DNA of 64,000 nt from Elusimicrobiota bacterium (lineage in GTDB: Bacteria > Elusimicrobiota > Elusimicrobia > Elusimicrobiales > UBA9959): the NCBI GenBank assembly GCA_026388155.1, contig JAPLKI010000022.1, positions 248,001 through 312,000 of the forward strand. Direction: 5' to 3'. The notes under the pieces are model-generated. The model worked only from the letters and a program-made list of their open reading frames with translations, was not told the DNA's origin and ran no database searches. Within the stretch, counting starts at the first letter, position 1; each line of letters starts with the position of its first letter. The position numbers were made by a program, and so were the translations under genes. This document shows, in pieces, positions 1 through 64,000 of the stretch.

Positions 1-1
1 C

Positions 2-1165
2 GGTCTTGCTTTGACCGAGAGCACAACTTATTATTTTTCAGTGAAAGCGTACAGTAACAGCGGCTCTTCTTCCGCCGTGAAAGTATCCGACGGCCAGATG
101 GTGGATATTACAAGCCCCACGGCTACGGTGATAATTACCTCCGTCCAGCCTGCCACACTCGGCGTTTTCAGCGCGAAGCTGATAATTACCGAAGCCAACG
201 GCCTGGCCGGCGCGCCCGCGCTTAAAATCGCTCCCGGCTGCGGCGCGGCTTATAACACGAATGTCTCCTATCTGGCCTATTCCACCTGGACGGTTTCCTC
301 TTTCATAGAAACTTATTTTTCCACCGGCGCCGCCTGCTTTGTGCTTTCCGCCGCCGATCTGGCCGGAAATATCGGCACGGTGATAACATCAGGCGGAAGT
401 TTCAATATTGACACTGCCATTTCCGGCGCGGCCGGCGGCACGGTGGCGAACAGCGATGGCTGCGGCGTGAGCGTACCGGCCGGGGATGTCAGCGGAAACT
501 TTTTTGTAACTATCTCAACCGTGGCATCCTCTCTGACCGACCCGGCTGACGCCTTAAGTCCCGGTTCGGTAAAGCTGCACGTAAATGATCTTGTAAGGGA
601 TTTCTCCGCCAAAAGCGAGCTTGACGCGCAAATACATAATTTCCCCGCGCCCCCTACGATAACTATGGCTTATCCGGATGCCGACGCGGACGGCATGGTA
701 GACGGCGACAATGTCCGTGAGGACCTGACCTGGATTTATTGGCTGGACGAAGTATCGGGCAGCTGGGTGCCGCTGCCGGGAGTCAGTCACGATTATAGCG
801 CCAACACCTTATCGGCGGATGTCAACCATTTCTCGGTCTATTCAATAAGGGTAAAGTCAGTTTCCGGGCTTACGTTCTCGAACCTGAGGGTTTATCCGAA
901 TCCCTGCGACTTCAATAAAACCCCTTACCGCTTAACCATAGCCGGCATTCCGCAGGATGAAACAGCCCCCGCAGTTTACATCTACAACTCGGCAGGCGAG
1001 CTGGTGCGCGTTTTAAAACCCGGCGACGGCATCGATCCGATTAATGAGGCCTTGTGGGACGGAAGGCTTAAAGGGGGGGGGAAGGCCGCGAGCGGGCTTT
1101 ATATTTACCTGGTAAAGACTAAAAAATACGGTAAGGGAAGCGGAAAATTTTTTGTGCGCTGGTAA
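2..1165 (+). CDS. C-terminal part of a giant secreted FN3/Ig-like protein with a FlgD-like C-terminal domain (5' end outside window)
   Basis: The frame is open from the first bases of the window and ends at TAA 1163-1165, so only the last 388 or so residues are seen. It begins inside an FN3-type strand (ESTTYYFSVKAYSNSG), continues with Ig-like beta-rich segments and ends in a roughly 95-residue domain starting FSNLRVYPNPCDFNK and containing YIYNSAGELVRVLKPG and SGLYIYLV. That pattern (YPNP, then a structural core, then SGxYxYxV) is shared by FlgD-like and type-A C-terminal sorting domains of proteins exported by type IX-like systems. The next gene encodes a PorV/PorQ-like protein, which fits export to the cell surface. 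Substrate or ligand is unknown. The same C-terminal pattern ends giant gene A at 48579. Confidence 0.8.
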   Translation, partial: GLALTESTTYYFSVKAYSNSGSSSAVKVSDGQMVDITSPTATVIITSVQPATLGVFSAKLIITEANGLAGAPALKIAPGCGAAYNTNVSYLAYSTWTVSSFIETYFSTGAACFVLSAADLAGNIGTVITSGGSFNIDTAISGAAGGTVANSDGCGVSVPAGDVSGNFFVTISTVASSLTDPADALSPGSVKLHVNDLVRDFSAKSELDAQIHNFPAPPTITMAYPDADADGMVDGDNVREDLTWIYWLDEVSGSWVPLPGVSHDYSANTLSADVNHFSVYSIRVKSVSGLTFSNLRVYPNPCDFNKTPYRLTIAGIPQDETAPAVYIYNSAGELVRVLKPGDGIDPINEALWDGRLKGGGKAASGLYIYLVKTKKYGKGSGKFFVRW

Positions 1166-1173
1166 GAAGGGAA

Positions 1174-1261
1174 AGGCTGAAGGCTTAAGACTGAAGGCTG
1201 AAGGATTAGGAATGAAACCGGAAAAATAATTTTTGTTTTTGTTTCATCCTTCAGCCTTCAG
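1174..1261. repeat. Heptamer-word inverted repeat between the giant gene and porV-like gene
   Basis: The word CTGAAGG is reiterated at 7-nt spacing on the left side. The left arm CTGAAGGCTGAAGGAT (1191-1206) is exactly complementary to ATCCTTCAGCCTTCAG (1246-1261), and an inner pair ATGAAAC/GTTTCAT (1212-1218, 1241-1247) lies inside it. It could act as a terminator-like or attenuating hairpin just before the PorV-like start. The same word occurs in frame inside the giant genes. Confidence 0.75.
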
Positions 1262-1275
1262 CCTTGCGGGCTAAT

Positions 1276-2349
1276 ATGGTCAAGATAATCTTAGCGTGTA
1301 TTATAGCTTTAAGTCCGGTTCGCGCTTTTGCCGCCGGCACTACCGCTATGCCTTTTTTGAAAATAGACTCGGGCGCCAGGGCCGCGGCACTTGGCGGGGC
1401 TTACTCCGCGGCGGGCGACGACGCCGCCAGCGTTTTTTACAATCCGGCGGGCGCCGCGCTCGCGGACAGGAAAGAACTTGAATTTTCGCATAACGAGTGG
1501 CTTCAGGGGCTGCGAAACGAAAACCTGGCTTATGTTCAGCCGTTCGGCAAAAACCATACGGTTTTTGGCGGCGCGAACGTGTTGTTAAGCGGCGTTATGG
1601 ATAAGTACGACGCTTTAGGGGTTAATACCGGCTCTTTCAACTCCCTGGAAGGAGTTGTTAGCTTCGGGCTTTCGACTGCTCTTGGCGGGAACTGGTACGG
1701 CGCTTCCGCCTTGAAAGTGTTTTACCAGAAAGCCGATAAAGACAGCGCCTCCGCCTTTGCGGTGGACTCGGGGCTGCTGAAAATTTCAGGGAATTTGCGC
1801 TTTGGCGCGTCGGTCTCCAACCTGGGCACTAAACTGAAGCTCGGTTCCACCGCCTTTGGTCTGCCGCTTATTATACGGGCAGGCGCGGCAAAGCGTCTGA
1901 ATGAACAGTTCTTGCTTTCGGCGGATATGGTGAAAGCTGGCGAAAGTCAGACCGCGTTCTGCGCGGGCGCTGAGGGCAAGTTTGTGATCAAGGAAAACGA
2001 GGCGCTTTTTGCCAGGGCGGGGTATAAGAGCGGCAGGAGTCAGTCCGCCGGCGCCGGTTTTACGGCCGGCATCGGCATAAAAAACAACGATTTGCGGCTG
2101 GATTACGCCTTTTCCCCTTACGGCGACCTGGGCGACTCCCACAGGCTAACGCTTTCTTTCCGTTTTGGCGTGGAGCGGAAGGACATTCCGGCTCCAAAAA
2201 AGTATCCGCGCGGTTACACACCTCCCTCCCGCAAGCCGTCGGCCGCGCCCGCTAAACAGCCCGCCGCGCCCGCCGCTGATGTAAAGGGCAAAAAGCCGGT
2301 TGAAAAGAAAAAAGAAAAAGAGGAAGAGGAAATCCCGCTTATGTGGTAG
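1276..2349 (+). CDS. PorV/PorQ-like outer-membrane beta-barrel protein
   Basis: Predicted outer-membrane protein of 357 residues. A signal peptide (about residues 1-20, ending AFAAG) is followed by the family's N-terminal signature (MPFLKIDSGARAAALGGAY, then DDAASVFYNPAGAA), then alternating beta strands to a last strand around RLTLSFRFGVE. PorV/PorQ proteins belong to the FadL-like barrel superfamily and in type IX secretion act as shuttle or attachment factors. I chose ATG 1276 because translation from it starts directly with the signal peptide; a TTG at 1264 would add residues encoded by the upstream repeat. Unusually, the last strand is followed by some 45 residues rich in Pro, Ala, Lys and Glu, ending in a run of acidic residues. 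Its place behind a gene with a sorting-like C-terminus suggests the two work together. Confidence 0.8.
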   Translation: MVKIILACIIALSPVRAFAAGTTAMPFLKIDSGARAAALGGAYSAAGDDAASVFYNPAGAALADRKELEFSHNEWLQGLRNENLAYVQPFGKNHTVFGGANVLLSGVMDKYDALGVNTGSFNSLEGVVSFGLSTALGGNWYGASALKVFYQKADKDSASAFAVDSGLLKISGNLRFGASVSNLGTKLKLGSTAFGLPLIIRAGAAKRLNEQFLLSADMVKAGESQTAFCAGAEGKFVIKENEALFARAGYKSGRSQSAGAGFTAGIGIKNNDLRLDYAFSPYGDLGDSHRLTLSFRFGVERKDIPAPKKYPRGYTPPSRKPSAAPAKQPAAPAADVKGKKPVEKKKEKEEEEIPLMW

Positions 2350-2351
2350 TA

Positions 2352-2456
2352 GTCAAAGAGTCGTGGCGTCTAAGAGTCTTGGAGTCAAGGAGTGTTGCGT
2401 CCGTATAGCAGGTTTTTCCACAGGCTCTACGACACTCAGCCCTAAGCCTTCAGCCT
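2352..2456. repeat. Degenerate reiterated-word tract between convergent genes
   Basis: The tract repeats the word GAGTC at roughly 7-9 nt spacing on the left and holds an AAGCCTTCAGCCTGAG segment on the right. The right part is coding: it supplies the last codons and TAG stop of the minus-strand glycosyltransferase (Arg-Leu-Lys-Ala-stop). Arm pairing is weak, so only the word reiteration is claimed. Confidence 0.4.
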
Positions 2457-3662
2457 GAGCGCTGTTTCCCATTCTACAACTTTCACCTTCAGTGAAAATG
2501 CTTCAGCCCGCTTTCTGCATGAGGCGCTGTAATTTTCAAGCCGCTGATCGTCGCCAAGCAGGTCCGCCGTGTTTTTTGCCCAGAGCTTTTCCAAGCCGCT
2601 TATAACCGGCGTAGAATCCGGCGCGGCAGCCTTAAATGGCGGCATCAAAAATCCGAAAGCGGTTTCTTCCGGCGCCGCGGCCTCCGTTTGAAAATCCGTT
2701 TCAGGGGCCAGTATTTCCCTGGGTCCCGAGCGGCAGTCCGAGGAGATCACCGGCAGGCCGCAGGCCAGGGCTTCAAGCACGGCGTTTGGAAGTCCCTCCC
2801 AGAGAGAGGGGAAGGCAAATATTTTGGCTTTTGAGAGAAATTTATACGGGTTTCGTTGAAAGCCCAAAAAAAACACATCCCCGGCATCCGGCGACAGCGC
2901 GGCGCCGCCCGGAAAATATGCTTTAAGTCCCAGCGCCGCGCATAAGCCGAGCAGTCTTTCTTTAAGTTCTCCCTCTCCCAAAAAAACCAGCGCGGCGCCG
3001 GGATTTGTTTTTTTAAGTTCGGCGAATATCCTGAGCAAATGCCAATGGCCCTTGGCGGCGGTCAGGCGGCCGCTGGTAATTATAACCGGTCTTTTAAAAA
3101 TGGCGGCATGAAGACTTTCAAGCGGTTCGGCGGCTTTCAGCGCTATTGCCTGGGTGTCGCAGGAATTGTATATAACCTTTATTTTTTCGCAGGAAAAATC
3201 GAAATTATCGGCCAGGTCCCTCGCATTGCCTTTTGAATTTGAAATTACCAGATCCGCCAGCGGGTAGAGTTTCTTTATAAGCGGCTTCATAAGCGTTCCG
3301 CGAAGGCCCGAAAATTCCCTGGAGGGCTGGGTTACTTCGCAGATAACGGCGCGATGCCCGCTTTTCCGCGCGGACAGTATGTTGACGAAATTTGAGCGTT
3401 CCATGAACGAGAGCACGGTGTCGCCGGGCGCGGTTATGGCGGCCAGGCGCGAGGCATAGAGCGGGGATAAAATGGTTTTGAGGGCGCCGGGCAACGACGC
3501 GCCATGGCGGAAAAGACTTGAAAACGGCGGCGAATCAGGGCGGGGGGAACATTCCCGGTCAAGCAACAGGAAGGCTTCCGGCTTCATGGCTTTAGCAAGA
3601 AGCGCCGCCTGAATTTCAGCGCCGCCGCCAAAAAGGGAATTAACCAGGATTTTTAGAGCCAT
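2442..3662 (-). CDS. GT4-family glycosyltransferase (group 1)
   Basis: 406-residue cytoplasmic or peripheral GT-B transferase. The N-terminus MALKILVNSLFGGGAE resembles the first Rossmann strand plus Gly-rich loop of GT4 enzymes. Later blocks are VIITSGRLTAAKGHWHLL (start of the C-terminal nucleotide-sugar domain), GDVFFLGFQRNP, and the EX7E-type motif in SLWEGLPNAVLEALACG. Closest in pattern to PglH/PglJ-like transferases that extend lipid-linked glycans; acceptor and sugar cannot be read from sequence. It stands alone, downstream of the nucleoside transporter genes on the same strand but separated from them by a repeat hairpin, so it is probably not strictly co-transcribed. Confidence 0.85.
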   Translation of the reverse strand: MALKILVNSLFGGGAEIQAALLAKAMKPEAFLLLDRECSPRPDSPPFSSLFRHGASLPGALKTILSPLYASRLAAITAPGDTVLSFMERSNFVNILSARKSGHRAVICEVTQPSREFSGLRGTLMKPLIKKLYPLADLVISNSKGNARDLADNFDFSCEKIKVIYNSCDTQAIALKAAEPLESLHAAIFKRPVIITSGRLTAAKGHWHLLRIFAELKKTNPGAALVFLGEGELKERLLGLCAALGLKAYFPGGAALSPDAGDVFFLGFQRNPYKFLSKAKIFAFPSLWEGLPNAVLEALACGLPVISSDCRSGPREILAPETDFQTEAAAPEETAFGFLMPPFKAAAPDSTPVISGLEKLWAKNTADLLGDDQRLENYSASCRKRAEAFSLKVKVVEWETALRLKA

Positions 3663-3673
3663 GGGGTCTTAAT

Positions 3674-3744
3674 CAGAATTCAGAAGTCAGAATACAGAAT
3701 ACAGAAGACAGAAGTTGTAGCCCATTCTGGATACTGACTCCTGG
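3674..3744. repeat. Heptamer-word inverted repeat (CAGAATA type)
   Basis: The words CAGAATT, CAGAAGT, CAGAATA, CAGAATA and CAGAAGA follow each other every 7 nt. Left arm CAGAAGTCAGAATACAGAA (3681-3699) pairs imperfectly (about 16 of 19) with TTCTGGATACTGACTCCTG (3725-3743). It lies between the permease gene and the glycosyltransferase gene, both minus strand, and could weaken read-through. Confidence 0.7.
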
Positions 3745-3760
3745 CTACCGGAGTAGTTAC

Positions 3761-4684
3761 TTATTCTTTCTCATACGGCACGCCATCGGCCGACGGGGAG
3801 GCTGAACTGGTGAAAGTGCCGGCCAGCACTATTATGGTCAGCAGGTAGGGTATCATCTGTATGAACTGCACGGGAATATTCAGGCCCATGGTCTGCAGCT
3901 GTATCTGCGACGCTTCCGCAAACCCGAAGAACAGCGCGGCCAGAGTGGCAAGCAGCGGGTTCCATTTGCCGAAGATCATGGCGGTAAGCGCGATATAGCC
4001 GCGCCCCCCGCTCATGCCGTCGGTGAACTGGTGCTGGTCGTAGGCCAGCCATACTCCTCCGAGCGCGGCTAAAGCCCCGGATATTAGCACGGCCGCGTAA
4101 CGGGTCAGAAAAACATTAATTCCCAGAGTGTCGGCGCATTCCGGGTTTTCGCCCACGGCCCGCAGCCTGAGGCCAAAAGTGGTCTTGTAAACAAAAATAT
4201 AAGCCGCGGCGACAAGAAATATGGAAAGCAGAATAAGCGGATTTGAAAGCAGGTCCCCGAACAGCGGGATATTTGAGATCAGCGGGATATCCCATTTGGA
4301 GAAGGCGCTTATCCTGCCGGAGTTCGAGGAGGAGTGAAAAAAGAATTTAAGAAAAAATTTTGTGGCGCCCACCGCGAGTATGTTTATTGCGAGCCCCGAT
4401 ATTATCTGGTTCGCCCGGAATTTTATCGAAACCACGGCGTGTATCCACGCGGCCGCGATACCACCGGCGACTCCCGCGGCGATCCCCACCCAGGGGTTGC
4501 CAGAATAATAATTCCCAAGCACCGAACAGAAGGCGCCGGTAAGAATAATGCCCTCCAGCCCGATGTTCACCACTCCGCCCAGTTCCGAGATGGTGGCGCC
4601 CAGCGCCGCCAGCACGTAGGGCACGGAAATACGCACCGTCTGGGTCAGAAGCGATAAAGTGAATATCCGGGTCAGGGAGTCCAT
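3761..4684 (-). CDS. BMP-family nucleoside ABC transporter, second permease
   Basis: 307-residue integral membrane permease of the branched-chain-permease/RbsC superfamily, NupQ/YufQ type. Many hydrophobic segments; recognisable blocks include GGVVNIGLEGIILTGAF, KTTFGLRLRAVGENPECADTLGI (the cytoplasmic loop contacting the ATPase) and GGRGYIALTAMIFGKWNPL. It is the last gene of the importer set (lipoprotein, ATPase, permease 1, permease 2). Only two bases separate it from the preceding permease gene, which indicates translational coupling. Expected role: half of the channel that brings purine or other nucleosides across the inner membrane. Confidence 0.92.
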   Translation of the reverse strand: MDSLTRIFTLSLLTQTVRISVPYVLAALGATISELGGVVNIGLEGIILTGAFCSVLGNYYSGNPWVGIAAGVAGGIAAAWIHAVVSIKFRANQIISGLAINILAVGATKFFLKFFFHSSSNSGRISAFSKWDIPLISNIPLFGDLLSNPLILLSIFLVAAAYIFVYKTTFGLRLRAVGENPECADTLGINVFLTRYAAVLISGALAALGGVWLAYDQHQFTDGMSGGRGYIALTAMIFGKWNPLLATLAALFFGFAEASQIQLQTMGLNIPVQFIQMIPYLLTIIVLAGTFTSSASPSADGVPYEKE

Positions 4685-4686
4685 AG

Positions 4687-5748
4687 CTATTTTTTGTCCG
4701 CGTCCGTAACCGAATAAAATTTCCTTACCGCAAGATTGGACGAGATCACGAATATTATCACCAGCGCCTGCAGTATCTGGATTATGTCTTTCGGCACCAG
4801 GGCGTTTATTACAAGCGTGCCGTGCGACAGGGCGCCGAAAAGGAAAGCCGCAAGTATTATTCCGACAGGATGGTTCTGCCCCACCAGCGCCACGGCTATT
4901 CCCATGAAGCCCGCCCCCTGGGAAAATCCTTCCTCGAAATAGTGCTTGTAGCCCATTATAAAGTTCATCGAGGCAAGCCCGCTTAAGCCGCCTGATAAAA
5001 GGAAAGTGACAAGCAGGTTCTTCTTTACGTTTATGCCGGCGGTCTCGGCCGCGAAGGGGGACAAGCCCACGGCCCTGGTTTCATAACCGTAAGGCGTTTT
5101 CCAAAGCGCCCACCATACGCAGGCCGAAAGCGCCAGGGCTATGAAGAATGCCATGTTCGCGGGGGAACCCCTGAAGGCTCCCAGGAAAGAATCCATGCGC
5201 GCAAGGCCGGCCGCCGGGGCTATAAGCTGCGTGTGCACGGTTTCCGGCAGGTGGAAGTAATAGGTGATAAAATAATTGGTAAGAGCGAGCGCTATAAAAT
5301 TCATCATTATAGTGGTTATCACTTCATGCGCGCCGGTTTTAACCCGCAGGATGGCGGGAACGGCCGCCCAGGCGAGCCCGCCCGCAAATGCCGCCGCCGC
5401 GCAAATAACTATGTGCAAAACGGGGGGGAGACCGTGAAACGAAAATCCGGCGTAGGCGCAAAGAAAGCCGCCCACTATCATCTGTCCCTCGGCGCCTATG
5501 TTGAAAATGCCGGCCTTGAAGCCGAGGGCAATGGCCAGCCCCGTCATAATAAGAGGAGTGGCCTTGAAAATGGTCTGGGCGATGCCGTACGGGGTTAACA
5601 GCACACCCTCAAAGAGTTTCCAATAAACTTCTATCGGGTTCACTTTTATAAGCAGCATCAGCACCGCGCCCACGACGAAAGCGGCCAGTATAGAGAGCAA
5701 TACAGCCCCTATCTGGATGAGAAAGAGCTTTAAATGTTTATTAGCCAT
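4687..5748 (-). CDS. BMP-family nucleoside ABC transporter, first permease
   Basis: 353-residue permease, NupP/YufP type. Conserved blocks: FKATPLIMTGLAIALGFKAG, FNIGAEGQMIVGG, VKTGAHEVITTIMMNFIA and KTPYGYETRAVGLSPFAAETAGI (coupling loop). It forms the membrane channel with the adjacent permease. I prefer ATG 5748 (MANKHLK) over an in-frame TTG at 5778, because the ten extra codons would be encoded by the heptamer repeat tract and would place odd residues before the first membrane helix. No strong ribosome-binding site is visible at either start. Confidence 0.9.
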   Translation of the reverse strand: MANKHLKLFLIQIGAVLLSILAAFVVGAVLMLLIKVNPIEVYWKLFEGVLLTPYGIAQTIFKATPLIMTGLAIALGFKAGIFNIGAEGQMIVGGFLCAYAGFSFHGLPPVLHIVICAAAAFAGGLAWAAVPAILRVKTGAHEVITTIMMNFIALALTNYFITYYFHLPETVHTQLIAPAAGLARMDSFLGAFRGSPANMAFFIALALSACVWWALWKTPYGYETRAVGLSPFAAETAGINVKKNLLVTFLLSGGLSGLASMNFIMGYKHYFEEGFSQGAGFMGIAVALVGQNHPVGIILAAFLFGALSHGTLVINALVPKDIIQILQALVIIFVISSNLAVRKFYSVTDADKK

Positions 5749-5759
5749 AAATAGATGCA

Positions 5760-5841
5760 AGCGAATAGCGAATAGCAAGACAGCGAATAGTGGTAGCCGG
5801 AAAAACTTTACTATTGGTTTCTTCCCTATTTACTATTTGCT
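5760..5841. repeat. Heptamer-word inverted repeat (GCGAATA type)
   Basis: Left arm AGCGAATAGCGAATAG (5760-5775) faces CTATTTACTATTTGCT (5826-5841); the arms pair at 13 of 16 positions and the three differences are all transitions. Located between the ATPase gene and the first permease gene, it separates importer genes that are otherwise tightly packed. Confidence 0.7.
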
Positions 5842-5843
5842 GC

Positions 5844-7400
5844 TTAAGTCTTCAGCCCTGTTTCAGCCCCGCTCATCATAAGCAGGCCCAGCCGCTCTTC
5901 AGTGGCCTCTCCGGCATTAAACGTGCCCGCGATACGGCCGCGGTAAATCACGCCGATGCGGTCGGACAAAGACATTATCTCCGAGAGTTCGGCGGAAAGT
6001 AAAAGCACTGCGCAGCCGGCGTCCCTGGCCTCGATTATTTTTTTGTGGATAAATTCTATGGCGCCCACATCGACTCCCCGGGTGGGCTGTGAGGCGATAA
6101 GGAGTTTCGGCCCCCTCGAAAATTCACGGGCGACCACTATTTTCTGCTGGTTGCCGCCGCTCAGGCTCCGCGCCGGCAGTTCGGAGCGCGGAGGCTGGAT
6201 GTTGAAGGCTTTTGTCATTTTAAGCGCAAAATCATTTATGGCGGCGAAATTAATAAGCCCCGGACGGGAAAATATTTTTTCTCTGTGACGGCCCAATACC
6301 AGGTTGTCGGCCACGCTGTAGTCAAGCACAAGGCCGCGTTTATGGCGGTCCTCCGGAATATGCGCTACGCCCTTGTCAAAGAGCATGCGCGGGTTGGCTT
6401 TGGACAGATCTATCAATTCCCCGTTGAGTTCCATTGCTCCGGCCTGGGGTTTTTTCAGGCCGGTTATGATTTCAATAAGTTCGCTTTGGCCGTTGCCTTC
6501 CACGCCGGCTATGCCGAAAATCTCGCCTTGTTTTATGGTGAGTTCAAAACCGTCAAGGGCGTAGTGGCCTTTTGGGGATCTGGCTTTCAGGCCTGAAAGC
6601 TCCAATACCGCCGCCCTCTTTTCTATTTCTCCGGCGGGAAGCGGCGTCTTTCCCACCTCAAAGACCACGGGCCGCCCCACCATCAGTTGGGCGAGCTGGC
6701 TTTCGCCGGTGCCGGCGGTTTTTACCGAACCAACCGTGCGGCCCTGGCGCATTACTGTCACCGAGTCGGAAATTGAGATGACCTCTTTCAGTTTGTGGGT
6801 GATAAGGACGATGGTCTTGCCTTCGGCACGCAGACTCTTCAGTATCTCAAAAAGCCCGGCGGTTTCCTGTGGAGTAAGCACGGCTGTGGGTTCGTCCAAA
6901 ATAAGTATATCGGCTTTCCGGTAAAGGATCTTGAGAATCTCCAGACGCTGCTGCTCCCCCACTGAGAGGTCAGCCACCCTGGCTTTGGGATCCAGCGCCA
7001 GATTGAATTTTTTTATGAGCCGCCCGGTTTCCGCTTCGGCGTAACCTGAGTCAAGAAAAATTCCGGCTTTTACGATTTCGTCCCCAAGAACCACATTTTC
7101 CGCCACGGTAAGGGTTTTTACCAGCATGAAATGCTGGTGCACCATGCCTATGCGCGCGGCTATGGCGCCCGCCGGGGAGTCAAAGCGGACTTGTTTTGAG
7201 CGCAGCAGCATTTCACCGCCGTCAGGGCGGTACATGCCGTAAAGAAGCTTCATCAGGGTGGTTTTGCCGGCGCCGTTCTCGCCCACCAGGGCGTGGATTT
7301 CGCCTTTTTTTACGGCGAGCGTCGCGTCCCGGTTGGCGTAAACGCCGCCGAACTTTTTAGCCATCCCGCGGAGTTCTATCTCAAATGTTTCTTCGGTCAT
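5844..7400 (-). CDS. BMP-family nucleoside ABC transporter, double ATP-binding subunit
   Basis: 518-residue ATPase with two ABC domains in one chain, as in NupO/YufO. First domain: Walker [11 protein letters not shown] at about residues 40-50, signature [11 protein letters not shown], Walker [16 protein letters not shown]. Second domain: degenerate Walker [11 protein letters not shown], signature [15 protein letters not shown], and [12 protein letters not shown] where SQP replaces DEP. A degenerate second site is normal for the sugar/nucleoside class, so this is not evidence of damage. It energises nucleoside import through the two neighbouring permeases. Only 10 bases separate it from the upstream lipoprotein gene. 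Confidence 0.95.
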
Positions 7401-7410
7401 TGACTGGGCC

Positions 7411-8418
7411 TTACTTATTCGGAACTTTGATTTTTCCGGCTATGATGAGCTTTTTGAGTTCTTCGGTTTTTCTGATTATTTCCGGCGTGATAAGATCTTT
7501 GTTGTGTTCGTCATAAACATAGCTCACGCCGTCGTCGGCCAGACCGAACTCCCTGAGGCCGCCCTGGAATTTACCCTCCAGAAAATCCTTTATGGTCTTG
7601 TAAACGGAAATATCCACTTTTTTGACCATGGAGGTAAGGATGCGGCCGGGAGCTTCAAAATACTGGTCCGAGTCGACGCCTATGGCGTAAATTTTCTTTT
7701 CCCGGGCGGCTTCAAAAACGCCCAGGCCGGTTGAGCCTGAAGCATGAAATATCACATCGGCGCCCTGGCCTATCTGCGAGAAAGCGAGCTCCTTGCCTTT
7801 GGAGGGGTTCTTGAACGCTTCGCCGGTGACGCCCGCATAGCCTATCAGCACCTTGCATTTCGGATTCACTTGCAGAGCGCCCGCGCGGTAGCCGGCTTCG
7901 AATTTGTGGATAAGAGGTATATCCATTCCGCCAACGAAGCCTATCACGTTCGTTTTGGTGGTAAGGGCGGCTATCGCTCCAACTAAAAAACTGCCCTCCT
8001 CTTCCCGGAATTTTATGGCCAGAACATTGCCGGGTATCTGTTTTGAAGGGTCAAGCGCGTAGTCTATGCAGGCGAATTTTTTATTCGGGAAATCCGCGGC
8101 CACCGTGTTGATATCGTCCGTGAAAAGAAATCCCGTGCCGAAAATAAGGCCGTGCCGGCCGGAGGCCAGCTGCCGGAGGGCCGATTCCTTGTCCGCGCCC
8201 TCGCCCGGTTCTATATAATCCACCTGCACCGCCAGATCTTTCTGCGCTCTTTCAATGCCCGCGTAGGCGGAGTCGTTGAAAGATTTATCGCCCCTGCCGC
8301 CCACGTCAAAAACCAGCCCCACCGCGGGTTTTGACGTGTCCTCTTTCTTCCCGGGCGAGCAGGCGGCCAAAGAACAAAGCGAAACAATAAGTGCGGCTGA
8401 TTTAAGGCGGAAACTCAT
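7411..8418 (-). CDS. BMP/PnrA-like nucleoside-binding lipoprotein
   Basis: 335-residue periplasmic substrate-binding lipoprotein of the BMP (Med/PnrA/TmpC) family. Signal peptide with lipobox CSLAAC places the lipidated Cys at residue 20. The family signature GGRGDKSFNDSAYAGIERA follows at about residues 41-59, and later blocks include GFVGGMDIPLIHKFEAGY and DVIFHASGSTGLGVFEAA. Family members bind purine nucleosides. It is the first gene of the importer operon. No convincing promoter could be picked upstream. Confidence 0.93.
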   Translation of the reverse strand: MSFRLKSAALIVSLCSLAACSPGKKEDTSKPAVGLVFDVGGRGDKSFNDSAYAGIERAQKDLAVQVDYIEPGEGADKESALRQLASGRHGLIFGTGFLFTDDINTVAADFPNKKFACIDYALDPSKQIPGNVLAIKFREEEGSFLVGAIAALTTKTNVIGFVGGMDIPLIHKFEAGYRAGALQVNPKCKVLIGYAGVTGEAFKNPSKGKELAFSQIGQGADVIFHASGSTGLGVFEAAREKKIYAIGVDSDQYFEAPGRILTSMVKKVDISVYKTIKDFLEGKFQGGLREFGLADDGVSYVYDEHNKDLITPEIIRKTEELKKLIIAGKIKVPNK

Positions 8419-8805
8419 TAAAAGAAAGTTTAGATAATTTGGATTTTAATTACAACCATTAAGGATTGCGGAATCGTCGGCATAAATAAATGTTATATCC
8501 CTGCATTAAAGCGGATTATAGGGGCATCATGAGGGTTGCGGAGTTCCTGTTTTTGGTATCAAGCGGCTCAGCCTTGCTATTTCGGCCAGCTTTCCCCTAT
8601 ATACTAAACTAAAAAATCATTTTTTAACGCGACACCGCAGGCGGCGGAAAATCACGTAAAAATTTTAAAAAAACACCTCGCTTTTGGTATTATAGATAAA
8701 ATGGACGATAGGGGAGCGTTTTTTAAAAATTTTTTAGGAAGTCAGTGTGGCAGAGGTGGGGGGGAAAACCAACTATAACAGGCCTTATGTTTCCTACAAA
8801 TTAAT
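8419..8805. other. Divergent intergenic region, no gene seen
   Basis: This 387-bp stretch separates the minus-strand importer operon from the plus-strand redox genes. I see no coding frame of note, tRNA or clear terminator. It contains A/T-rich tracts and a weak promoter-like pair for the plus strand (TTAAAA 8665-8670, TATTAT 8688-8693, 17-bp spacing), which would leave a leader of about 100 nt. Confidence 0.5.
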
Positions 8806-9069
8806 ATGAAAAATAAAAAAGTTACAGTTTACGCTCTCAGCACCTGCGGCTGGTGTCGCAAGACCGTGGGGTGGCTGAAAGAAAACGGCATTAAAGCGGA
8901 AATTATATATACCGACACGATAGAGGACGAGGCCGAAAAAGAAAAAGTCGTGGCCCAGGCCAAAAAACACAACCCCAGCCTTTCTTTCCCTACCGTGGTC
9001 ATCAACGACGGGGAATGCGTGGTAGTCGGCTTTGAGCCTGAGAAAATACAAGAGGCGCTTAATAAATGA
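8806..9069 (+). CDS. Glutaredoxin/NrdH-like redox protein
   Basis: 87-residue thioredoxin-fold protein. VTVYALSTCGWCRKT gives the first beta strand and a CGWC redox centre at residues 14-17; SFPTVVINDGE supplies the cis-proline and the next strand. The size is that of glutaredoxin or NrdH, but the CGWC centre differs from the CPYC of classical glutaredoxins. The TGA stop overlaps the next start codon (ATGA at 9066-9069), so it is translationally coupled to the ferredoxin-thioredoxin reductase-like gene. The likely role is as the electron acceptor or a partner of that reductase. Confidence 0.88.
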   Translation: MKNKKVTVYALSTCGWCRKTVGWLKENGIKAEIIYTDTIEDEAEKEKVVAQAKKHNPSLSFPTVVINDGECVVVGFEPEKIQEALNK

Positions 9070-9584
9070 ACAACGATCTTGATCAGAAGGGTGAAGAACT
9101 CCGCCAGCGTCTTGCTCAAGAGGCCAGGGCTACCGGTTATAACCTTAACCCCGATCTTGACATGACTTCCACTATCTGCGCCGGGCTTGCGAAAAATGAG
9201 GGCCGCTACGGTTATATGTCCTGCCCCTGCCGTCTGGCTTCGGGTAAAAGGGAGGAAGACAAAGACATTATCTGCCCCTGTGATTACCGCGACTCCGACC
9301 TGGCCGAATACGGTTCCTGCTACTGCGCGCTTTATGTAAGCGGCGAGATCGTTTCCGGCAAAAAAAAGGCCGCCCCCGTGCCGGAGCGGCGTCCGCCCGC
9401 AGAGCGGAGGCTCAAAGCGGCTCACGATATACAACCTTTGCCAACTGTGAAATCCGGCGCGGGGGGGGCGATAAAAGTCTGGCGCTGCAAAGTGTGCGGT
9501 TATCTTTGCGCCAAAGAAACTCCGCCGGCCAAATGCCCCATTTGCAAGGCGGACAAAGACAGATTTGAAGAATTTGCGTTGTGA
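9066..9584 (+). CDS. Ferredoxin-thioredoxin reductase catalytic chain fused to rubredoxin
   Basis: 172 residues. The N-terminal domain (about 1-95) matches the catalytic beta chain of ferredoxin-thioredoxin reductase: all six cysteines are present as CPC (53-55), CPC (70-72) and CYC (85-87), the last replacing the usual CHC. In the family these hold a 4Fe-4S cluster next to a redox-active disulfide. After a Pro/Arg/Lys-rich linker, a short rubredoxin-like domain follows with two knuckles, CKVCG (141-145) and CPICK (157-161). The fusion suggests electrons pass from rubredoxin to the Fe-S/disulfide centre and then to the glutaredoxin-like partner encoded just upstream. The variable (alpha) chain of plant-type enzymes is not present here. 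Confidence 0.9.
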   Translation: MNNDLDQKGEELRQRLAQEARATGYNLNPDLDMTSTICAGLAKNEGRYGYMSCPCRLASGKREEDKDIICPCDYRDSDLAEYGSCYCALYVSGEIVSGKKKAAPVPERRPPAERRLKAAHDIQPLPTVKSGAGGAIKVWRCKVCGYLCAKETPPAKCPICKADKDRFEEFAL

Positions 9585-9661
9585 GTATAAAGGCTAAGGG
9601 TTTAAAATAATTTCTGTTTCGGCGTGTTTTTTGACTCATCCTTAGAAAATATTCAAGACAA

Positions 9662-9690
9662 TTTACAGGATAACACAAAGGCGGTACAAT
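9662..9690 (+). promoter_or_regulatory. Candidate sigma70-type promoter of the ECF sigma operon
   Basis: TTTACA (9662-9667), 17 bp, TACAAT (9685-9690): five of six matches to each consensus hexamer. The expected start is about 32 bases before ATG 9729. A 6-bp inverted repeat AGGCGG/CCGCCT (9679-9684 and 9699-9704) brackets the -10 hexamer and could be an operator. Confidence 0.5.
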
Positions 9691-9728
9691 AAATCATGCC
9701 GCCTGATTGTCTTATTATTGAGGTGTGA

Positions 9729-10283
9729 ATGGAAGCGGGGCGCAATAATGATGTCCTGGGGGATGACTCAAAGCGGCCGGCGGATTTCCTCCTGCGCGCG
9801 TATAAAGAACATAAAGAGGGGTTATTCGCTTATATCGTGTCTTTTGTGGGCGACCATGCGGCGGCGGAGGATATTTTACACGAGATCTTTGCAAAATTAC
9901 TCAAGGAGCCGGAGGCATATTCCGGACGCGGCGGAATTTCCGGCTTTCTGTATGTCTGTGCCCGTAATAATGCCTTTAATTGGCTGAAACGTCAAAATAA
10001 ACAAGTGCAGTACTCTGAGGAGCTTGACGGTCTGATTGATTTTTCCGGCAAAGAACCCGGCAATAGCACTGAGCTGAAGGAATTAAAAAAACTGGTTAAC
10101 CGTGCGCTGTTCGACATACCCGTAAAACAACGGGAAATAATAATGTTGAAAATTTACAAAGATATGAAATTCAGGGAGATCGCGGAAATAACCGGAGATC
10201 CGATTAATACGGTGATAGCCAGGTATCAGTACGGACTGCGGAAGCTTCAGGAATTATTGCGGGAATATCAAAATGGATCCTGA
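9729..10283 (+). CDS. ECF-type RNA polymerase sigma factor
   Basis: 184 residues with sigma region 2 (LLRAYKEHKEGLFAYIVSFVG, then AAAEDILHEIFAKLLKE and GFLYVCARNNAFNWLKRQ) and region 4 (LFDIPVKQREIIMLKIYKDMKFREIAEITGDPINTVIARYQYGLRKLQ). No region 1 or 3, as expected for extracytoplasmic-function factors. Start ATG 9729 follows a GAGGTG ribosome-binding site. Its end overlaps the next gene by 11 bases, and that gene encodes a protein with one membrane segment that could serve as anti-sigma factor. The target regulon is unknown. Confidence 0.9.
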   Translation: MEAGRNNDVLGDDSKRPADFLLRAYKEHKEGLFAYIVSFVGDHAAAEDILHEIFAKLLKEPEAYSGRGGISGFLYVCARNNAFNWLKRQNKQVQYSEELDGLIDFSGKEPGNSTELKELKKLVNRALFDIPVKQREIIMLKIYKDMKFREIAEITGDPINTVIARYQYGLRKLQELLREYQNGS

Positions 10284-10590
10284 AAACATTGAAACCTGTT
10301 TGCGCTTGTTTACAACAGTAAAACCATCCGCCGCTTTGGATGATAAGATCGCGCGGTTGTACCCCGCTCCGCGCGCCCCTATGCGGGCTTCTTCTTCCGG
10401 TGCGGATTTGGTTTTGCAGATATTATGCGTATTATTAATAGCCGCGTGCCCGTTGTTCATCCCGGAAATCAAAGGATCTCCCTATGGATTATCCGGGCCG
10501 CTTATTATGGAATTCGCATCAGACCAGGTGAAACATGGAAGTGAAAAGCTGGAAGCTGTGGCAAACTATCTTAATTCACAGGAGAAATAA
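10273..10590 (+). CDS. Small single-span membrane protein, possible anti-sigma partner
   Basis: 105 residues. A soluble N-terminal part of about 45 residues (ENIETCLRLFTTVKPSAALDDKIARLYP) precedes a hydrophobic segment (VLQILCVLLIAACPLFI) and a short C-terminal tail. I recognise no family. Its overlap with the sigma gene, single membrane span and N-terminal cytoplasmic size are what one expects of a minimal anti-sigma factor, but no zinc-binding HxxxCxxC motif is present. The functional call is inference from position. Confidence 0.6.
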   Translation: MDPENIETCLRLFTTVKPSAALDDKIARLYPAPRAPMRASSSGADLVLQILCVLLIAACPLFIPEIKGSPYGLSGPLIMEFASDQVKHGSEKLEAVANYLNSQEK

Positions 10591-10591
10591 A

Positions 10592-11047
10592 ATGAAACTC
10601 AATATACGTCCGATAGCCGCGTCTTTAGCCTGTATTGTCCTGTTGGCGGCCACCTGCCGGTATTTTGTGGCGCAACTCAGGATATATTTGGATCTATGGT
10701 CTTTAACCATGGTAGTCGGCGGTACTTCGCTGTTCCTTGTTATCAATTTTTCCATAAAAGAAATAATACAGGCTTTCAAATTCGTTATCATGCCAGCGTA
10801 TGAGAGTTCGGAAGAGAAATACTTGCAAGCCGTCCACGTTTTTGATACAGGTTCAAGAGCCGCTTTGGCATTCGGCGCTATAGGGTTTCTGATGGGTATA
10901 ATGGGGCTGCTAGCCGAGCTCCATAAGCCGGAATTTATAGGTCCGCTTACGGAAATAACATTGCTGAATGTTTTATATGCGTTAATTCTTTCGGAAGTAT
11001 TCTTCAAAGGCCTGAAAATTCAGTGCGAGCGTGGAAATTTTCTTTAA
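10592..11047 (+). CDS. MotA/ExbB-like integral membrane protein
   Basis: 151 residues beginning at ATG 10592, chosen because AGGAGA lies just upstream; an in-frame ATG at 10535 lies inside the previous gene. Segments: N-terminal helix, LWSLTMVVGGTSLFLVINF, a cytoplasmic stretch (IKEIIQAFKFVIMPAYESSEEKYLQAVHV), AALAFGAIGFLMGIMGLLAEL and ITLLNVLYALILSEVFF. The SL-VVGGT-F-KEI pattern and the later AxAFGxxGxLxGxxxxL helix resemble MotA/TolQ/ExbB proton-channel subunits, though it is much shorter than MotA and no MotB/ExbD partner is adjacent. It could be a degenerate or specialised member read with the sigma factor. Confidence 0.55.
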   Translation: MKLNIRPIAASLACIVLLAATCRYFVAQLRIYLDLWSLTMVVGGTSLFLVINFSIKEIIQAFKFVIMPAYESSEEKYLQAVHVFDTGSRAALAFGAIGFLMGIMGLLAELHKPEFIGPLTEITLLNVLYALILSEVFFKGLKIQCERGNFL

Positions 11048-11081
11048 CCGGAAGCCGCATGGATAAGAAGTATTCATGGGA

Positions 11082-11597
11082 TTAATATATCCCTCTTACT
11101 TTTCCTTTAACTTTTTCCAACTTTACAAAATACAGCCTTTCGCCCGTGGCGGGGTTTTTCCAACTTGAGGAATCATTTGAATTGTCCCGGTTATCGCCCA
11201 AAATAAAAAGAGAATCCGGGGGTACGCGAAGCGGGCCTAGATTATCGCCTTCAAGAGTTTCCCCTGCCCGCGTGTATTGCGTATAAATCTCAAGCTGCGG
11301 TTCTCCGTTCAGGTAAACCTTTTTTTCTCTTAATTCGACGGTGTCGCCTTCCACGGCTATAACCCTTTTTACGGAATCGTGGGTCTCGCCCACCGGAGAC
11401 TCGAAACATATTAATTCCTGTCTGGCCGGTTTTCTGAACCTGTATGTGATCTTGTCGACAAAAAGATGACGCCCGACGTTTAAAGTGGGTTCCATGGAAG
11501 CGCTGGCTATGTAAACAGGCTCGGCCGCGTAATGCCGCGCCAATAGACCGCAAGCCAGCGTAATGAATATTATCAGTGAAACGCGCGCCTTGTTCAT
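11082..11597 (-). CDS. lepB: Signal peptidase I
   Basis: 171-residue S26 serine peptidase that removes signal peptides at the outer face of the inner membrane. An N-terminal anchor (VSLIIFITLACGLLA) is followed by ASASMEPTL with the catalytic Ser, KRVIAVEGDTVEL with the catalytic Lys, and the C-terminal box FILGDNRDNSNDSS. ATG 11597 (MNKARVS) is preferred over an upstream in-frame start that would add 16 non-hydrophobic residues; GGTGG lies just before it. Shorter than E. coli LepB (one membrane anchor rather than two), as in many bacteria. Its many likely clients here are the exported lipoprotein-like and giant proteins. Confidence 0.93.
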   Translation of the reverse strand: MNKARVSLIIFITLACGLLARHYAAEPVYIASASMEPTLNVGRHLFVDKITYRFRKPARQELICFESPVGETHDSVKRVIAVEGDTVELREKKVYLNGEPQLEIYTQYTRAGETLEGDNLGPLRVPPDSLFILGDNRDNSNDSSSWKNPATGERLYFVKLEKVKGKVRGIY

Positions 11598-11635
11598 CCC
11601 ACCACCCGCTTGCCCCGCTCTTTTGGATATATATA

Positions 11636-11689
11636 TCGGAACCAAAAGGGCGGGGCTTGCCCGACTTTGGCGGGCCCATTCGGTTCCGA
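11636..11689. repeat. Nested inverted repeat upstream of lepB
   Basis: The outer arms TCGGAACC (11636-11643) and GGTTCCGA (11682-11689) are exactly complementary. They enclose GC-rich alternatives GGGC/GCCC (11653-11656, 11659-11662) and GCCCG/CGGGC (11659-11663, 11671-11675), which compete for the same bases. It sits between the GH3 gene end and the lepB start and may be a terminator or a structured leader. Confidence 0.5.
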
Positions 11690-11703
11690 AGCAGGTGGCG
11701 GGG

Positions 11704-13362
11704 TCACTTTTTCCCCTTTTTTAAGGCAAATTTTACCGGCAGCGTCCCTTCAGCTTTAATGGTCCCGGTAAGCAGGCCGGCCGCTGCCTGCATGGACGGC
11801 TTTGTTATGCCGTAAACCGCTGCGGCACAACCGGCCTCGGGATAATTTTCCAGATCGTAGGGGTTCATCAGACTTAACAGCACGGCAGGTTTTCCCGCGG
11901 CAAGCAGTTTGTGTATCAAGGCCTGCTGTTTTTTGTTCTGGGCCTGCGCCCACTGGAAACTGCCTATAACAAGCGCGTCCGCTTCGTTGGCGGCCTCCAG
12001 AAGCCTGCCTTTATCTACGAGGCCGGGGCCTATATCAAAAAAATATTGCTTTGCCTGATAACCCTGTTCCAGCAAAGTCTTGTAAAGTTCAATGGAGTTT
12101 TCGGCGAAGCGCTGGGGCGCGAATATTATTATGGCGATTTTTTTGATTTTGTTAAGCGGCAGAAAACCGTTTTTGTCTGTTACAAGCGTGAGCGCTTTGC
12201 GTGATATCGTCCGTGAAATATCAAGGTAGGCTTTATCGAACGGCGATGACGCTTCGGCGGCGGAAAATAAGCCGGCTTCTTTTTTTACGGCATAAACCCG
12301 GTAATAAGCGTCGTTTAAGCGGGTTTCGTTTATCCGCCCCGAACGTACCTGAGCGGCTATTTCACTGACGGCGGAGTTAAAATTCCCTTTGCCTATAAGA
12401 AGAAGGTCGGCCCCCGCCCTAAGGGCGTCGGCGGCGGCTTTTGCCGTACTTTCGCGCGAAGTTATAGCCTTCATATCCAGGCTGTCGGTTATCACAAGCC
12501 CTTCAAAGCCCAGCTGTTTTTTCAGCAGGTCCATTATGATACGCCTTGAGAGGGTGGCCGGATTTTTTGCGTCAAGGGCGGGGTAAAGCGCGTGAGCCGT
12601 CATTATGGCCGGCGTCCTAAGCTCAACGGCTTTTTTAAAAGGCGGCAGGTGCTTCTCGTCAAGCTCCGGCAGCGCGGCTTGAATTACCGGCATGGTCTTG
12701 TGTGAATCCTGTTTTGCCGCGCCATGCCCTGGAAAATGTTTGCCCACAGCGATGATGCCGGCTGCTTTAAAACCATTTAACACGGCCCCGCCAATGCGGG
12801 AAACAAGCTCCGGATCGGAGCCTATGGAGCGTATCCCTATTATGGGATTCAAGGCTTCCGTATTCACATCCAGCACCGGGCCGAAAGCCATGTTTACGCC
12901 CGCGCGCTTCAGTTCCTTGCCTGCCAGGTAGAAAAGCGAGGCGGTATCGCTTTCGTTGGCGGCCGCGCCAAGCATCATGCCCGTGGGCAGTTCAAGCAGC
13001 CCGAGCGTGGTGGGGGAATAAACGCTGCCGCCCTCATAGTCAACGGCGATGAAAAGCGGGGTTGTAAGGCGGGCAGCAAGGGCTCTCCGCTGCAGTTCAT
13101 CCGCGATGCGGCGGGTATCTTCAAGCGAGTAAGAACCCCATTGCAGCTGCACTCCGCCAAGCCCCGCCGCTACGGCGCCGGTGGCCAAGGCTATTTCCGA
13201 CGCGTCTATGGAAATTATCAGCAACTGGGCCGCTTTCTCTTCAATGGAGGGCTGATCCTGAGCCTGGAGGTTATAGGGCAGAATGACGGCTGGCAGCGAA
13301 AACAGAAAAATGCAAAATGCAAAATGTAAAGCGCAAATTGGGGAACGCGGAAAAAAGCGCAT
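11704..13362 (-). CDS. Exported GH3 glycoside hydrolase, NagZ-like beta-N-acetylhexosaminidase
   Basis: 552 residues. An N-terminal hydrophobic signal segment (ALHFAFCIFLFSLPAVIL) indicates export, unlike cytoplasmic E. coli NagZ. The TIM barrel carries the NagZ signature VGKHFPGHGAAKQDSHKTMP (the His/Asp pair of bacterial GH3 hexosaminidases) and GLVITDSLDMKAI with the nucleophile Asp. A C-terminal alpha/beta domain follows (about residues 390-552, with IAIIIFAPQRF and AVLLSLMNPYDLENYP), as in two-domain GH3 enzymes such as YbbD of Bacillus. Expected substrate: GlcNAc-MurNAc glycans from peptidoglycan turnover, outside the cytoplasm. Confidence 0.9.
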   Translation of the reverse strand: MRFFPRSPICALHFAFCIFLFSLPAVILPYNLQAQDQPSIEEKAAQLLIISIDASEIALATGAVAAGLGGVQLQWGSYSLEDTRRIADELQRRALAARLTTPLFIAVDYEGGSVYSPTTLGLLELPTGMMLGAAANESDTASLFYLAGKELKRAGVNMAFGPVLDVNTEALNPIIGIRSIGSDPELVSRIGGAVLNGFKAAGIIAVGKHFPGHGAAKQDSHKTMPVIQAALPELDEKHLPPFKKAVELRTPAIMTAHALYPALDAKNPATLSRRIIMDLLKKQLGFEGLVITDSLDMKAITSRESTAKAAADALRAGADLLLIGKGNFNSAVSEIAAQVRSGRINETRLNDAYYRVYAVKKEAGLFSAAEASSPFDKAYLDISRTISRKALTLVTDKNGFLPLNKIKKIAIIIFAPQRFAENSIELYKTLLEQGYQAKQYFFDIGPGLVDKGRLLEAANEADALVIGSFQWAQAQNKKQQALIHKLLAAGKPAVLLSLMNPYDLENYPEAGCAAAVYGITKPSMQAAAGLLTGTIKAEGTLPVKFALKKGKK

Positions 13363-13373
13363 GGTTATAGGAG

Positions 13374-13476
13374 AGCGAATAGCGAACAGTAAACAGCGAA
13401 TAGTTCGTTTAAAATATAAAGTTTGAAAAATACAACCTGCCTCCCGCTGTCACTATTCGCCATTTACTATTTGCTG
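13374..13476. repeat. Heptamer-word inverted repeat (GCGAATA/GTAAACA type)
   Basis: The left side has AGCGAATAGCGAACAG followed by TAAACAGCGAATAG (13374-13403). CTATTCGCCATTTACTATTT plus GCTG (13453-13476) pairs with 13380-13403 at about 19 of 24 positions, nearly all differences being transitions. It lies between two minus-strand genes. The words match those of the repeat at 5760. Confidence 0.7.
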
Positions 13477-13482
13477 GTCAAT

Positions 13483-15060
13483 TTATTTAAATGTGAACCC
13501 GCGCTTTGTGGCCTGTTTCCTTATAGAGTCTATAACCGCTTTGTCCAGGGTATTGGGGCCGGAAGCGTGTTTTGCTTCCTCAGCCGCCAGATATTTTTTT
13601 CTTTCTTCCTGCAGGCGGGTTATGTCGCTTTTTATTTTTTTCCGCTCCGCCAGTTTTGTGTCAATATATTTCCCCAATTCCTCTTTTTTCATTTTTTGAA
13701 GTTCAGGAGGGAGCTGGTCCGCTTTTATTTCGTCCTTGCGAACGGCTCCGCTTTCCACGGCCGAGACCACATCCCACGAGGATTCCTGCCTGGCGGCGCC
13801 GGGGGCCGCGGCTTTAAAGGCCGCGCGTTCCGACATCACTGACGCGCCCGCGGCGGCCATATTTGAATCAACTTCTTTTTTGCGCTTCATGGATGCTTCG
13901 CCTTCCGCGCCGTAAGTTACATAGGTCTGGTTAAGCAATACGCTGAGTTCATTTATTGTATTGTCCTGGGGGGCGCTTACCGTATAAACCACGGCTGATT
14001 GGTCGATATTTGAGTAGTCGCCGTCGGCCGCCTGCGCGCCCGCAAGCCATTGGGTCGCTATGCCTGCCTGCCTTGAACCGCAGAAAATAGTGTTGACAAA
14101 AATTCCTTTTGCTTTGGCCTCGGCCGCGGCCGCGGCGAAGTCCACCGGCCCCTGGGTAAACGGCTCGTTGCCGGCGATGAAAATCGTCTTGTAAACATCG
14201 TTTTTGGAACTCCAGGAGAGTTTTTCCACCGCGTCTTTCAAAACCCAGCCGCAGTACTCGTCGCCGCCGTTGGTCTTAAGAGCGAACAATTCCTGGGAGA
14301 CTTGGTCCAGGTCTTTGGTAAAAGGCGATACCTGGCGGATGTAGCCGGACTCGCGCGAAAGGCCCGAATTGCCGTATTCGTAGAGGGCCACTTCAATGGC
14401 CGGCCCGGAGCCGTTTTTTTCCGAGGAGATCAGCTCGTTAACTATTTTCCAAAGCTGGGTGCGGGCCTGGTTTATCAGGCCGTCCATGGAATTCGAGGTG
14501 TCTAAAAGCACCGCCACCTGCACCAGCGGCTTTTTTGAAAAATCGCCGCCGGTCCCGTGCGCGGTTGTCCCGCCCTGTTCTTTCCAGGTTTTTTTCACCG
14601 TCGCGGCGGCGGCGGAAAGTATTTTACCGCTTTCGGTTTCCACTATGCGCGCGTTTATTTCGGTTTCTACTTCGCTCAGATCATTCAAAGTGCCAGTTAC
14701 CACCGCGTCCGCTCCCAGGATCCGGCCTATTTTTTTTACGCTTTCCTCGCTAATGGCGCCGGAGACCTCTAAACTAAGTTCTCCCATCACCTTTTTAAGC
14801 AGATTCCGCTCTATGAGCGTTATTTTTTTGTTTTGGGCCAGCGCCGTGGTCAGCCTTTCCTGGATTATAACCGGTCCTTTGGAAGCCTTGGCGTCGGTAT
14901 ACTGGAATTCCAATACGGCCACCTTTATGCCGGTTTTGTCTTTCAGTCCGTCCTGAAGTTTATCCGAAAGTTTATCAAGCTCCGCCGCCCGAAGGTCTCC
15001 CAAGCCGGCAGCAAGCAAAGCTGTTAAAAAAACGCCCGCGAATAATCTGGTCTTGAGCAT
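13483..15060 (-). CDS. Exported CsgG/FlgO-like and von Willebrand A domain fusion protein
   Basis: 525 residues with an N-terminal signal peptide (to about residue 26, ending RAAEL). Residues about 40-155 resemble the CsgG/FlgO fold used by curli and other outer-membrane lipoprotein systems: GIKVAVLEFQYTDAKA, IQERLTTALAQNKKITLIERNLLKKV, and GRILGADAVVTGTL. Residues about 180-375 form a vWA domain with MIDAS start VAVLLDTSNSMDG and a later NGGDEYCGW. The C-terminus is charged and coiled-coil-like (KMKKEELGKYIDTKLAERKKIKSDITRLQEE). No lipobox Cys is seen. Likely a periplasmic or envelope protein binding a partner through the metal site; function unknown. Confidence 0.8.
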   Translation of the reverse strand: MLKTRLFAGVFLTALLAAGLGDLRAAELDKLSDKLQDGLKDKTGIKVAVLEFQYTDAKASKGPVIIQERLTTALAQNKKITLIERNLLKKVMGELSLEVSGAISEESVKKIGRILGADAVVTGTLNDLSEVETEINARIVETESGKILSAAAATVKKTWKEQGGTTAHGTGGDFSKKPLVQVAVLLDTSNSMDGLINQARTQLWKIVNELISSEKNGSGPAIEVALYEYGNSGLSRESGYIRQVSPFTKDLDQVSQELFALKTNGGDEYCGWVLKDAVEKLSWSSKNDVYKTIFIAGNEPFTQGPVDFAAAAAEAKAKGIFVNTIFCGSRQAGIATQWLAGAQAADGDYSNIDQSAVVYTVSAPQDNTINELSVLLNQTYVTYGAEGEASMKRKKEVDSNMAAAGASVMSERAAFKAAAPGAARQESSWDVVSAVESGAVRKDEIKADQLPPELQKMKKEELGKYIDTKLAERKKIKSDITRLQEERKKYLAAEEAKHASGPNTLDKAVIDSIRKQATKRGFTFK

Positions 15061-15189
15061 GGGTTGCCCCTCCGTATCTCCGGTAAAAGACTTATGTCAT
15101 GTAAGAATACTAAAACCGCCATGGAAAGTCAAAAAAGAGGCGGTTGAATACGGCCGGCAAAATTTGTATCTTAAATGGTAGTCGAACAT

Positions 15190-15234
15190 GAGGAGCGCGA
15201 CAGCCGCAGATAAAGCCGCGTCCTCGTTGTCGCG
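15190..15234 (+). promoter_or_regulatory. Leader with interlocking inverted repeats ahead of the ApbE-like gene
   Basis: GAGGA (15190-15194) can pair with TCCTC (15221-15225), and CGCGACA (15196-15202) with TGTCGCG (15228-15234). The order A-B-A'-B' means the stems are either mutually exclusive or form a pseudoknot. It ends 25 bases before the chosen start. Confidence 0.35.
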
Positions 15235-15259
15235 TGATTACCGTTTCTGGAGATCCAGC

Positions 15260-16291
15260 ATGAAACTCACAAATAGTCTGATTTTGTTTTGCGGCGTTCT
15301 TGCCGGTTGTTTTTTCTGTTCCTGCGGATCCAAAAACGAGCCGGTTGTCTCCCAAAGCATGTTTTTAATGAGCGTGCCCGTCCAGATCAAGGTGTACAGT
15401 CCGGACGCGAACTCCGGTCGAGCTCTGGTGAGGGAAATTTTTAAAGAATGGGAAAGGATAGCCGCGGAATACAACTTTAACGAACCGTATAGTTCCACTT
15501 CGTTCGTGAATAAGAAGGCTTACGGGGAATGGGTAAAAGTAGACGGGGAGTTTTTGCGCCTGCTTGAGCTTTCGTTTGATTATGCAAAAATGACCGGCGG
15601 GGCTTTTGACATAACCTTTGCGCCCTTGTGGCCCATATGGAAAGAGGCCGCTTCTTCCCAAAAAATGCCTTCTAAAACAGATATTTCCGCCGCGCTTGAA
15701 AATATCGGTTCGCAATACGTGCAGGTCGATCCGGAACGCAAAATGGTGCGTTTCTCAAAGCCCGTGCAGATCAACATGGGGGGGATCCTCCGGGGCTACT
15801 GTCTGGAAAAAGCTTATGAAATAATAAAGAGAAGCGGCGGCGGCGCGCCGGTTGAGGTCAAACTGGGCGGTTATATGCTGACCAGCGGCGCGCGCGCCTG
15901 GCAATACCCGGTGCCCGACCCGTTCCATGAAACCAAAACGCTGGGGAAACTGGTTTTTGAGGAAGGCGTGGTGATGTCTTCGTCCGGGCGGGATCATTTT
16001 GTGCAAATTGAGGGCAAACTCTACTCCCACATTCTGGACCTGAAAACAGGCTATCCCATAGAGAATTTCTCGAACCTCATCGTTTATTACCCTTCGCTTG
16101 AAGGCGGAAATTACATACCTTCCGCGGTGCTGGCGGTAATGGGCAAAGAAAAGGCTTTCGGTCTGCTTTCGAAAATAAAGGGAACGGCCGCCGTCTGGAT
16201 CGACGGCTCGGGGAAAGTTTCCGTTTTTTCAAATTCCGGGAGCAAGGCGCGGTGGGAAAAAAACAAAGGCTTTTTTAGTCTGGCGTCATGA
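15260..16291 (+). CDS. ApbE-like (FAD:protein FMN transferase family) lipoprotein with altered motifs
   Basis: 343 residues from ATG 15260, which has GGAG upstream; longer in-frame starts run through a structured leader. The lipobox VLAGC puts the lipidated Cys at residue 17. ApbE features: GGAFDITFAPLWP, INMGGILRGYCLEKA, and SHILDLKTGYPIENFSN. In the family, ApbE flavinylates Thr of partner proteins on the periplasmic side. Two usual residues differ: the KGY-type motif reads RGY, and the VxLGGD motif reads VKLGGY, losing its Asp. Catalysis may therefore be changed or lost. The stop overlaps the next start by four bases. Confidence 0.8.
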   Translation: MKLTNSLILFCGVLAGCFFCSCGSKNEPVVSQSMFLMSVPVQIKVYSPDANSGRALVREIFKEWERIAAEYNFNEPYSSTSFVNKKAYGEWVKVDGEFLRLLELSFDYAKMTGGAFDITFAPLWPIWKEAASSQKMPSKTDISAALENIGSQYVQVDPERKMVRFSKPVQINMGGILRGYCLEKAYEIIKRSGGGAPVEVKLGGYMLTSGARAWQYPVPDPFHETKTLGKLVFEEGVVMSSSGRDHFVQIEGKLYSHILDLKTGYPIENFSNLIVYYPSLEGGNYIPSAVLAVMGKEKAFGLLSKIKGTAAVWIDGSGKVSVFSNSGSKARWEKNKGFFSLAS

Positions 16292-17736
16292 ACGCTAAAC
16301 GCGCGGCCGCCGGCCTGGCGCTGATCGCGCTGTGCGCGGTTTTCCAGTTCTTCACCATCAGGGACGGCCATCCTTGGATGGACGACGCGTTCATGTACAT
16401 CATGCACGCCGATAATCTGGTTTCCGGCCGCCCCTACGCGGACACCTGCTACGTCTATAATCCCGAGAATCCCTATGTCGGCCCCCGGGCCTATCCTCCA
16501 GGCTATCCCGCCGTCCTGACCGTTCCTTTAAAACTTGGCGGCGGCCTGAAGGCCATGAAGGCAGGGAACGTGTTTTTCCTGTCGGGATTGCTTGCCTGCC
16601 TGCTCTTCTTTTTTACTTCCCCGGCGGGGGACTTCAGACTTCTGGGCCTGCTTGCGCTCTTCGGGCTGAATCCGGTCCTGTGGGACTATAAAGACCTTGT
16701 ATATTCGGACATCCTTTTTTGTTGCCTGCTTTACCTGTCCCTCCTGCTGCACCGTCTCTCCTATTCCAGGCCGGGGCTTGCCATGCATGCCCTGGCCGGC
16801 TTTTGCGCCTATCTCGCCTACGCCGTGCGGCCGCTGGGAGCCCTGCTGCCGGCGGCACTGGTCCTTGAGGACCTTCTGGCGGGAAAGGCGGACCGGCGGC
16901 GGCAGGCCGTACTCTGTGCCTGTTTTCTTGCGCCGGCGGCGGCGCAGGCCTTTTTCTTCGACCTGTCTTCTTACGCGGATCAGTTAGCCAGTCCAATAAG
17001 GTCCGCCCTTCTGCCTTCGGCCGTAAAGGTCCTGAAAGAATTTTTATTTTCTCTAAAGGGTTTCTGGGCTCTGGGTCCGGAAACCAGTCTGCCCGCCGCG
17101 CTGGCGGCCCTGGCTTTGGCGTTTTTGACTCTTTTCGGCTTCGCGGCTGGACTTGTGCGGCGGGTCCGTGAAAGTAAACTTGAGGCCATGGATTTTTTTG
17201 CCGCGTTCTATCTGCTCACCGTGGCGGGCTTTGGTATGTACGATGGGGTAAGATATATCTTCCCGCTGATGCCTTACCTCGTTTGGAAGGCATTTGAGGG
17301 GTTTGAAATATTTGGCGGGGCGGTCATGGGGCGGCGTGCGGCAGCGGCTTTTCTGGCGGCGGCTTTTGCGCTTTACGGATGGAGTTTCGCTATAAAGGCT
17401 GAATACGGCCCCATGAACGGCGGACCGTACGGGCGGCCGGCCCAGGAAATGTTCGGTTTTCTCAAGGGCGCTTCTTCCGCCGCCGACACGATCATCTTCG
17501 TAAAGCCCCGAAGCATGTGTTTCTTTACCGGCCGAAAAAGCTCAATCTATCCACCTTATGGGAATGACGCGCATTTCACGGCGTATTTCCGGGAGGCGGG
17601 AGCCTCCTACCTTGTGGTGAGCCGTGTTTTCGGGCAGGATGCACTTTACCTTTATGGTTTCGCGGAGCGAAACAGGGCTTCGTTGGAAAAAGTCTATGAT
17701 AACCCTGATTTCAAGGTTTTCCGGCTGAGAAAATAA
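16288..17736 (+). CDS. GT-C-type membrane glycosyltransferase (GT39/ArnT-like)
   Basis: 482-residue polytopic membrane protein. After the first helix comes GHPWMDDAFMYIMHADNLVSG, which carries the acidic first-loop motif (DD) of PMT/ArnT/GT39 transferases, and a periplasmic AYPPGYPAVLTVPLKL. About ten hydrophobic helices follow; the C-terminal part (TIIFVKPRSMCFFTGRKSS) is a periplasmic domain. Such enzymes move sugar from a polyprenyl-phosphate carrier to lipid or protein on the outer face. Acceptor unknown. ATGA overlap with the ApbE-like gene indicates coupling. Confidence 0.8.
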   Translation: MNAKRAAAGLALIALCAVFQFFTIRDGHPWMDDAFMYIMHADNLVSGRPYADTCYVYNPENPYVGPRAYPPGYPAVLTVPLKLGGGLKAMKAGNVFFLSGLLACLLFFFTSPAGDFRLLGLLALFGLNPVLWDYKDLVYSDILFCCLLYLSLLLHRLSYSRPGLAMHALAGFCAYLAYAVRPLGALLPAALVLEDLLAGKADRRRQAVLCACFLAPAAAQAFFFDLSSYADQLASPIRSALLPSAVKVLKEFLFSLKGFWALGPETSLPAALAALALAFLTLFGFAAGLVRRVRESKLEAMDFFAAFYLLTVAGFGMYDGVRYIFPLMPYLVWKAFEGFEIFGGAVMGRRAAAAFLAAAFALYGWSFAIKAEYGPMNGGPYGRPAQEMFGFLKGASSAADTIIFVKPRSMCFFTGRKSSIYPPYGNDAHFTAYFREAGASYLVVSRVFGQDALYLYGFAERNRASLEKVYDNPDFKVFRLRK

Positions 17737-17742
17737 GGTTAA

Positions 17743-17925
17743 CCCGAATCCTGCAATTGAAGTGGTTTCCGAATAGTGAAATCGGGTGAATAAAAAAATG
17801 CGGGATTCCCCGCAGCAGCGGGTCGGGAATTTTCAGCGCTATACGCGAAAATTCCCGAGGGCGTATCCGTCGCGAAGCGACCCCTGAGCACTGCGAAGGG
17901 GAATTCTTTAACCGAAGAATTCGGG
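17743..17925. repeat. Multi-hairpin dispersed repeat, copy 1
   Basis: 183-bp element bounded by CCCGAAT (17743-17749) and ATTCGGG (17919-17925), filling the gap between two convergent genes and ending at the stop codon of the minus-strand one. Internal stems: CCCGC/GCGGG (17809-17822), CGGGAATTTTC/GAAAATTCCCG (17824-17857), GTCGC/GCGAC (17869-17881), CCCCT/AGGGG (17881-17901) and GAATTCTT/AAGAATTC (17901-17922). A second copy is at 30882. The sequence could work as a bidirectional terminator, a structured RNA or a MITE-like element. Confidence 0.75.
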
Positions 17926-18414
17926 CTAGGGAATCTCTTCAAACTCGCCCTTATTCTTGTTTTTGCGAACATTGTGCCAGTTGAAATACCTGCCGTTCAT
18001 GGCGATATAAACGCCCGGGGGGAGCGTTTGCGCGAAAGAGAGCGCTGAGCCTAAATTGAACATTCCGTCGGAAGAACCGAACTTGTAGGGAACCATGGCG
18101 CCGGTGAGGACGACGGTCTTGTCCTTGATGCCTGGCCCAAGGACCTTTGCGGTTTGGGGCATAGTATCGGTGCCGTGGGTTATTACTATGCGTTTTTCCC
18201 GGGAGGCAAGACACTCTTTCAGTATTCTTTTTCTGTCGGCGGCCGTCATGAAAAGGCTGTCTATCATCATGAGCGTTTTTACTTTCACCGGCACTCGCGC
18301 GCGGCCGAGTTTCAGCATTTCGTAAAGATGCGTCCGGCGAAAGAAAAGTTCGCCGTTGAGTTCGTTGTATTCTTTGTCAAAAGTCCCGCCGGTGATAAGT
18401 AATTTAATGGTCAT
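17926..18414 (-). CDS. Single-domain asparaginase-like protein
   Basis: 162 residues, equal to only the N-terminal catalytic domain of L-asparaginases (about 330 residues). The first catalytic Thr motif LLITGGTFDKEYN and the second, THGTDTMPQTA, are both present, followed by KTVVLTGAMVPYKFGSSDGMFNLGSAL. The usual C-terminal dimerising domain is absent and the gene stops cleanly, so this is a recognisable short form rather than an obvious truncation. Substrate is uncertain: Asn, another amide, or none. No signal peptide; cytoplasmic. Confidence 0.85.
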   Translation of the reverse strand: MTIKLLITGGTFDKEYNELNGELFFRRTHLYEMLKLGRARVPVKVKTLMMIDSLFMTAADRKRILKECLASREKRIVITHGTDTMPQTAKVLGPGIKDKTVVLTGAMVPYKFGSSDGMFNLGSALSFAQTLPPGVYIAMNGRYFNWHNVRKNKNKGEFEEIP

Positions 18415-18433
18415 AATTGGACGAACAGAGGAT

Positions 18434-18490
18434 AGCGGATAGGGGCGAGAGATTAGTGATAAGGAATTCCTTCCCCAGCCGCTATCCGCT
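18434..18490. repeat. Reiterated-word inverted repeat (GCGGATA type)
   Basis: AGCGGATAG (18434-18442) is complementary to CTATCCGCT (18482-18490). The loop contains the palindrome AAGGAATTCCTT (18461-18472). It lies between two minus-strand genes, like the other word repeats of the window. Confidence 0.55.
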
Positions 18491-18502
18491 TTACGCTAAC
18501 CC

Positions 18503-19930
18503 CTATTTTCTCCCGTCTTTCAGGAACGCCAGATAACCTTTATAGGCCATGTAAATATCCAGCTTTCCCGCAAGCTCCATGGGCGCGTGCATGGACAGTA
18601 ATCCCACGCCGCAGTCAACCACCTGCATACCGTAGCGGGCCATCAGCCAGGCTATGGTGCCGCCGCCGCCCTGGTCAACCTTTCCCAGTTCGCCGGTCTG
18701 CCAGATCACTCTGGCCTTCGCGAAAATACGCCGAATCTCGGCCAAAAACTCGGCGTTGGCGTCGGAAGAGCCGGACTTGCCGCGCGCGCCGGTATATTTT
18801 GTCAGGCAAAGCCCGTGATTCATAATTGCCGTGTTTTTCTTTTCCGAAACCGCCGGGAACAGCGGGTCAAAAAGGGAGTTTACATCGGCGGAAAGCATCC
18901 ACGAACGCTCAAGCGCGCGTTTCAGGGAAAGCTCACTGTAAGTATCGGAGGTAAGATTTAAAAGCTCCGCGGCGGTGTTCTCGAAAAAATTCGAGGCCAT
19001 GCCGGTTGCGCCCACAGAACCTATTTCCTCCTTGTCGCAAAGCAGCACGCATGAGGTGTATTCCGGCGCGCCTTTAAGGTCAATCAGGGCTTTCAGGCCC
19101 GCGTATGCGCAAACGCGGTCGTCCTGGCCGTAGCCGAGGACCATGGAACGGTCAAGGCCCGCCTCGCGGGGTCTGGCCGCCGGCACCAGTTCAAGCTCCG
19201 CGGAAAGGAAATCCTCTTCCGTAATGCCGTATTTTTCGTTCAGCAGCCTGAGCGCGTTGCTTTTTATCTTTTCTTTCAGCCCCCTGCCCTCAGCCGGAAT
19301 TGAGCCGACTATGGCGTCGAGGCACTCGCCATCTATGCCTTCAGCCAGCGTTTTTTTCATCTGGTCCTGCGCCAGATGCGGCAAAAGATCGGTTATGCAT
19401 AACACGGGCTCGGAGGGGTCCTCTCCCACGCTCACTTTTATTTTTTTGCCGTCCGGCTTTATAAACACGCCGTGAAGCGCCAGCGGTATGGTAACCCACT
19501 GGTATTTTTTTATGCCGCCGTAATAGTGGGTGTCTAAAAACGCCATATCGCCGCTTTCGTAGAGCGGGTTCTGCTTTATGTCTATGCGGGGGGAATCGGT
19601 ATGGGCGCCCACAATGTGCATGCCCGCCTCAAGCGGTTTTTTTCCTATAATAACGGCCATCAGCGTTTTGCCGGAACAGGATTTGTACACCCTGTCGCCC
19701 GCCGTAAGCCGTATATTGTCTTTTTCAAATTTGCGCAGGTCCTTGAAACCGGCTGTTTCAAGCAGGGTAACAGCCTCGTCGTGGGCGTCCCTTTCCGTTT
19801 TCGCCCTGGCGATAAATTCAAGGTAAAGACGATTGTACTCCTCCAGGGTTTTCAGCTCCGCTTTAGGCAGTTTCTCGTAGCCGTTTTTGTTTGAATAGGC
19901 CAGCTCGGATTTTTTGGAATTTTTTTTCAT
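18503..19930 (-). CDS. M18-family zinc aminopeptidase
   Basis: 475 residues. Cytoplasmic metallopeptidase of the aspartyl-aminopeptidase family. Metal-site blocks: GMHIVGAHTDSPRIDIKQNP (first His/Asp), CVLLCDKEEIGSVGATGM (the Glu pair), MLSADVNSLFDP, and a late CGVGLLSMHAPMELAGKLD with the last His. ATG 19930 is chosen because GGAGAAC lies seven bases upstream; an in-frame TTG at 19948 would include that ribosome-binding site. Releases N-terminal residues from peptides. The length fits the longer M18 branch. Confidence 0.92.
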   Translation of the reverse strand: MKKNSKKSELAYSNKNGYEKLPKAELKTLEEYNRLYLEFIARAKTERDAHDEAVTLLETAGFKDLRKFEKDNIRLTAGDRVYKSCSGKTLMAVIIGKKPLEAGMHIVGAHTDSPRIDIKQNPLYESGDMAFLDTHYYGGIKKYQWVTIPLALHGVFIKPDGKKIKVSVGEDPSEPVLCITDLLPHLAQDQMKKTLAEGIDGECLDAIVGSIPAEGRGLKEKIKSNALRLLNEKYGITEEDFLSAELELVPAARPREAGLDRSMVLGYGQDDRVCAYAGLKALIDLKGAPEYTSCVLLCDKEEIGSVGATGMASNFFENTAAELLNLTSDTYSELSLKRALERSWMLSADVNSLFDPLFPAVSEKKNTAIMNHGLCLTKYTGARGKSGSSDANAEFLAEIRRIFAKARVIWQTGELGKVDQGGGGTIAWLMARYGMQVVDCGVGLLSMHAPMELAGKLDIYMAYKGYLAFLKDGRK

Positions 19931-19954
19931 TTTGTTCTCCTTCTTCAACGGGCG

Positions 19955-20052
19955 GCTAGTAGGCGTGTAGGCTAGTACGCCAGTATGCCAGTATGCTTAC
20001 AACCCGATATTTCTGAGTGCTTACCCGCCTACAAGCATGCCAGCCTACCAGC
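19955..20052. repeat. Reiterated-word inverted repeat between divergent genes
   Basis: Words such as GTAGGC and GCCAGTAT recur at 8-nt spacing. GCTAGTAGGC (19955-19964) pairs with GCCTACCAGC (20043-20052) at 9 of 10 positions, and further imperfect pairing lies inside. It occupies most of the gap between the M18 and MFS genes, so it could overlap both promoters. Confidence 0.55.
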
Positions 20053-20091
20053 AAAATTGAACCAACATAATTTTATGATATTATAGTCCTG

Positions 20092-21306
20092 ATGCAAAAC
20101 GCTAAATATTCGCGCCGGGTGCTGTTTCTGATATTTTTCATCAGCCTTTTCAATTATATAGACCGCCAGGCCCTTTACGCCGTTTTTCCGCTTATCAAAA
20201 AGGACCTGCTTCTCAGCGACGCAAAGCTTGGTTTTCTGGCGTCATCCTTCATGCTGGTTTATATGTGTTTCGCGCCGCTGGTGGGGTATTTCGGCGATAA
20301 ATACCGCAGGCCCCTCATTATCGGAGTAAGCGCTATTTTCTGGAGCGCGGCCACGGTGTGCACGGGCTTTATAAAAAGCTACGGCCAGCTGATCCTTACC
20401 CGCTCCGCCGTGGGCGTAGGCGAGGCGGGCTACGGAACCGTTTCTCCGTCTTATCTGGCTGAGTGGTTCCCGGTTGAGAAGCGCGCCCGTGTTATGTCTC
20501 TTTACGCTTTGGCTATTCCGGTGGGCAGCGCCGTAGGCTACCTGCTTGGCGGCTTATTGGGAGAGCGTTTTGGCTGGAGAACCGCTTTTTTTATGGTGGC
20601 TGCGCCGGGAATACTGCTTGGCATTATTGCCTTGTTTTTCCGTGAAACGGACGATAAAAAGGCCAGGGTAAGCGAAGTGTCTTTCTCGCACTATACGGAG
20701 CTTTTTAAGAACAGGACTTACCTGCTTATAACGCTTTCCCAGTCCATAAGCACTTTCTCGGTGGGCGGCATGGCCGCCTGGATGCCGTCTTTTTTCGTGC
20801 GCAGTTACGGGCTTGGCGTTGCCAGGGCCGGTTTTCTTTTCGGAGCTGTTACCGTGGCCGCGGGTATTGCCGGAAATTTCACCGGCGGCTGGGCGGCGGA
20901 CTGGCTTCGCGCGCGCAATAAGCGGTCTTATTTTATAGTAGGTTACCTGAGTTTTTTCCTCAGTATGCCTTTCGGCGTGGCGGCTGTGCTCACGGACAAC
21001 CTGCACACTTCGCTCACCATGATTTTTTTCGCCGAGTTCTTTATTTTTATGAATTCAGGGCCTTATCACGCGGCTATTGTGGAAACCATCCCGGTCAGTA
21101 TGCGTTCCATGGCTTTCGCCCTTAACATATTCATAATTCACGCTATGGGCGACGCTCTCTCCCCGTATTTGCTGGGTATTTTTTCCGATCACTTCGGCCT
21201 GGCGCTGGCGATTTTTATGGCCGTGCTTTACCTGGCGATGGGCGGCGTAACTTCAATATTCGCCGGCTACTGTTATAAAAAAGATTTCCACCCGGAGATA
21301 GCCTGA
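20092..21306 (+). CDS. MFS transporter
   Basis: 404-residue, twelve-helix major facilitator. The first loop has YFGDKYRRP, the canonical MFS motif A shape (GxxxDxxGRR type), preceded by FISLFNYIDRQALYAVFPLIKKDL, typical of the Spinster/hexuronate-like branch (NYxDRxxL). Helix 4-5 region: LTRSAVGVGEAGYGTVSPSYLAEWF. Substrate cannot be read; sugar acids, lipids or other anions are known for relatives. The stop overlaps the next start by one base (TGATG at 21304-21308). Confidence 0.9.
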   Translation: MQNAKYSRRVLFLIFFISLFNYIDRQALYAVFPLIKKDLLLSDAKLGFLASSFMLVYMCFAPLVGYFGDKYRRPLIIGVSAIFWSAATVCTGFIKSYGQLILTRSAVGVGEAGYGTVSPSYLAEWFPVEKRARVMSLYALAIPVGSAVGYLLGGLLGERFGWRTAFFMVAAPGILLGIIALFFRETDDKKARVSEVSFSHYTELFKNRTYLLITLSQSISTFSVGGMAAWMPSFFVRSYGLGVARAGFLFGAVTVAAGIAGNFTGGWAADWLRARNKRSYFIVGYLSFFLSMPFGVAAVLTDNLHTSLTMIFFAEFFIFMNSGPYHAAIVETIPVSMRSMAFALNIFIIHAMGDALSPYLLGIFSDHFGLALAIFMAVLYLAMGGVTSIFAGYCYKKDFHPEIA

Positions 21307-21953
21307 TGAACCCTTTTGAGATCGTATTTGAGGAAAATGACCTTATAGTGGCCAATAAATCCTCGGGCCTGCTGACAATGCCGGGCCGCGGCCCTGCCGC
21401 CAAAGAGCGAAATCTTCTGGCCTTGCTGACCCGGGCGCTTAAATGCCCCGTGTTCGTTGTTCACCGGCTGGATAAAGACGCCAGCGGCCTTATATTGTTC
21501 GCCCGCAGCGCCGAGGCACACCGCTACTATTCAGGGCTTTTTGAGACCAGGGACATTACCAAGAAATATCTGGCCGCCGTGAACGGGCTTATAACGGAGA
21601 AAAAAGGGGAAATTGACAAGCCGCTCGTTCAGGGAGGATCGGGCCGCGTGTCAGTGGCTTTCGACGGGAAGACCTCCATAACCCGCTACGAGACGCTTGA
21701 ACACTATAAAAATTCCACGCTGCTTGAAGTTTCCATTTTAACCGGGCGCCGCCATCAGATAAGAGTGCACCTGTATTCCATAGGCCACCCCATTGTCGGA
21801 GACAGGGTTTACGGCGATCAGGAGAAACAAAGACAATGGCCGCGCCTGATGCTGCACGCCTATGAATTGAAGTTCAAAGACAGGAACGGCAAGAAACTGT
21901 CGTTCCGGGCCGACCCGCCGAAAGATTTTATGAGCGTGCTGCCGTTTTTGTAA
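21306..21953 (+). CDS. RluA-family pseudouridine synthase
   Basis: 215 residues with the family catalytic motif HRLDKDASGLILFARS, whose Asp starts uridine isomerisation, and the later GRRHQIRVHLYSIGHPIVGDRVYG block. No S4 domain is present at the N-terminus. Target (23S rRNA or tRNA) is not decidable from sequence. Translationally coupled to the MFS gene, with no obvious functional link. Confidence 0.93.
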   Translation: MNPFEIVFEENDLIVANKSSGLLTMPGRGPAAKERNLLALLTRALKCPVFVVHRLDKDASGLILFARSAEAHRYYSGLFETRDITKKYLAAVNGLITEKKGEIDKPLVQGGSGRVSVAFDGKTSITRYETLEHYKNSTLLEVSILTGRRHQIRVHLYSIGHPIVGDRVYGDQEKQRQWPRLMLHAYELKFKDRNGKKLSFRADPPKDFMSVLPFL

Positions 21954-22307
21954 AAGGAGCGCCGTCCGCTAACTCTGAAGTGCTGAGACCTTGAATTAAC
22001 TCAATTTGAAAAGGCAAATGCTTCGTTGCCTGACTTGTGCGCTGGGACACCCTCGTAAGAGGTAACGGCAGGCCTGTGAGTTCGCGGGTCCTGCCGGGGG
22101 ATGGGTTCCAAAAACCAGGGTCGGGACACACCGTGCCGCCCTTCCCTTCCTCGGCCTCGCCGCTTATGCAAGTCTCGGCCTCCGGAGGATTTTTCCACCC
22201 AACCCCCGTCACCCGCTCCATTGAGATACCTGCCGCGGTTAATAAACTGGTGCGGTTTGACGCACTTATCAGGAGTAAAGACTCTCAAGCTGGACAAGCC
22301 CTGACCG
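21954..22307. other. Convergent intergenic region without a recognised gene
   Basis: 354 bp between RluA-like (+) and DUF4185-like (-). Overlapping open frames exist on both strands, but none has a ribosome-binding site or family resemblance. A small hairpin GGCAA/TTGCC (about 22012-22030) and several C/G-rich blocks are visible. A small RNA is possible; nothing is claimed. Confidence 0.4.
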
Positions 22308-23390
22308 CTATTTAACGGGTTTACTGTATTTCACCAGTATCGGCTGATAGATGGAAGGATCAATGTAGATGATGCGGACGGTTTCTTTCGAGTGAAATAT
22401 TTCCTTGGCGGAATAATAGAAAATATCTTTTTTGGGTTCGGGTTTGTAAACGCTTTTTACGGACGGTTTACGCGCGAGCGCATTAAAAGTCCCGAATTCA
22501 ACCAGTCGTATGTCCTGGGTCCTGCCGCTCATATAGACTATTCTGAAAAGCTCCACCCCTTCATCATATACCAGCGACGCCTCGCCTGAAACATCGTCAA
22601 AAAAAGCCCCTTTTTCTTTTTTTTGCCAGCGGCCTTTACGGGACAGGAACTCGTAAGCTGAAAAGTCCTCTATTCGCGCCGGTTCCACTCTGGCGGCGCA
22701 GAGCGCGTTCAGGCTGCCATCCGCTTTTTTTGCGATCCTTCCCAGGATGTAAACATAGCCGCCTTTTTTTACCACGCTGTCGCCCAATAAAATATCTTTC
22801 GCGTAAAATTTGCCGACCCTTTCAAAATTGAATTCGAGAATGTCGGCTTTTTCAGGGGTTTTTGCTTTTGCCAGCCCCGTGCCTTTAAATTTAAAGCCGG
22901 CGGCGTTTTCTTTAGCAATCTCCACATCCATGTAAAACACGTACACCCCGCTGTCCGTCTGTATGCCGCTGTCGGCCCACAGGCGGTTTATGAAAGGGTT
23001 TTCGTTTTTATTATATTTGATGAATTCAGAGACGGTTGAGCTTTCAGTGTAAAATTTAAAGCGAAGTTCTTTGTAATTTGTTTCCGCCGGAACAGCTGAA
23101 AGCGCCAGGGTATTGCAGGGCATGGCTTCCGTGTCCGCGGCGCCGGCAAAATTCAGGGTGGCGGTGGTAACCACCGGCCCTTTCCAGGCGCCAAGCATGG
23201 TGTCGCCGAATGTCCAGAGATATTTTTTCTCTCCGTCCTTGAAAATAACCGGGATGGGGGTAACCCCATCCTGTCCAAGCACGAAATCAAGGCGGCTTGG
23301 CGCAAAAATTCCCTCGTTGACAGTTTCGCCGAAAACGGCGCCCGTTGCCATGGAGCAGAACAAGAAAACCGGCAGATATATATTTTGCAT
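22308..23390 (-). CDS. Exported DUF4185-like protein
   Basis: 360 residues with a signal peptide (IYLPVFLFCSMATGAVFG). The block KKYLWTFGDTMLGAWKGP at about residues 54-71 is the characteristic FGDT motif of DUF4185/five-bladed propeller proteins related to glycosidases. Later beta-rich segments (DSGVYVFYMDVEI, GGYVYILGRIAKK) fit propeller blades. Substrate unknown; most likely carbohydrate-related and periplasmic or secreted. It starts 23 bases after the end of the M1-M28 peptidase gene, so the two are probably one transcript. Confidence 0.65.
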   Translation of the reverse strand: MQNIYLPVFLFCSMATGAVFGETVNEGIFAPSRLDFVLGQDGVTPIPVIFKDGEKKYLWTFGDTMLGAWKGPVVTTATLNFAGAADTEAMPCNTLALSAVPAETNYKELRFKFYTESSTVSEFIKYNKNENPFINRLWADSGIQTDSGVYVFYMDVEIAKENAAGFKFKGTGLAKAKTPEKADILEFNFERVGKFYAKDILLGDSVVKKGGYVYILGRIAKKADGSLNALCAARVEPARIEDFSAYEFLSRKGRWQKKEKGAFFDDVSGEASLVYDEGVELFRIVYMSGRTQDIRLVEFGTFNALARKPSVKSVYKPEPKKDIFYYSAKEIFHSKETVRIIYIDPSIYQPILVKYSKPVK

Positions 23391-23413
23391 TTTAGGTTTT
23401 CTTTGTGACTTTA

Positions 23414-26400
23414 TTACCTGCCCGCTATTTCCATCTCAATTGTCTTTTGCTCGTTATCGGACAGATAAGTCATTTGTATCGTGTCGCCGGGAGAGAACTT
23501 TTTCAGCGCGTCGGAATATGCCTTAAGTCCGTCCACGGCCAGCCCGTTTATTTTTATTATCACATCCAGGGGCTTTACCGCCGTTTTTGAAAGCGGCGAG
23601 CCGGGCGTTATGTCCTGCGCTCTCACGCCGCTTCCCTGGAAGGTGAAGTCCGGCACCAGGCCGGTGTATACTTTGCGGATGCCGGGGGAAGCCGGGCGGC
23701 TGGACGGCTGGACGGCCGGGCTGCCGGAAAAAGAGGGACGGGTGATAAAATCACTATCCGAGGCCAGATAATCTATTATTTCTTTAGCGAATTCAGCCTG
23801 CTTTACAACGCCGGCCACGTCGATCTTATAGGCGGTGTCCGTGAATTTGTGATAATCCGTCTTGGGCCCGCTGAAAAACTGCACGGCCGGCACGCCGCCT
23901 TCAATGAAACTGATCTGGTCGCTGGAATCCAGGTCCTCCTTTACCAGGTCGTAATCGCAGCCTGTGACGAAGCCGGCCCCCCTGAATATATGCACCCACT
24001 TATCGGAAGAGCCTGAGCTTAGCAGCAGTACTTTCCCTCCTTCCAGGCGGCCCACGGTGTCAAAATTCAAGTCTGCGTTGATCTTCGCCGCCGTCGCCGG
24101 CGACAAGCCGGCCACGAAATTCCTGGAGCCCAGCCGCCCTTCCTCCTCCCCTGAGAAAGCGGCGAAGATTATAGTGCGGCGCGCCGGATGCACGGCATAA
24201 TAACGGGCCAGTTCAAGGAGCAGCGCCACGCCGGAAGCGTTGTCGTCCGCGCCGGGGAAAACTTCCGCGCCTTTCGCGGCCAGATGGTCGTAATGCGCGG
24301 AGAGCACGACGTAATCGTCCTTGGCGGTCGTGCCTTCCACCTTGCCTATTACGTTATTGAGCCGAAGCTCCCGCCCCGCGTTATCAGCCGTAAACGGAAC
24401 GGAAAAGCCGGGCGGATAGAATGGCGCAAGGCCGGCCTCTTTAAAAGCGGCCTTGACCAAGGTTTCGGCTTTCCCCAGGCCGGGCGAGCCCGGACCTCTG
24501 CCGCCGGGCAGGGAGGCAAGCGTTTTGACGTCGGAATATATCCTTTGCCCTGAAAAAACGGAGGGCAGGACCGCCAGCGGGGCGCGCGCCGGGTAGCGCC
24601 GCCCGGCCGGGGCCTCCGCTCCGGGCAAGTTTATGCCGAGCGGGGAGGAGAAAGTCTTCCAGATCCCGGTGGCGGCGGAGTTCATGTCCCTGTCAAAGAC
24701 CAGCCAGGAATATTTGCCGTAATGCGGCAGTTTAGCCGCCAGCGCCGACAGGCTTGCCGTGGAGGCGGAAATTATCAGCCCGCCGGAAAAACCCGCGAAC
24801 ACAAAAGTATTCCCGGCGCGCGGGAATTTTTGGTTCTCCATAATTATGGAAGAAGAACTGAAACGGGCGCCGTATATTTCAAGCCCTCTCTCAAAATCAG
24901 GGGTGAACCTGTTTTCAGAGCCCAGCAGCCAGTAAGCTCCGGGAGGGGGGGCCGCGGCAGCTGAATCGCTGCTTATAACGGGGAGGTTTTCCTTGTCTTT
25001 TGTCCAGGCGGACGCGAATTCATTCCAAGCCGCGTAGCCGGCGCCCGCAGGCAGTATGAGAGCGGGTTTTTTAGCGCCCAGCATGCGTGAAAGCGCAGGC
25101 GGAGTTTCAAGCGGGTCGAGCTTGCGGAAAATATCGAATTCCGGGTCTATTTCAAGTCGCAGTATTTTCAGCGGCGCGGAATACTGGAAGGTTTCTTCTT
25201 TGGCGGTCATGGTAAGAAGCTTTGGTCTTGGCTGCGGCATATTTTCAAGATAAATAAACGCGGGCACCTCAAGCGCGTAAGCGGGGCCTTCCTGAACCTG
25301 CGCCAAAGTGAATTCGAGGGTATATTCGCCGTCCATTCCCCGGCCCGTTCTTATGTTCTTTAAGGCAAGTTCAGGGGCGCCGGCGCGCTCCGTCCACTGG
25401 GTAAAGAAACGGTCCAGCCGGCCGCTTCCGGTTCGCTTTTCAAAAGCTTTTTTAAGGTCGTCAAACCCCGCGAGCCTGAAGCGGTTATCGGCGTAAAAAT
25501 CCCTGAGTCCTGTTTTGAATCTGGCATCGCCCAGAACGTTCCTGAGCATATGATAAAGCATAAGGGCCTTGCCGTAGCCGACGGCCTCCGAGACCGAGGA
25601 ATCGCGCGAACGGAATTCCGTAAGCGGGAAATCTTTGCCTTCTAAAACATAGTCCGCGTATTTCTGCAGGGTGGTTTCCCGGTATTCTTTGCCTTTCCCG
25701 CGGTTTTCGGCTATCAGGTAGTCGGCCATGTAGGCGGTAAGACCCTCGCACCAATTGCCTTTTTCATAGTCCACAAAAACGCCGTTGCCCCACCAGTTAT
25801 GCAGTATTTCATGCGGATATGAAGAATTGATTATAAAAGGCAGGCGTATAACTTTGGGCCCCAGCAGGGTGAATGACGGAAGCCCGTAGCCTGTTTCCCA
25901 GAAGTTTTCCACCAAAGCGAATTTGGAATAAGGATAGGGGCCGATGAGCCCGGAATAAAAAACCGCGTATTTTTCAGCGGCGTCAAGGTAGTTTTCTGCA
26001 AGTTCCCGGTCGGGAGAGCGCAGGAAAGCGTAATATTCAAGCGGTACCCGCCCTGTTGACTCAACGGGCAAGGAGTGTGAAGTATTGGCCGGGTTTGAGG
26101 CCTCGTTTTCCGGGACAAAAAAGCGGGACGGGCCGCCTCGGCGCTTATACTCCGAGTATTTGCCGCAGACAAGCGTGATTTCGTCCTGCGGGTTTTTTTC
26201 TTCCCAAATCGTTCTAATCGTGGTTTTATCAGCCGAATGTTTAACGCGCGCGCCGCCCGCCACGCAATCAAAGGGCGCCGGCAGCCTGGTTTCAAGCCTG
26301 AAAGCGACCAGGGAGCTTTCAAAGTGCGGGTACCAGCCGGAAGAACCGGAAAGATAGCAGCCTTCTCCGGAAATTACTCCGGGGGTTTCGGAAAAACTGC

Positions 26401-26788
26401 GCGCATATTCTTCCGCCCGCTCACCTAGCGGGTGATCTATAATGCCGCCGTATTCAAGCGTAAAGGTTTTTGACGGCTTTGCCAGCGTTACGCGGTAGGC
26501 GTCAAAAAACAGGCTGTTGGAGGAATAATTAATGCCGTATTTTTTTTGAGCGGTTTCCCGGGCTATGAGTTCCAGCGCGGCGTCTTTGGCTTTTACCGAC
26601 GGATTAAGGCCCTGGTGCAGGGAGAAAATAAATTCCCGGCCGGCATCGGCCAAAGTCAGCGTGTCTTTGACGGAGAAGGAATGGTTTTGCGGATCAATAT
26701 TTATTTCAAGAGCATGGTTAACTGTCCCGGCGTTCAAACCTGCCGCAAAGGCTAAAATGATTACAAGAGGAAAGAAAATATTTTTCAT
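23414..26788 (-). CDS. Exported M1-M28-PDZ triple peptidase fusion
   Basis: 1124 residues with an N-terminal signal peptide (ending about AAGLNAG). The first half is an M1-family aminopeptidase: YPHEILHNWWGNGV holds HEXXH near residue 326 and NWCEGLTAYMAD the second Glu. A middle beta-rich and alpha/beta stretch follows. Residues about 790-1010 form an M28 peptidase: VVLSAHYDHLA, FPGADDNASGVALLLELA, and FAAFSGEEEGRLGSRNF supply the two-zinc ligands. The last roughly 95 residues form a PDZ domain (GSGVRAQDITPGSPLSKTAVKPLDVIIKINGLAV). Two exopeptidase-type catalytic units plus a PDZ in one exported chain suggest periplasmic or surface peptide degradation. The frame is intact throughout. Confidence 0.9.
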   Translation of the reverse strand: MKNIFFPLVIILAFAAGLNAGTVNHALEINIDPQNHSFSVKDTLTLADAGREFIFSLHQGLNPSVKAKDAALELIARETAQKKYGINYSSNSLFFDAYRVTLAKPSKTFTLEYGGIIDHPLGERAEEYARSFSETPGVISGEGCYLSGSSGWYPHFESSLVAFRLETRLPAPFDCVAGGARVKHSADKTTIRTIWEEKNPQDEITLVCGKYSEYKRRGGPSRFFVPENEASNPANTSHSLPVESTGRVPLEYYAFLRSPDRELAENYLDAAEKYAVFYSGLIGPYPYSKFALVENFWETGYGLPSFTLLGPKVIRLPFIINSSYPHEILHNWWGNGVFVDYEKGNWCEGLTAYMADYLIAENRGKGKEYRETTLQKYADYVLEGKDFPLTEFRSRDSSVSEAVGYGKALMLYHMLRNVLGDARFKTGLRDFYADNRFRLAGFDDLKKAFEKRTGSGRLDRFFTQWTERAGAPELALKNIRTGRGMDGEYTLEFTLAQVQEGPAYALEVPAFIYLENMPQPRPKLLTMTAKEETFQYSAPLKILRLEIDPEFDIFRKLDPLETPPALSRMLGAKKPALILPAGAGYAAWNEFASAWTKDKENLPVISSDSAAAAPPPGAYWLLGSENRFTPDFERGLEIYGARFSSSSIIMENQKFPRAGNTFVFAGFSGGLIISASTASLSALAAKLPHYGKYSWLVFDRDMNSAATGIWKTFSSPLGINLPGAEAPAGRRYPARAPLAVLPSVFSGQRIYSDVKTLASLPGGRGPGSPGLGKAETLVKAAFKEAGLAPFYPPGFSVPFTADNAGRELRLNNVIGKVEGTTAKDDYVVLSAHYDHLAAKGAEVFPGADDNASGVALLLELARYYAVHPARRTIIFAAFSGEEEGRLGSRNFVAGLSPATAAKINADLNFDTVGRLEGGKVLLLSSGSSDKWVHIFRGAGFVTGCDYDLVKEDLDSSDQISFIEGGVPAVQFFSGPKTDYHKFTDTAYKIDVAGVVKQAEFAKEIIDYLASDSDFITRPSFSGSPAVQPSSRPASPGIRKVYTGLVPDFTFQGSGVRAQDITPGSPLSKTAVKPLDVIIKINGLAVDGLKAYSDALKKFSPGDTIQMTYLSDNEQKTIEMEIAGR

Positions 26789-26862
26789 TTTGCTGTCCGG
26801 AATTTTTAATTGATGGCTTTTAACTTATACAATATATTACAACTTTACCAGATGGAGGCCGC

Positions 26863-28176
26863 ATGAAAAAGAAAACCCCGGTAGCGCTTCTGATGGTCAT
26901 AGACGCGGTTGGACTTTCCACCGTCGAATATCTGCTGTCGCGTTATCCCGGAAAAGTAAAAATGCCCAATCTGTCAAAACTCGGCCTTGGCAATATTGTG
27001 CTGCCTCAATATAAAAAAAGATTCACGCCTCCGTTCGCCGCTAAAAGCTACGCCGCGCGCATAACGCAGGTTTCGGCCACGGCGGACAGCCTTGTGGGCC
27101 ATCGCGAGATGGTGGGCGTGATAGATAACCGCACTTACGACCTGTTCAACGGCGGGTTTTCAAAAAAGTATCTCTCCGAACTTGAAAGGCGCATAGGCAG
27201 AAAAACTTTTTACAATAAAATGGCCGGCGGTATGGAGGCCATAGAACTTAACGCGGCGGAGCACGAGCGCACGGGTAAACCTATAGTTTACTCGAGCAAG
27301 TGCGATCCCCTGATACAGCTGGCGATGAACGAAGCTGTCATACCGGTCGGAGAACAGCACAAAATAGCCGATATCGCTTTCGCGCTCGCCATGGAGATGA
27401 AAATACCCATAACCCGCGCCATAGCCCGTTCCTATATAAAGAACGCGCAGGGCGAGATCATCCGCACCTCCAACCGCCACGATGCCGTTCTGCCCATCGG
27501 CCAAAAAACCCTGGTGGACATACTGTACGACAACTCCGTCTGGACGGTGGCGGTGGGCAAGACCAGCGATCTGGTGAATACCGCCTATCACGCAAAGGTG
27601 AAGCTTAATAAGGAAATCTTCCTTGACCCAGCGCTTGGCCTGCGCTTCGTTCATCCGAAGAAAAAAGACACAAACCCCTTCACGGTGCAGGGCACCATAA
27701 ATGCGCTCGAGGGCGCCAGGGCTATTTACCGGCCCAAAGGCACTTTTGTCTTTACCAACCTGGTGGACACCGACAGCGTTTACGGACACACCCGCGATGT
27801 GGAGGGGGCGGTAAATTCTATTGAGGAAATAGACCGCCTGCTGCCGCTTATCGAAAGCCGGCTTGATAAGGGCGATTTAATGATAATAACGGCCGACCAT
27901 GGCATGGAACACCGGGCGGATTACGGCTACCATTCAAACGAGCCTCTGCCCGTGATAGTCAAGCGCATCGACTGCGGCGGGGACTTGGGCGGCATTCAGA
28001 CCGGCCTGTATCCGGGGCTGACGGATATAGGCTCCATGATAGCCCAGATGTTTGGCGTGGAAAAGCAGTACGCCGCCTGTGTAAAAACTAAGATTCAGAC
28101 AGCAGCTCCATATACACCTCTTTCTCCCTTTGCCAAAAGGAAGAGCGGGGTGGCGGGCAAATCCCGCACTGTCTGA
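26863..28176 (+). CDS. DeoB-like phosphopentomutase-family metalloenzyme
   Basis: 437 residues of the alkaline phosphatase superfamily. Metal-site features: LLMVIDAVGLSTVE at the N-terminus, ADSLVGHREMVG, FTNLVDTDSVYGHTRDVEGAVNSIEEID (matching DeoB's D-x3-GH-R) and MIITADHGMEH. In classical DeoB the second motif reads KDTxTGHWE; here Ser and Val stand in place of the two Thr, and Arg in place of Trp. It could still convert ribose 1-phosphate to ribose 5-phosphate, or act on a related substrate. A GGAGG site precedes the ATG. It complements the nucleoside importer at 3.8-8.4 kb. Confidence 0.75.
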   Translation: MKKKTPVALLMVIDAVGLSTVEYLLSRYPGKVKMPNLSKLGLGNIVLPQYKKRFTPPFAAKSYAARITQVSATADSLVGHREMVGVIDNRTYDLFNGGFSKKYLSELERRIGRKTFYNKMAGGMEAIELNAAEHERTGKPIVYSSKCDPLIQLAMNEAVIPVGEQHKIADIAFALAMEMKIPITRAIARSYIKNAQGEIIRTSNRHDAVLPIGQKTLVDILYDNSVWTVAVGKTSDLVNTAYHAKVKLNKEIFLDPALGLRFVHPKKKDTNPFTVQGTINALEGARAIYRPKGTFVFTNLVDTDSVYGHTRDVEGAVNSIEEIDRLLPLIESRLDKGDLMIITADHGMEHRADYGYHSNEPLPVIVKRIDCGGDLGGIQTGLYPGLTDIGSMIAQMFGVEKQYAACVKTKIQTAAPYTPLSPFAKRKSGVAGKSRTV

Positions 28177-28182
28177 ACATAA

Positions 28183-29877
28183 ATGAAAAAACACTTCCCG
28201 TTTATCGCCGCCGCGCTGGCTGTCGCTTTTAATATTTACGGCGCGGTTTCCTTTATCAGGACTTCAAGCCTGACATATGACGAAGGGGCGCATCTAGTGG
28301 TGGGTTACAGCTACTTAAAGACGGGGAAATACCATTTACGTATCTTCAACCACCCTCCCTTTTCCGACATGCTTGCCTCGGCGCCGCTTTTGTTCTTTCC
28401 CGGCCTTAAAACATTTGAAAACGGCGCTGCCTACCGCGGAAATGATTTTTACAATTACGCCGCCGAATTCCTCTATCATAATACCGCCCCGGCGGAAAAA
28501 ATATTGAACACCGCGAGATATTTTGCGTATATCGTCTGGACTTCCCTGCTTTTTCTGTTTGTTTTTCTGTTCGCGCGCGAGATGGCGGACCGTGATGCCG
28601 CCTGGTGGGCCCTTGCCGCGGCTGCCCTTACGCCCGCTTTTATTTCCAATAACACGCTGGTAACTACCGACGCTCCGTCCAGCGTCCTTTATCTTGGCGC
28701 GTTCCTGGGCGCGTATCTGACCGCTAAAAACCTGGACGCCGGCGACTACGGAAGGGCCTTTTGGCGCGCCGCGCTCTCCGGAACCCTGACGGGGCTTGCC
28801 ATGGTCTCCAAGTTCAATATGGCGCTTCTGCCGTTATTCATCGCCGGAACTTTTGCCTCCGGCATGCTGGTCAGTCCCGGCCGTGGTTTCAGTAAAAAGA
28901 TCCTTTATCTCCTGCTTGTTTACGGCGCGGCCGCGCTGGCCGTCCTGCTTGCCGTCTACCGGGTTACGGATGTGGGCCTTTATTTCCGGGGAGTGCTGGA
29001 AACTTCACAGGGCCTTGCCGCAGGAAGAGTTTCGTTTATGAACGGGTTGTATGAGAAGCAGGGTGTGTGGTGGTACTTTCCTTACGTTTTTCTGGTTAAA
29101 ACGCCGCTCGGGCATATTGCGCTGCTGGCCGCCGGCGTTTTTTATTCCTTCGTGAAAAGTGAAAAGAAACATTTATGGATCTATATCCCCGCCACGCTTT
29201 ACCTGGAATTCGCGCTGACTTCAAAGTTCCAGGTCGCTTTCCGGCATCTTCTGCCCGCGCTGCCTTTTGTAGCCGTCATCGAGGGATATGCCATGTCGCG
29301 CGCGTTTAAAAGCGGTTTTGGTGCTGTCGCCGGTTCCGCGGCGCTTTTTTGTGTTTTTCTTTCGGTCGCGCCGGTCCATCCGTATTACCTGAGTTATTTT
29401 AACGAACTGGCGGGCGGGCCTGCCGGCGGTTATAGGCATCTTGTGGAGGCCAATATAGACTGGGGGCAGGATTTAAAAAATCTTGCCATCGAGCTTCGGA
29501 AACGCGGTAATCCGCCGGTCTATCTCTGCTATTTCGGGACCGCGCTTCCGGAATATTACGGCATAAAATATGTGCCGTTCAGTATTTTCTCGGAGTTGCC
29601 CTTGAAAGGGACGGGGGAAGCCCCATGCTCGTTCAAGCAACATCTCCTCGCCGTGTCGGTTACCAATTTGCAAAGCGTGTATTACAGGGATAAGCGGCTT
29701 TTGGAATGGCTCCGGGAAAAGGCCCCTGTGTTCAAGGCGGGGTATTCCATTTTTGTTTATGACCTGACCGGCGACGAGGAAGGTATGCGGAAAATTGCGG
29801 AAATGCTCCATCTCACGGGCCGCGTGGAAGATGCCGCCTGTCTTAAAAATAAAATTGAGGGAGGCGCGGCTAAATGA
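28183..29877 (+). CDS. GT-C-type membrane glycosyltransferase (PMT/GT39-like)
   Basis: 564-residue polytopic protein. First-loop motif SSLTYDEGAHLVVGYSYLKTG carries the acidic pair typical of dolichyl/undecaprenyl-phosphate-sugar transferases, followed by FNHPPFSDMLASAPL. About ten helices follow, and a C-terminal periplasmic part includes VEANIDWGQDLKNLAIELRKRG, a block seen in many bacterial PMT-like proteins. Acceptor unknown. It begins 6 bases after the DeoB-like gene and overlaps the WD40 lipoprotein gene by four bases. Confidence 0.82.
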   Translation: MKKHFPFIAAALAVAFNIYGAVSFIRTSSLTYDEGAHLVVGYSYLKTGKYHLRIFNHPPFSDMLASAPLLFFPGLKTFENGAAYRGNDFYNYAAEFLYHNTAPAEKILNTARYFAYIVWTSLLFLFVFLFAREMADRDAAWWALAAAALTPAFISNNTLVTTDAPSSVLYLGAFLGAYLTAKNLDAGDYGRAFWRAALSGTLTGLAMVSKFNMALLPLFIAGTFASGMLVSPGRGFSKKILYLLLVYGAAALAVLLAVYRVTDVGLYFRGVLETSQGLAAGRVSFMNGLYEKQGVWWYFPYVFLVKTPLGHIALLAAGVFYSFVKSEKKHLWIYIPATLYLEFALTSKFQVAFRHLLPALPFVAVIEGYAMSRAFKSGFGAVAGSAALFCVFLSVAPVHPYYLSYFNELAGGPAGGYRHLVEANIDWGQDLKNLAIELRKRGNPPVYLCYFGTALPEYYGIKYVPFSIFSELPLKGTGEAPCSFKQHLLAVSVTNLQSVYYRDKRLLEWLREKAPVFKAGYSIFVYDLTGDEEGMRKIAEMLHLTGRVEDAACLKNKIEGGAAK

Positions 29878-30881
29878 AAGTCGTGATCTTACTGGGAGCC
29901 GCGCTTTGTTTTTGCGGCTGTGACAGCGGACTGCCGCGGGACGCCGGCTCTCTCCGCGGCTGCGAGTCGTTCCGGCTCCCCGCCTGCAGGACCTGGGGCG
30001 CTTCCGGTGAAGCGGTTAAAAACATCGCTATTTCTCCGGATGGGAAACTGGTCGCGTCAGCCGGCGCGGCGGGAGGGGTCGTTTTAAGAGAGTTTGGGAG
30101 CGGCGCGGTTCTCTCCGATTTCCGGGAAAACTCCATGCCGGTTTATGCGGTTTCTTTTTCAGCGGATTCAAAAATACTGGCTTGGGGCGGGCTGGACGGA
30201 AAGCTGCGGGCCCGCTTCCTGTCAGCCGGGCAGTCGGACAGAAAAAAAACCGAAAAGCGGATAGCTAAAGACGCCGAATGGAGCGTGCTCGGAATCAAGT
30301 TCTCGCCTGATTTAAAATATCTGGCCGCCACGGGAGCGGATGGGCTTATCAGGCTATGGGAGCCGGCCTTCCCCGCGCCCGCCATGATTTTACACGGCCA
30401 CCGCGGGGCGGTGAACGCTCTGGATTTTTCGCCGGACGCTAAATTCCTCGTTTCCGCCGGCTGCGACGGCGTGGTAGCCGTCTGGGATATGAAAACCGGC
30501 AATCTCGTGAAAATGGTAAGGGATGATCCCGCCGACTGCCTTATGACCGTCGCTTTTTCCCGCGACGGCAGGTATCTGGCTTATGCCGGATATGGAAAAA
30601 CGATAAGGGTGCGGGATAACTTCTCGGGTGAGCGCAAGTGCGTTTTTACCGGACATGCTTCCGGCGTCACTTCGCTCGATTTCTCAGCCGATTCCTCGCG
30701 GCTGGTTTCTTCAGACCTTGACGGAGAGATACGGGTATGGGACGCGGAAAAATGCTCCCGGGAAAGAAAAATAAAGGTGTCCGATTCCGCCGTTTACTCC
30801 GTCAAATTCACGCCCGACGGAAAATATCTGGTCTGCGCTTCAGGGAATGCCGGGGTGCGGATATTTCAGCCGCTGAAATAA
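29874..30881 (+). CDS. WD40-repeat lipoprotein-like protein
   Basis: 335 residues. A short hydrophobic leader with Cys-rich end (LLGAALCFCGCDSG) suggests a lipoprotein. Then come about seven WD40-type blades recognisable by SPDGKLVASAG, SADSKILAWGGLDG, SPDLKYLAATGADGLIRLW, SPDAKFLVSAGCDGVVAVWD, SRDGRYLAYAG, SADSSRLVSSDLDGEIRVWD and TPDGKYLVCASG. That is enough for one closed propeller, probably a protein-interaction platform in the periplasm. Coupled by ATGA overlap to the upstream membrane glycosyltransferase gene. Confidence 0.85.
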   Translation: MKVVILLGAALCFCGCDSGLPRDAGSLRGCESFRLPACRTWGASGEAVKNIAISPDGKLVASAGAAGGVVLREFGSGAVLSDFRENSMPVYAVSFSADSKILAWGGLDGKLRARFLSAGQSDRKKTEKRIAKDAEWSVLGIKFSPDLKYLAATGADGLIRLWEPAFPAPAMILHGHRGAVNALDFSPDAKFLVSAGCDGVVAVWDMKTGNLVKMVRDDPADCLMTVAFSRDGRYLAYAGYGKTIRVRDNFSGERKCVFTGHASGVTSLDFSADSSRLVSSDLDGEIRVWDAEKCSRERKIKVSDSAVYSVKFTPDGKYLVCASGNAGVRIFQPLK

Positions 30882-31105
30882 CCCGAATCCTGCAGTTTAG
30901 ATAGTTTTCATTAAAAAACACAGGGAACAGGAATATTGCCGGATTCCCCGCAGCAGCGGGTTGCGAATTTTCAGCACTATGTGCGAAAATTTTCAAGGGC
31001 GTATCCGTCGCGAAGCGACCCCTGAGCACTGCGGAGGGGAATTCTTCAGTCGCGGACAGTCCGCCTAAGGCGGAACAGGCCAGTGCCACAACTGAAGAAT
31101 TCAGA
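30882..31105. repeat. Multi-hairpin dispersed repeat, copy 2
   Basis: Starts one base after the WD40 stop with CCCGAAT (30882-30888). It repeats the middle of copy 1 almost base for base, including CCCGC/GCGGG and GTCGC/GCGAC stems. Its last stem is longer: GAATTCTTCAGT (31039-31050) pairs with ACTGAAGAATTC (31091-31102), and the loop holds an extra hairpin TCCGCC/GGCGGA (31060-31074). The inner part of the second stem reads GCAC/GTGC instead of GCG/CGC, a compensating change. Both copies lie between convergent genes. Confidence 0.75.
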
Positions 31106-31119
31106 ATAAGGGCTTGTGA

Positions 31120-32319
31120 CTATTTTGCCGTCACGCTCTCGTAATGGGGATCCACGAAAGCGCGGTAATATTGGGGGGTAAGGGCGTTCCAGGTGTATTT
31201 ATTTCCGGGGTTCCATAAAATCCAGCTTTCAAGCATATTGCGCCGTAAAGCCATCATCTGGGCGCGCACTTCCTCCGGACCGTAATGCGGCTTGCCATGC
31301 GAAAAATCCTGCAAATAGGGCCGTATCTTTGAGTAGTTCAGGCCAAGTTTTGAATAGGCGTCTTTTAGTCCGTGGTTGATCACTTTATAGGGCTGGGAAT
31401 TAGGGTTTTTCAGTCCGTATTCCCCCGGGTAATAATGCGAGGGGTACATCATGGGGTAGATATAGTCCGCGTTTTCAGCCAGCGCCCTGAGGTCCTGGCC
31501 TATGCCCATGTCATCCTTGACGGAGGTGGTAAGCCCGAACACGTCGGCCGAAATTTTAACGCTATAAGGCTCAAGTTTTTTCCTCGCGTATTTCAGAAAA
31601 TCCGCCAGATTAGCCGTGGCGGTTTTTGAACTGTGATGTTTTGAATAGCGGCAGCGGGCGGTATTGCCCTCGGAGGGGTAGCGCACATAGTCAAACTGTA
31701 TTTCGTTGAAACCGGCTTTAGCCGCTCTGGCTGCCACTTCCAGATTATAGTCCCACACTTCCCTGTTATACGGGTCCATCCAGGTCGCCCCGTTATGGCT
31801 GCGCCACAGATCGCCTTCCGGCGTCCGCACGGCCAGGTCTTTGCGCTTTTTCGGGGCGATATTGTCCTTGAACGTCACTATTCTTGCCACGGTATAAAGT
31901 TTTGCCGCCTTGAAATCGCCCACCATCTCTTCCGGATCCGGGATCGCGGCCTCGTACGAACCGAACGCCTCGGCTTTTTTAACGCCGGGAATATAAACTT
32001 TGCCGTCGGTTTCCTTTACGGCCACCACCACCGTATTGATGACCGACTTTTTAATCCTGCCTATGATTTCCCTGCGGCTTTTGGCTGAGCCGGCGCTCCA
32101 GCAGGTGAGGTGTATCCCGCGCACGATTTTTTCAGAAAGCACCTTTTGTCTTATGGTCTCAGTTGAAATAGAAACGGGGTTTGCCGGTTGTTTATCGCCG
32201 GTTATCGCGGACGTGGATTGCTGGCTGGCGGGAATTGAGAGCGCTTCCGCACTTCGGGCCGCCTGGGCTGAAACCGGCCCCGGCTGAGCGAGGAGTAAAA
32301 AAAATAGTGTGTAAGCCAT
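31120..32319 (-). CDS. Exported DUF4015-type putative glycoside hydrolase
   Basis: 399 residues with an N-terminal hydrophobic signal (AYTLFFLLLAQPGPVSAQ) and a Ser/Thr-rich spacer. The conserved TIM-barrel block starts VRGIHLTCWSAGSAKSR, followed by VVVAVKETDGKVYIP, ARIVTFKDN, NGATWMDPYNREVWDYN, GFNEIQFDYVRYPSEG, KISADVFGLTT and YIYPMMYPSHYYPGEYG. These are diagnostic of DUF4015 (GH13/GH-like barrel) proteins. The Asp in FDYVRYP and the Asp in SADVFG are plausible acid residues. Substrate unknown; export suggests polysaccharide. Divergent from the pullulanase gene, with 23 bases between the starts. Confidence 0.85.
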   Translation of the reverse strand: MAYTLFFLLLAQPGPVSAQAARSAEALSIPASQQSTSAITGDKQPANPVSISTETIRQKVLSEKIVRGIHLTCWSAGSAKSRREIIGRIKKSVINTVVVAVKETDGKVYIPGVKKAEAFGSYEAAIPDPEEMVGDFKAAKLYTVARIVTFKDNIAPKKRKDLAVRTPEGDLWRSHNGATWMDPYNREVWDYNLEVAARAAKAGFNEIQFDYVRYPSEGNTARCRYSKHHSSKTATANLADFLKYARKKLEPYSVKISADVFGLTTSVKDDMGIGQDLRALAENADYIYPMMYPSHYYPGEYGLKNPNSQPYKVINHGLKDAYSKLGLNYSKIRPYLQDFSHGKPHYGPEEVRAQMMALRRNMLESWILWNPGNKYTWNALTPQYYRAFVDPHYESVTAK

Positions 32320-32342
32320 GCAATATATCTTACAATTTTAAC

Positions 32343-34841
32343 ATGCAGCCTTTTAAATTTCTGATTTTATTTGGAGCTATTTTTATGAATGCCGAACTAT
32401 ACGCCGGAAATTTACTTACTGTCCATTACAACCGCCTGAGCGGCGACTACCGGAACTGGAGCTTATGGGTTTGGAACGAAGAAGGGGAAAAAAACGGCTT
32501 TGAAGTCGTTCCGGACGGAAAGGACGATCTTGGCGTTTATTTTAAAATAGATATTAAGACCTTCGGCCTTCTGAATAAAAAAACCGGTTTTCTGCCGAAA
32601 TACGGCAATTGGGAAAAAAAAGACGGCCCTGACCGTATTATGAAAGCGGCCGGAGAGGGGAATATTTATCTGATGGAGGGAGACGCTGGGATTTATTATG
32701 CTCCGCCCGACCTTTCCACAAAAATAGTGTCGGCTTCTCTTGAAAGTGAAAACGAGGTGAAGCTGGCGCTCAGCCGCGTTGTTGACCTGGCTTTTCTGGA
32801 CAAGCGGGATTTTTTCCTTAGCAAGGGCGAAAATATTTTCCCTGCCGTGAAAGCTGAGTTTTATGACGGAGGAGAATACGGCAAAACCGTCGTGCTTGAG
32901 TTCAGCGGACTTGGAAAAACGGACCCGCAGGCTTTTAACGCGGGGCTCTGGCAGGCGCATGCGCGCGATCTAAAGCCGGTAACAGTTGAGCTCGGCTCCG
33001 TGGTTTACGGTCCGGATTTCACTTCCACTAAAAGAATGGGAGCTTTTACCGCCGACGGCATGACGGTAATACGCGTATTCGCGCCCAGGGCGACAAAAGC
33101 CGAGGCTATTATTTACGGCACTCCTGCGGGGGGGGAGGCGAACGACGAGCTTTTAGAATACAAGGGTCATGGCCTGTGGGAAAAAGTTTTTGACAGGGAT
33201 TTGGCGGGAAAATATTACCGCCTGCGCGTCACAAGTACCGGGGGCGTAAGCGAGGGGCTGGACCCTTACGCGGCCTGCGTGACGGCGGACGACGGCCGCG
33301 CCCTGATAGCCTATGACGAAACTCCCGTGGCGGACCCGCCGCAATTTGATCTGTCCGAAACGGTGCTTTACGAAGTGCACATCAGGGATTTTTCGAGCGA
33401 CACTTTTTCCGGAATAAAAAACAAAGGTAAATATCTGGGTTTTACCGAAGAGGGGACCTTCCAACCGCTGCACCCTGAAATAAAAACGGGGCTGGACCAT
33501 CTGGTCGAGCTGGGAGTGAACGCGGTGCATATACTGCCTTTTGAGGATTTTGAAAACTCGGACAGCACCTCAGCTTATAACTGGGGTTACATGTCCGTTA
33601 ATTTCAATTCCCCCGAAGGCGCCTACGCTACAAAAACAGACGATGTCTCAAGAGTGCGTGAGGCAAAATTAATGATCGACGCTCTGCACAAAAAAGGCTT
33701 GAAGGTTATAATGGATGTGGTTTACAACCACACTGCCGAAACCGGCGGTAGAATTTACAATTTCAAAGCTCTGTCCGGCGATTATTATTACCGCGTCAAA
33801 CCCGACGGTTCTTACTGGAACGGCTCCGGCTGCGGCAATGAATTTAAGACCGAAGCTACCATGGCCCGTAAATTTATAATCGACAGCCTGCTGCACTGGG
33901 CGCGCGTTTATAAAGTAGATGGCTTCAGATTTGACCTGATGGGGCTTATGGACACGGAAACGGCCTTTGAGGCCGTAAAAAAACTTAAAGAGTTCAAGCC
34001 TGATATTATAATTTACGGAGAGCCGTGGGTGTCGGGGCCTACTCCGGTTACGGGGATCAAAAAAGGTTCCCAGAAAGACCGGGGCTTCGCGGTTTTTAAC
34101 GACGACTTCAGGGACGCTCTCAAGGGCAGCGTATTTAACATCAAAGACCTGGGTTATATTCAAAGCTACGGGCTGAATTACCGGCAGGCGGTGATAAACG
34201 GCATAAAAGGTTCGCCTGAAACATTCGCGGAGTCGCCGCTTGAAAGCGTCAACTATGTCAGCTGCCATGACAATCACACTCTTTGGGACCGCATTGACCT
34301 GTCGGCAACAGGCGCGCCGGCTGAAACTAAAATTAAAATGGACAAGCTCGCCCAGGCCATAGTGCTTACCTCGCAGGGCATTCCCTTTATCCACGCCGGG
34401 GAAGAATTCCTGCGCACAAAAAAAGGGGAGGACAATTCATTCAACCTGCCGGACGAGATTAATAAGCTGGACTGGGCGCGCAAAACAGAATATTTTCATG
34501 TGTTTTCCTTTTACCGTGACCTGATAGCCCTCAGAAAAGCCCATCCGGCTTTCAGGATGAAGACGGCCGGGGAGGTGCGTGAAAATCTCAGGTTCTACGA
34601 AGAGCTCGGGCTCCCGGTCGCGGCGCCCAGTATCGCCTATATGCTCAAAGCGGCCGGAGCCGGGGATGCCTGGACGCGGATAGTTGTGCTGATAAACCCA
34701 CAGAAGACGGCGCAGAGGTTCGCGCTGCCCCGCGGAAAATACAAAAAAGCCTTTGACGGGAACAGCCTTAGCGCGGAAGATAAAAAAATTTCCGGCCATG
34801 TTTACGTGCCGCCCATTTCACTGACCGTGCTTTATTACTAA
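32343..34841 (+). CDS. pulA: Exported type I pullulanase-like GH13 enzyme
   Basis: 832 residues from ATG 32343 (signal peptide FKFLILFGAIFMNAELYAG); earlier in-frame codons overlap the divergent gene and are rejected. Order: N-terminal CBM41-like domain (LLTVHYNRLSGDYRNWSLWVW), a second beta domain, CBM48-like segment (GMTVIRVFAPRATKAEAIIY), then the GH13 barrel: VYEVHIRDFS, AYNWGYMSVNFNSPEG (the YNWGY pullulanase motif), VMDVVYNHTAE, DGFRFDLMGLMD with nucleophile Asp near residue 527, IIYGEPWVSG with the acid Glu near 558, and VSCHDNHTLWDRI. It should cleave alpha-1,6 branches of pullulan, amylopectin or glycogen outside the cytoplasm. Confidence 0.93.
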   Translation: MQPFKFLILFGAIFMNAELYAGNLLTVHYNRLSGDYRNWSLWVWNEEGEKNGFEVVPDGKDDLGVYFKIDIKTFGLLNKKTGFLPKYGNWEKKDGPDRIMKAAGEGNIYLMEGDAGIYYAPPDLSTKIVSASLESENEVKLALSRVVDLAFLDKRDFFLSKGENIFPAVKAEFYDGGEYGKTVVLEFSGLGKTDPQAFNAGLWQAHARDLKPVTVELGSVVYGPDFTSTKRMGAFTADGMTVIRVFAPRATKAEAIIYGTPAGGEANDELLEYKGHGLWEKVFDRDLAGKYYRLRVTSTGGVSEGLDPYAACVTADDGRALIAYDETPVADPPQFDLSETVLYEVHIRDFSSDTFSGIKNKGKYLGFTEEGTFQPLHPEIKTGLDHLVELGVNAVHILPFEDFENSDSTSAYNWGYMSVNFNSPEGAYATKTDDVSRVREAKLMIDALHKKGLKVIMDVVYNHTAETGGRIYNFKALSGDYYYRVKPDGSYWNGSGCGNEFKTEATMARKFIIDSLLHWARVYKVDGFRFDLMGLMDTETAFEAVKKLKEFKPDIIIYGEPWVSGPTPVTGIKKGSQKDRGFAVFNDDFRDALKGSVFNIKDLGYIQSYGLNYRQAVINGIKGSPETFAESPLESVNYVSCHDNHTLWDRIDLSATGAPAETKIKMDKLAQAIVLTSQGIPFIHAGEEFLRTKKGEDNSFNLPDEINKLDWARKTEYFHVFSFYRDLIALRKAHPAFRMKTAGEVRENLRFYEELGLPVAAPSIAYMLKAAGAGDAWTRIVVLINPQKTAQRFALPRGKYKKAFDGNSLSAEDKKISGHVYVPPISLTVLYY

Positions 34842-34938
34842 CCGTAGGGGGAACGGGACAAAGGAGTCTGTTAAAAGAGCGGGGAAAATACTAAAATATA
34901 CGGGTCGGGCACATTATTATTTTGAGGAGTGATTATCA

Positions 34939-35601
34939 ATGAGAAAAACCGTATGTCTTCTGGCTATGTTCGCTGTTTCGGTCACTGCCGTTCGCGCCGG
35001 CGGCTTTTTGGATTTAAACGCTATTCGCGCTTCAGATGTTAAAGCGGCCGCGGATATCGCGGTGCCGGTTCCCTCCGCCCCGGCCAAAGAAGATCCGGCG
35101 CCGCCGGACCTGGTGAATAAATTCAATAATGCCGCTAACGAACTCAGAATAATGCGCAACGATCTTACCTGGGTCAAAAACGACCTCGACAATCTTAACA
35201 ATACCGCCCAGCGCATGATACAGACTAACTCGCAGGACGCTTTTTTCCCGAGCGATCTTCGGAAGATGTCTACGGATATGTCCAGGCGCGTTAATGATAT
35301 CCGGCGGATAGCTTCCGACGTGAAGGAGTTACTGGGCTTGGCGCAGAAATCAAAACAGCTGAATGATATCGCGCGGAAGATGGACCAGGACGCCAGGATG
35401 ATCCTTTACGACGCGTGGCCCGGCATGGAAGACGCCTCTCAGAACCTGGAAGGGACGATACGCTCAGGCCGGCCGGAACTGTTCGGATACGACGCGGAGT
35501 GGACCGCGTCGGATATATCCCGCAATTGCAGGGATTTCTCGTATCAGGCCAGGCACACCTATTCCGATACGGAAAGCCTTGTCAAGAATACCCAGCCGTA
35601 G
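34939..35601 (+). CDS. Exported coiled-coil protein of unknown function
   Basis: 220 residues. Signal peptide RKTVCLLAMFAVSVTAVRAGG, then a Pro/Ala linker (VPVPSAPAKEDPAPPD) and a largely helical body with heptad-like spacing: NKFNNAANELRIMRNDLTW, VKNDLDNLNNTAQRMIQ, DMSRRVNDIRRIASDVKELL, NDIARKMDQDARMILYDA. GAGGAG lies ten bases before the ATG and a clear terminator follows, so it is probably a monocistronic, well-expressed periplasmic or envelope protein. I recognise no family. Confidence 0.75.
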   Translation: MRKTVCLLAMFAVSVTAVRAGGFLDLNAIRASDVKAAADIAVPVPSAPAKEDPAPPDLVNKFNNAANELRIMRNDLTWVKNDLDNLNNTAQRMIQTNSQDAFFPSDLRKMSTDMSRRVNDIRRIASDVKELLGLAQKSKQLNDIARKMDQDARMILYDAWPGMEDASQNLEGTIRSGRPELFGYDAEWTASDISRNCRDFSYQARHTYSDTESLVKNTQP

Positions 35602-35627
35602 CCGGGGATAGGGATTTAGCTGTTTAA

Positions 35628-35659
35628 AAGGGCGTCCGTTTAAAGCGGGCGCCCTTTTT
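35628..35659 (+). terminator. Intrinsic terminator
   Basis: Stem AGGGCGTCCG/CGGGCGCCCT with a 7-base loop and one internal mismatch, followed by TTTTT. It lies 27 bases after the stop of the exported coiled-coil gene. An A-run on the other side may let it also terminate the convergent LUD gene. Confidence 0.85.
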
Positions 35660-35676
35660 GCGTCAGACCGTGTATT

Positions 35677-36318
35677 TTAATAACCTAATTCCTCGTTTAT
35701 GAGGATTACTTTATAGTTCGTCAGGCGCGGCTTTTTCCAGAGCATGGTCACCGCGTTGCAGATGCGCTCGGGCGAAGCACAGTCCTCGCATTTGCCTGTT
35801 TTTACGCAGGGATTTTCTCGTTTAAGCCGTATATTGTTGGCTATCGCCGCCACATTGCGCATCCGCCAGAGCCCTTCTTCCATATCCCTGACTATTTTAT
35901 TCACGCCCGCAAGAAGCACCACTTTCCCGGGGCCGTAGATGACGGAGGCAACCCGGTTCCCGAATCCATCTATGAAAATCATCTCTCCTTTCACCGTTAT
36001 AGCCTGAGGCGAGGCCAGGTAGAAATCCGCGGCCTGGGCTTTCAGCCAGGTGCGCACCCTTTCCTGAGGGGCCATTGCCGGTGTGTGAGTTATTATTTCG
36101 TTCTTGCCTTCTTTTAGGGCTTCCGGCAGGTTGAGCGCGGCCGCGGTCATGCTTCCACCCAGCCCGACCGTTTTCCCTGAGCCGATCATTTTAAGGACAT
36201 AGTCAGCCGCGGAGGGGGAGTCCTCAAAAACTTCGGTGTCAAAACCGTTTTGTTTCAGCGCTTCAGCTGCGCTTTTCAGCAATTTAAGTTCAAAAGCCCG
36301 CTTGTTTTCATCTTTCAT
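35677..36318 (-). CDS. LUD-domain protein
   Basis: 213 residues. Single LUD (lactate-utilisation, LutC/LutB-type, formerly DUF162) domain: SGKTVGLGGSMTAAALNLPEAL, ADFYLASPQAITVKGEMIFIDGFGNRVASVIYGPGKVVLLAGVNKIV, and a C-terminal PCVKTGKCEDCASPERICN with several Cys that could bind metal. ATG 36318 is chosen because GGGAGGA lies just upstream; an earlier ATG at 36336 is out of register with it. Stand-alone members of this family have unknown function; the full LutABC set is absent here. Confidence 0.88.
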   Translation of the reverse strand: MKDENKRAFELKLLKSAAEALKQNGFDTEVFEDSPSAADYVLKMIGSGKTVGLGGSMTAAALNLPEALKEGKNEIITHTPAMAPQERVRTWLKAQAADFYLASPQAITVKGEMIFIDGFGNRVASVIYGPGKVVLLAGVNKIVRDMEEGLWRMRNVAAIANNIRLKRENPCVKTGKCEDCASPERICNAVTMLWKKPRLTNYKVILINEELGY

Positions 36319-36388
36319 CGTTCCTCCCGTTTCCACTATTCTATAAAATCCCCCGCAACTCTTGAAATCCCCCTCCTAATCTGCTATC

Positions 36389-36429
36389 TTAACTTTACAT
36401 TTCAGACAATGACAAAAGTGTAAAGTTAA
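36389..36429 (-). repeat. REP-like palindrome, copy 1 (upstream of transposase)
   Basis: 41 bp with perfect 11-bp arms TTAACTTTACA (36389-36399) and TGTAAAGTTAA (36419-36429) around an asymmetric core AGACAATGACAAAA. Its core is inverted relative to the copies at 37365 and 48604, from which it differs at two positions. Confidence 0.9.
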
Positions 36430-36438
36430 TGGGGAAAT

Positions 36439-37368
36439 ATGGATATTATGCGGCTTGTTGAAGAGGGGAAAATAAGAAGGGTGTTCAGAGCACGGGAAAA
36501 AATTGTTTATCCGGGGGCGTGCTGCCACATCACACAAAGGGCGCCCGGAAAAGAAATGCTTTTTCTTGAAAATTCTGATTATCTTTTCATGCTTAAATTG
36601 TTAAAAGAAAAGCATAAAAAGTTTTTGTTCGATGTGTACGGTTTTGTCCTCATGCCGAATCATTTGCATCTGCAAATCAGGTTAAAGGAGTCCAATCTTG
36701 CTGAATCCATGCAAAGCCTGTTTCAGGAATATGCGCGGTTTTTCAATAAGAAATATGAACGCAAAGGGCATGTGTTTTGCGGGGCTTACCGCGAGGCGCT
36801 TTGCCTGGACGACAGTTACGCGCTGGCGACATCGGTTTACATCCACCTGAATCCTGTCCGGGCCGCGTTGGCCGGTGATCCGTTCGGCTATAGGTGGTCG
36901 TCGTGCGGCCTGTATGCCGGAGGTGAAAATAAAATAAGTTTCGTGGATGAAAAATTCATTCTCAGCCTGTTAAGCAGAGATTCGGACACGGCAAAAGAAA
37001 TTTACCGGCAGCTCTTGGTCCGGGCGGCGTTTATCAGAACCGGCGAGGTATGGGAAAAACCGGGCGCGTTAAATTCATTCAAAGCGGAACTGATCAGCCT
37101 GCTGTCCGGGCTGCCGGTTTTAAAAAACGCGTTTCTGAAAAAGGAAAATGATATTCTTGATGAAAACGTGCTTGACAGGAAAATCTCCGAACTGGCGGAA
37201 AAAGGCCGCCTGCGATCCCCGCAGGGATTGAAGGCCAGAAAATATCTTATAGAACAATTAAAATCGCGCGGATTTACGCTTAACGAAATCGCAGACAGGT
37301 TCGGAACCTCCAGACAAACCATATACAATACCCTATCCTCAGACCCCACCCATCAAAAAACCCATTAA
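36439..37368 (+). CDS. REP-associated tyrosine transposase (RAYT, Y1/HUH family)
   Basis: 309 residues. HUH single-strand transposase: GFVLMPNHLHLQIRL carries the metal-binding HLH pair (residues 75-77), and SLFQEYARFFNKKYERKGHVF the probable nucleophile Tyr98 plus the RAYT NKxYxRxGHxF block. IHLNPVRAALAGDPFGYRWSS is also characteristic of the family. The C-terminus adds an HTH, FTLNEIADRFGTSRQTIYN. RAYTs bind and cut REP palindromes, and here the gene lies between two inverted copies; the second contains its stop codon. Base composition is more A/T-rich than the neighbours. The frame is intact, so it may be active. Confidence 0.92.
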   Translation: MDIMRLVEEGKIRRVFRAREKIVYPGACCHITQRAPGKEMLFLENSDYLFMLKLLKEKHKKFLFDVYGFVLMPNHLHLQIRLKESNLAESMQSLFQEYARFFNKKYERKGHVFCGAYREALCLDDSYALATSVYIHLNPVRAALAGDPFGYRWSSCGLYAGGENKISFVDEKFILSLLSRDSDTAKEIYRQLLVRAAFIRTGEVWEKPGALNSFKAELISLLSGLPVLKNAFLKKENDILDENVLDRKISELAEKGRLRSPQGLKARKYLIEQLKSRGFTLNEIADRFGTSRQTIYNTLSSDPTHQKTH

Positions 37369-37405
37369 CTTTACATTTTTGTCATTGTCTAAAATGTAAA
37401 GTTAA
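37365..37405 (+). repeat. REP-like palindrome, copy 2 (downstream of transposase)
   Basis: 41 bp with the same 11-bp arms as copy 1 and the core in opposite orientation, so the transposase gene is flanked by an inverted pair. TAA of the transposase gene (37366-37368) is inside the left arm. Identical over all 41 bp to copy 3 at 48604. Confidence 0.92.
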
Positions 37406-37447
37406 GGGAATGGGAATGTAGCTTTGGTTACAGTGACTAAAGGTTTA

Positions 37448-37476
37448 TTGACTGGGGGAAATTATCATGATAAACT
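37448..37476 (+). promoter_or_regulatory. Candidate sigma70-type promoter of giant gene A
   Basis: TTGACT (37448-37453), 17-bp spacer, TAAACT (37471-37476): five and four matches to consensus. The predicted start near 37483 gives a leader of about 50 nt that contains the perfect 14-bp palindrome ATAACGCGCGTTAT (37501-37514), a possible operator or RNA hairpin just before the GGGGGGAT ribosome-binding site. Confidence 0.45.
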
Positions 37477-37533
37477 TTAGATATCTTGCGTGTTGCGTAT
37501 ATAACGCGCGTTATCATACGGGGGGGATAGAAT

Positions 37534-40500
37534 TTGTCACATCTCATAAAAAGCGAAAAAATATATTTTACGCTTTTTCCATCAAAGCCGTTGCGAAAAG
37601 CTTTGCGACGCAGCGATCTAAATCGCATTAAGGCGCGGGTTGGCGGTATTTTGTCTCTAAAAATACCAAACACTAAGACTTTAAACAACATCCCTTATCG
37701 CGTACCCGGTTTTGTTCTTATCGGCGCGGTTCTGAGTATTGTGTTTTTTTTGCCGCGCTTTGCGGGAGCTGTGGAGACGCCGACTAATGTTTTTTTTGAT
37801 GAAGTTACGACCAATTCAATAACCGTTTCCATCTACGCTCCCAATCCCGCCTTCAGCAGTCTGGAGACCGGCTCTTCGGGGGTGAATGTTTCCATAAACG
37901 GGACATATACGCTGCCCTGGCGCAACGGAAATAAATGGACGACAAAGGCTGTACTGCCCACGGGGCGCAGCGACCTTGCGGGTGCGGCTATAGGCGGCAA
38001 GGTTTACGCTATAGGCGGGGTCAGTGGCTCATTTTTAACCACAAATGAAGCATACGACCCCGTGACGGCTACTTGGGGTACCAAAGCCCCAATGATGATG
38101 GTTCGCGGTACCTTTCCCGGAGTAGTCGCCGGCGGCAAGATTTACGCGATAGGCGGATACAACAGTACCGGGCAGCAGAACCAAAATGAAGAATACGACC
38201 CTGTGGCAGACACTTGGACGATTAAACCCGTAATGCCGACCGCCCGCGCCGCTCAAGGTATAGCGGCAGTAGGCGGCAAGATATACGTGGTAGGAGGAGA
38301 CACCGGCACCACGTGGACAAATGCCAACGAGGAATACAACCCGGTAACAAACACTTGGACTACGGGAATAGCCGTGATGCCGACGGCCCGCAAATATCTT
38401 GTTGCCGAGTCGTACGGCGGCAAGATTTATGCTATAGGCGGAATGAACGCCGGCAATTTGACAACTAATGAAGCATACGACCCAGTGGCCAATACCTGGA
38501 CACCGAAAGCGGCAATACCGATGGCTCCCGGCAGACAGCCCGCCGCCGCGGTTATAGGCGGCAAAATTTACGTAACAGGCGGCTCGAATACTTTGACCTA
38601 CAACCAGGTATATGACCTTTTGGCGGACACCTGGACTATCAAAGCCGCAATCCCGACAGGCCGCTACCAGCATGCCACCCCGGTTGTCAAAGGCAAACTG
38701 TATTCCATCGGGGGCATTGGCGGAACGGCTATCAACGAGGAGTACGACCCCGGCGTGGTTTTCACTTTCCCCACGCTGACGCCCAACACGCAGTATAGCT
38801 TCAAAGCCAAAGCCCGCCAATCCGACGGGGTTACTTATACAGCTGAAACCGCTGCCGTTTCCACCTATACGCTGGCCGCTCTCCCGGGCGTAGCAACGCC
38901 GGCGTTTACGGACGTAAGCTCAAACGCCGTTACGGTCAATTGGACTCAAAACACCAATCCCACGGGCACGACCTTATACCGAACGCAGATGTCTTTTGAT
39001 CCAGCCTTCGGAGTGGGGTTTGTTACGAATTCTTATAATCTCAGCGCGAGTTTCCGGGGCTTGGTCGTTAATACCACTTATTACTTTCGCGTGGCGGCTG
39101 TAAACGGCAACGGGGTAATGACGGCTTATACAACGCTCGGCTCAACCATGACTTTAGTGGAAGCGCCCACATCAATTTATTTTGACGAAGTATCCAGCAC
39201 TTCAATCACCGCTTCCGGCTACGCGGCCACGCCCGCGTTCACCGGGCTTGAAACCGGCCTATCCGGAGTGGCATTGGCCATTAATAACGCATATAAACCC
39301 TGGCGTAACGGCAATAAATGGACGCCAAAGACCGGAATGCCCACTGCACGCTGGTTTTTTGCGGCCGGAGCGATAGGCGGCAAGCTGTATGCCGTGGGCG
39401 GGGATAATGGGGGGGGCACTTATTACAATAAAAATGAAGAGTACGACCCTGTGGCAAATACCTGGGCGGCCAAAGCGGTAATGCCTACGGTCCGCAGTTA
39501 TTTATCGGCCGGAGTGATAGGCGGCAAACTGTATGCCGTGGGGGGGTATTATAATGACGCTCAGGGGGATCATTTCGTAGATAACAACGAGGAGTATGAC
39601 CCTGCTTCCAATACCTGGATGACAAAAACGCCAATGCCCACCGCCCGGCGTGAATTGTCCGCGGGCGGCGTAATAGGCGGCAAGCTATATGCCTTGGGCG
39701 GGTATAACGGGACTAGCCAGGTAAACATCAACGAGGAGTATGACCCCGCGGCAAATACCTGGGCGACAAAAACGGTAATGCCCACGGCCCGCGGTTCTTT
39801 ATCTGTGGGAGTAATAGGCGGCAAGCTGTATGCGGCGGGGGGAGGGAATGCGGTTGGTGTATTGAATACCAACGAGGAGTATGACCCCATAACCACTACC
39901 TGGACGACAAAAGCTGTAATGCCCACGCCCCGTGATAGTTTGTCAGCTGGAGTAATAGGCGGCAAGCTGTATACCGTGGGGGGCTGGGATGGGAGCAGTT
40001 ACTCCAATGTGCACGAGGAGTATGACCCCGCGTCCAATACCTGGGCGGCAAAACCGGTAATGCCCACGGCCCGTGAAAATCCATCAACCGGAGTAATAGG
40101 CGGCAGACTGTATGCCTTGGGGGGAATGGGCGGGACCGGTTTATTGAATACCAACGAAGAATACGATCCCGGAGTGGCGTCGTCGTTTACAGCCCTGACG
40201 CCGAACACGCAGTATTTCTTCAAAGCCAAGGCCCGCAACGCCATCGGCGCGGAGACGGGGGAAATTACGGTTTCCACATACACGCTGGCCGCTATACCGG
40301 GTACCACAACGCCCGCGTTTACGGGTGTAAGCTCAATCGCCGTTACGGTTAACTGGGCGCAAGGCGCCAATCCCAACGGGACGATGTACTATGCACAGCT
40401 CTCCACCGCTTCCGACTTCTCGGCTATTTCCAGCTCTTCTACAACCAGCAACCAGCAACTGATAACCAGCAACCTCTTCCCTAACACCACTTATTACGCA

Positions 40501-43500
40501 CGCGTGGCGGCTATAAACGGAAACGGGATAATAACGGATTACAAAACGCTCGGCTCAACCATGACCTGGGTGGAAACACCGACGAATATTTACTTTGACG
40601 AAGTATCCAGCACCGCCATAACGGCCGCGGCCTACGCCGCCAACCCCGCGTTTACCGGGCTTGAGGTTGGCTTATCGGGCGTGGCGGTGGCTATGAACAA
40701 CGCATATAAGCCGTGGCGCAATGGAAACACATGGGCAGTAAAAACCCCAATGTCCTCGGCCCGTAAACAGCTATCAGGCAGCGTAATAAGCGGTAAGCTG
40801 TATGTGGTGGGGGGGCAGAGTAGTGGTGGTCAAGTGAATACCAACGAAGAGTATGACCCCGTTGCCAACACATGGGCTATCAAAGCGGCAATGCCCACGG
40901 CCCGTAATTTGCTGGCAGTGGGAGTAATCGGCAGAAAGCTGTATGCCGTGGGAGGGGTCGGCGGCACGAACACCAACGAGGAGTATGACCCGGTGTCTGA
41001 TAGTTGGGCTACAAAAGCGGTGATGCCCACGGCCCGTAATACTTTGTCAGTGGGTGTAATAAGCGGCAAGCTATATGCAGTGGGTGGGGTCTCTGACGGT
41101 AACACAACTCTAAACAGCAATGAGGAATACGACCCCGCGGTTGATATCTGGGCCACTAAAACGCCAATGCCAATAGCCCGAAAAGATGTGGCAGCCGGGG
41201 TGGTAGGTGGCAAACTGTACGTAGTAGGTGGTGATGATGGCAGCGGTTCCGTGGCTATCAACGAGGAGTATGACCCTGCGGCTGATAGCTGGGCTGCTAA
41301 AGCGCCGATGCCCACGGCCCGTCAGCGATTATCCGCCGGGGTAACGATAGGTGGCAAGCTATACGCTTTAGGAGGTTATAACGGGACTTGGTTGAACACC
41401 AACGAACAGTACGATCCCATATCTGATACCTGGACTACTAAGGCGGCAATGCCTACTGCCCGTTATAACTTTTCTGCCGGCGCGATTAACGGCAAACTGT
41501 ATGCGGTCGGGGGATATGCCGGAAGTCCTTTAGCAGCCAACGAAGAATACGACCCCGGCGTGGCGTCAACTTTCACCGCGCTGACGCCTAACACGCTGTA
41601 CCAGTTTAAGGCTAAAGCCCGCAATGCCCTGGGCGCGGAGACCACCGAAGTAATCGGATTTTCTACCTACACGCTGGCGGCTGTCCCGGATACCACAACA
41701 TCGCTGTATACGACCGTAAGCTCAAACGCCGTCACGGTTAATTGGACCCAAAGCGCCAATCCCACAGGCGTCACCTTATACCGGGTGCAGGCGTCCACAG
41801 ATTCCGCTTTCGGACTGGTGGCGGCGTCGTCCGACACATACAACCTCAACGCGGTATTGCCCGGCCTTTCGCCCAATACCACCTATTACGGCCGCGTGGC
41901 GGCCATAAACAAAAACGGGATAATAACGTATTACAAAACGCTCGGCTCAACCATGACCTGGGTGGAAACGCCTGCGAATATTTACTTTGACGAAGTATCC
42001 AGTAATTCAATAACGGCTTCCGGCTATGCAGGCACGCCCGCATTTACAGGACTTGAAACAGGTCTGTCCGGAGTGGCAGTGGCTATGAGCGGCGTCTATA
42101 AACCCTGGCGGAACGGCAATACATGGGTGACAAAAATGGCAATGCCCGCTGCCCGCAGCGGCCCCGCCGGCGCGGCTGTCGGTGGCAAGATTTACGTCGT
42201 TGGCGGGCATGAATACGGCTCAGCCACTAATGATAACCAGGAATATGACCCTGTTGCCAACACGTGGCTTTCAAAAGCTCCCATGCCGGTAAGCAGGAAT
42301 TATCTGGCAGCCGCGGCTGTGGGCGGCAAGGTTTACGCCATCGGCGGCAGGGCGGGCGACTACGGCGCTGATTATAATCTAAACGAGGAATATGATCCGG
42401 TTGCAAACACATGGGCCACAAAAGCGCCGCTGACAACCGCGCGTTCCTGGCTCCCGGCTGCTGTTGCGGGAGGGAAAATATATGTTATCGGCGGAGTGAA
42501 CGGCTCAACAAATTTAAATACGAACGAAGAATATGATCCCGGCGCCGATACCTGGATAACGCGATCGCCGATGCCCACAAGCCGCGGCGGCGCCCGGGCC
42601 GCGGCCGTAAGCGGCAAAGTGTATGTTGTCGGAGGAAACACAAGTTCCCCTGTAAACATCAACGAAGAATATAATCCTGTTACCAATACATGGTCGACAA
42701 GAGCGCCGATGTCCGCGAGCCGCTCCAACCTGGCCGTTTGCGCCGTGGGAGAAAAAGTATATGCCATCGGCGGCGTCGGCGGTCTCGGGACCGAGAACGA
42801 GGAATACGATCCCGCTGTGAACACTTGGACCAGCAAAGCCGCGATGCCTACAGCCCGCGACAGAGCGGCCGGTACGGTTGTCGGAGGCAAAATTTATGTC
42901 AGTGGCGGCGACAATGGCTCAACTTTGGGTATCAACGAAGAATATGACCCCGGAGTGGCTTCTTCGTTTACCGCGCTGTCGCCCAACACGCAGTATTTCT
43001 TTAAAGCGAAGGCCCGAAATGCCATCGGCGCGGAGACCACCGAAGTGATCGGATTTTCCACCTATACGCTGGCGGCTGTAGCTCTGCCGCAAAGCGGGCC
43101 GTTGTTTATGAATATTTCTTCCGGAAGCATTATTGTAAACTGGTCTTCCGGTACGGAGGCTGGAGGCTTCAACGGACTTGGCGCCAGCTATAAGATTCAG
43201 GTTTCATCGGTTTCTGATTTTTCGGTTGTTACATCTTCCAGTCTAGTATCCAGTAGCCAGTATTCAGTATCCAGTCTTTCATCCAACACCACTTATTACT
43301 TCCGCGCGCAGGCTTACAACTCGGCCGGGATGACGGATTATTCCTGGCTGACGCTAGGCTCCACCATAACGCAGGCTATTGTGCCCGGCCCCGCCGACCC
43401 CGCTTTCACCGATGTTTATACAGACTCCCTTACCGTCCACTGGGATGCCAACGGCAACGCCACAGGTATTCCCTACTTCGTGCAGGTTTCGTCCACAGTG

Positions 43501-46500
43501 GATTTTTCTGATATCGCTTTTTCCTCTACAACTTACAACTCACAACTCATAACTTATAACTTGTTCCCCAACACCACCTATTACACGCATGTGGCCGCCG
43601 TCAACGCCGGCGGCAGACTTACCGACTATTTTGCGGTACCGGGCTCCACGCCGACACTAAGCCAGCAAGTCACAGGAGCACAAGTCACAAGTGTATATTT
43701 CACAAGCGCGACGGTAAACTGGACTGCGCTGCCGCTGACTCCGTCAAGCGCAACCTGTGAAGGCTACATTGTGGAGGCCTCCACCGCCTCCAATTTTTCC
43801 GGCGTCGTTTATTCTTCCTTCAGCCTTCAGCCTTCAGCCTTCAGCCTATCTGTCCCTGCCCTCTTCCCCGACACCACTTATTTCTTCCGGGCGGGCTCGC
43901 TTAACTGGGCGGGCACAGTAAACTTTGCCGCCGCGCTATCCAGCTCCACTTATTCCGTCCAGCCGGGTTCTTCCACGGAGAATTTTGCAAACATTGCCGC
44001 GACTTCAATAACGGTTAAATGGCTTTCAAACAGTAATGGCCCCGGGACAAAGTATTTTGTTGAGGGTTCAACCGACGAATTCGCGAGTGTCGCCGTCTCT
44101 TCGCTGACCCCCGCCCTTTATCCCGGTCCCTTTGCCCTGCCTTTTAACGGGCTCAGGTCCAATACGGCTTACGCGTTCAGGGTCGGAGCGTTGGGGAATA
44201 ACATGGACCTTTCAGAACCACTTATTCTCGGTTCAACTGTCACCCCGCCCGTGCCGCCCGCGCTGGCCAATTACACGCTTTGGCTGTCAAGCGCGCAGGT
44301 AGGCTGGCAAAATAACGGAAATTCCGACGGCTCAAAATATTTATGCGAGCTTTCAACCAATAATTTCACCACAGTGTCGCTTTCCTCTGAAACGGTGACA
44401 CTCTCGGCAGTTTTTGAATCGGGGCTGCCGCCTAACACCACTTGTTACATGAGATTGCAAACTCTCGCGAACGGGGAACAGGCGGGCAGCGGGTATGCTT
44501 ATTCAAGCTCAATAACGCTTGCGGCTGTTCCTCCTCAAGTCGGGGCCAGGAACGCGGGCCCGAACAATGCCGGTATATGGTGGGGTTCGGGGGGGAATCC
44601 CCCAGGCTACGCAATATCAGGATGGTTGGCTGCGTCAAATATGCCTGCCGCGCGATATGGCCAGGCGGCCGCCGTTTCGGGCGACAGAATATTTATTTCC
44701 GGCGGAACCGACGGAACAAATTACAGAGCGGAAGTGTGGTCCGCGCAAGTCAGCGCGGACGGGGCCGTAAGCCAGTGGACACAGACCACATCTCTGCCGG
44801 AGTCCCGCTACGGCCATACGATGTCGGCTTTAAAGGGACGGCTTTATGTGACAGGCGGGCTTCACGGCGGCGTTCCGCAGTCAACGGTGTGGTCCGCCAT
44901 TGTCAGCTCTTACGGAACTGTAGGACAGTGGGAGCAGGCCCCGCCTCTGCCGCAGGCAAGGTACGGCCACGCCTCCGCCACTGGCGAGAACATAATTTAT
45001 GTTTCAGGCGGATATAACGGCGGGGCCCGTAAGGAAACGTGGTACGCGAAAGTTTCTGATGACGGCGTTTTGGGCGGCTGGACGGAGGTTGCCCTGCTTC
45101 CCGAAGCGAGATATTTCCATTCCATGGCGTTGACCGGGAGCGGCTGGATTTATGTTTCAGGCGGTAATAACGGGACTTCCGCCAAACCTGACGTCTGGAG
45201 GGCGCAGTTGAATTCCGACGGCTCGATTGGCGGCTGGACGGGGGACAGCGCGCTTCCCAAAGCGCTTTACGGCCACGCGATGATTGAGGCCGAAGGCGCT
45301 ATATTCATGTCCGGCGGGACCGACGGTTCCAACGCGCAGGACGGCGTGTGGAGGAGTTTTATAAACGCGGGCGGGTCTTTGGCCGGCTGGGCCGCTCTGA
45401 CTTCAATGCCTTCGCGCCAATTCCATTCAATGGCCGGGGTTGGAGGGAAACTTCTGATATTAGGCGGCTTTGACGGAACAATAACCAAAAGCGATGTCTG
45501 GCGAGCCGCCGTGGCCGGAACCGAATATTTAGCGGAGCGCGCGCAGGATGCGGGCTTTAGCTCAGGTGTGTCCGGCGCCGGCTGGCTCTCCGCCGCGGGA
45601 TATGATTTCGGAGGGCTTGTGCCCAATACGGCCTATCATTTCAGGGTTAAGGCGCGGAACTTTTATGGTGTTGAAACGGAGTACTCTCCCGTTTTCTCCA
45701 CGGTCACTTTTGCCGTACAGCCTTCAACCGCGCAATTTACGGGGGTGGGGATGTGGTCGCTGCAGGCCAACTGGGGGACGCGCGACAATCCCGCCGGCAC
45801 AAGATACGAAGCCAGAATTTCAAGCGATGCGGCCCATACGCAGAACGCGGCGTCTTCCGATACGGCAAATTCTTTCGCGGTTTTTGACAGCCTTAGCGAC
45901 AAGTTCGTTTACTACGCCTCCGTGCGGGCGTATAACTCCATCGGCGCCTACACGGGCTGGACGGATCTCAGCTCAACCTCCACAAAAGCCAACCCCGCTT
46001 TGGATTTCTCAAGCCCGACCATCACGGTCAACCAGACGGGCGACAAGATCTGGCGTAATTCAAACTCCGGCGTCTATAAAGTGGCTTTCGCCGATACAGG
46101 CGGGGCGCTGTTAAAGCAGGCGGAGGTAAAAATAACCACGGGTATGGCGCAGACGGGCACATTGATTTCGGATTGGGTTCCCGTGCTGACGGATATAAAT
46201 TCGTTCGATTATTCGGACCCCTGGCCTATACCCTCCGGCCTCTGGACGCTGCTCCCCGGCGGTACTTCCTATGTCAGCGTGCGCGCTTTTGATAATAATA
46301 ACAACTCCACCTCAACGGTTGACGCGTTCTATATTTTAAAAGACACCGTCCCGCCTTCTATAATCAACAATGCGTCCGGCGAGACCACCTGGCGGAAAGA
46401 TGACGGCGGGGCGATTTATGACGTGGATTTTTTTGACTACGGCTCCGGATTGCAAACTATCCAATATAGCGCGAGCACGCATCCGGGGACCGCGGACGCG

Positions 46501-48579
46501 AATGCTCTTGACTGGACTACAATTGCCCAACTGCCCGCGGGCGCCACGGTTTATGCGGACAATTGGGCCGTAGCTTTCGCGGCGCTTGCCAACGCCGCTA
46601 CTAACTATATCTCCGTAAGGGCGGCAGACGCGGCGGGCAGTACCGTAACCCTTTCCGGTATTGACGTGTTCAAGATATTAAAGTTCGTCGGCGGCCCCAT
46701 TGCAGGCATAACCGTTCCCGGCTCGGCTTACTACTCTTCCCTCGCGGTCATTTCCGGCACGGCTGACGACACCCTGTCCCATCCGCTTGCGGGAACCGAG
46801 CTGAGCATTAAAGACAGCTCCGCGGGGCTTTACTGGAACGGAACGGCGTTTTTAGCTCCGGGGAGCCAGTGGTTCGCCGCCGCCGGAAATGCAGCCTGGA
46901 ATTACGCCGAGGCGATCCCATGGACGGAAGGCGTAAGTTATTGGGTAATCGCCCGCTCAAGCGACACGGAGGGAAACTATTCGGCGGATTATTCAACCGC
47001 CGTATTCACTTTTGACGGCTATCCGCCGTCGGCGGGCATACTGTCGCCGGCGGACGGCTCAACCATTAATTCGCTCAATGCCGTTTCGGGAACCTCCTCC
47101 GACGCGGTTTCCGGCGTTAAATCGGCGGAGATACGGCTTAAGCGTTTGAGCGACGATAAATGGTGGAATTTCAAATCCGGAAACTGGACGGTTTCGCCCT
47201 CAAGCACCTCGGTTTCGGGGACAACCTCATGGACTTACGCCGTAAACAAAACGCTCAAGTCAACTCTAGCCGCTAACGTGAGTTACTATGTTACGGTGGA
47301 TGCGGCGGACAATGCGGTGCCCGCGAACATCCTGTCATTCGGGGCCGCGGGTTCAACCTTCACTTTCATTGACAATACGCCGCCGGCGGCAGTCACGGAC
47401 CTGACAGCCTCCACAGGCCCATTGCCGGGGACTATAATCGCAAGCTGGTCGTTTACCGGCGACGACGCTTCAAGCGGAACGCTGCTGACCGGCCAATATA
47501 AAATCCAATACGCTTTAGACCCGCAGGTAAGTTTCAGTACTTTGGCCGCGCAAATAACCGTTTCAACCGCGAATGTGAGCGCGGGCTCGCGGGGAAGTTC
47601 TGAACTGACTGGGCTTACCCCGGCGCTTGTTTATTATCTGCGGCTCTGGACGGCGGATGACGCCGGCAACTGGTCCGAGCTTTCAAACGGAACCAGCGCG
47701 CAGGCGCGGCCGTATCCCGAGAGCAGGATAGACGGCCATGTGCTGACGGTATCAAGCGTTGGCATAACAGGGGTTCTGGTGGAGGCCTTTGACACGGCGG
47801 AGATTTTGCGCGCGTCCGATTATACCTCGTCGGATGGGCTGGGGAGCTATTCGCTTACGGGAATAGTTGTCGGGAGCTACACTGTTCACGCCACCTGGAG
47901 CGCGAACGACATAATAAGCGATATCTCAAAAGACGGGATACCCTCCGCCACAGCGGATGTCGATTTTATGCTATCGGTCACTTTCGAGCTTGCCAGCATT
48001 TCGGGCAACATAGAGGGGTACAATAAGGCTGAAGGCTTAAGGCTGAAGGCTAAAGGTGTGAGTAAGACTGAAGGGGCAGGAGTTTATGTGGAGCTTTATC
48101 AAGGGGGGAGAAAGATTTCAACCGCAGATGTGGATGCGGCGGGGAAATTTAAAATAAACAACCTGTTGCCCGGCAAATACACGGTAAAGATAATCGGGCT
48201 TGCGGAAGGCGCGAAAGAGTTTAATGTTCAGTTGAAAGAGGGGCAGAACCTGGAAATAAGTCCCTTGGGAACGCTGTTGAAGAAGGATAAGGTCTACGCA
48301 TTCCCGAACCCCGCCTCGAAGAGCGTCATTTTCCACCTGGAATCGGATATCAGCTCGCTGAAAAAACAGATAATGGTTTTTGGAATTGACGGCCGGGTTA
48401 TTAAGGAATTTTCCGATTCGGACGCGGGCTGGAATTTATTGAGCGGGGGAAAATATGAATTTACCTGGAATATTGACAGCAAAGTAGCCTCCGGCATTTA
48501 CATTTACGAGGTGAAAGTAAAAAATACCGGCACAGGCGATACCGCCAGTACAATAAAAAAACTGGCGATAATAAAGTAG
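37534..48579 (+). CDS. Giant exported FN3/kelch protein (gene A), complete, 3681 residues
   Basis: Start TTG 37534 lies six bases after GGGGGGAT. A long basic leader (about residues 1-55, with LNRIKARVGGILSLK) precedes the hydrophobic export segment FVLIGAVLSIVFFLPRFAGA. Domain order: four FN3-with-kelch modules (37.78-43.08 kb), each with six kelch blades inside an FN3 fold; five plain FN3 domains (43.08-44.53); a further six-blade kelch ring inside another FN3 (44.53-45.72); FN3 and Ig-like repeats (45.7-47.7); two carboxypeptidase-regulatory-like beta domains (47.7-48.25); and a FlgD/type-A-sorting-like C-terminus (VYAFPNPASKSVIFHLE to SGIYIYEVKV). Probably a surface-exposed adhesin or carbohydrate-binding scaffold. 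Export by a type IX-like route is inferred from the C-terminus. No catalytic domain was seen. Confidence 0.9.
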   Translation: MSHLIKSEKIYFTLFPSKPLRKALRRSDLNRIKARVGGILSLKIPNTKTLNNIPYRVPGFVLIGAVLSIVFFLPRFAGAVETPTNVFFDEVTTNSITVSIYAPNPAFSSLETGSSGVNVSINGTYTLPWRNGNKWTTKAVLPTGRSDLAGAAIGGKVYAIGGVSGSFLTTNEAYDPVTATWGTKAPMMMVRGTFPGVVAGGKIYAIGGYNSTGQQNQNEEYDPVADTWTIKPVMPTARAAQGIAAVGGKIYVVGGDTGTTWTNANEEYNPVTNTWTTGIAVMPTARKYLVAESYGGKIYAIGGMNAGNLTTNEAYDPVANTWTPKAAIPMAPGRQPAAAVIGGKIYVTGGSNTLTYNQVYDLLADTWTIKAAIPTGRYQHATPVVKGKLYSIGGIGGTAINEEYDPGVVFTFPTLTPNTQYSFKAKARQSDGVTYTAETAAVSTYTLAALPGVATPAFTDVSSNAVTVNWTQNTNPTGTTLYRTQMSFDPAFGVGFVTNSYNLSASFRGLVVNTTYYFRVAAVNGNGVMTAYTTLGSTMTLVEAPTSIYFDEVSSTSITASGYAATPAFTGLETGLSGVALAINNAYKPWRNGNKWTPKTGMPTARWFFAAGAIGGKLYAVGGDNGGGTYYNKNEEYDPVANTWAAKAVMPTVRSYLSAGVIGGKLYAVGGYYNDAQGDHFVDNNEEYDPASNTWMTKTPMPTARRELSAGGVIGGKLYALGGYNGTSQVNINEEYDPAANTWATKTVMPTARGSLSVGVIGGKLYAAGGGNAVGVLNTNEEYDPITTTWTTKAVMPTPRDSLSAGVIGGKLYTVGGWDGSSYSNVHEEYDPASNTWAAKPVMPTARENPSTGVIGGRLYALGGMGGTGLLNTNEEYDPGVASSFTALTPNTQYFFKAKARNAIGAETGEITVSTYTLAAIPGTTTPAFTGVSSIAVTVNWAQGANPNGTMYYAQLSTASDFSAISSSSTTSNQQLITSNLFPNTTYYARVAAINGNGIITDYKTLGSTMTWVETPTNIYFDEVSSTAITAAAYAANPAFTGLEVGLSGVAVAMNNAYKPWRNGNTWAVKTPMSSARKQLSGSVISGKLYVVGGQSSGGQVNTNEEYDPVANTWAIKAAMPTARNLLAVGVIGRKLYAVGGVGGTNTNEEYDPVSDSWATKAVMPTARNTLSVGVISGKLYAVGGVSDGNTTLNSNEEYDPAVDIWATKTPMPIARKDVAAGVVGGKLYVVGGDDGSGSVAINEEYDPAADSWAAKAPMPTARQRLSAGVTIGGKLYALGGYNGTWLNTNEQYDPISDTWTTKAAMPTARYNFSAGAINGKLYAVGGYAGSPLAANEEYDPGVASTFTALTPNTLYQFKAKARNALGAETTEVIGFSTYTLAAVPDTTTSLYTTVSSNAVTVNWTQSANPTGVTLYRVQASTDSAFGLVAASSDTYNLNAVLPGLSPNTTYYGRVAAINKNGIITYYKTLGSTMTWVETPANIYFDEVSSNSITASGYAGTPAFTGLETGLSGVAVAMSGVYKPWRNGNTWVTKMAMPAARSGPAGAAVGGKIYVVGGHEYGSATNDNQEYDPVANTWLSKAPMPVSRNYLAAAAVGGKVYAIGGRAGDYGADYNLNEEYDPVANTWATKAPLTTARSWLPAAVAGGKIYVIGGVNGSTNLNTNEEYDPGADTWITRSPMPTSRGGARAAAVSGKVYVVGGNTSSPVNINEEYNPVTNTWSTRAPMSASRSNLAVCAVGEKVYAIGGVGGLGTENEEYDPAVNTWTSKAAMPTARDRAAGTVVGGKIYVSGGDNGSTLGINEEYDPGVASSFTALSPNTQYFFKAKARNAIGAETTEVIGFSTYTLAAVALPQSGPLFMNISSGSIIVNWSSGTEAGGFNGLGASYKIQVSSVSDFSVVTSSSLVSSSQYSVSSLSSNTTYYFRAQAYNSAGMTDYSWLTLGSTITQAIVPGPADPAFTDVYTDSLTVHWDANGNATGIPYFVQVSSTVDFSDIAFSSTTYNSQLITYNLFPNTTYYTHVAAVNAGGRLTDYFAVPGSTPTLSQQVTGAQVTSVYFTSATVNWTALPLTPSSATCEGYIVEASTASNFSGVVYSSFSLQPSAFSLSVPALFPDTTYFFRAGSLNWAGTVNFAAALSSSTYSVQPGSSTENFANIAATSITVKWLSNSNGPGTKYFVEGSTDEFASVAVSSLTPALYPGPFALPFNGLRSNTAYAFRVGALGNNMDLSEPLILGSTVTPPVPPALANYTLWLSSAQVGWQNNGNSDGSKYLCELSTNNFTTVSLSSETVTLSAVFESGLPPNTTCYMRLQTLANGEQAGSGYAYSSSITLAAVPPQVGARNAGPNNAGIWWGSGGNPPGYAISGWLAASNMPAARYGQAAAVSGDRIFISGGTDGTNYRAEVWSAQVSADGAVSQWTQTTSLPESRYGHTMSALKGRLYVTGGLHGGVPQSTVWSAIVSSYGTVGQWEQAPPLPQARYGHASATGENIIYVSGGYNGGARKETWYAKVSDDGVLGGWTEVALLPEARYFHSMALTGSGWIYVSGGNNGTSAKPDVWRAQLNSDGSIGGWTGDSALPKALYGHAMIEAEGAIFMSGGTDGSNAQDGVWRSFINAGGSLAGWAALTSMPSRQFHSMAGVGGKLLILGGFDGTITKSDVWRAAVAGTEYLAERAQDAGFSSGVSGAGWLSAAGYDFGGLVPNTAYHFRVKARNFYGVETEYSPVFSTVTFAVQPSTAQFTGVGMWSLQANWGTRDNPAGTRYEARISSDAAHTQNAASSDTANSFAVFDSLSDKFVYYASVRAYNSIGAYTGWTDLSSTSTKANPALDFSSPTITVNQTGDKIWRNSNSGVYKVAFADTGGALLKQAEVKITTGMAQTGTLISDWVPVLTDINSFDYSDPWPIPSGLWTLLPGGTSYVSVRAFDNNNNSTSTVDAFYILKDTVPPSIINNASGETTWRKDDGGAIYDVDFFDYGSGLQTIQYSASTHPGTADANALDWTTIAQLPAGATVYADNWAVAFAALANAATNYISVRAADAAGSTVTLSGIDVFKILKFVGGPIAGITVPGSAYYSSLAVISGTADDTLSHPLAGTELSIKDSSAGLYWNGTAFLAPGSQWFAAAGNAAWNYAEAIPWTEGVSYWVIARSSDTEGNYSADYSTAVFTFDGYPPSAGILSPADGSTINSLNAVSGTSSDAVSGVKSAEIRLKRLSDDKWWNFKSGNWTVSPSSTSVSGTTSWTYAVNKTLKSTLAANVSYYVTVDAADNAVPANILSFGAAGSTFTFIDNTPPAAVTDLTASTGPLPGTIIASWSFTGDDASSGTLLTGQYKIQYALDPQVSFSTLAAQITVSTANVSAGSRGSSELTGLTPALVYYLRLWTADDAGNWSELSNGTSAQARPYPESRIDGHVLTVSSVGITGVLVEAFDTAEILRASDYTSSDGLGSYSLTGIVVGSYTVHATWSANDIISDISKDGIPSATADVDFMLSVTFELASISGNIEGYNKAEGLRLKAKGVSKTEGAGVYVELYQGGRKISTADVDAAGKFKINNLLPGKYTVKIIGLAEGAKEFNVQLKEGQNLEISPLGTLLKKDKVYAFPNPASKSVIFHLESDISSLKKQIMVFGIDGRVIKEFSDSDAGWNLLSGGKYEFTWNIDSKVASGIYIYEVKVKNTGTGDTASTIKKLAIIK
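37777..43080 (+). repeat. Four tandem FN3-kelch modules of gene A
   Basis: The module start motif FDEV/FDEVSS recurs at 37795, 39181, 40594 and 41986 (spacings 1386, 1413, 1392 bp, all multiples of three). Each unit has an FN3 first half ending KPWRNGNxW or similar, exactly six kelch blades of about 45-50 residues (core: TW-TKA-MPTAR, then GGKLYAVGG, then NTNEEYDP), the FN3 second half (FTALTPNTQYFFKAKARNA), and a second FN3. Blades are similar but not identical, so the array is not a very recent expansion. Confidence 0.85.
40441..40474 (+). repeat. In-frame heptamer tract (CAACCAG type), gene A
   Basis: CAACCAG-like units every 7 nt encode TSNQQLITSN, directly before LFPNTTYYARVAA of an FN3 domain. 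Other FN3 copies have unrelated, non-repetitive sequence at this place. Confidence 0.75.
43238..43276 (+). repeat. In-frame heptamer tract (TATCCAG type), gene A
   Basis: TATCCAG, TAGCCAG, TATTCAG and TATCCAG follow at 7-nt spacing and encode VSSSQYSVSS before LSSNTTYYFRAQA. The same word type forms the right arm of the intergenic hairpin at 3725. Confidence 0.75.
43528..43562 (+). repeat. In-frame heptamer tract (CAACTTA type), gene A
   Basis: CAACTTA, CAACTCA, CAACTCA, TAACTTA and TAACTT follow at 7-nt spacing, encoding TYNSQLITYN before LFPNTTYYTHVAA. It is at the same position in its FN3 domain as the other tracts. Confidence 0.75.
43818..43847 (+). repeat. In-frame heptamer tract (CCTTCAG type), gene A
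   Basis: Four CCTTCAG units encode FSLQPSAFSL before FPDTTYFFRAGS. Because 7 nt is not a codon multiple, the peptide repeats every 7 residues. The same word makes the right arm of the intergenic hairpin at 1246. Confidence 0.8.
44620..45520 (+). repeat. Second-type six-blade kelch ring nested in an FN3 domain, gene A
   Basis: Six blades with core W....SLPxARYGHA, then IYVSGGxNG, then VWxAxVSxDGxxGxW, about 49 residues each. They interrupt an FN3 domain between IWWGSGGNPPG and TEYLAERAQDAGF; in neighbouring FN3 domains NPxG and the following strand are contiguous. After the ring the FN3 finishes with GLVPNTAYHFRVKARN. Confidence 0.8.
48025..48056 (+). repeat. In-frame heptamer tract (GGCTGAA type), gene A C-terminal region
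   Basis: AAGGCTGAAGGCTTAAGG and GCTGAAGGC encode NKAEGLRLKAKG, inserted in a carboxypeptidase-regulatory-like domain. It is the complementary sense of the CCTTCAG word and nearly identical to the intergenic tract at 1174-1206. Confidence 0.75.
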
Positions 48580-48603
48580 TTGCTGCACCGACGGTAAAAA
48601 AGC

Positions 48604-48644
48604 TTAACTTTACATTTTTGTCATTGTCTAAAATGTAAAGTTAA
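48604..48644 (+). repeat. REP-like palindrome, copy 3 (between giant genes A and B)
   Basis: Identical over 41 bp to copy 2 at 37365 and in the same orientation, with arms extended by GC on each side (13 bp in total). It starts 25 bases after the stop of gene A and ends 10 bases before the start of gene B. A hairpin here could terminate gene A transcription or influence gene B translation. Confidence 0.92.
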
Positions 48645-48654
48645 GCGGATTAAC

Positions 48655-50730
48655 ATGATGCTGTATAAACGGGGAAAATTGAAGGGTACACTGAACCGCG
48701 TTAAGGCGCGCGCTGGTGATATTTTGTCCCTTAAATTGAAGACATTTAAGCGTTTTGACAACGTTCCCTGTTGTCATATATTTGTAATTTTCGCTTTTCT
48801 TTTTTTTGCCGCCGCAGGATTTGCTGAAGCAGGCGCGTTAGTTAATTGGAATTATCGTAAACCAGTTCTGGTTTCAAATTCAACAACTTCACCTTTGACA
48901 GATTATCAGGTATTGGTCACCACCGACACAGCTTCTCTGATATCAGCGGGCAAGATGCGCTCGGATTGCGGGGATATAAGATTTACTGATTCTGATGGGA
49001 ACACTTTGCTGAACTATTGGATAGAGTCCGGCATAAATACCGCTTCCACTAAAATCTGGGTGAAAGTTCCTTCAATTCCGGCAAGCTCAGCAAAAACAAT
49101 TTATATGTATTATGGAAATACAGGTGTGACCAGCGTAAGCGATAAGGGCGGCACATTTACCTTTTGGGACGATTTCACCAGAGCGAATACATCTTCCGGC
49201 TTAGGCGGCAGCTGGACTCTGACAAGCGGTAATTGGCATATACAAACCAATAAAGGCGTTAGAGTAGGTACAGTGAATACGCCTGATAATTCTCAAGCTA
49301 CTGTTAACAGTAGCACAGATTTTGAAATTCAATTCCAATATACGTTGGCTTCTGACTGTGAGGGAATGCATGTGGAATTGGGGGATATTAGTGTGTGGTT
49401 CGGCAGTTGGGGCTATGATGTAATTCAAATTAATTCCGGGGGAGTTCAAATAGGCAGCGTTTCCAATGTTTTTACTACAGGTACCGTGTACACTCTTAAA
49501 ATTCAAGCGTGGGGTTCGAATGTGAAGGTGTTTGTTAATGGAACAGAGAAGGTGTCAGCTACTACTCGCACACCTTCTGCCGGTACTCTGCTTAAAATTG
49601 GCAGCTGGGGCGGGAGTGCTCCGGGAAGTGAACAGATCGATGATATGCAGGTTAGATCTTTCTCATCTCCAGAACCGACAATAAGCGTAGGAGCAGAGGC
49701 AAGCGGGGATTTTAGCGGCACCGGTGTCGTTTCCAGCGCGGTCTCTAAGGATAACATCCCCATGGAGAAGTCTATGGTGCGCGACTCCAAAGGCGACCTA
49801 TATTTAGTTTACGTTAAGGTTTACAATGGAAAACAACGCATTTTTCTGGCGCGCTCCACCGACGATGGCGCCAGTTGGGCCGACACCACGGCTGCTCCCA
49901 TTGAGACCGCCGGAGACGTGCCTTCGGCAAATTCCTATGATCAGTCGGATCCCGCCTTGGCTATCGACTCAAATGACGTGTTGCACCTGGTTTGGGGCGG
50001 GAAAAATAGTTCGCTTGACACTTCCGGCGGCGTGGAAAGCAAATGCGTCTACTCCTCGGCCGCCGTACCCGGCACAAGCTGGTCCCCGTATGTCAAAATC
50101 CCGGCCCACTCTTATCAGGGCGTCGAGGGGGGCTTTAGTATAGGGGTGGATTCTAAAAACGGATTACATATTGTATGGACTGGTCAGGATTGCGGCAATG
50201 TTTGCAGCTCAATAAGATATTCTTCGCGTACCGCCACAGGTTCCTGGACCCCATATGTTGAAATCAACAATGATGGCAAGATTTACTCTTCCATGTCGCT
50301 AGCCATAGACTCAAAAGACGGGGTGCATATTGCGCTAAGACATGCGGTGGCTTCCCTCGCCTGGGCTACGCCGGTCATTCTTTATTCTTCGCGCTCCGCT
50401 GCAGGTTCATGGGGCACCTTGACGAGTATCTTTACCGACGGGAACGGCGCGGATCAAGGGGATCCCTCGCTTACCATAGATTCCGCCGGCAACCTTATGG
50501 CGGTTTGGAGTTCCGCGGACACTACTTACTCCAAAAGCCAGATCAAATACACGGTCAGGCCCCCGGGGGGAAGTTGGTCAACCTGGGCTTATGCGCAAAT
50601 TATACCGGAAGCTCCTCAGAGCAACCCAAAGGTGGCGGCTGACGCGCTGGGTAATGTTTACATGGTGTGGTCCGGCTCCGATACTACGAACTCTGTGATA
50701 AATATAAAGCGCAGTATTTACAATAGTTAA
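48655..50730 (+). CDS. Giant exported protein (gene B), N-terminal segment ended by an in-frame TAA
   Basis: 691 residues. A basic leader (KLKGTLNRVKARAGDILSLK) resembles that of gene A and precedes the export segment HIFVIFAFLFFAAAGFAEA. A DUF2341 domain (about 58-170: NWNYRKPVLVSNSTT, RSDCGDIRFTDSDG, TIYMYYGN) is followed by a concanavalin-like jelly roll (FWDDFTRANTSSGLGGSW to DDMQVRSFSSPEPTISVG, about 172-350), then sialidase/BNR-type blades (SMVRDSKGDLYLVYVK, DPALAIDSNDVLHLVWGG, FSIGVDSKNGLHIVWTG). TAA 50728-50730 falls in the middle of the last blade, and the same frame continues as coding sequence beyond it. No clear ribosome-binding site precedes the ATG. Either a real nonsense mutation, a sequence error, or readthrough. 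Confidence 0.85.
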   Translation: MMLYKRGKLKGTLNRVKARAGDILSLKLKTFKRFDNVPCCHIFVIFAFLFFAAAGFAEAGALVNWNYRKPVLVSNSTTSPLTDYQVLVTTDTASLISAGKMRSDCGDIRFTDSDGNTLLNYWIESGINTASTKIWVKVPSIPASSAKTIYMYYGNTGVTSVSDKGGTFTFWDDFTRANTSSGLGGSWTLTSGNWHIQTNKGVRVGTVNTPDNSQATVNSSTDFEIQFQYTLASDCEGMHVELGDISVWFGSWGYDVIQINSGGVQIGSVSNVFTTGTVYTLKIQAWGSNVKVFVNGTEKVSATTRTPSAGTLLKIGSWGGSAPGSEQIDDMQVRSFSSPEPTISVGAEASGDFSGTGVVSSAVSKDNIPMEKSMVRDSKGDLYLVYVKVYNGKQRIFLARSTDDGASWADTTAAPIETAGDVPSANSYDQSDPALAIDSNDVLHLVWGGKNSSLDTSGGVESKCVYSSAAVPGTSWSPYVKIPAHSYQGVEGGFSIGVDSKNGLHIVWTGQDCGNVCSSIRYSSRTATGSWTPYVEINNDGKIYSSMSLAIDSKDGVHIALRHAVASLAWATPVILYSSRSAAGSWGTLTSIFTDGNGADQGDPSLTIDSAGNLMAVWSSADTTYSKSQIKYTVRPPGGSWSTWAYAQIIPEAPQSNPKVAADALGNVYMVWSGSDTTNSVINIKRSIYNS

Positions 50731-53700
50731 ACTTGGAGCGCATGGCAAAACATATCGGGCGGGGCGCAAACCCAGAACAACCCGCGCCTGCGGTGGTCTG
50801 GTTGGCGCAATAATGCCGGCGGCTTGGACCTGGCCTGGCACGGCTATGACGGGATTTCATCCACCGCCACGATACGCGTTCTTCACGATCCGGCGGTGCT
50901 GATGTCCCCAGGCTGGACCGCAGCTTCCTGGCCTAAGCCCGCCGGCTGCGGCTACAGCGTTGATGTAACAAAAGGCGGCACCGGCAGCTACACCTCCATA
51001 CAGGCGGCCATAAATGCGCTGACAATTACCTTAAATACTCCGACCTGTGTGGTTATACGGGATACGGAAACTTATTCGGAGCAAGTGACGGTGCAGGGGT
51101 TTGCTAACAACGGGTATCGGCTGAAGATAATGGCGGACCCGACTTTTGTCAGTTCGGCGCCCGCTGTAAATCCGCCTATGCTTTCCACGGCGGCGTTCCA
51201 GATAATGAACGACAGCGTGACCGTGCAGGGGATTAATGTTATTTCCACGAATACTGTGGCTTACGGCATATTGGCCTCGTCGGCTTCGGTAAATATCTCA
51301 AGTGTTAATGTGATTTCAGGTGAGAAGATTTTGACTGCGGGTATTGCGGTTTCGAGCTATAGCACGGTGTCATATTCAAGCATTACTGTACAATCTGCCA
51401 ATGGGCTGAAGATTACCGGCTCAAACAGCGAAGTGTCTTTCAGCACCATTACTAATAACACCGTCGCCTATTCCGCCCTCTTGATATTTAATAATTCCGA
51501 CTCCAATATTGTGACGCATTCCTATATCTCCAATCCGTCGGGAACCGGCGTGTCCCTGGTCACTGGCGCGGATTACAACACCATCTCTGATTCCACCATG
51601 ACCAGCAATGGCACTACCGCCGGTAATTATGCGCTTTATATCCTTAATTCCGCCACCAACACCATAGCTGATTCTTATATCCAGGGTTCTACGGCGGCTT
51701 ACATCAGCGGCTCCACCGGGACCATTCTCAACTCGAGCGTCTTCGTTGCCACTAACACCACTGGCGTAGCCCTCTGGTTTGCCGGGGGCAACGTGAATCT
51801 GGCGCTTTCTTCAAGCACGTTCAGCGGCGGCTCGCAGGGCGCGGGCATTTATCTGGACGAGAATAATTCCGGCGTTATTAATCTTTCCTCTAATACCATA
51901 AGTGGCGGCAAGTTCGGGGTGAATATAGCCACACAATCGGCGGGAACGACGCTTTCAATTGCCAGCATGACTTTCCAAAGCCTCACCGCAGGCGCAACGG
52001 CCATCAATTTCCTGGGCGGGCAGTTTGTCTTAACTTTTCCTAAGGTTGCGTTTAACTCCGCGAACATCACCGTGAATGTGAACGGCAGTTCCCTGGCCTC
52101 AGGGTCGCGCATCACCATGCGGCAATTCGCCGGCCCAAGAAGCGGCCCTGCTTACGAAAACGACCCTGTCGGCTACGTGGATTGGCCAATTGCCAGCGCG
52201 AAATCCGGTCCCTGGTCCGACCCCGACACATGGGATTCCGGGACAGTTCCCACCTCTGCCAACGCCGTCACCATTGCCGCGGGGCATACTATCACTATAG
52301 ATATTATGACCGCAGTTTCATCCACTACAACTATTAACGGGATATTGCAAGCCAGCCGGGAGGTTAGCTCAAACTGGACTTTGACGGGTGGCGATATTAA
52401 TGTGAATGCGGGGGGGACGCTTGACTACGGCAATGAGGGTAACACCATTCCAACAACAATTAATGCCCAACTGGTGCTGGCTTCGGGCACTTATGCCGGG
52501 CAGTACGGGCTTATCATTAACAATGGCGGCAACTTCACCGTGCGGGGTTCCACTAAAACGCCGTACGCGTTCGCCAGCGCCAGTATCGGCGCGACGGACA
52601 CCAACCTGAAGGTCTACGGCTCCACCTCCACCGACGGCTGGCAGGCGGGGGATGTTATTACCATAGGCCCGACCAACGGCAACGGGGTCGCCACCACCTC
52701 AAGCCGCATTATTACAAGCGTGGACCATACCGGGGGCTCCAACACCGTCAGTTGGTCGGTTGCGGAGCCGCTGGACACGGCCCGGACGCTGTCTTCCACC
52801 AGCCCCATCATTGTGGGTAATCTCACGCGCAATGTTTTGGTACAGTCGTCGGGCACTGATGTTAACAGCAACAGCGCCTATATCCGGAATCTGGCGCAGA
52901 ACGCCACAAGTTTCTCGCTTACTTTGGGCGAGTTTGCTTACCTTGGCACTAACGCCGCCGGAAAATACGGTATAACCTTTAATGACTCCCTGACACACGG
53001 CTCAATTTCCAGCTCCACCGTCCGCAATGGCTACGATGGAATATTCCTCAACGCCTCTTCCACAAACATCCTTACCGGGAATAACCTTTACGCCAATTCA
53101 ATCGGCATTTGGCTCGCCGGGTCCTCCAGCAATACCCTGACCGGAAATAATTCCTACTCCAATACAGCCGTGGGCATTTACCTCAATGGCTCATTCAACA
53201 ACACCCTGACCGGGAACAATTCCTATTCCAATTTAACAAGCATCGGCGGCGGAATTTATCTCTATGGCTCCAATAATAACACCCTGACCGGGAACAATTC
53301 CTACTGCAATGCCATAAGCGCCGGCGGCGGCATTTATCTTTATGGCTCCAATAACATCCTGACGGGGAACAATTCCTACTCCAATTCAAGCGACGGCATT
53401 TACTTCGAGTCAGCTTCCTCCAGCAACACCCTCACCGGGAACAATTTCTACTCCAATTCCTACGGCATTTACCTCTCCGGCTCCAATAATAACACACTGA
53501 CCCGGAATAATTCTTACTCCAATTCACAGCCAGGAATTTACCTTGCCAGCTCCAACAACACCCTGACCGGGAACAACTTCTACTCCAATTCAAGCTACGG
53601 CATTTGGCTCTGGAACGCCTCTAATAACACCCTGACCGGGAACAATATCTACTCCAATTCCTACGGCATTCGCGCCGGCAATTCATCCGGCAACACCGTT

Positions 53701-56700
53701 GTCGGCGGCAATATAGGCTACAGCGCCGCAGGCGACAGTTTGAATAATACTACCGCCGAGATATTTTTTGAACCAGGCGGAACTGCCGAAACCATGGTAC
53801 TTAAAGGCGTGAGGATCAACCCTTTGGCCGGCGTCTCCGCGGACGGTATGGATGTGGACGGGGCTTCGCTTATCTCTTATAACCAGGACTTTGATACGGG
53901 TACGGTGCATATATGGGGTAATTATCGGCTGGCTGGCTCCACGCTGACGCTGGACTATACTTCGCGGCTATATGTCTCCACCAATACCGCTCCTAAGCTG
54001 ATGCGGGGCGTGGGGCATTCCATCACGGCTGTTGCCACTGACGATGCGGCGACGCTCTCGGAGCTTATAACGGTTAAGCACACCGGCGGCAATTCCTGGA
54101 CCGTCACGGGTTCATCTTCAGGCGTACTGGGAACATTCACTCAGAGTATCTCCGGTTATCACGACTTTGCGGACAGCAGCAAGGTGCATTTCAGGCTCAC
54201 GGTGGGCGGCACGCTGAATGTGGACGATATGCTGGATTTTGTGACCGTAGCCGCCTCAAACGACGTCAACCGCCAGAAAAAACTGCTATTTGGCCCGGCG
54301 GCTTCTTCTTTCAACAATGGCCGCTCAAAACTGGAAGTGGATTTAGCGGGCGGCATAGTCCTGCGTGGAACAACCGACGGCAGCTTCCCCACAATTGTGG
54401 ATTGGCTAAGTTCCGCCTCCACCTACTACACTTTTGTGGACTCGGGCGCTTTCACCGCCGTTTACTCTACATTCACCAACATGGACCCGGCCGGCATACA
54501 GCTATCGGGAAATAAGGGCGTGGCTATTTCATCTTCCGCCTTTGACTTGGCGGGCCAGGGAACATCTTCCACCGGCGCTTACATTACGGTCAGAGATTTA
54601 ACCAGCGCCGCCACATTTTACGGCCTTACCTTTAACAATACGCGGCCCAATACCCAGCTTTATAATGTGTATGTGGAAGGGAACAATCCCAGCCTTAACT
54701 GGGTTATGCGGAACTGGCAGGGCGCTAATGCGGGCGGGACAAACGACTATGACCCCGGAAACAAAGTAAAGTGGCTGCCTGCCGAACCTATTGCCGCGCA
54801 GCCCGCATTTAGCGCGGTTTTTGTTTCCAGCATTACGGCCCGGTGGAACGCTGCCGGCAACGAACCCGGAACCATTTACAACCTTGAAGCTTCCTCCGGC
54901 GTATTTCCTAACTATTACACGGGGAACAAAAGCTCCGCCACTTACGCCACCCAGGCTGTTGTTGAAAACATGGAGTCTAACACTACCTATTATTTCAGGG
55001 TTAACGCGGTAATGGCGTCCACATCCGCTTACGCAGATCTGGGTTCCACCTCAACTCTGGCAAACCAGGTCACGGGAGGGCAGTTCCAAAATATTTATTA
55101 TTCGAGCGTAACGGTGAACTGGCTTTCTTTCCCCGCCTCGCCTTCTTCTTCCGCCTGCGAAGGTTATATGGTTCAGGCTTCCACCGCTTCCGACTTTTCC
55201 GGTGTTTTGGCTTCTTCCAATACCCTATCCCCTGTGCTCTCTACTCTAACCGTTTCGGGGCTTTCCAGCGGGACGACTTATTATTTCAGGGTGGGGAGCC
55301 TTAACTGGGGAGGCGCGGCGAATTATGTGAACACAGGCTCCACTCAGACTAAATGGGGAATGGTAAATAATATTACCGGCACGCCCCTGTCGCCAGGCGC
55401 CATTACCTGGTCCTGGGATTCTCTGCCGGAGGCCCGTGCATATAATGTGTACCAGACTTCCGATATGGCATCGCCGGTATCGCAGTCAGTCAATAGCTTT
55501 ACCCAGACCGGCTTATCCACCAACACGGCATACGGAGTGATAGTAGCGATGGTGGATGAGGTAGGGCAAGAAGGCCCCCTCTCCGACGCGGTAACAAGCT
55601 ATACGCTGGTGGAAACGCCTACCAAAATTTACTTTGACGAGGTGTCCAGCAACGCGATAACGGCCGCGGCTTATGCTGCCACACCTGCGTTTACCGGGCT
55701 TGATAGTGGTCTATCCGGCGTGAATATTTCCACAAGCGGGACATATGCGCAACCCTGGCGGAACGGTGATAAATGGGTAACCAAAGCGAGAATGCCCACG
55801 GCGCGTGGCGCATTTGCTGCCGGAACAATAGGCGGCAAGCTGTATGCCGTGGGGGGGAGTTCCGATGGTAGTAATTTCTTGAATACCAACGAGGAGTATG
55901 ACCCCGCGAGTAATACGTGGATTGCAAAAGCAGTAATGCCTACAGCCCGGGTTCAGTTGGGTGCGGGAATAATAGGCGGCAAGCTGTATGCTGTGGGCGG
56001 GTGGAATGGAACCAACTTGAATACCAACGAGGAATACGACCCTGCAGGCAATACGTGGAGTACCAAAGCGGTAATGTCCACGGCCCGGTGGGATTTATCT
56101 GTCGGAGTAATAGGTGGTAAGCTATATGTCGTGGGGGGATGGAATAATAGTTCTTTCTTTAATACCAATGAAGAGTATGATCCGGCGGCCAATACATGGG
56201 TGATAAAAACAGCAATGCCCACGGCTCGTGATGTATTTGCTGTCGGAGTAATCGGCGGCAAGCTATATGCCGTGGGGGGGTGGAATGGCGCACACTTAAA
56301 CACCAATGAAGAGTATGACCCCGCGGCCAATACCTGGGCGACCAAAAAGGTGATGCCCACCGCCCGTCGGTTTTTGGCAGCCGGGGTAATAGGCGGTAAG
56401 CTATATGCCGTGGGGGGGGATATTAATTGGGTTAATTTAAATATCAATGAAGAGTATGACCCAGGATCCAATACCTGGGTTACAAAAGTGGTAATGCCTA
56501 CAGTCCGTCATAATTTCTCTGTCGGAGTAATAGGCGGCAAGCTGTATGCTGTGGGTGGGGAATACTTGAATACCAACGAAGAATATGACTCCGGCGTGGC
56601 TTCAACTTTCACCGCGCTGATGCCGAACACGCAGTATTTCTTTAAAGCTAAAGCCCGAAATGCCTTGGGCGTGGAGACTGGGGACATTACGCTTTCAACC

Positions 56701-59700
56701 TATACGCTGGCCGCTGTGCCTGGCGCCGCAACGCCGGCGTATCCCACAGTAAGCTCCAACTCCGTAACGGTTAACTGGACCCAAAGCACAAATCCAACGG
56801 GCGTTACTTTATACCGGGCACAGGCGTCCACAGATTCCGCTTTCGGACTGGTGGCGGCGTCATCCGATACATATAACCTCAACGCGGTATTCCCCGGCCT
56901 TTCGCCCAACACCACCTATTATGCCCGTGTCGCCGCCATAAGCTTAAACGGAATAATAACGGATTACAAAGCGCTCGGCTCAACTATAACCTGGGTGGAA
57001 ACGCCGACGAGGATTTACTTTGACGAGGTATCCAGTACCGCCATAACGGCCGCGGCCTATGCCGCCAACCCCGCGTTTACCGGGCTTGATGTTGGTCTGT
57101 CCGGTGTGGCGGTGGCCATTAACAACGTATATAAGCCCTGGCAGAACGGCAATAAATGGACGATGAAAACAGGAATGTCCGCCGCGCGGCATGGTTTGGC
57201 AGGAGGGGCTATCGGCGGCAAACTATATGTGGTGGGGGGATTGAATGTGACGGGCTACTTGAATACCAACGAGGAATATGACCCGGTAGCGAATACGTGG
57301 TTGCCTAAAGCGGCAATGCCCACTCCCAGGGAGATTTTGACAGCCGGAGTAATAGGCGGAAAACTCTATATGGTTGGGGGAAATAACGGGACTCCCATGA
57401 ATACCAATGAGGAGTATGACCCCGCAGCCAATACCTGGAGTACAAAAGCGGTGATGCCAACTGCCCGTAAATTTTTAACAGCCGGTGTAATAAACGGCAA
57501 GCTATATGTGGTGGGGGGTACTAATGGAAGCTGGCTGAATACCAACGAAGAATATGACCCGGCGGCCAATACCTGGGCGACTAAAGCGGCAATGCCCACG
57601 GCCCGTGGAACATTCGCGTCCGGTGTAATAAGCGGCAAGTTATATGCGGTGGGTGGGACTAACGGGAGTGCTAACTTAAATAAAAATGAAGAGTATGACC
57701 CCCCCAACGATACCTGGGTGACAAAAGCGGCGATGCCCACGGTTCGCGATGATTTGTCAGCCGGCGTAATAGGCGGCAAGCTGTATGCGGTGGGCGGAAA
57801 CAATGGCTCTCTTTTGAATACCAACGAGGAATATGATCCTGTGTCCGGCACATGGATTACAAAAGCGGTAATGTCCACTGCTCGTAATTATTTATTTGCC
57901 AGTGCAGCAGGCGGCAGGTTGTATGTGCTTGGGGGAAATGATGGTGTTAATGACTTGAACAATAACGAAGAATACGACCCCGGTGTGGCGTCGTCGTTTA
58001 CCGCTTTGACGCCCAACACGCAGTATTTCTTCAAAGCCAAGGCCCGTAATGCTCTGGGCGCTGAGACCGCCGAATTGGTCGGGTTTTCCACCTATACGCT
58101 GGCCGCTGTGCCTGGCGCCGCAACGCCGGTATTTACTGGCGTAAGCTCAAGAGCCGTTACGGTTAACTGGACGCAGAGTGATAATCCCGTCGGAACCATA
58201 TATAATCTCCAAATCTCTACGGCCTTGGATTTTTCGGTTATCAATTCGTCGGGGCAGGTATCCGGTATCCAGTATCCAGTAACCGGTTTGTATCCCAATA
58301 CAACTTACTATGCGCGCGTGGCGGCCATAAACCACGATGGGTTAATAACGGATTACAAAGCGCTCGGCTCAACCATGACCTGGGTGGAAACGCCGACATC
58401 AATTTATTTTGACGAGATAACCACCAATTCAATAACCGCTTCCGGCTACGCCGCCACACCCGCGTTCACCGGGCTAGATGTCGGTCTGTCCGGCGTTGCG
58501 GTGGCCATAAACGACGCATATAAACCCTGGCGCAACGGCAATAAATGGACGACAAAAGCGGTGATCCCAACGCCCCGTAATAAATTATCTATTGGAGTAA
58601 TAGGCGGCAAGCTGTATGCCGTGGGTGGAGGAGTTGGTGGTAGCTACTTTAATACTAACGAAGAGTATGATCCTGCGAGCAATACCTGGAGTACAAAAGC
58701 TGTAATGCCCACAGCCCGCCGCGGATTATCAGTTGGAGTAATAGGCCCCAAGCTGTATGCGGTGGGGGGACAGGATAGTAGTGGTTACTTGAATGCCAAC
58801 GAGGAGTATGATCCTGCATCCAATACCTGGGCCACAAAAACGGTAATGCCGACATCACGTGGCGCTTTATCAATGGGGGTAATAAGTGGCAAGCTGTATG
58901 CAATAGGAGGCATAGGCGGAAGCGAAAATGAAAACGAAGAGTATAACCCCGCAACAAATACCTGGGTGACCAAAGCTGTAATGCTTACGGCCCGTGCTGA
59001 GTTATCTGCGGGAGTAATAGATGGCAAGTTATATGCCGTGGGGGGATCGGGCGGTAGTCTCAACGAGGAATATGACCCCGTGTCCAATACGTGGGTGACA
59101 AAGGCGGCAATGCCCACGATCCGTACTGGTTTGTCAGCCGGAGTAATCGGCGGCAAGCTGTATGCTATAGGGGGAAGCAGTGTCACTGGTATTTGCTTGA
59201 CTACCAATGAAGAATATGACCCTGCGGCAAATACGTGGAATACAAAAACGGCAATGCCGACGGCCCGATATATGATGTCGGGTGCAGTAATAGGCGGCAA
59301 GCTGTATACCGTAGGGGGTGATAATGGCAGCAGTTACTTAAATGTTAACGAAGAGTACGACCCCGGCGTGGCGTCGTCGTTTACCGCGCTGACACCGAAC
59401 ACGCAGTATTTCTTTAAAGCTAAGGCCCGAAATGCCCTGGGCGCGGAGACCGGGGAAATTACGCTTTCAACCTATACACTGGCCGCTATCCCAAGCACCG
59501 CAACGCCGTCGTTTACGGGCGTAAGCTCAAGAGCCGTTACGGTTAACTGGACACAAAGCGCCAATCCCGACGGGACGATGTACTATGCCCAGCTCTCCAC
59601 CGCGTCCGATTTTTCGGCGATTTCCGGTTCTTCTACAACCAGCAACTATCAACTAACAACCAGCAACCTCCTCCCCAACACCACCTATTATGCGCGTGTT

Positions 59701-62700
59701 GCGGCTATAAATCACGATGGGTTAATAACGGATTACAAAACTCTCGGCTCAACCATGACCTGGGTGGAACCTCCGACATCAATTTACTTTGACGAAGTAT
59801 CCAGCAATTCAATAACCGCTTCCGGCTACGCGGCCACACCAGCCTTCACCGGGCTTGATGTCGGTTTGTCCGGCGTGACGGTTGCCATGAATAACGCATA
59901 TCAACCCTGGCGGAACGGGAATAAATGGACGGTTAAAGCGGGAATGCCGACGCAACGGGATGGTGTATCCGGGGGGGTAATAGGCGGCAAACTATATGCG
60001 GTGGGGGGATCTAATGGGCTGGGTGTTTTGAATATTAATGAGGAGTATGATCCCGTCGCCAACACCTGGGTGACAAAAACTGTAATGTCCACAGCCCGTA
60101 TGTGGTTATCAGCAGGAGTAATAGACGGTAAGCTGTATGCAATGGGGGGCTCCCCCGATGGCAGCAGCCCCTTGAATATCAACGAGGAATATGACCCGGC
60201 GTCTAATACCTGGGTGACAAAAGCGGTGATCCCAACGGCCCGTTATACTTTCTCGGTCGGAGCGCTCGGCAATAAGTTATATGCGGTGGGAGGCTCTCCC
60301 GATGGCGGCAGTTCCTTGAATACCAATGAAGAGTATGACCCGGCCGCGAATACGTGGAGGATTAGGGCCGTTATGCCGACCTCCCGTAATGGTTTGTCTG
60401 TCGGAGTAATCGGCGGCAAGCTGTATGTAGTGGGAGGATGGAGTGGGGGTGCTCCATCCTTTAATACGAATGAGGAATATGATCCGGTGTTCAATACCTG
60501 GGCAGCCAAAGCGGCAATGCCCACGGCCCGCACCGGTTTGTCGGCGGGAGTGATAGGAGGCAAACTGTATGCCGTGGGCGGAACTTTCAACGGCAGCAGT
60601 TTCTTTACTGCCAACGAGGAATACGACCCTGCGTCCAATACCTGGACGACAAAAGCGGTAATGACCACCGCCCGTTGTAATTTTTTTCTCGGAGTAAAAT
60701 CCGGCAAATTGTATGCGCTGGGGGGATTTAATAGCAGCTATTCGAATGCCAACGAAGAATACGACCCCGGCGTGGCTTCAACTTTCACCGCGTTGACGCC
60801 TAACACGCTTTATAATTTCAAAACCAAGGCCCGCAATGCCCTGGGCGTGGAGACCGGTGAAGTTACGCTTTCAACCTACACGCTGGCCGCTGTGCCTGGC
60901 GCCGCAACGCCGGCGTTTACAGGCGTAAGCTCAAATGCCGTTACGGTTAACTGGACCCAAAGCGCTAATCCCAGCGCCGTGACCTTATACCGGGCGCAGG
61001 CGTCCACAGATTCCGCTTTCGGATTGGTGATGGCGTCGTCCGATACATACAACCTCAATGCGGTATTGCCCGGCCTTTTGCCCAACACCACTTATTATGG
61101 CCGCGTGGCCGCCATAAGCATAAACGGAATAATAACGGCTTACAAAGCGCTCGGCTCAACCATGACCTGGGTGGAAACGCCGACGTCAATTTACTTTACC
61201 GAAATATCCAGCAATTCTATAACAGCCTCCGGCTACGCAGCCACGCCTGCGTTTAGCGGACTTGATGCCGGTTTGTCGGGCGTGGCGGTGGCTATAAACA
61301 ACGCATATAAACCTTGGCGGAACGGGAATATGTGGGCAACAAAAGCGCTCATGCCAACTGACCGTGGGCAATTGTCAACCGGGGTAATAGGCGGGAAGCT
61401 GTATGCCGTGGGGGGATGGAATGGAGCTAATTATTTAAATACCAATGAGGAATATGACCCCGTGTCCAATACCTGGGCGACAAAAGCAGTAATGCCCACG
61501 GCCCGTGATGGTTTGTCTGCGGGTGTAATAGGCGGTAAGCTGTATGCGGTGGGGGGGACGCCTCATAATAACGATAATCCCTTTAATACAAATGAAGAGT
61601 ATGATCCCGCATCCAATACTTGGACGACAAAGGCGGCAATGCCCACGGCTCGTGAGTTTTTGTCAGCCGGAGTAATAGGCGGCAAACTGTATGCCGTGGG
61701 GGGGGAAATTGGGAGTGGTTGGCTGAATACCGACGAGGAATATGACCCCGCGTCCAATACTTGGGCGACAAAAACGGTAATGCCCACTGCCCGTCGTTTT
61801 TTGTCGGCTGGCGTAATAAGCGGCAAGCTATATGTAGTGGGGGGATGGAATGGGAGTTACTTGCATACCAACGAGGAGTATGACCCTGTTGCTGATACGT
61901 GGAGTACAAAAGCTGCAATGCCGACGGCCCGTGAAGGTTTCTTTACTGGAATAGTAGGCGGCAAACTGTATGCCTTGGGGGGAAATGTTCCCAACCTGAA
62001 TACTAACGAGGAGTATGACCCCGCAGCCGATACCTGGAGTATAAAAGCTGTAATACCCGCACTCCGTGGTTTTGGTTCTGCGGAAATAATAGGCGGGAAG
62101 CTGTATGTCGTGGGGGGAGATAGTGGAGCTGGTACCTTGCATACAAACGAGGAATACGACCCCGGCGTGGCGTCTTCGTTTACGGCGTTGACACCCAACA
62201 TGTTGTACAGCTTCAAAGCCAAGGCCCGCAACGCGCTTGGCGTGGAGACCGGCGAAATTACGGTTTCAACATATACGCTTGCGGCTGTGGCCTTGCCGCA
62301 TACTGGAACGCCGCTTTTCGCCTCAATTGCCACTTCAACCATAATGGTTAATTGGTCCTCCGGCTCGGTTACCGGCGGGTTCAACGGCTCAGGTGCGAGT
62401 TATAAGATTCAGGTTTCATCGTTATCTGATTTTTCGGTAATTACATCCTCAAGTTTGGTATCCAGTATCCAGTATCCAGTATCCGGTCTTTCTGCAGATA
62501 CTACTTATTTTTTCCGGGCGCGGGCTTATAACACGGCGGGCGTTACCGATTATTCCTGGCTGGAGCTGGGCTCAACCTCAACATTAGCCGAGCAAGTTAC
62601 AGGCGTACAACTCACAAGTGTTATTCTTTCAAGCGCCACCATGATCTGGAACACTGTTACAGGCCAGGGCTACGCAGTTGAAGCCTCTACAGCCTCTGAT

Positions 62701-64000
62701 TTCTCGGGTGTCATTCTTTCTTCTTTAACCCTTCAGCCTTCAGCCTTCAGCCTTTCCGTAGGCTCTCTCTTTCCCAACACCACCTACTTCTTCCATGCGG
62801 GCGCTCTGAACTGGAATGGAACGGGGAACTTTGCCTCCGCAATAGCTTCATCCACACTGGCAAACCAGGTTACAGGGCAGCAATTACACCTTTTTATTTC
62901 AAGCGTAGCGGTTAGCTGGGCAGCGTTGCCGTTAACGCCTTCAAGCGCTTCCTGCGAGGGATTCATTGTTGACGCCTCCACCGTCTCCGATTTCTCCGGT
63001 CTTGTTTTTTCTTCTTTCACCCTTCAGCCTTCGGCCTTCAGCCTTTCCGTTGCTAATCTTGACTCCGATGTGGAGTATTATTTCCGCGTCGGGTCGCTGG
63101 GCTGGGCAAATATCCCTAATTACACTTTCGCGGGAAGCACGGTTACTCCCGACATAATACCGCCGGGTATTTCTACCGGCGTTGCGGCATATCAGTCTGG
63201 CGCCGCCAATTCCGTTAAGCTGTTCTGGACCGCCCCCGGAAACAATGGATATCTGAAAAATCTGGCTATGGGGAGCGAATTCAGGATACAATGGAGTACA
63301 AATCCGCCGGAAACGGTAATATGGAGCACCGCAAACGTCCAGGCTATAATGCCTACGGATTTCGTTAATGCGGGGGTAACAGTATCAGCGCTTATTAACA
63401 ATCTTCCGGCGGAAAAGACCGCTTATTTCAGAGTGTGGGTCGCGGACGAAAAACAAAACTGGTCGGTACAGTCCGACACTGTAAGCGCGTCCGTCTCCCC
63501 GTTTGACTTTGCAATAGTGAACAGCGCCGGGAACGCGGGCAGGCACACTTCCCTGGCTTTGGACGGCCTGGGTAATACGCATATCAGCTACTACTCCCCT
63601 GGCGACACTTCTCTCAGATATGCAAAAGGGAACGGAACCTCCTGGGCCGTTCAAGCCGTGGACAACGCCGGGGATGCCGTCACCTCCCTCGCTTTGGACG
63701 GTTCGGGAAATCCTCATATAAGCTACTATGACGGCGCGAATAAAAAGCTTAAGTACGCAAGCTGGACGGGGACCTCATGGAGCATTGAGACTGTGGACAG
63801 CGCGGGGGATGTGGGCGAATATGCTTCCCTTGCTTTGGACGGAGTAGGCAACCCCCGGATAAGCTACTTTGACAACACCAATCAAGACCTCAAATACGCA
63901 AAATGGACAGGCGCTTCATGGAGTACCCAGACTGTGGACAGCGCTGGCGATGTGGGCGAATATACTTCCCTCGCATTGGATGGCGCCGGCAACCCCCGGA
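50731..64000 (+). CDS. Continuation of giant gene B after the TAA (3' end outside window)
   Basis: The same frame reads on from TWSAWQNISGG. I found no in-frame stop to the window end, giving more than 4400 further codons. Order: end of the sialidase-like propeller; a pectin-lyase-like beta-helix starting GTGSYTSIQAAINAL (about 50.95-52.1 kb); a G8-like domain (GPWSDPDTWDSGTVPTSANA, 52.2 kb) followed by LTRNVLVQSSG; NosD-like helix repeats (53.06-53.70); a beta-rich region; three FN3 domains (54.8-55.6); five FN3-kelch modules (55.6-62.3); FN3 domains (62.3-63.5); and a new repeat type (SLALDGxGNPxISYYD, about 46-48 residues) to the end. No start with a ribosome-binding site is visible after the TAA, so it is unlikely to be a separate gene. 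Likely a surface carbohydrate-binding or adhesive protein. Confidence 0.8.
53062..53700 (+). repeat. NosD-like parallel beta-helix repeats in gene B
   Basis: About nine units of 20-27 residues with core NTLTGNNSYSNSxGIYLxGS. The Asn ladder and GIYL strand are typical of NosD/PbH1 right-handed helices. Near-identical DNA in neighbouring units suggests recent local duplication or gene conversion. Confidence 0.85.
58258..58288 (+). repeat. In-frame heptamer tract (TATCCAG type), gene B
   Basis: TATCCGG, TATCCAG, TATCCAG and TAACCGG at 7-nt spacing encode VSGIQYPVTG before LYPNTTYYARVAA. Confidence 0.75.
59635..59668 (+). repeat. In-frame heptamer tract (CAACCAG type), gene B
   Basis: CAACCAG, CAACTAT, CAACTAA, CAACCAG and CAACC encode TSNYQLTTSN before LLPNTTYYARVAA, matching the gene A tract at 40441. 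Confidence 0.75.
62458..62488 (+). repeat. In-frame heptamer tract (TATCCAG type), gene B
   Basis: Three TATCCAG units and TATCCGG at 7-nt spacing encode VSSIQYPVSG before LSADTTYFFRARA, in the same FN3 position as the gene A tract at 43238. Confidence 0.75.
62729..62754 (+). repeat. In-frame heptamer tract (CCTTCAG type), gene B, first
   Basis: Reiterated CCTTCAG units encode LQPSAFSL before SVGSLFPNTTYFFHAGA. Same word as the tract at 43818 and the intergenic arm at 1246. Confidence 0.75.
63020..63044 (+). repeat. In-frame heptamer tract (CCTTCAG type), gene B, second
   Basis: CCTTCAG, CCTTCGG and CCTTCAG encode LQPSAFSL before SVANLDSDVEYYFRVGS, in the FN3 domain after the one holding the tract at 62729. 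Confidence 0.75.

Follow-up and report, generated by a model that had tools for sequence, protein, structure and literature searches.

A repeat that occurs twice in a stretch of 64,000 nucleotides from an Elusimicrobiota bacterium (hereafter referred to as the window) raises the question of what a series of preserved stems, lying close to stop codons and between convergent genes, might represent. A structured element was proposed from the sequence alone, perhaps a bidirectional terminator or a MITE. We conclude, with a probability of about 0.85, that the repeat is a small jumping multi-hairpin DNA element, a non-autonomous MITE that is most likely mobilised in trans by an IS1380-family transposase.

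Copies of the repeat and their distribution

The two copies, their flanks and an insert are as follows.

17743–17925, forward strand: copy 1 of the MITE, 183 bp (covariance model R1, 147.8 bits)
17739–17742: left flank of copy 1, TTAA, a target-site duplication, now imperfect, judged from sequence and family statistics
17926–17929: right flank of copy 1, CTAG, containing the stop codon of a minus-strand asparaginase-like ORF
30882–31105, forward strand: copy 2 of the MITE, 224 bp including the insert, with both ends (R1, 120.8 bits to 31050)
30878–30881: left target-site duplication of copy 2, ATAA, containing the TAA stop of a WD40 ORF
31106–31109: right target-site duplication of copy 2, ATAA, judged from sequence and element pairing
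31050–31089, forward strand: insert in copy 2, in the loop of its right hairpin, assigned to a different dispersed hairpin repeat of which it is a diverged member (matched by eye, approximate limits)

The covariance model, built from 56 copies, identified exactly these two as the strong copies on the forward strand of the window. Its match to copy 2 covers positions 30882–31050, and the repeat resumes beyond the insertion, to 31105. Both copies are flanked by convergent genes and both start near a stop codon, as the sequence-only reading had stated: copy 1 begins 6 bp past the stop of the ORF at 16288–17736, and copy 2 directly follows the WD40 ORF (29874–30881), which ends in TAA. The asparaginase-like ORF to the right of copy 1 (17926–18414, minus strand) has its stop codon within CTAG. 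A GT-C transferase, said to precede both copies, was recovered upstream of copy 2 (28183–29877, PF13231) but not of copy 1, where the 482-aa upstream protein has no Pfam match at an E value of 0.001. The new hairpin described for copy 2, in the loop of its last stem, looks like a nested member of another dispersed repeat, the 3' motif of which has 43 matches in the same genome (≤2 mismatches), versus 1 in the control.

The description of the repeat as two-copy proved too low, as 29 BLAST matches were obtained in the same genome, together with 34 exact left ends and 14 with one mismatch. The elements are dispersed, typically 178–183 bp long and devoid of a transposase ORF, and several are interrupted by nested inserts. 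The family was present in 21 of 61 related genomes, all from one family of Elusimicrobiota, and gave no match in viral contigs.

Ends, target-site duplication and empty site

The terminal inverted repeats (TIRs) are CCYGAATCCTGCAG on the left and CCYGAANNNTNCAG on the right. Pairing of the ends yielded 131 elements, one of which was dropped for a flank shorter than 12 bp, and the remaining 130 still include a few chance pairings. The 4-bp flanks were identical in 75 of these 130 elements, versus a mean of 26.0 and a maximum of 38 in 1000 re-pairings, and differed in the other 55; at bases 5–12 outside the elements, agreement was limited to 30–44 of 130. Among the 43 informative (non-palindromic) cases, 32 flanks were in direct and one in inverted orientation. 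The target is NTAN, mostly YTAR (TTAA, TTAG, CTAA and CTAG), with TTAA the most common. The MITE therefore inserts at NTAN with duplication of those four base pairs. In copy 1 of the window, the match between the flanks (TTAA and CTAG) has been lost.

One clean empty site was found among the 120 elements screened: a single ATAA occupies the position in locus L136 at which locus L101 has GTAA, the element and ATAA. Once joined, the L101 flanks show 78% agreement with L136 across 884 bp; the junction itself was read by eye, the MAFFT alignment being poor there. The left flanks of both window copies lack synteny in the relatives, so no clean empty site is available for them, and neither copy had a match beside the orthologous right-hand gene in six of six relatives.

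Hairpin architecture

The MITE, of about 180 bp, consists of five hairpins and a short terminal closing stem, given below in the coordinates of copy 1 (forward strand).

17743–17745: closing stem, 5' side, pairing with 17923–17925
17746–17808: left hairpin, TIR arm 17746–17755 paired with its inverted copy 17799–17808 (98.0% of cells paired)
17809–17822: second hairpin, CCCGC/GCGGG (98.6% of cells paired)
17823–17858: third hairpin, outer stem covarying strongly (9/9 pairs double-changed), inner GCGC-type stem nearly invariant
17869–17881: fourth hairpin, GTCGC-GAA-GCGAC (82.5% of cells paired)
17882–17900: fifth hairpin, its short stem interrupted by an internal loop (approximate boundaries)
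17901–17922: right hairpin, GAATTCTTT/GAAGAATTC, the right TIR paired with an inverted copy of itself (96.8% of cells paired)

At each end of the MITE, the terminal repeat thus pairs with an inverted copy of itself to form a hairpin. Copy 1 folded better than all of 200 shuffled sequences, both as RNA (z=−5.67) and as DNA (z=−5.77), as did copy 2 (RNA, z=−5.36; 0/200).

A candidate IS1380-family partner

The MITE has ends identical to those of an IS1380-family IS. The IS ends CCTGAAAACTTCAGTTG (genome G023) and CCTGAAAAATGCAGTT (G010 and G021) correspond to MITE right ends, with 16–18 nt in common. The candidate partner transposase scored 255.9 bits against NF033539 (cut-off 180) and also matched PF13701; the shared ends make this enzyme the likely mobiliser of the MITE. 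A 5' remnant of an IS1380-type element adjoins a MITE in the genome containing the window. The only intact IS1380-type gene, in G023, is without the IS 5' end, and further IS1380 copies are interrupted by contig ends. The IS 5' and 3' ends were located at separate places of G023, and the TA beside them is not independent evidence, because the pattern that first revealed these ends required TA. An IS1380 copy bearing both of its ends together with a target duplication of its own was not recovered. Transposase matches were obtained in 7 of the 61 genomes, three of them distant only (25–39% identity), versus 21 with the MITE, so most hosts would carry orphan elements. No IS carrying the left MITE end (TCCTGCAG) was seen. 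Among 192 sequences, at least 12 inward-facing TIR pairs lie 0.5–4.5 kb apart around an ORF, and in the five of these pairs that were read no transposase ORF was recognised by eye. The MITE alternative of the sequence-only reading is nonetheless borne out by the terminal inverted repeats, the 4-bp target duplications, the empty site and the existence of an IS whose ends match.

Two other mobile systems share features with the repeat. IS701-family elements generate YTAR duplications, and the 4-bp YTAR consensus prompted us to consider a partner from this family. This candidate was rejected: the genome containing the window has no DDE_5 match, none of 37 genomes exceeded the cut-off of the IS701 model, and the transposase with matching ends scored as IS1380 (256 versus 21 bits), making an IS701-family MITE highly improbable. 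A dispersed, hairpin-rich repeat with some copies close to stop codons could also be an integron attC-like site or a REP element mobilised by a single-strand transposase. We consider this possibility more remote still, given the clear 4-bp direct duplication (75/130) and the terminal inverted repeats, neither of which, to our knowledge, is produced by such systems.

Covariation of the stems and its possible origin

The compensating base changes first described between the two window copies were found throughout the family, and the search with the covariance model, in the genome and its relatives, recovered further copies that retain the stems with real covariation. This search was based on 99 chosen loci, with overlapping and contig-end loci omitted. 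Of the 130 elements, 79 were free of N and 170–192 bp long, 64 remained after the removal of near-identical sequences, and 56 were aligned (alignment A1). The eight left out comprised six with replaced interiors (L008, L009, L014, L015, L056 and L203), together with L127 and L166. The RNAalifold structure of this alignment joins the outermost bases to an internal stretch, and a structure drawn by us was counted instead. In the 56 copies, 92% of stem cells were paired, versus 28–49% in slid structures, a comparison that favours our structure because it was drawn from the same sequences. Changes on both sides occurred in 24 of 49 stem pairs, with at least 81 Watson–Crick to Watson–Crick changes at 15 pairs on the tree. 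Three pairs of the right hairpin displayed 11–13 independent changes each; some rows are off by one column there, which lowers rather than raises the pair counts. The stems thus keep Watson–Crick pairing across many double changes.

Covariation of this grade would be expected if the interior were a functional structured RNA or an RNA-level gene-end element, carried by or domesticated from the mobile element, with selection on RNA keeping the stems. Several loop and linker bases are conserved above 90%, and there was a slight excess of G-U over A-C (40 to 24, counted at 42 good pairs in the 85 best rows, of which 84 were unique; P=0.06), but this strand test is weak: G-U accounted for only about 1% of stem cells (46/4064), and the tRNA comparison gave 7 G-U versus 2 A-C, from only 7 usable tRNAs of 8. 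G-U being barely above A-C, covariation alone does not establish an RNA function. No Rfam match reached the gathering threshold in the window, and none was found inside elements at three loci at E values of up to 10, the only weak matches lying outside them. Copies are also found in all orientations relative to the neighbouring genes, and nested inserts disrupt several of them. The structure initially proposed was thus confirmed, together with its compensating changes, but not a role as RNA, which we regard as unlikely. Palindrome maintenance at the DNA level fits the covariation equally well. We lean towards stems that would result mostly from homogenisation of the arms by template switching, functional ends being retained, rather than from RNA function. 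More tentatively, the family may be one of mobile palindromes in which RNA-grade covariation is made at the DNA level without RNA function, through template switching or because selection acts on hairpins that are extruded or single-stranded in transposition. Strong covariation with little strand bias implies that covariation-based RNA-finding pipelines can pick up mobile palindromes. If the covariation does arise at the DNA level, this family would be a natural test bed for the trust placed in covariation as evidence for RNA.

Gene context

Both neighbours were called for 87 copies (excluding 15 “edge” and 3 “far” cases, elements <60 or >330 bp having been dropped earlier), of which 26 lay between convergent, 45 between tandem and 16 between divergent genes; a further 16 “inside” cases are unreliable because elements were replaced by N in the context analysis. 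The occupation of every orientation leaves the bidirectional terminator unsupported. The location of both window copies and of 26 of the 87 copies between convergent genes would suit transcription termination there, but this proportion (30%) is only slightly above that for spacers at the same loci (56/266, 21%). A hairpin followed by a T-run is present once, on the minus strand of copy 1, and an A-rich run lies at the matching place in 32 of 56 copies; it is missing from the other 24, and terminator-like sites (GC hairpin and T-run) numbered 1 and 0, versus 0.7 and 0.8 in shuffled sequences. We therefore consider a terminator improbable. The target of the MITE provides a simple reason for finding repeats at stop codons without gene damage. 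YTAR holds TAA or TAG on each strand, so duplication upon insertion at a stop codon would double the stop and leave the gene intact. One clean case of such harmless insertion was observed, and this property of the target may partly explain more generally why some copies abut gene ends.

Comparison with known systems

We found no earlier description of a MITE family associated with IS1380-type ends in the literature searched, including a MITE review; this family, from the little-studied phylum Elusimicrobiota, adds one. The likeness to the IS1380 family (NF033539; Pfam DDE_Tnp_1_4) lies in the transposase of the putative autonomous partner, which exceeds the family cut-off, and in a short target duplication. 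The duplication given for IS1247, a member of this family, is 5 bp (excerpt of PMC3281130), whereas that of the MITE is 4 bp (YTAR), and the MITE has only terminal sequence, not its interior, in common with the IS.

RUP of pneumococcus and Correia (NEMIS) elements are also small dispersed MITEs. RUP ends match those of an IS, IS630-Spn1, with a TA target, and NEMIS transcripts form stem-loops (excerpt of PMC2229807). RUP thus differs in its TA target and IS630-type partner from the Elusimicrobiota MITE, with its IS1380-type ends and 4-bp YTAR duplication. The pneumococcal BOX elements are modular hairpins comparable in their arrangement. They are intergenic, cluster with other repeats and undergo mutual insertion (excerpt of PMC10969869); the candidate mobiliser of the Elusimicrobiota MITE, in contrast, is of IS1380 type.

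The YTAR target, dominated by TTAA, is reminiscent of the eukaryotic piggyBac superfamily, in which TTAA is likewise the commonest target duplication. The target variants CTAA, TTAG and GTAA are reported for piggyBac in a study with IS1380 as the outgroup (excerpt of PMC10813416). The MITE has a bacterial host and a different transposase family, and the likeness drawn here is one of target sequence.

Target-site duplication and an empty site

The repeat is a transposable element. An end pattern silent on flank sequence collected 130 paired-end elements, and the 4 bp outside both ends were identical in 75 of them, against a mean of 26.0 and a maximum of 38 in 1000 random re-pairings of left and right flanks (a shuffle drawing on all 131 elements). 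The flanks agreed in 101–110 of the 130 elements at each of positions 1–4 and in 30–44 at positions 5–12, so the duplication is 4 bp long. Its consensus is YTAR (104/130 left flanks, 91/130 right flanks), with TTAA the most frequent form; some loci came from a TA-requiring search, which biases positions 2–3 to TA, not the agreement at positions 1 and 4. TTAA and CTAG being palindromes, the remaining flanks were examined separately: where a non-palindromic NTAN on the left was accompanied by NTAN on the right (n=43), 32 pairs were direct copies and one was inverted, indicating that the 4-bp flank is a duplication and no part of the inverted repeat. Screening for empty sites among the loci collected (120 elements) gave one clean case: the element at locus L101 lies between GTAA and ATAA where a coding stretch ends, locus L136 has a single ATAA at the corresponding place, and the L101 flanks joined without the element match L136 at 78% over 884 bp. 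The sequence-only reading had suggested a MITE or a bidirectional terminator, and the duplication and empty site bear out the former. In six of six relatives, the orthologous right-hand gene had no match to either window copy beside it; in these genomes the left flanks lack synteny.

Window copies, architecture and covariation

With 56 copies as input, a covariance model recovered both window copies at exactly the coordinates read from the sequence, and no further site of comparable score in the window.

17743–17925, plus strand: copy 1
17926–18414, minus strand: asparaginase-like ORF, right neighbour of copy 1
29874–30881: WD40 ORF, left neighbour of copy 2
30882–31050, plus strand: copy 2, which runs on to 31105 beyond an insertion
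31050–31089: insert within copy 2, in its last loop

Both copies fold far better than shuffled sequence (0/200 shuffles equal), and Rfam gave zero matches within the window. Each end of the MITE is a hairpin formed by the terminal repeat and its own inverted copy; between these two are three more, and pairing of the outermost bases can close the whole. In the alignment of 56 copies, pairing held for 92.1% of 2735 stem cells, versus 28–49% with partners slid by 1–3 columns. The compensating changes noticed in two copies hold in this larger alignment, in which 24/49 pairs had changed on both sides, versus 15.1 in shuffles; RNAalifold by itself gave 16/36 pairs. A tree of the unpaired columns required 81 or more changes from one Watson-Crick pair to another over 15 pairs, with 11–13 such changes at each of three pairs of the right hairpin. 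The left hairpin was near-invariant (0/10 pairs changed on both sides).

Selection on a plus-strand RNA would tolerate G-U, but not A-C. At 42 well-paired positions in 84 copies, there were 40 G-U versus 24 A-C cells (p 0.06), a comparison for which the tRNA control, with seven tRNAs, was too small a set. The G-U share over all 49 pairs was 46/4064 cells, and 189 close copy pairs, which are non-independent comparisons, displayed 271 double changes, 66 single changes via G-U and 149 pair-breaking changes. Template switching can yield arm-homogenising double changes of this kind (PMC8794818). We lean towards pairing being kept at the DNA level.

Placement at gene ends

Neighbours were assigned by a simple ORF rule, and both were called for 87 copies: 26 convergent, 45 tandem and 16 divergent. 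All spacers of those loci (n=266) comprised 56 convergent, 159 tandem and 51 divergent. A stop codon lay within 4 bp of the copy for 13/55 left and 8/42 right gene ends facing it. Both strands of YTAR include TAA or TAG, which means that a copy inserting at a stop duplicates that codon and spares the gene. Copy 2 lies in the TAA of the WD40 ORF and is bounded by ATAA at either end; for copy 1, the right flank provides the stop codon of the asparaginase-like ORF. Terminator-like signals were no higher than chance, which argues against a bidirectional terminator.

Copy number and distribution

The source genome (3.36 Mb, 25 contigs) had 29 BLAST matches to the repeat, with 34 exact and 14 one-mismatch sites for the left-end motif (reversed-pattern control, one match). 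Matches at E 0.001 or better occurred in 21/61 related genomes: 21/37 of the host's family versus 0/24 of the order's other family. A pattern scan of species genomes returned 83 stretches titled Elusimicrobia, Elusimicrobiota or Elusimicrobiales, the sole exception being those of one MAG titled just "bacterium". The viral contigs searched contained no repeat. These relatives suggest that the host is an Elusimicrobiota bacterium, and within the scope of the searches only one family carries the repeat.

Other repeats

The "new hairpin" reported in the final loop of copy 2 resembles, when matched by eye, a diverged member of a separate dispersed repeat. This third dispersed hairpin repeat (CAGTCGCGGACAGCGCCANAGGCCCGCGACAGGCCAGAGTCAC, ~43 nt; L241–L252 and window 31050–31089) is at times in tandem, and its 3' motif CGACAGGCCAGAGTCAC has 43 source-genome matches with up to 2 mismatches (control, 1). 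For the second such repeat, GGCCGTCTGANGGCCATAGGC, the source genome gave 57 matches at the same tolerance (control, 0), none of them in the window; it occurs on many contigs (e.g. L039, L053, L202), with several matches close to where a contig ends and several within copies of the MITE.

The source genome also harbours a second MITE family with identical ends and a different, longer hairpin interior (about 200–360 bp), and minimal elements of ~32 bp that consist of a single terminal repeat plus an inverted copy of it, flanked by TTAA/TTAA or TTAG/CTAA. The latter may be the smallest mobile forms or decay forms.

L035, L036, L043, L044, L198–L200: second MITE family
L201 (G000:C18:106024-106061), L206 (G000:C10:234451): minimal elements

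Long tandem arrays, which we take to be kelch-like, occupy window 37534–63291, with a larger period of ~1.4 kb and a 119-nt unit (42 copies among those listed). Near-perfect inverted repeats of 42–49 nt (TTAACTTTACATTTTTGTCATTGTC...) lie at 36388–36433, 37361–37406 and 48603–48651, two of them flanking ORF 36439–37368; they are possibly another palindromic element.

A putative IS1380-type partner

In related genome G023, a gene for a transposase of the IS1380 family is intact (NF033539, 255.9 bits, cut-off 180; PF13701, PF01609). The 3' end of this gene's element, CCTGAAAACTTCAGTTG, also forms the 5' ends of like elements elsewhere in G023, and many MITE copies have the same right end. Relatives of the gene in G010 and G021 terminate with CCTGAAAAATGCAGTT, which is likewise a type of right end found on MITE copies. 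The source genome retains a fragment of the transposase gene start (72% over 32 residues), preceded by CCTGAAAACCTCGGTTGACCG and adjoining a MITE copy. The transposase was matched in 7/61 genomes, three of these matches being just distant, and none of the IS copies recovered was complete, with both of its ends. The IS flanks are weak evidence, because the G023 ends were first located with a TA-requiring pattern. Judging from the shared ends, the putative driver of the MITE is likely an IS1380-family transposase.

In three genomes (L194, L018, L213), the IS1380 5' region has a hairpin, GCAYGGTTTYGT/ACRAAACCRTGC, where the transposase frame begins, with compensating changes among the genomes and a 3' arm overlapping the likely start codon.

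YTAR is a known target of IS701, which was first suspected as the partner for this reason; it gained no support from the searches, with no DDE_5 match in the source genome and no IS701 model match above its cut-off in 37 genomes. Literature on IS1380 MITEs and on Elusimicrobia miniature inverted-repeats, covered mostly at the level of titles, yielded no description of this MITE family, and the word IS1380 is absent from the main text of one MITE review (PMC10969869). MITEs tied to an IS are already a known kind of element.
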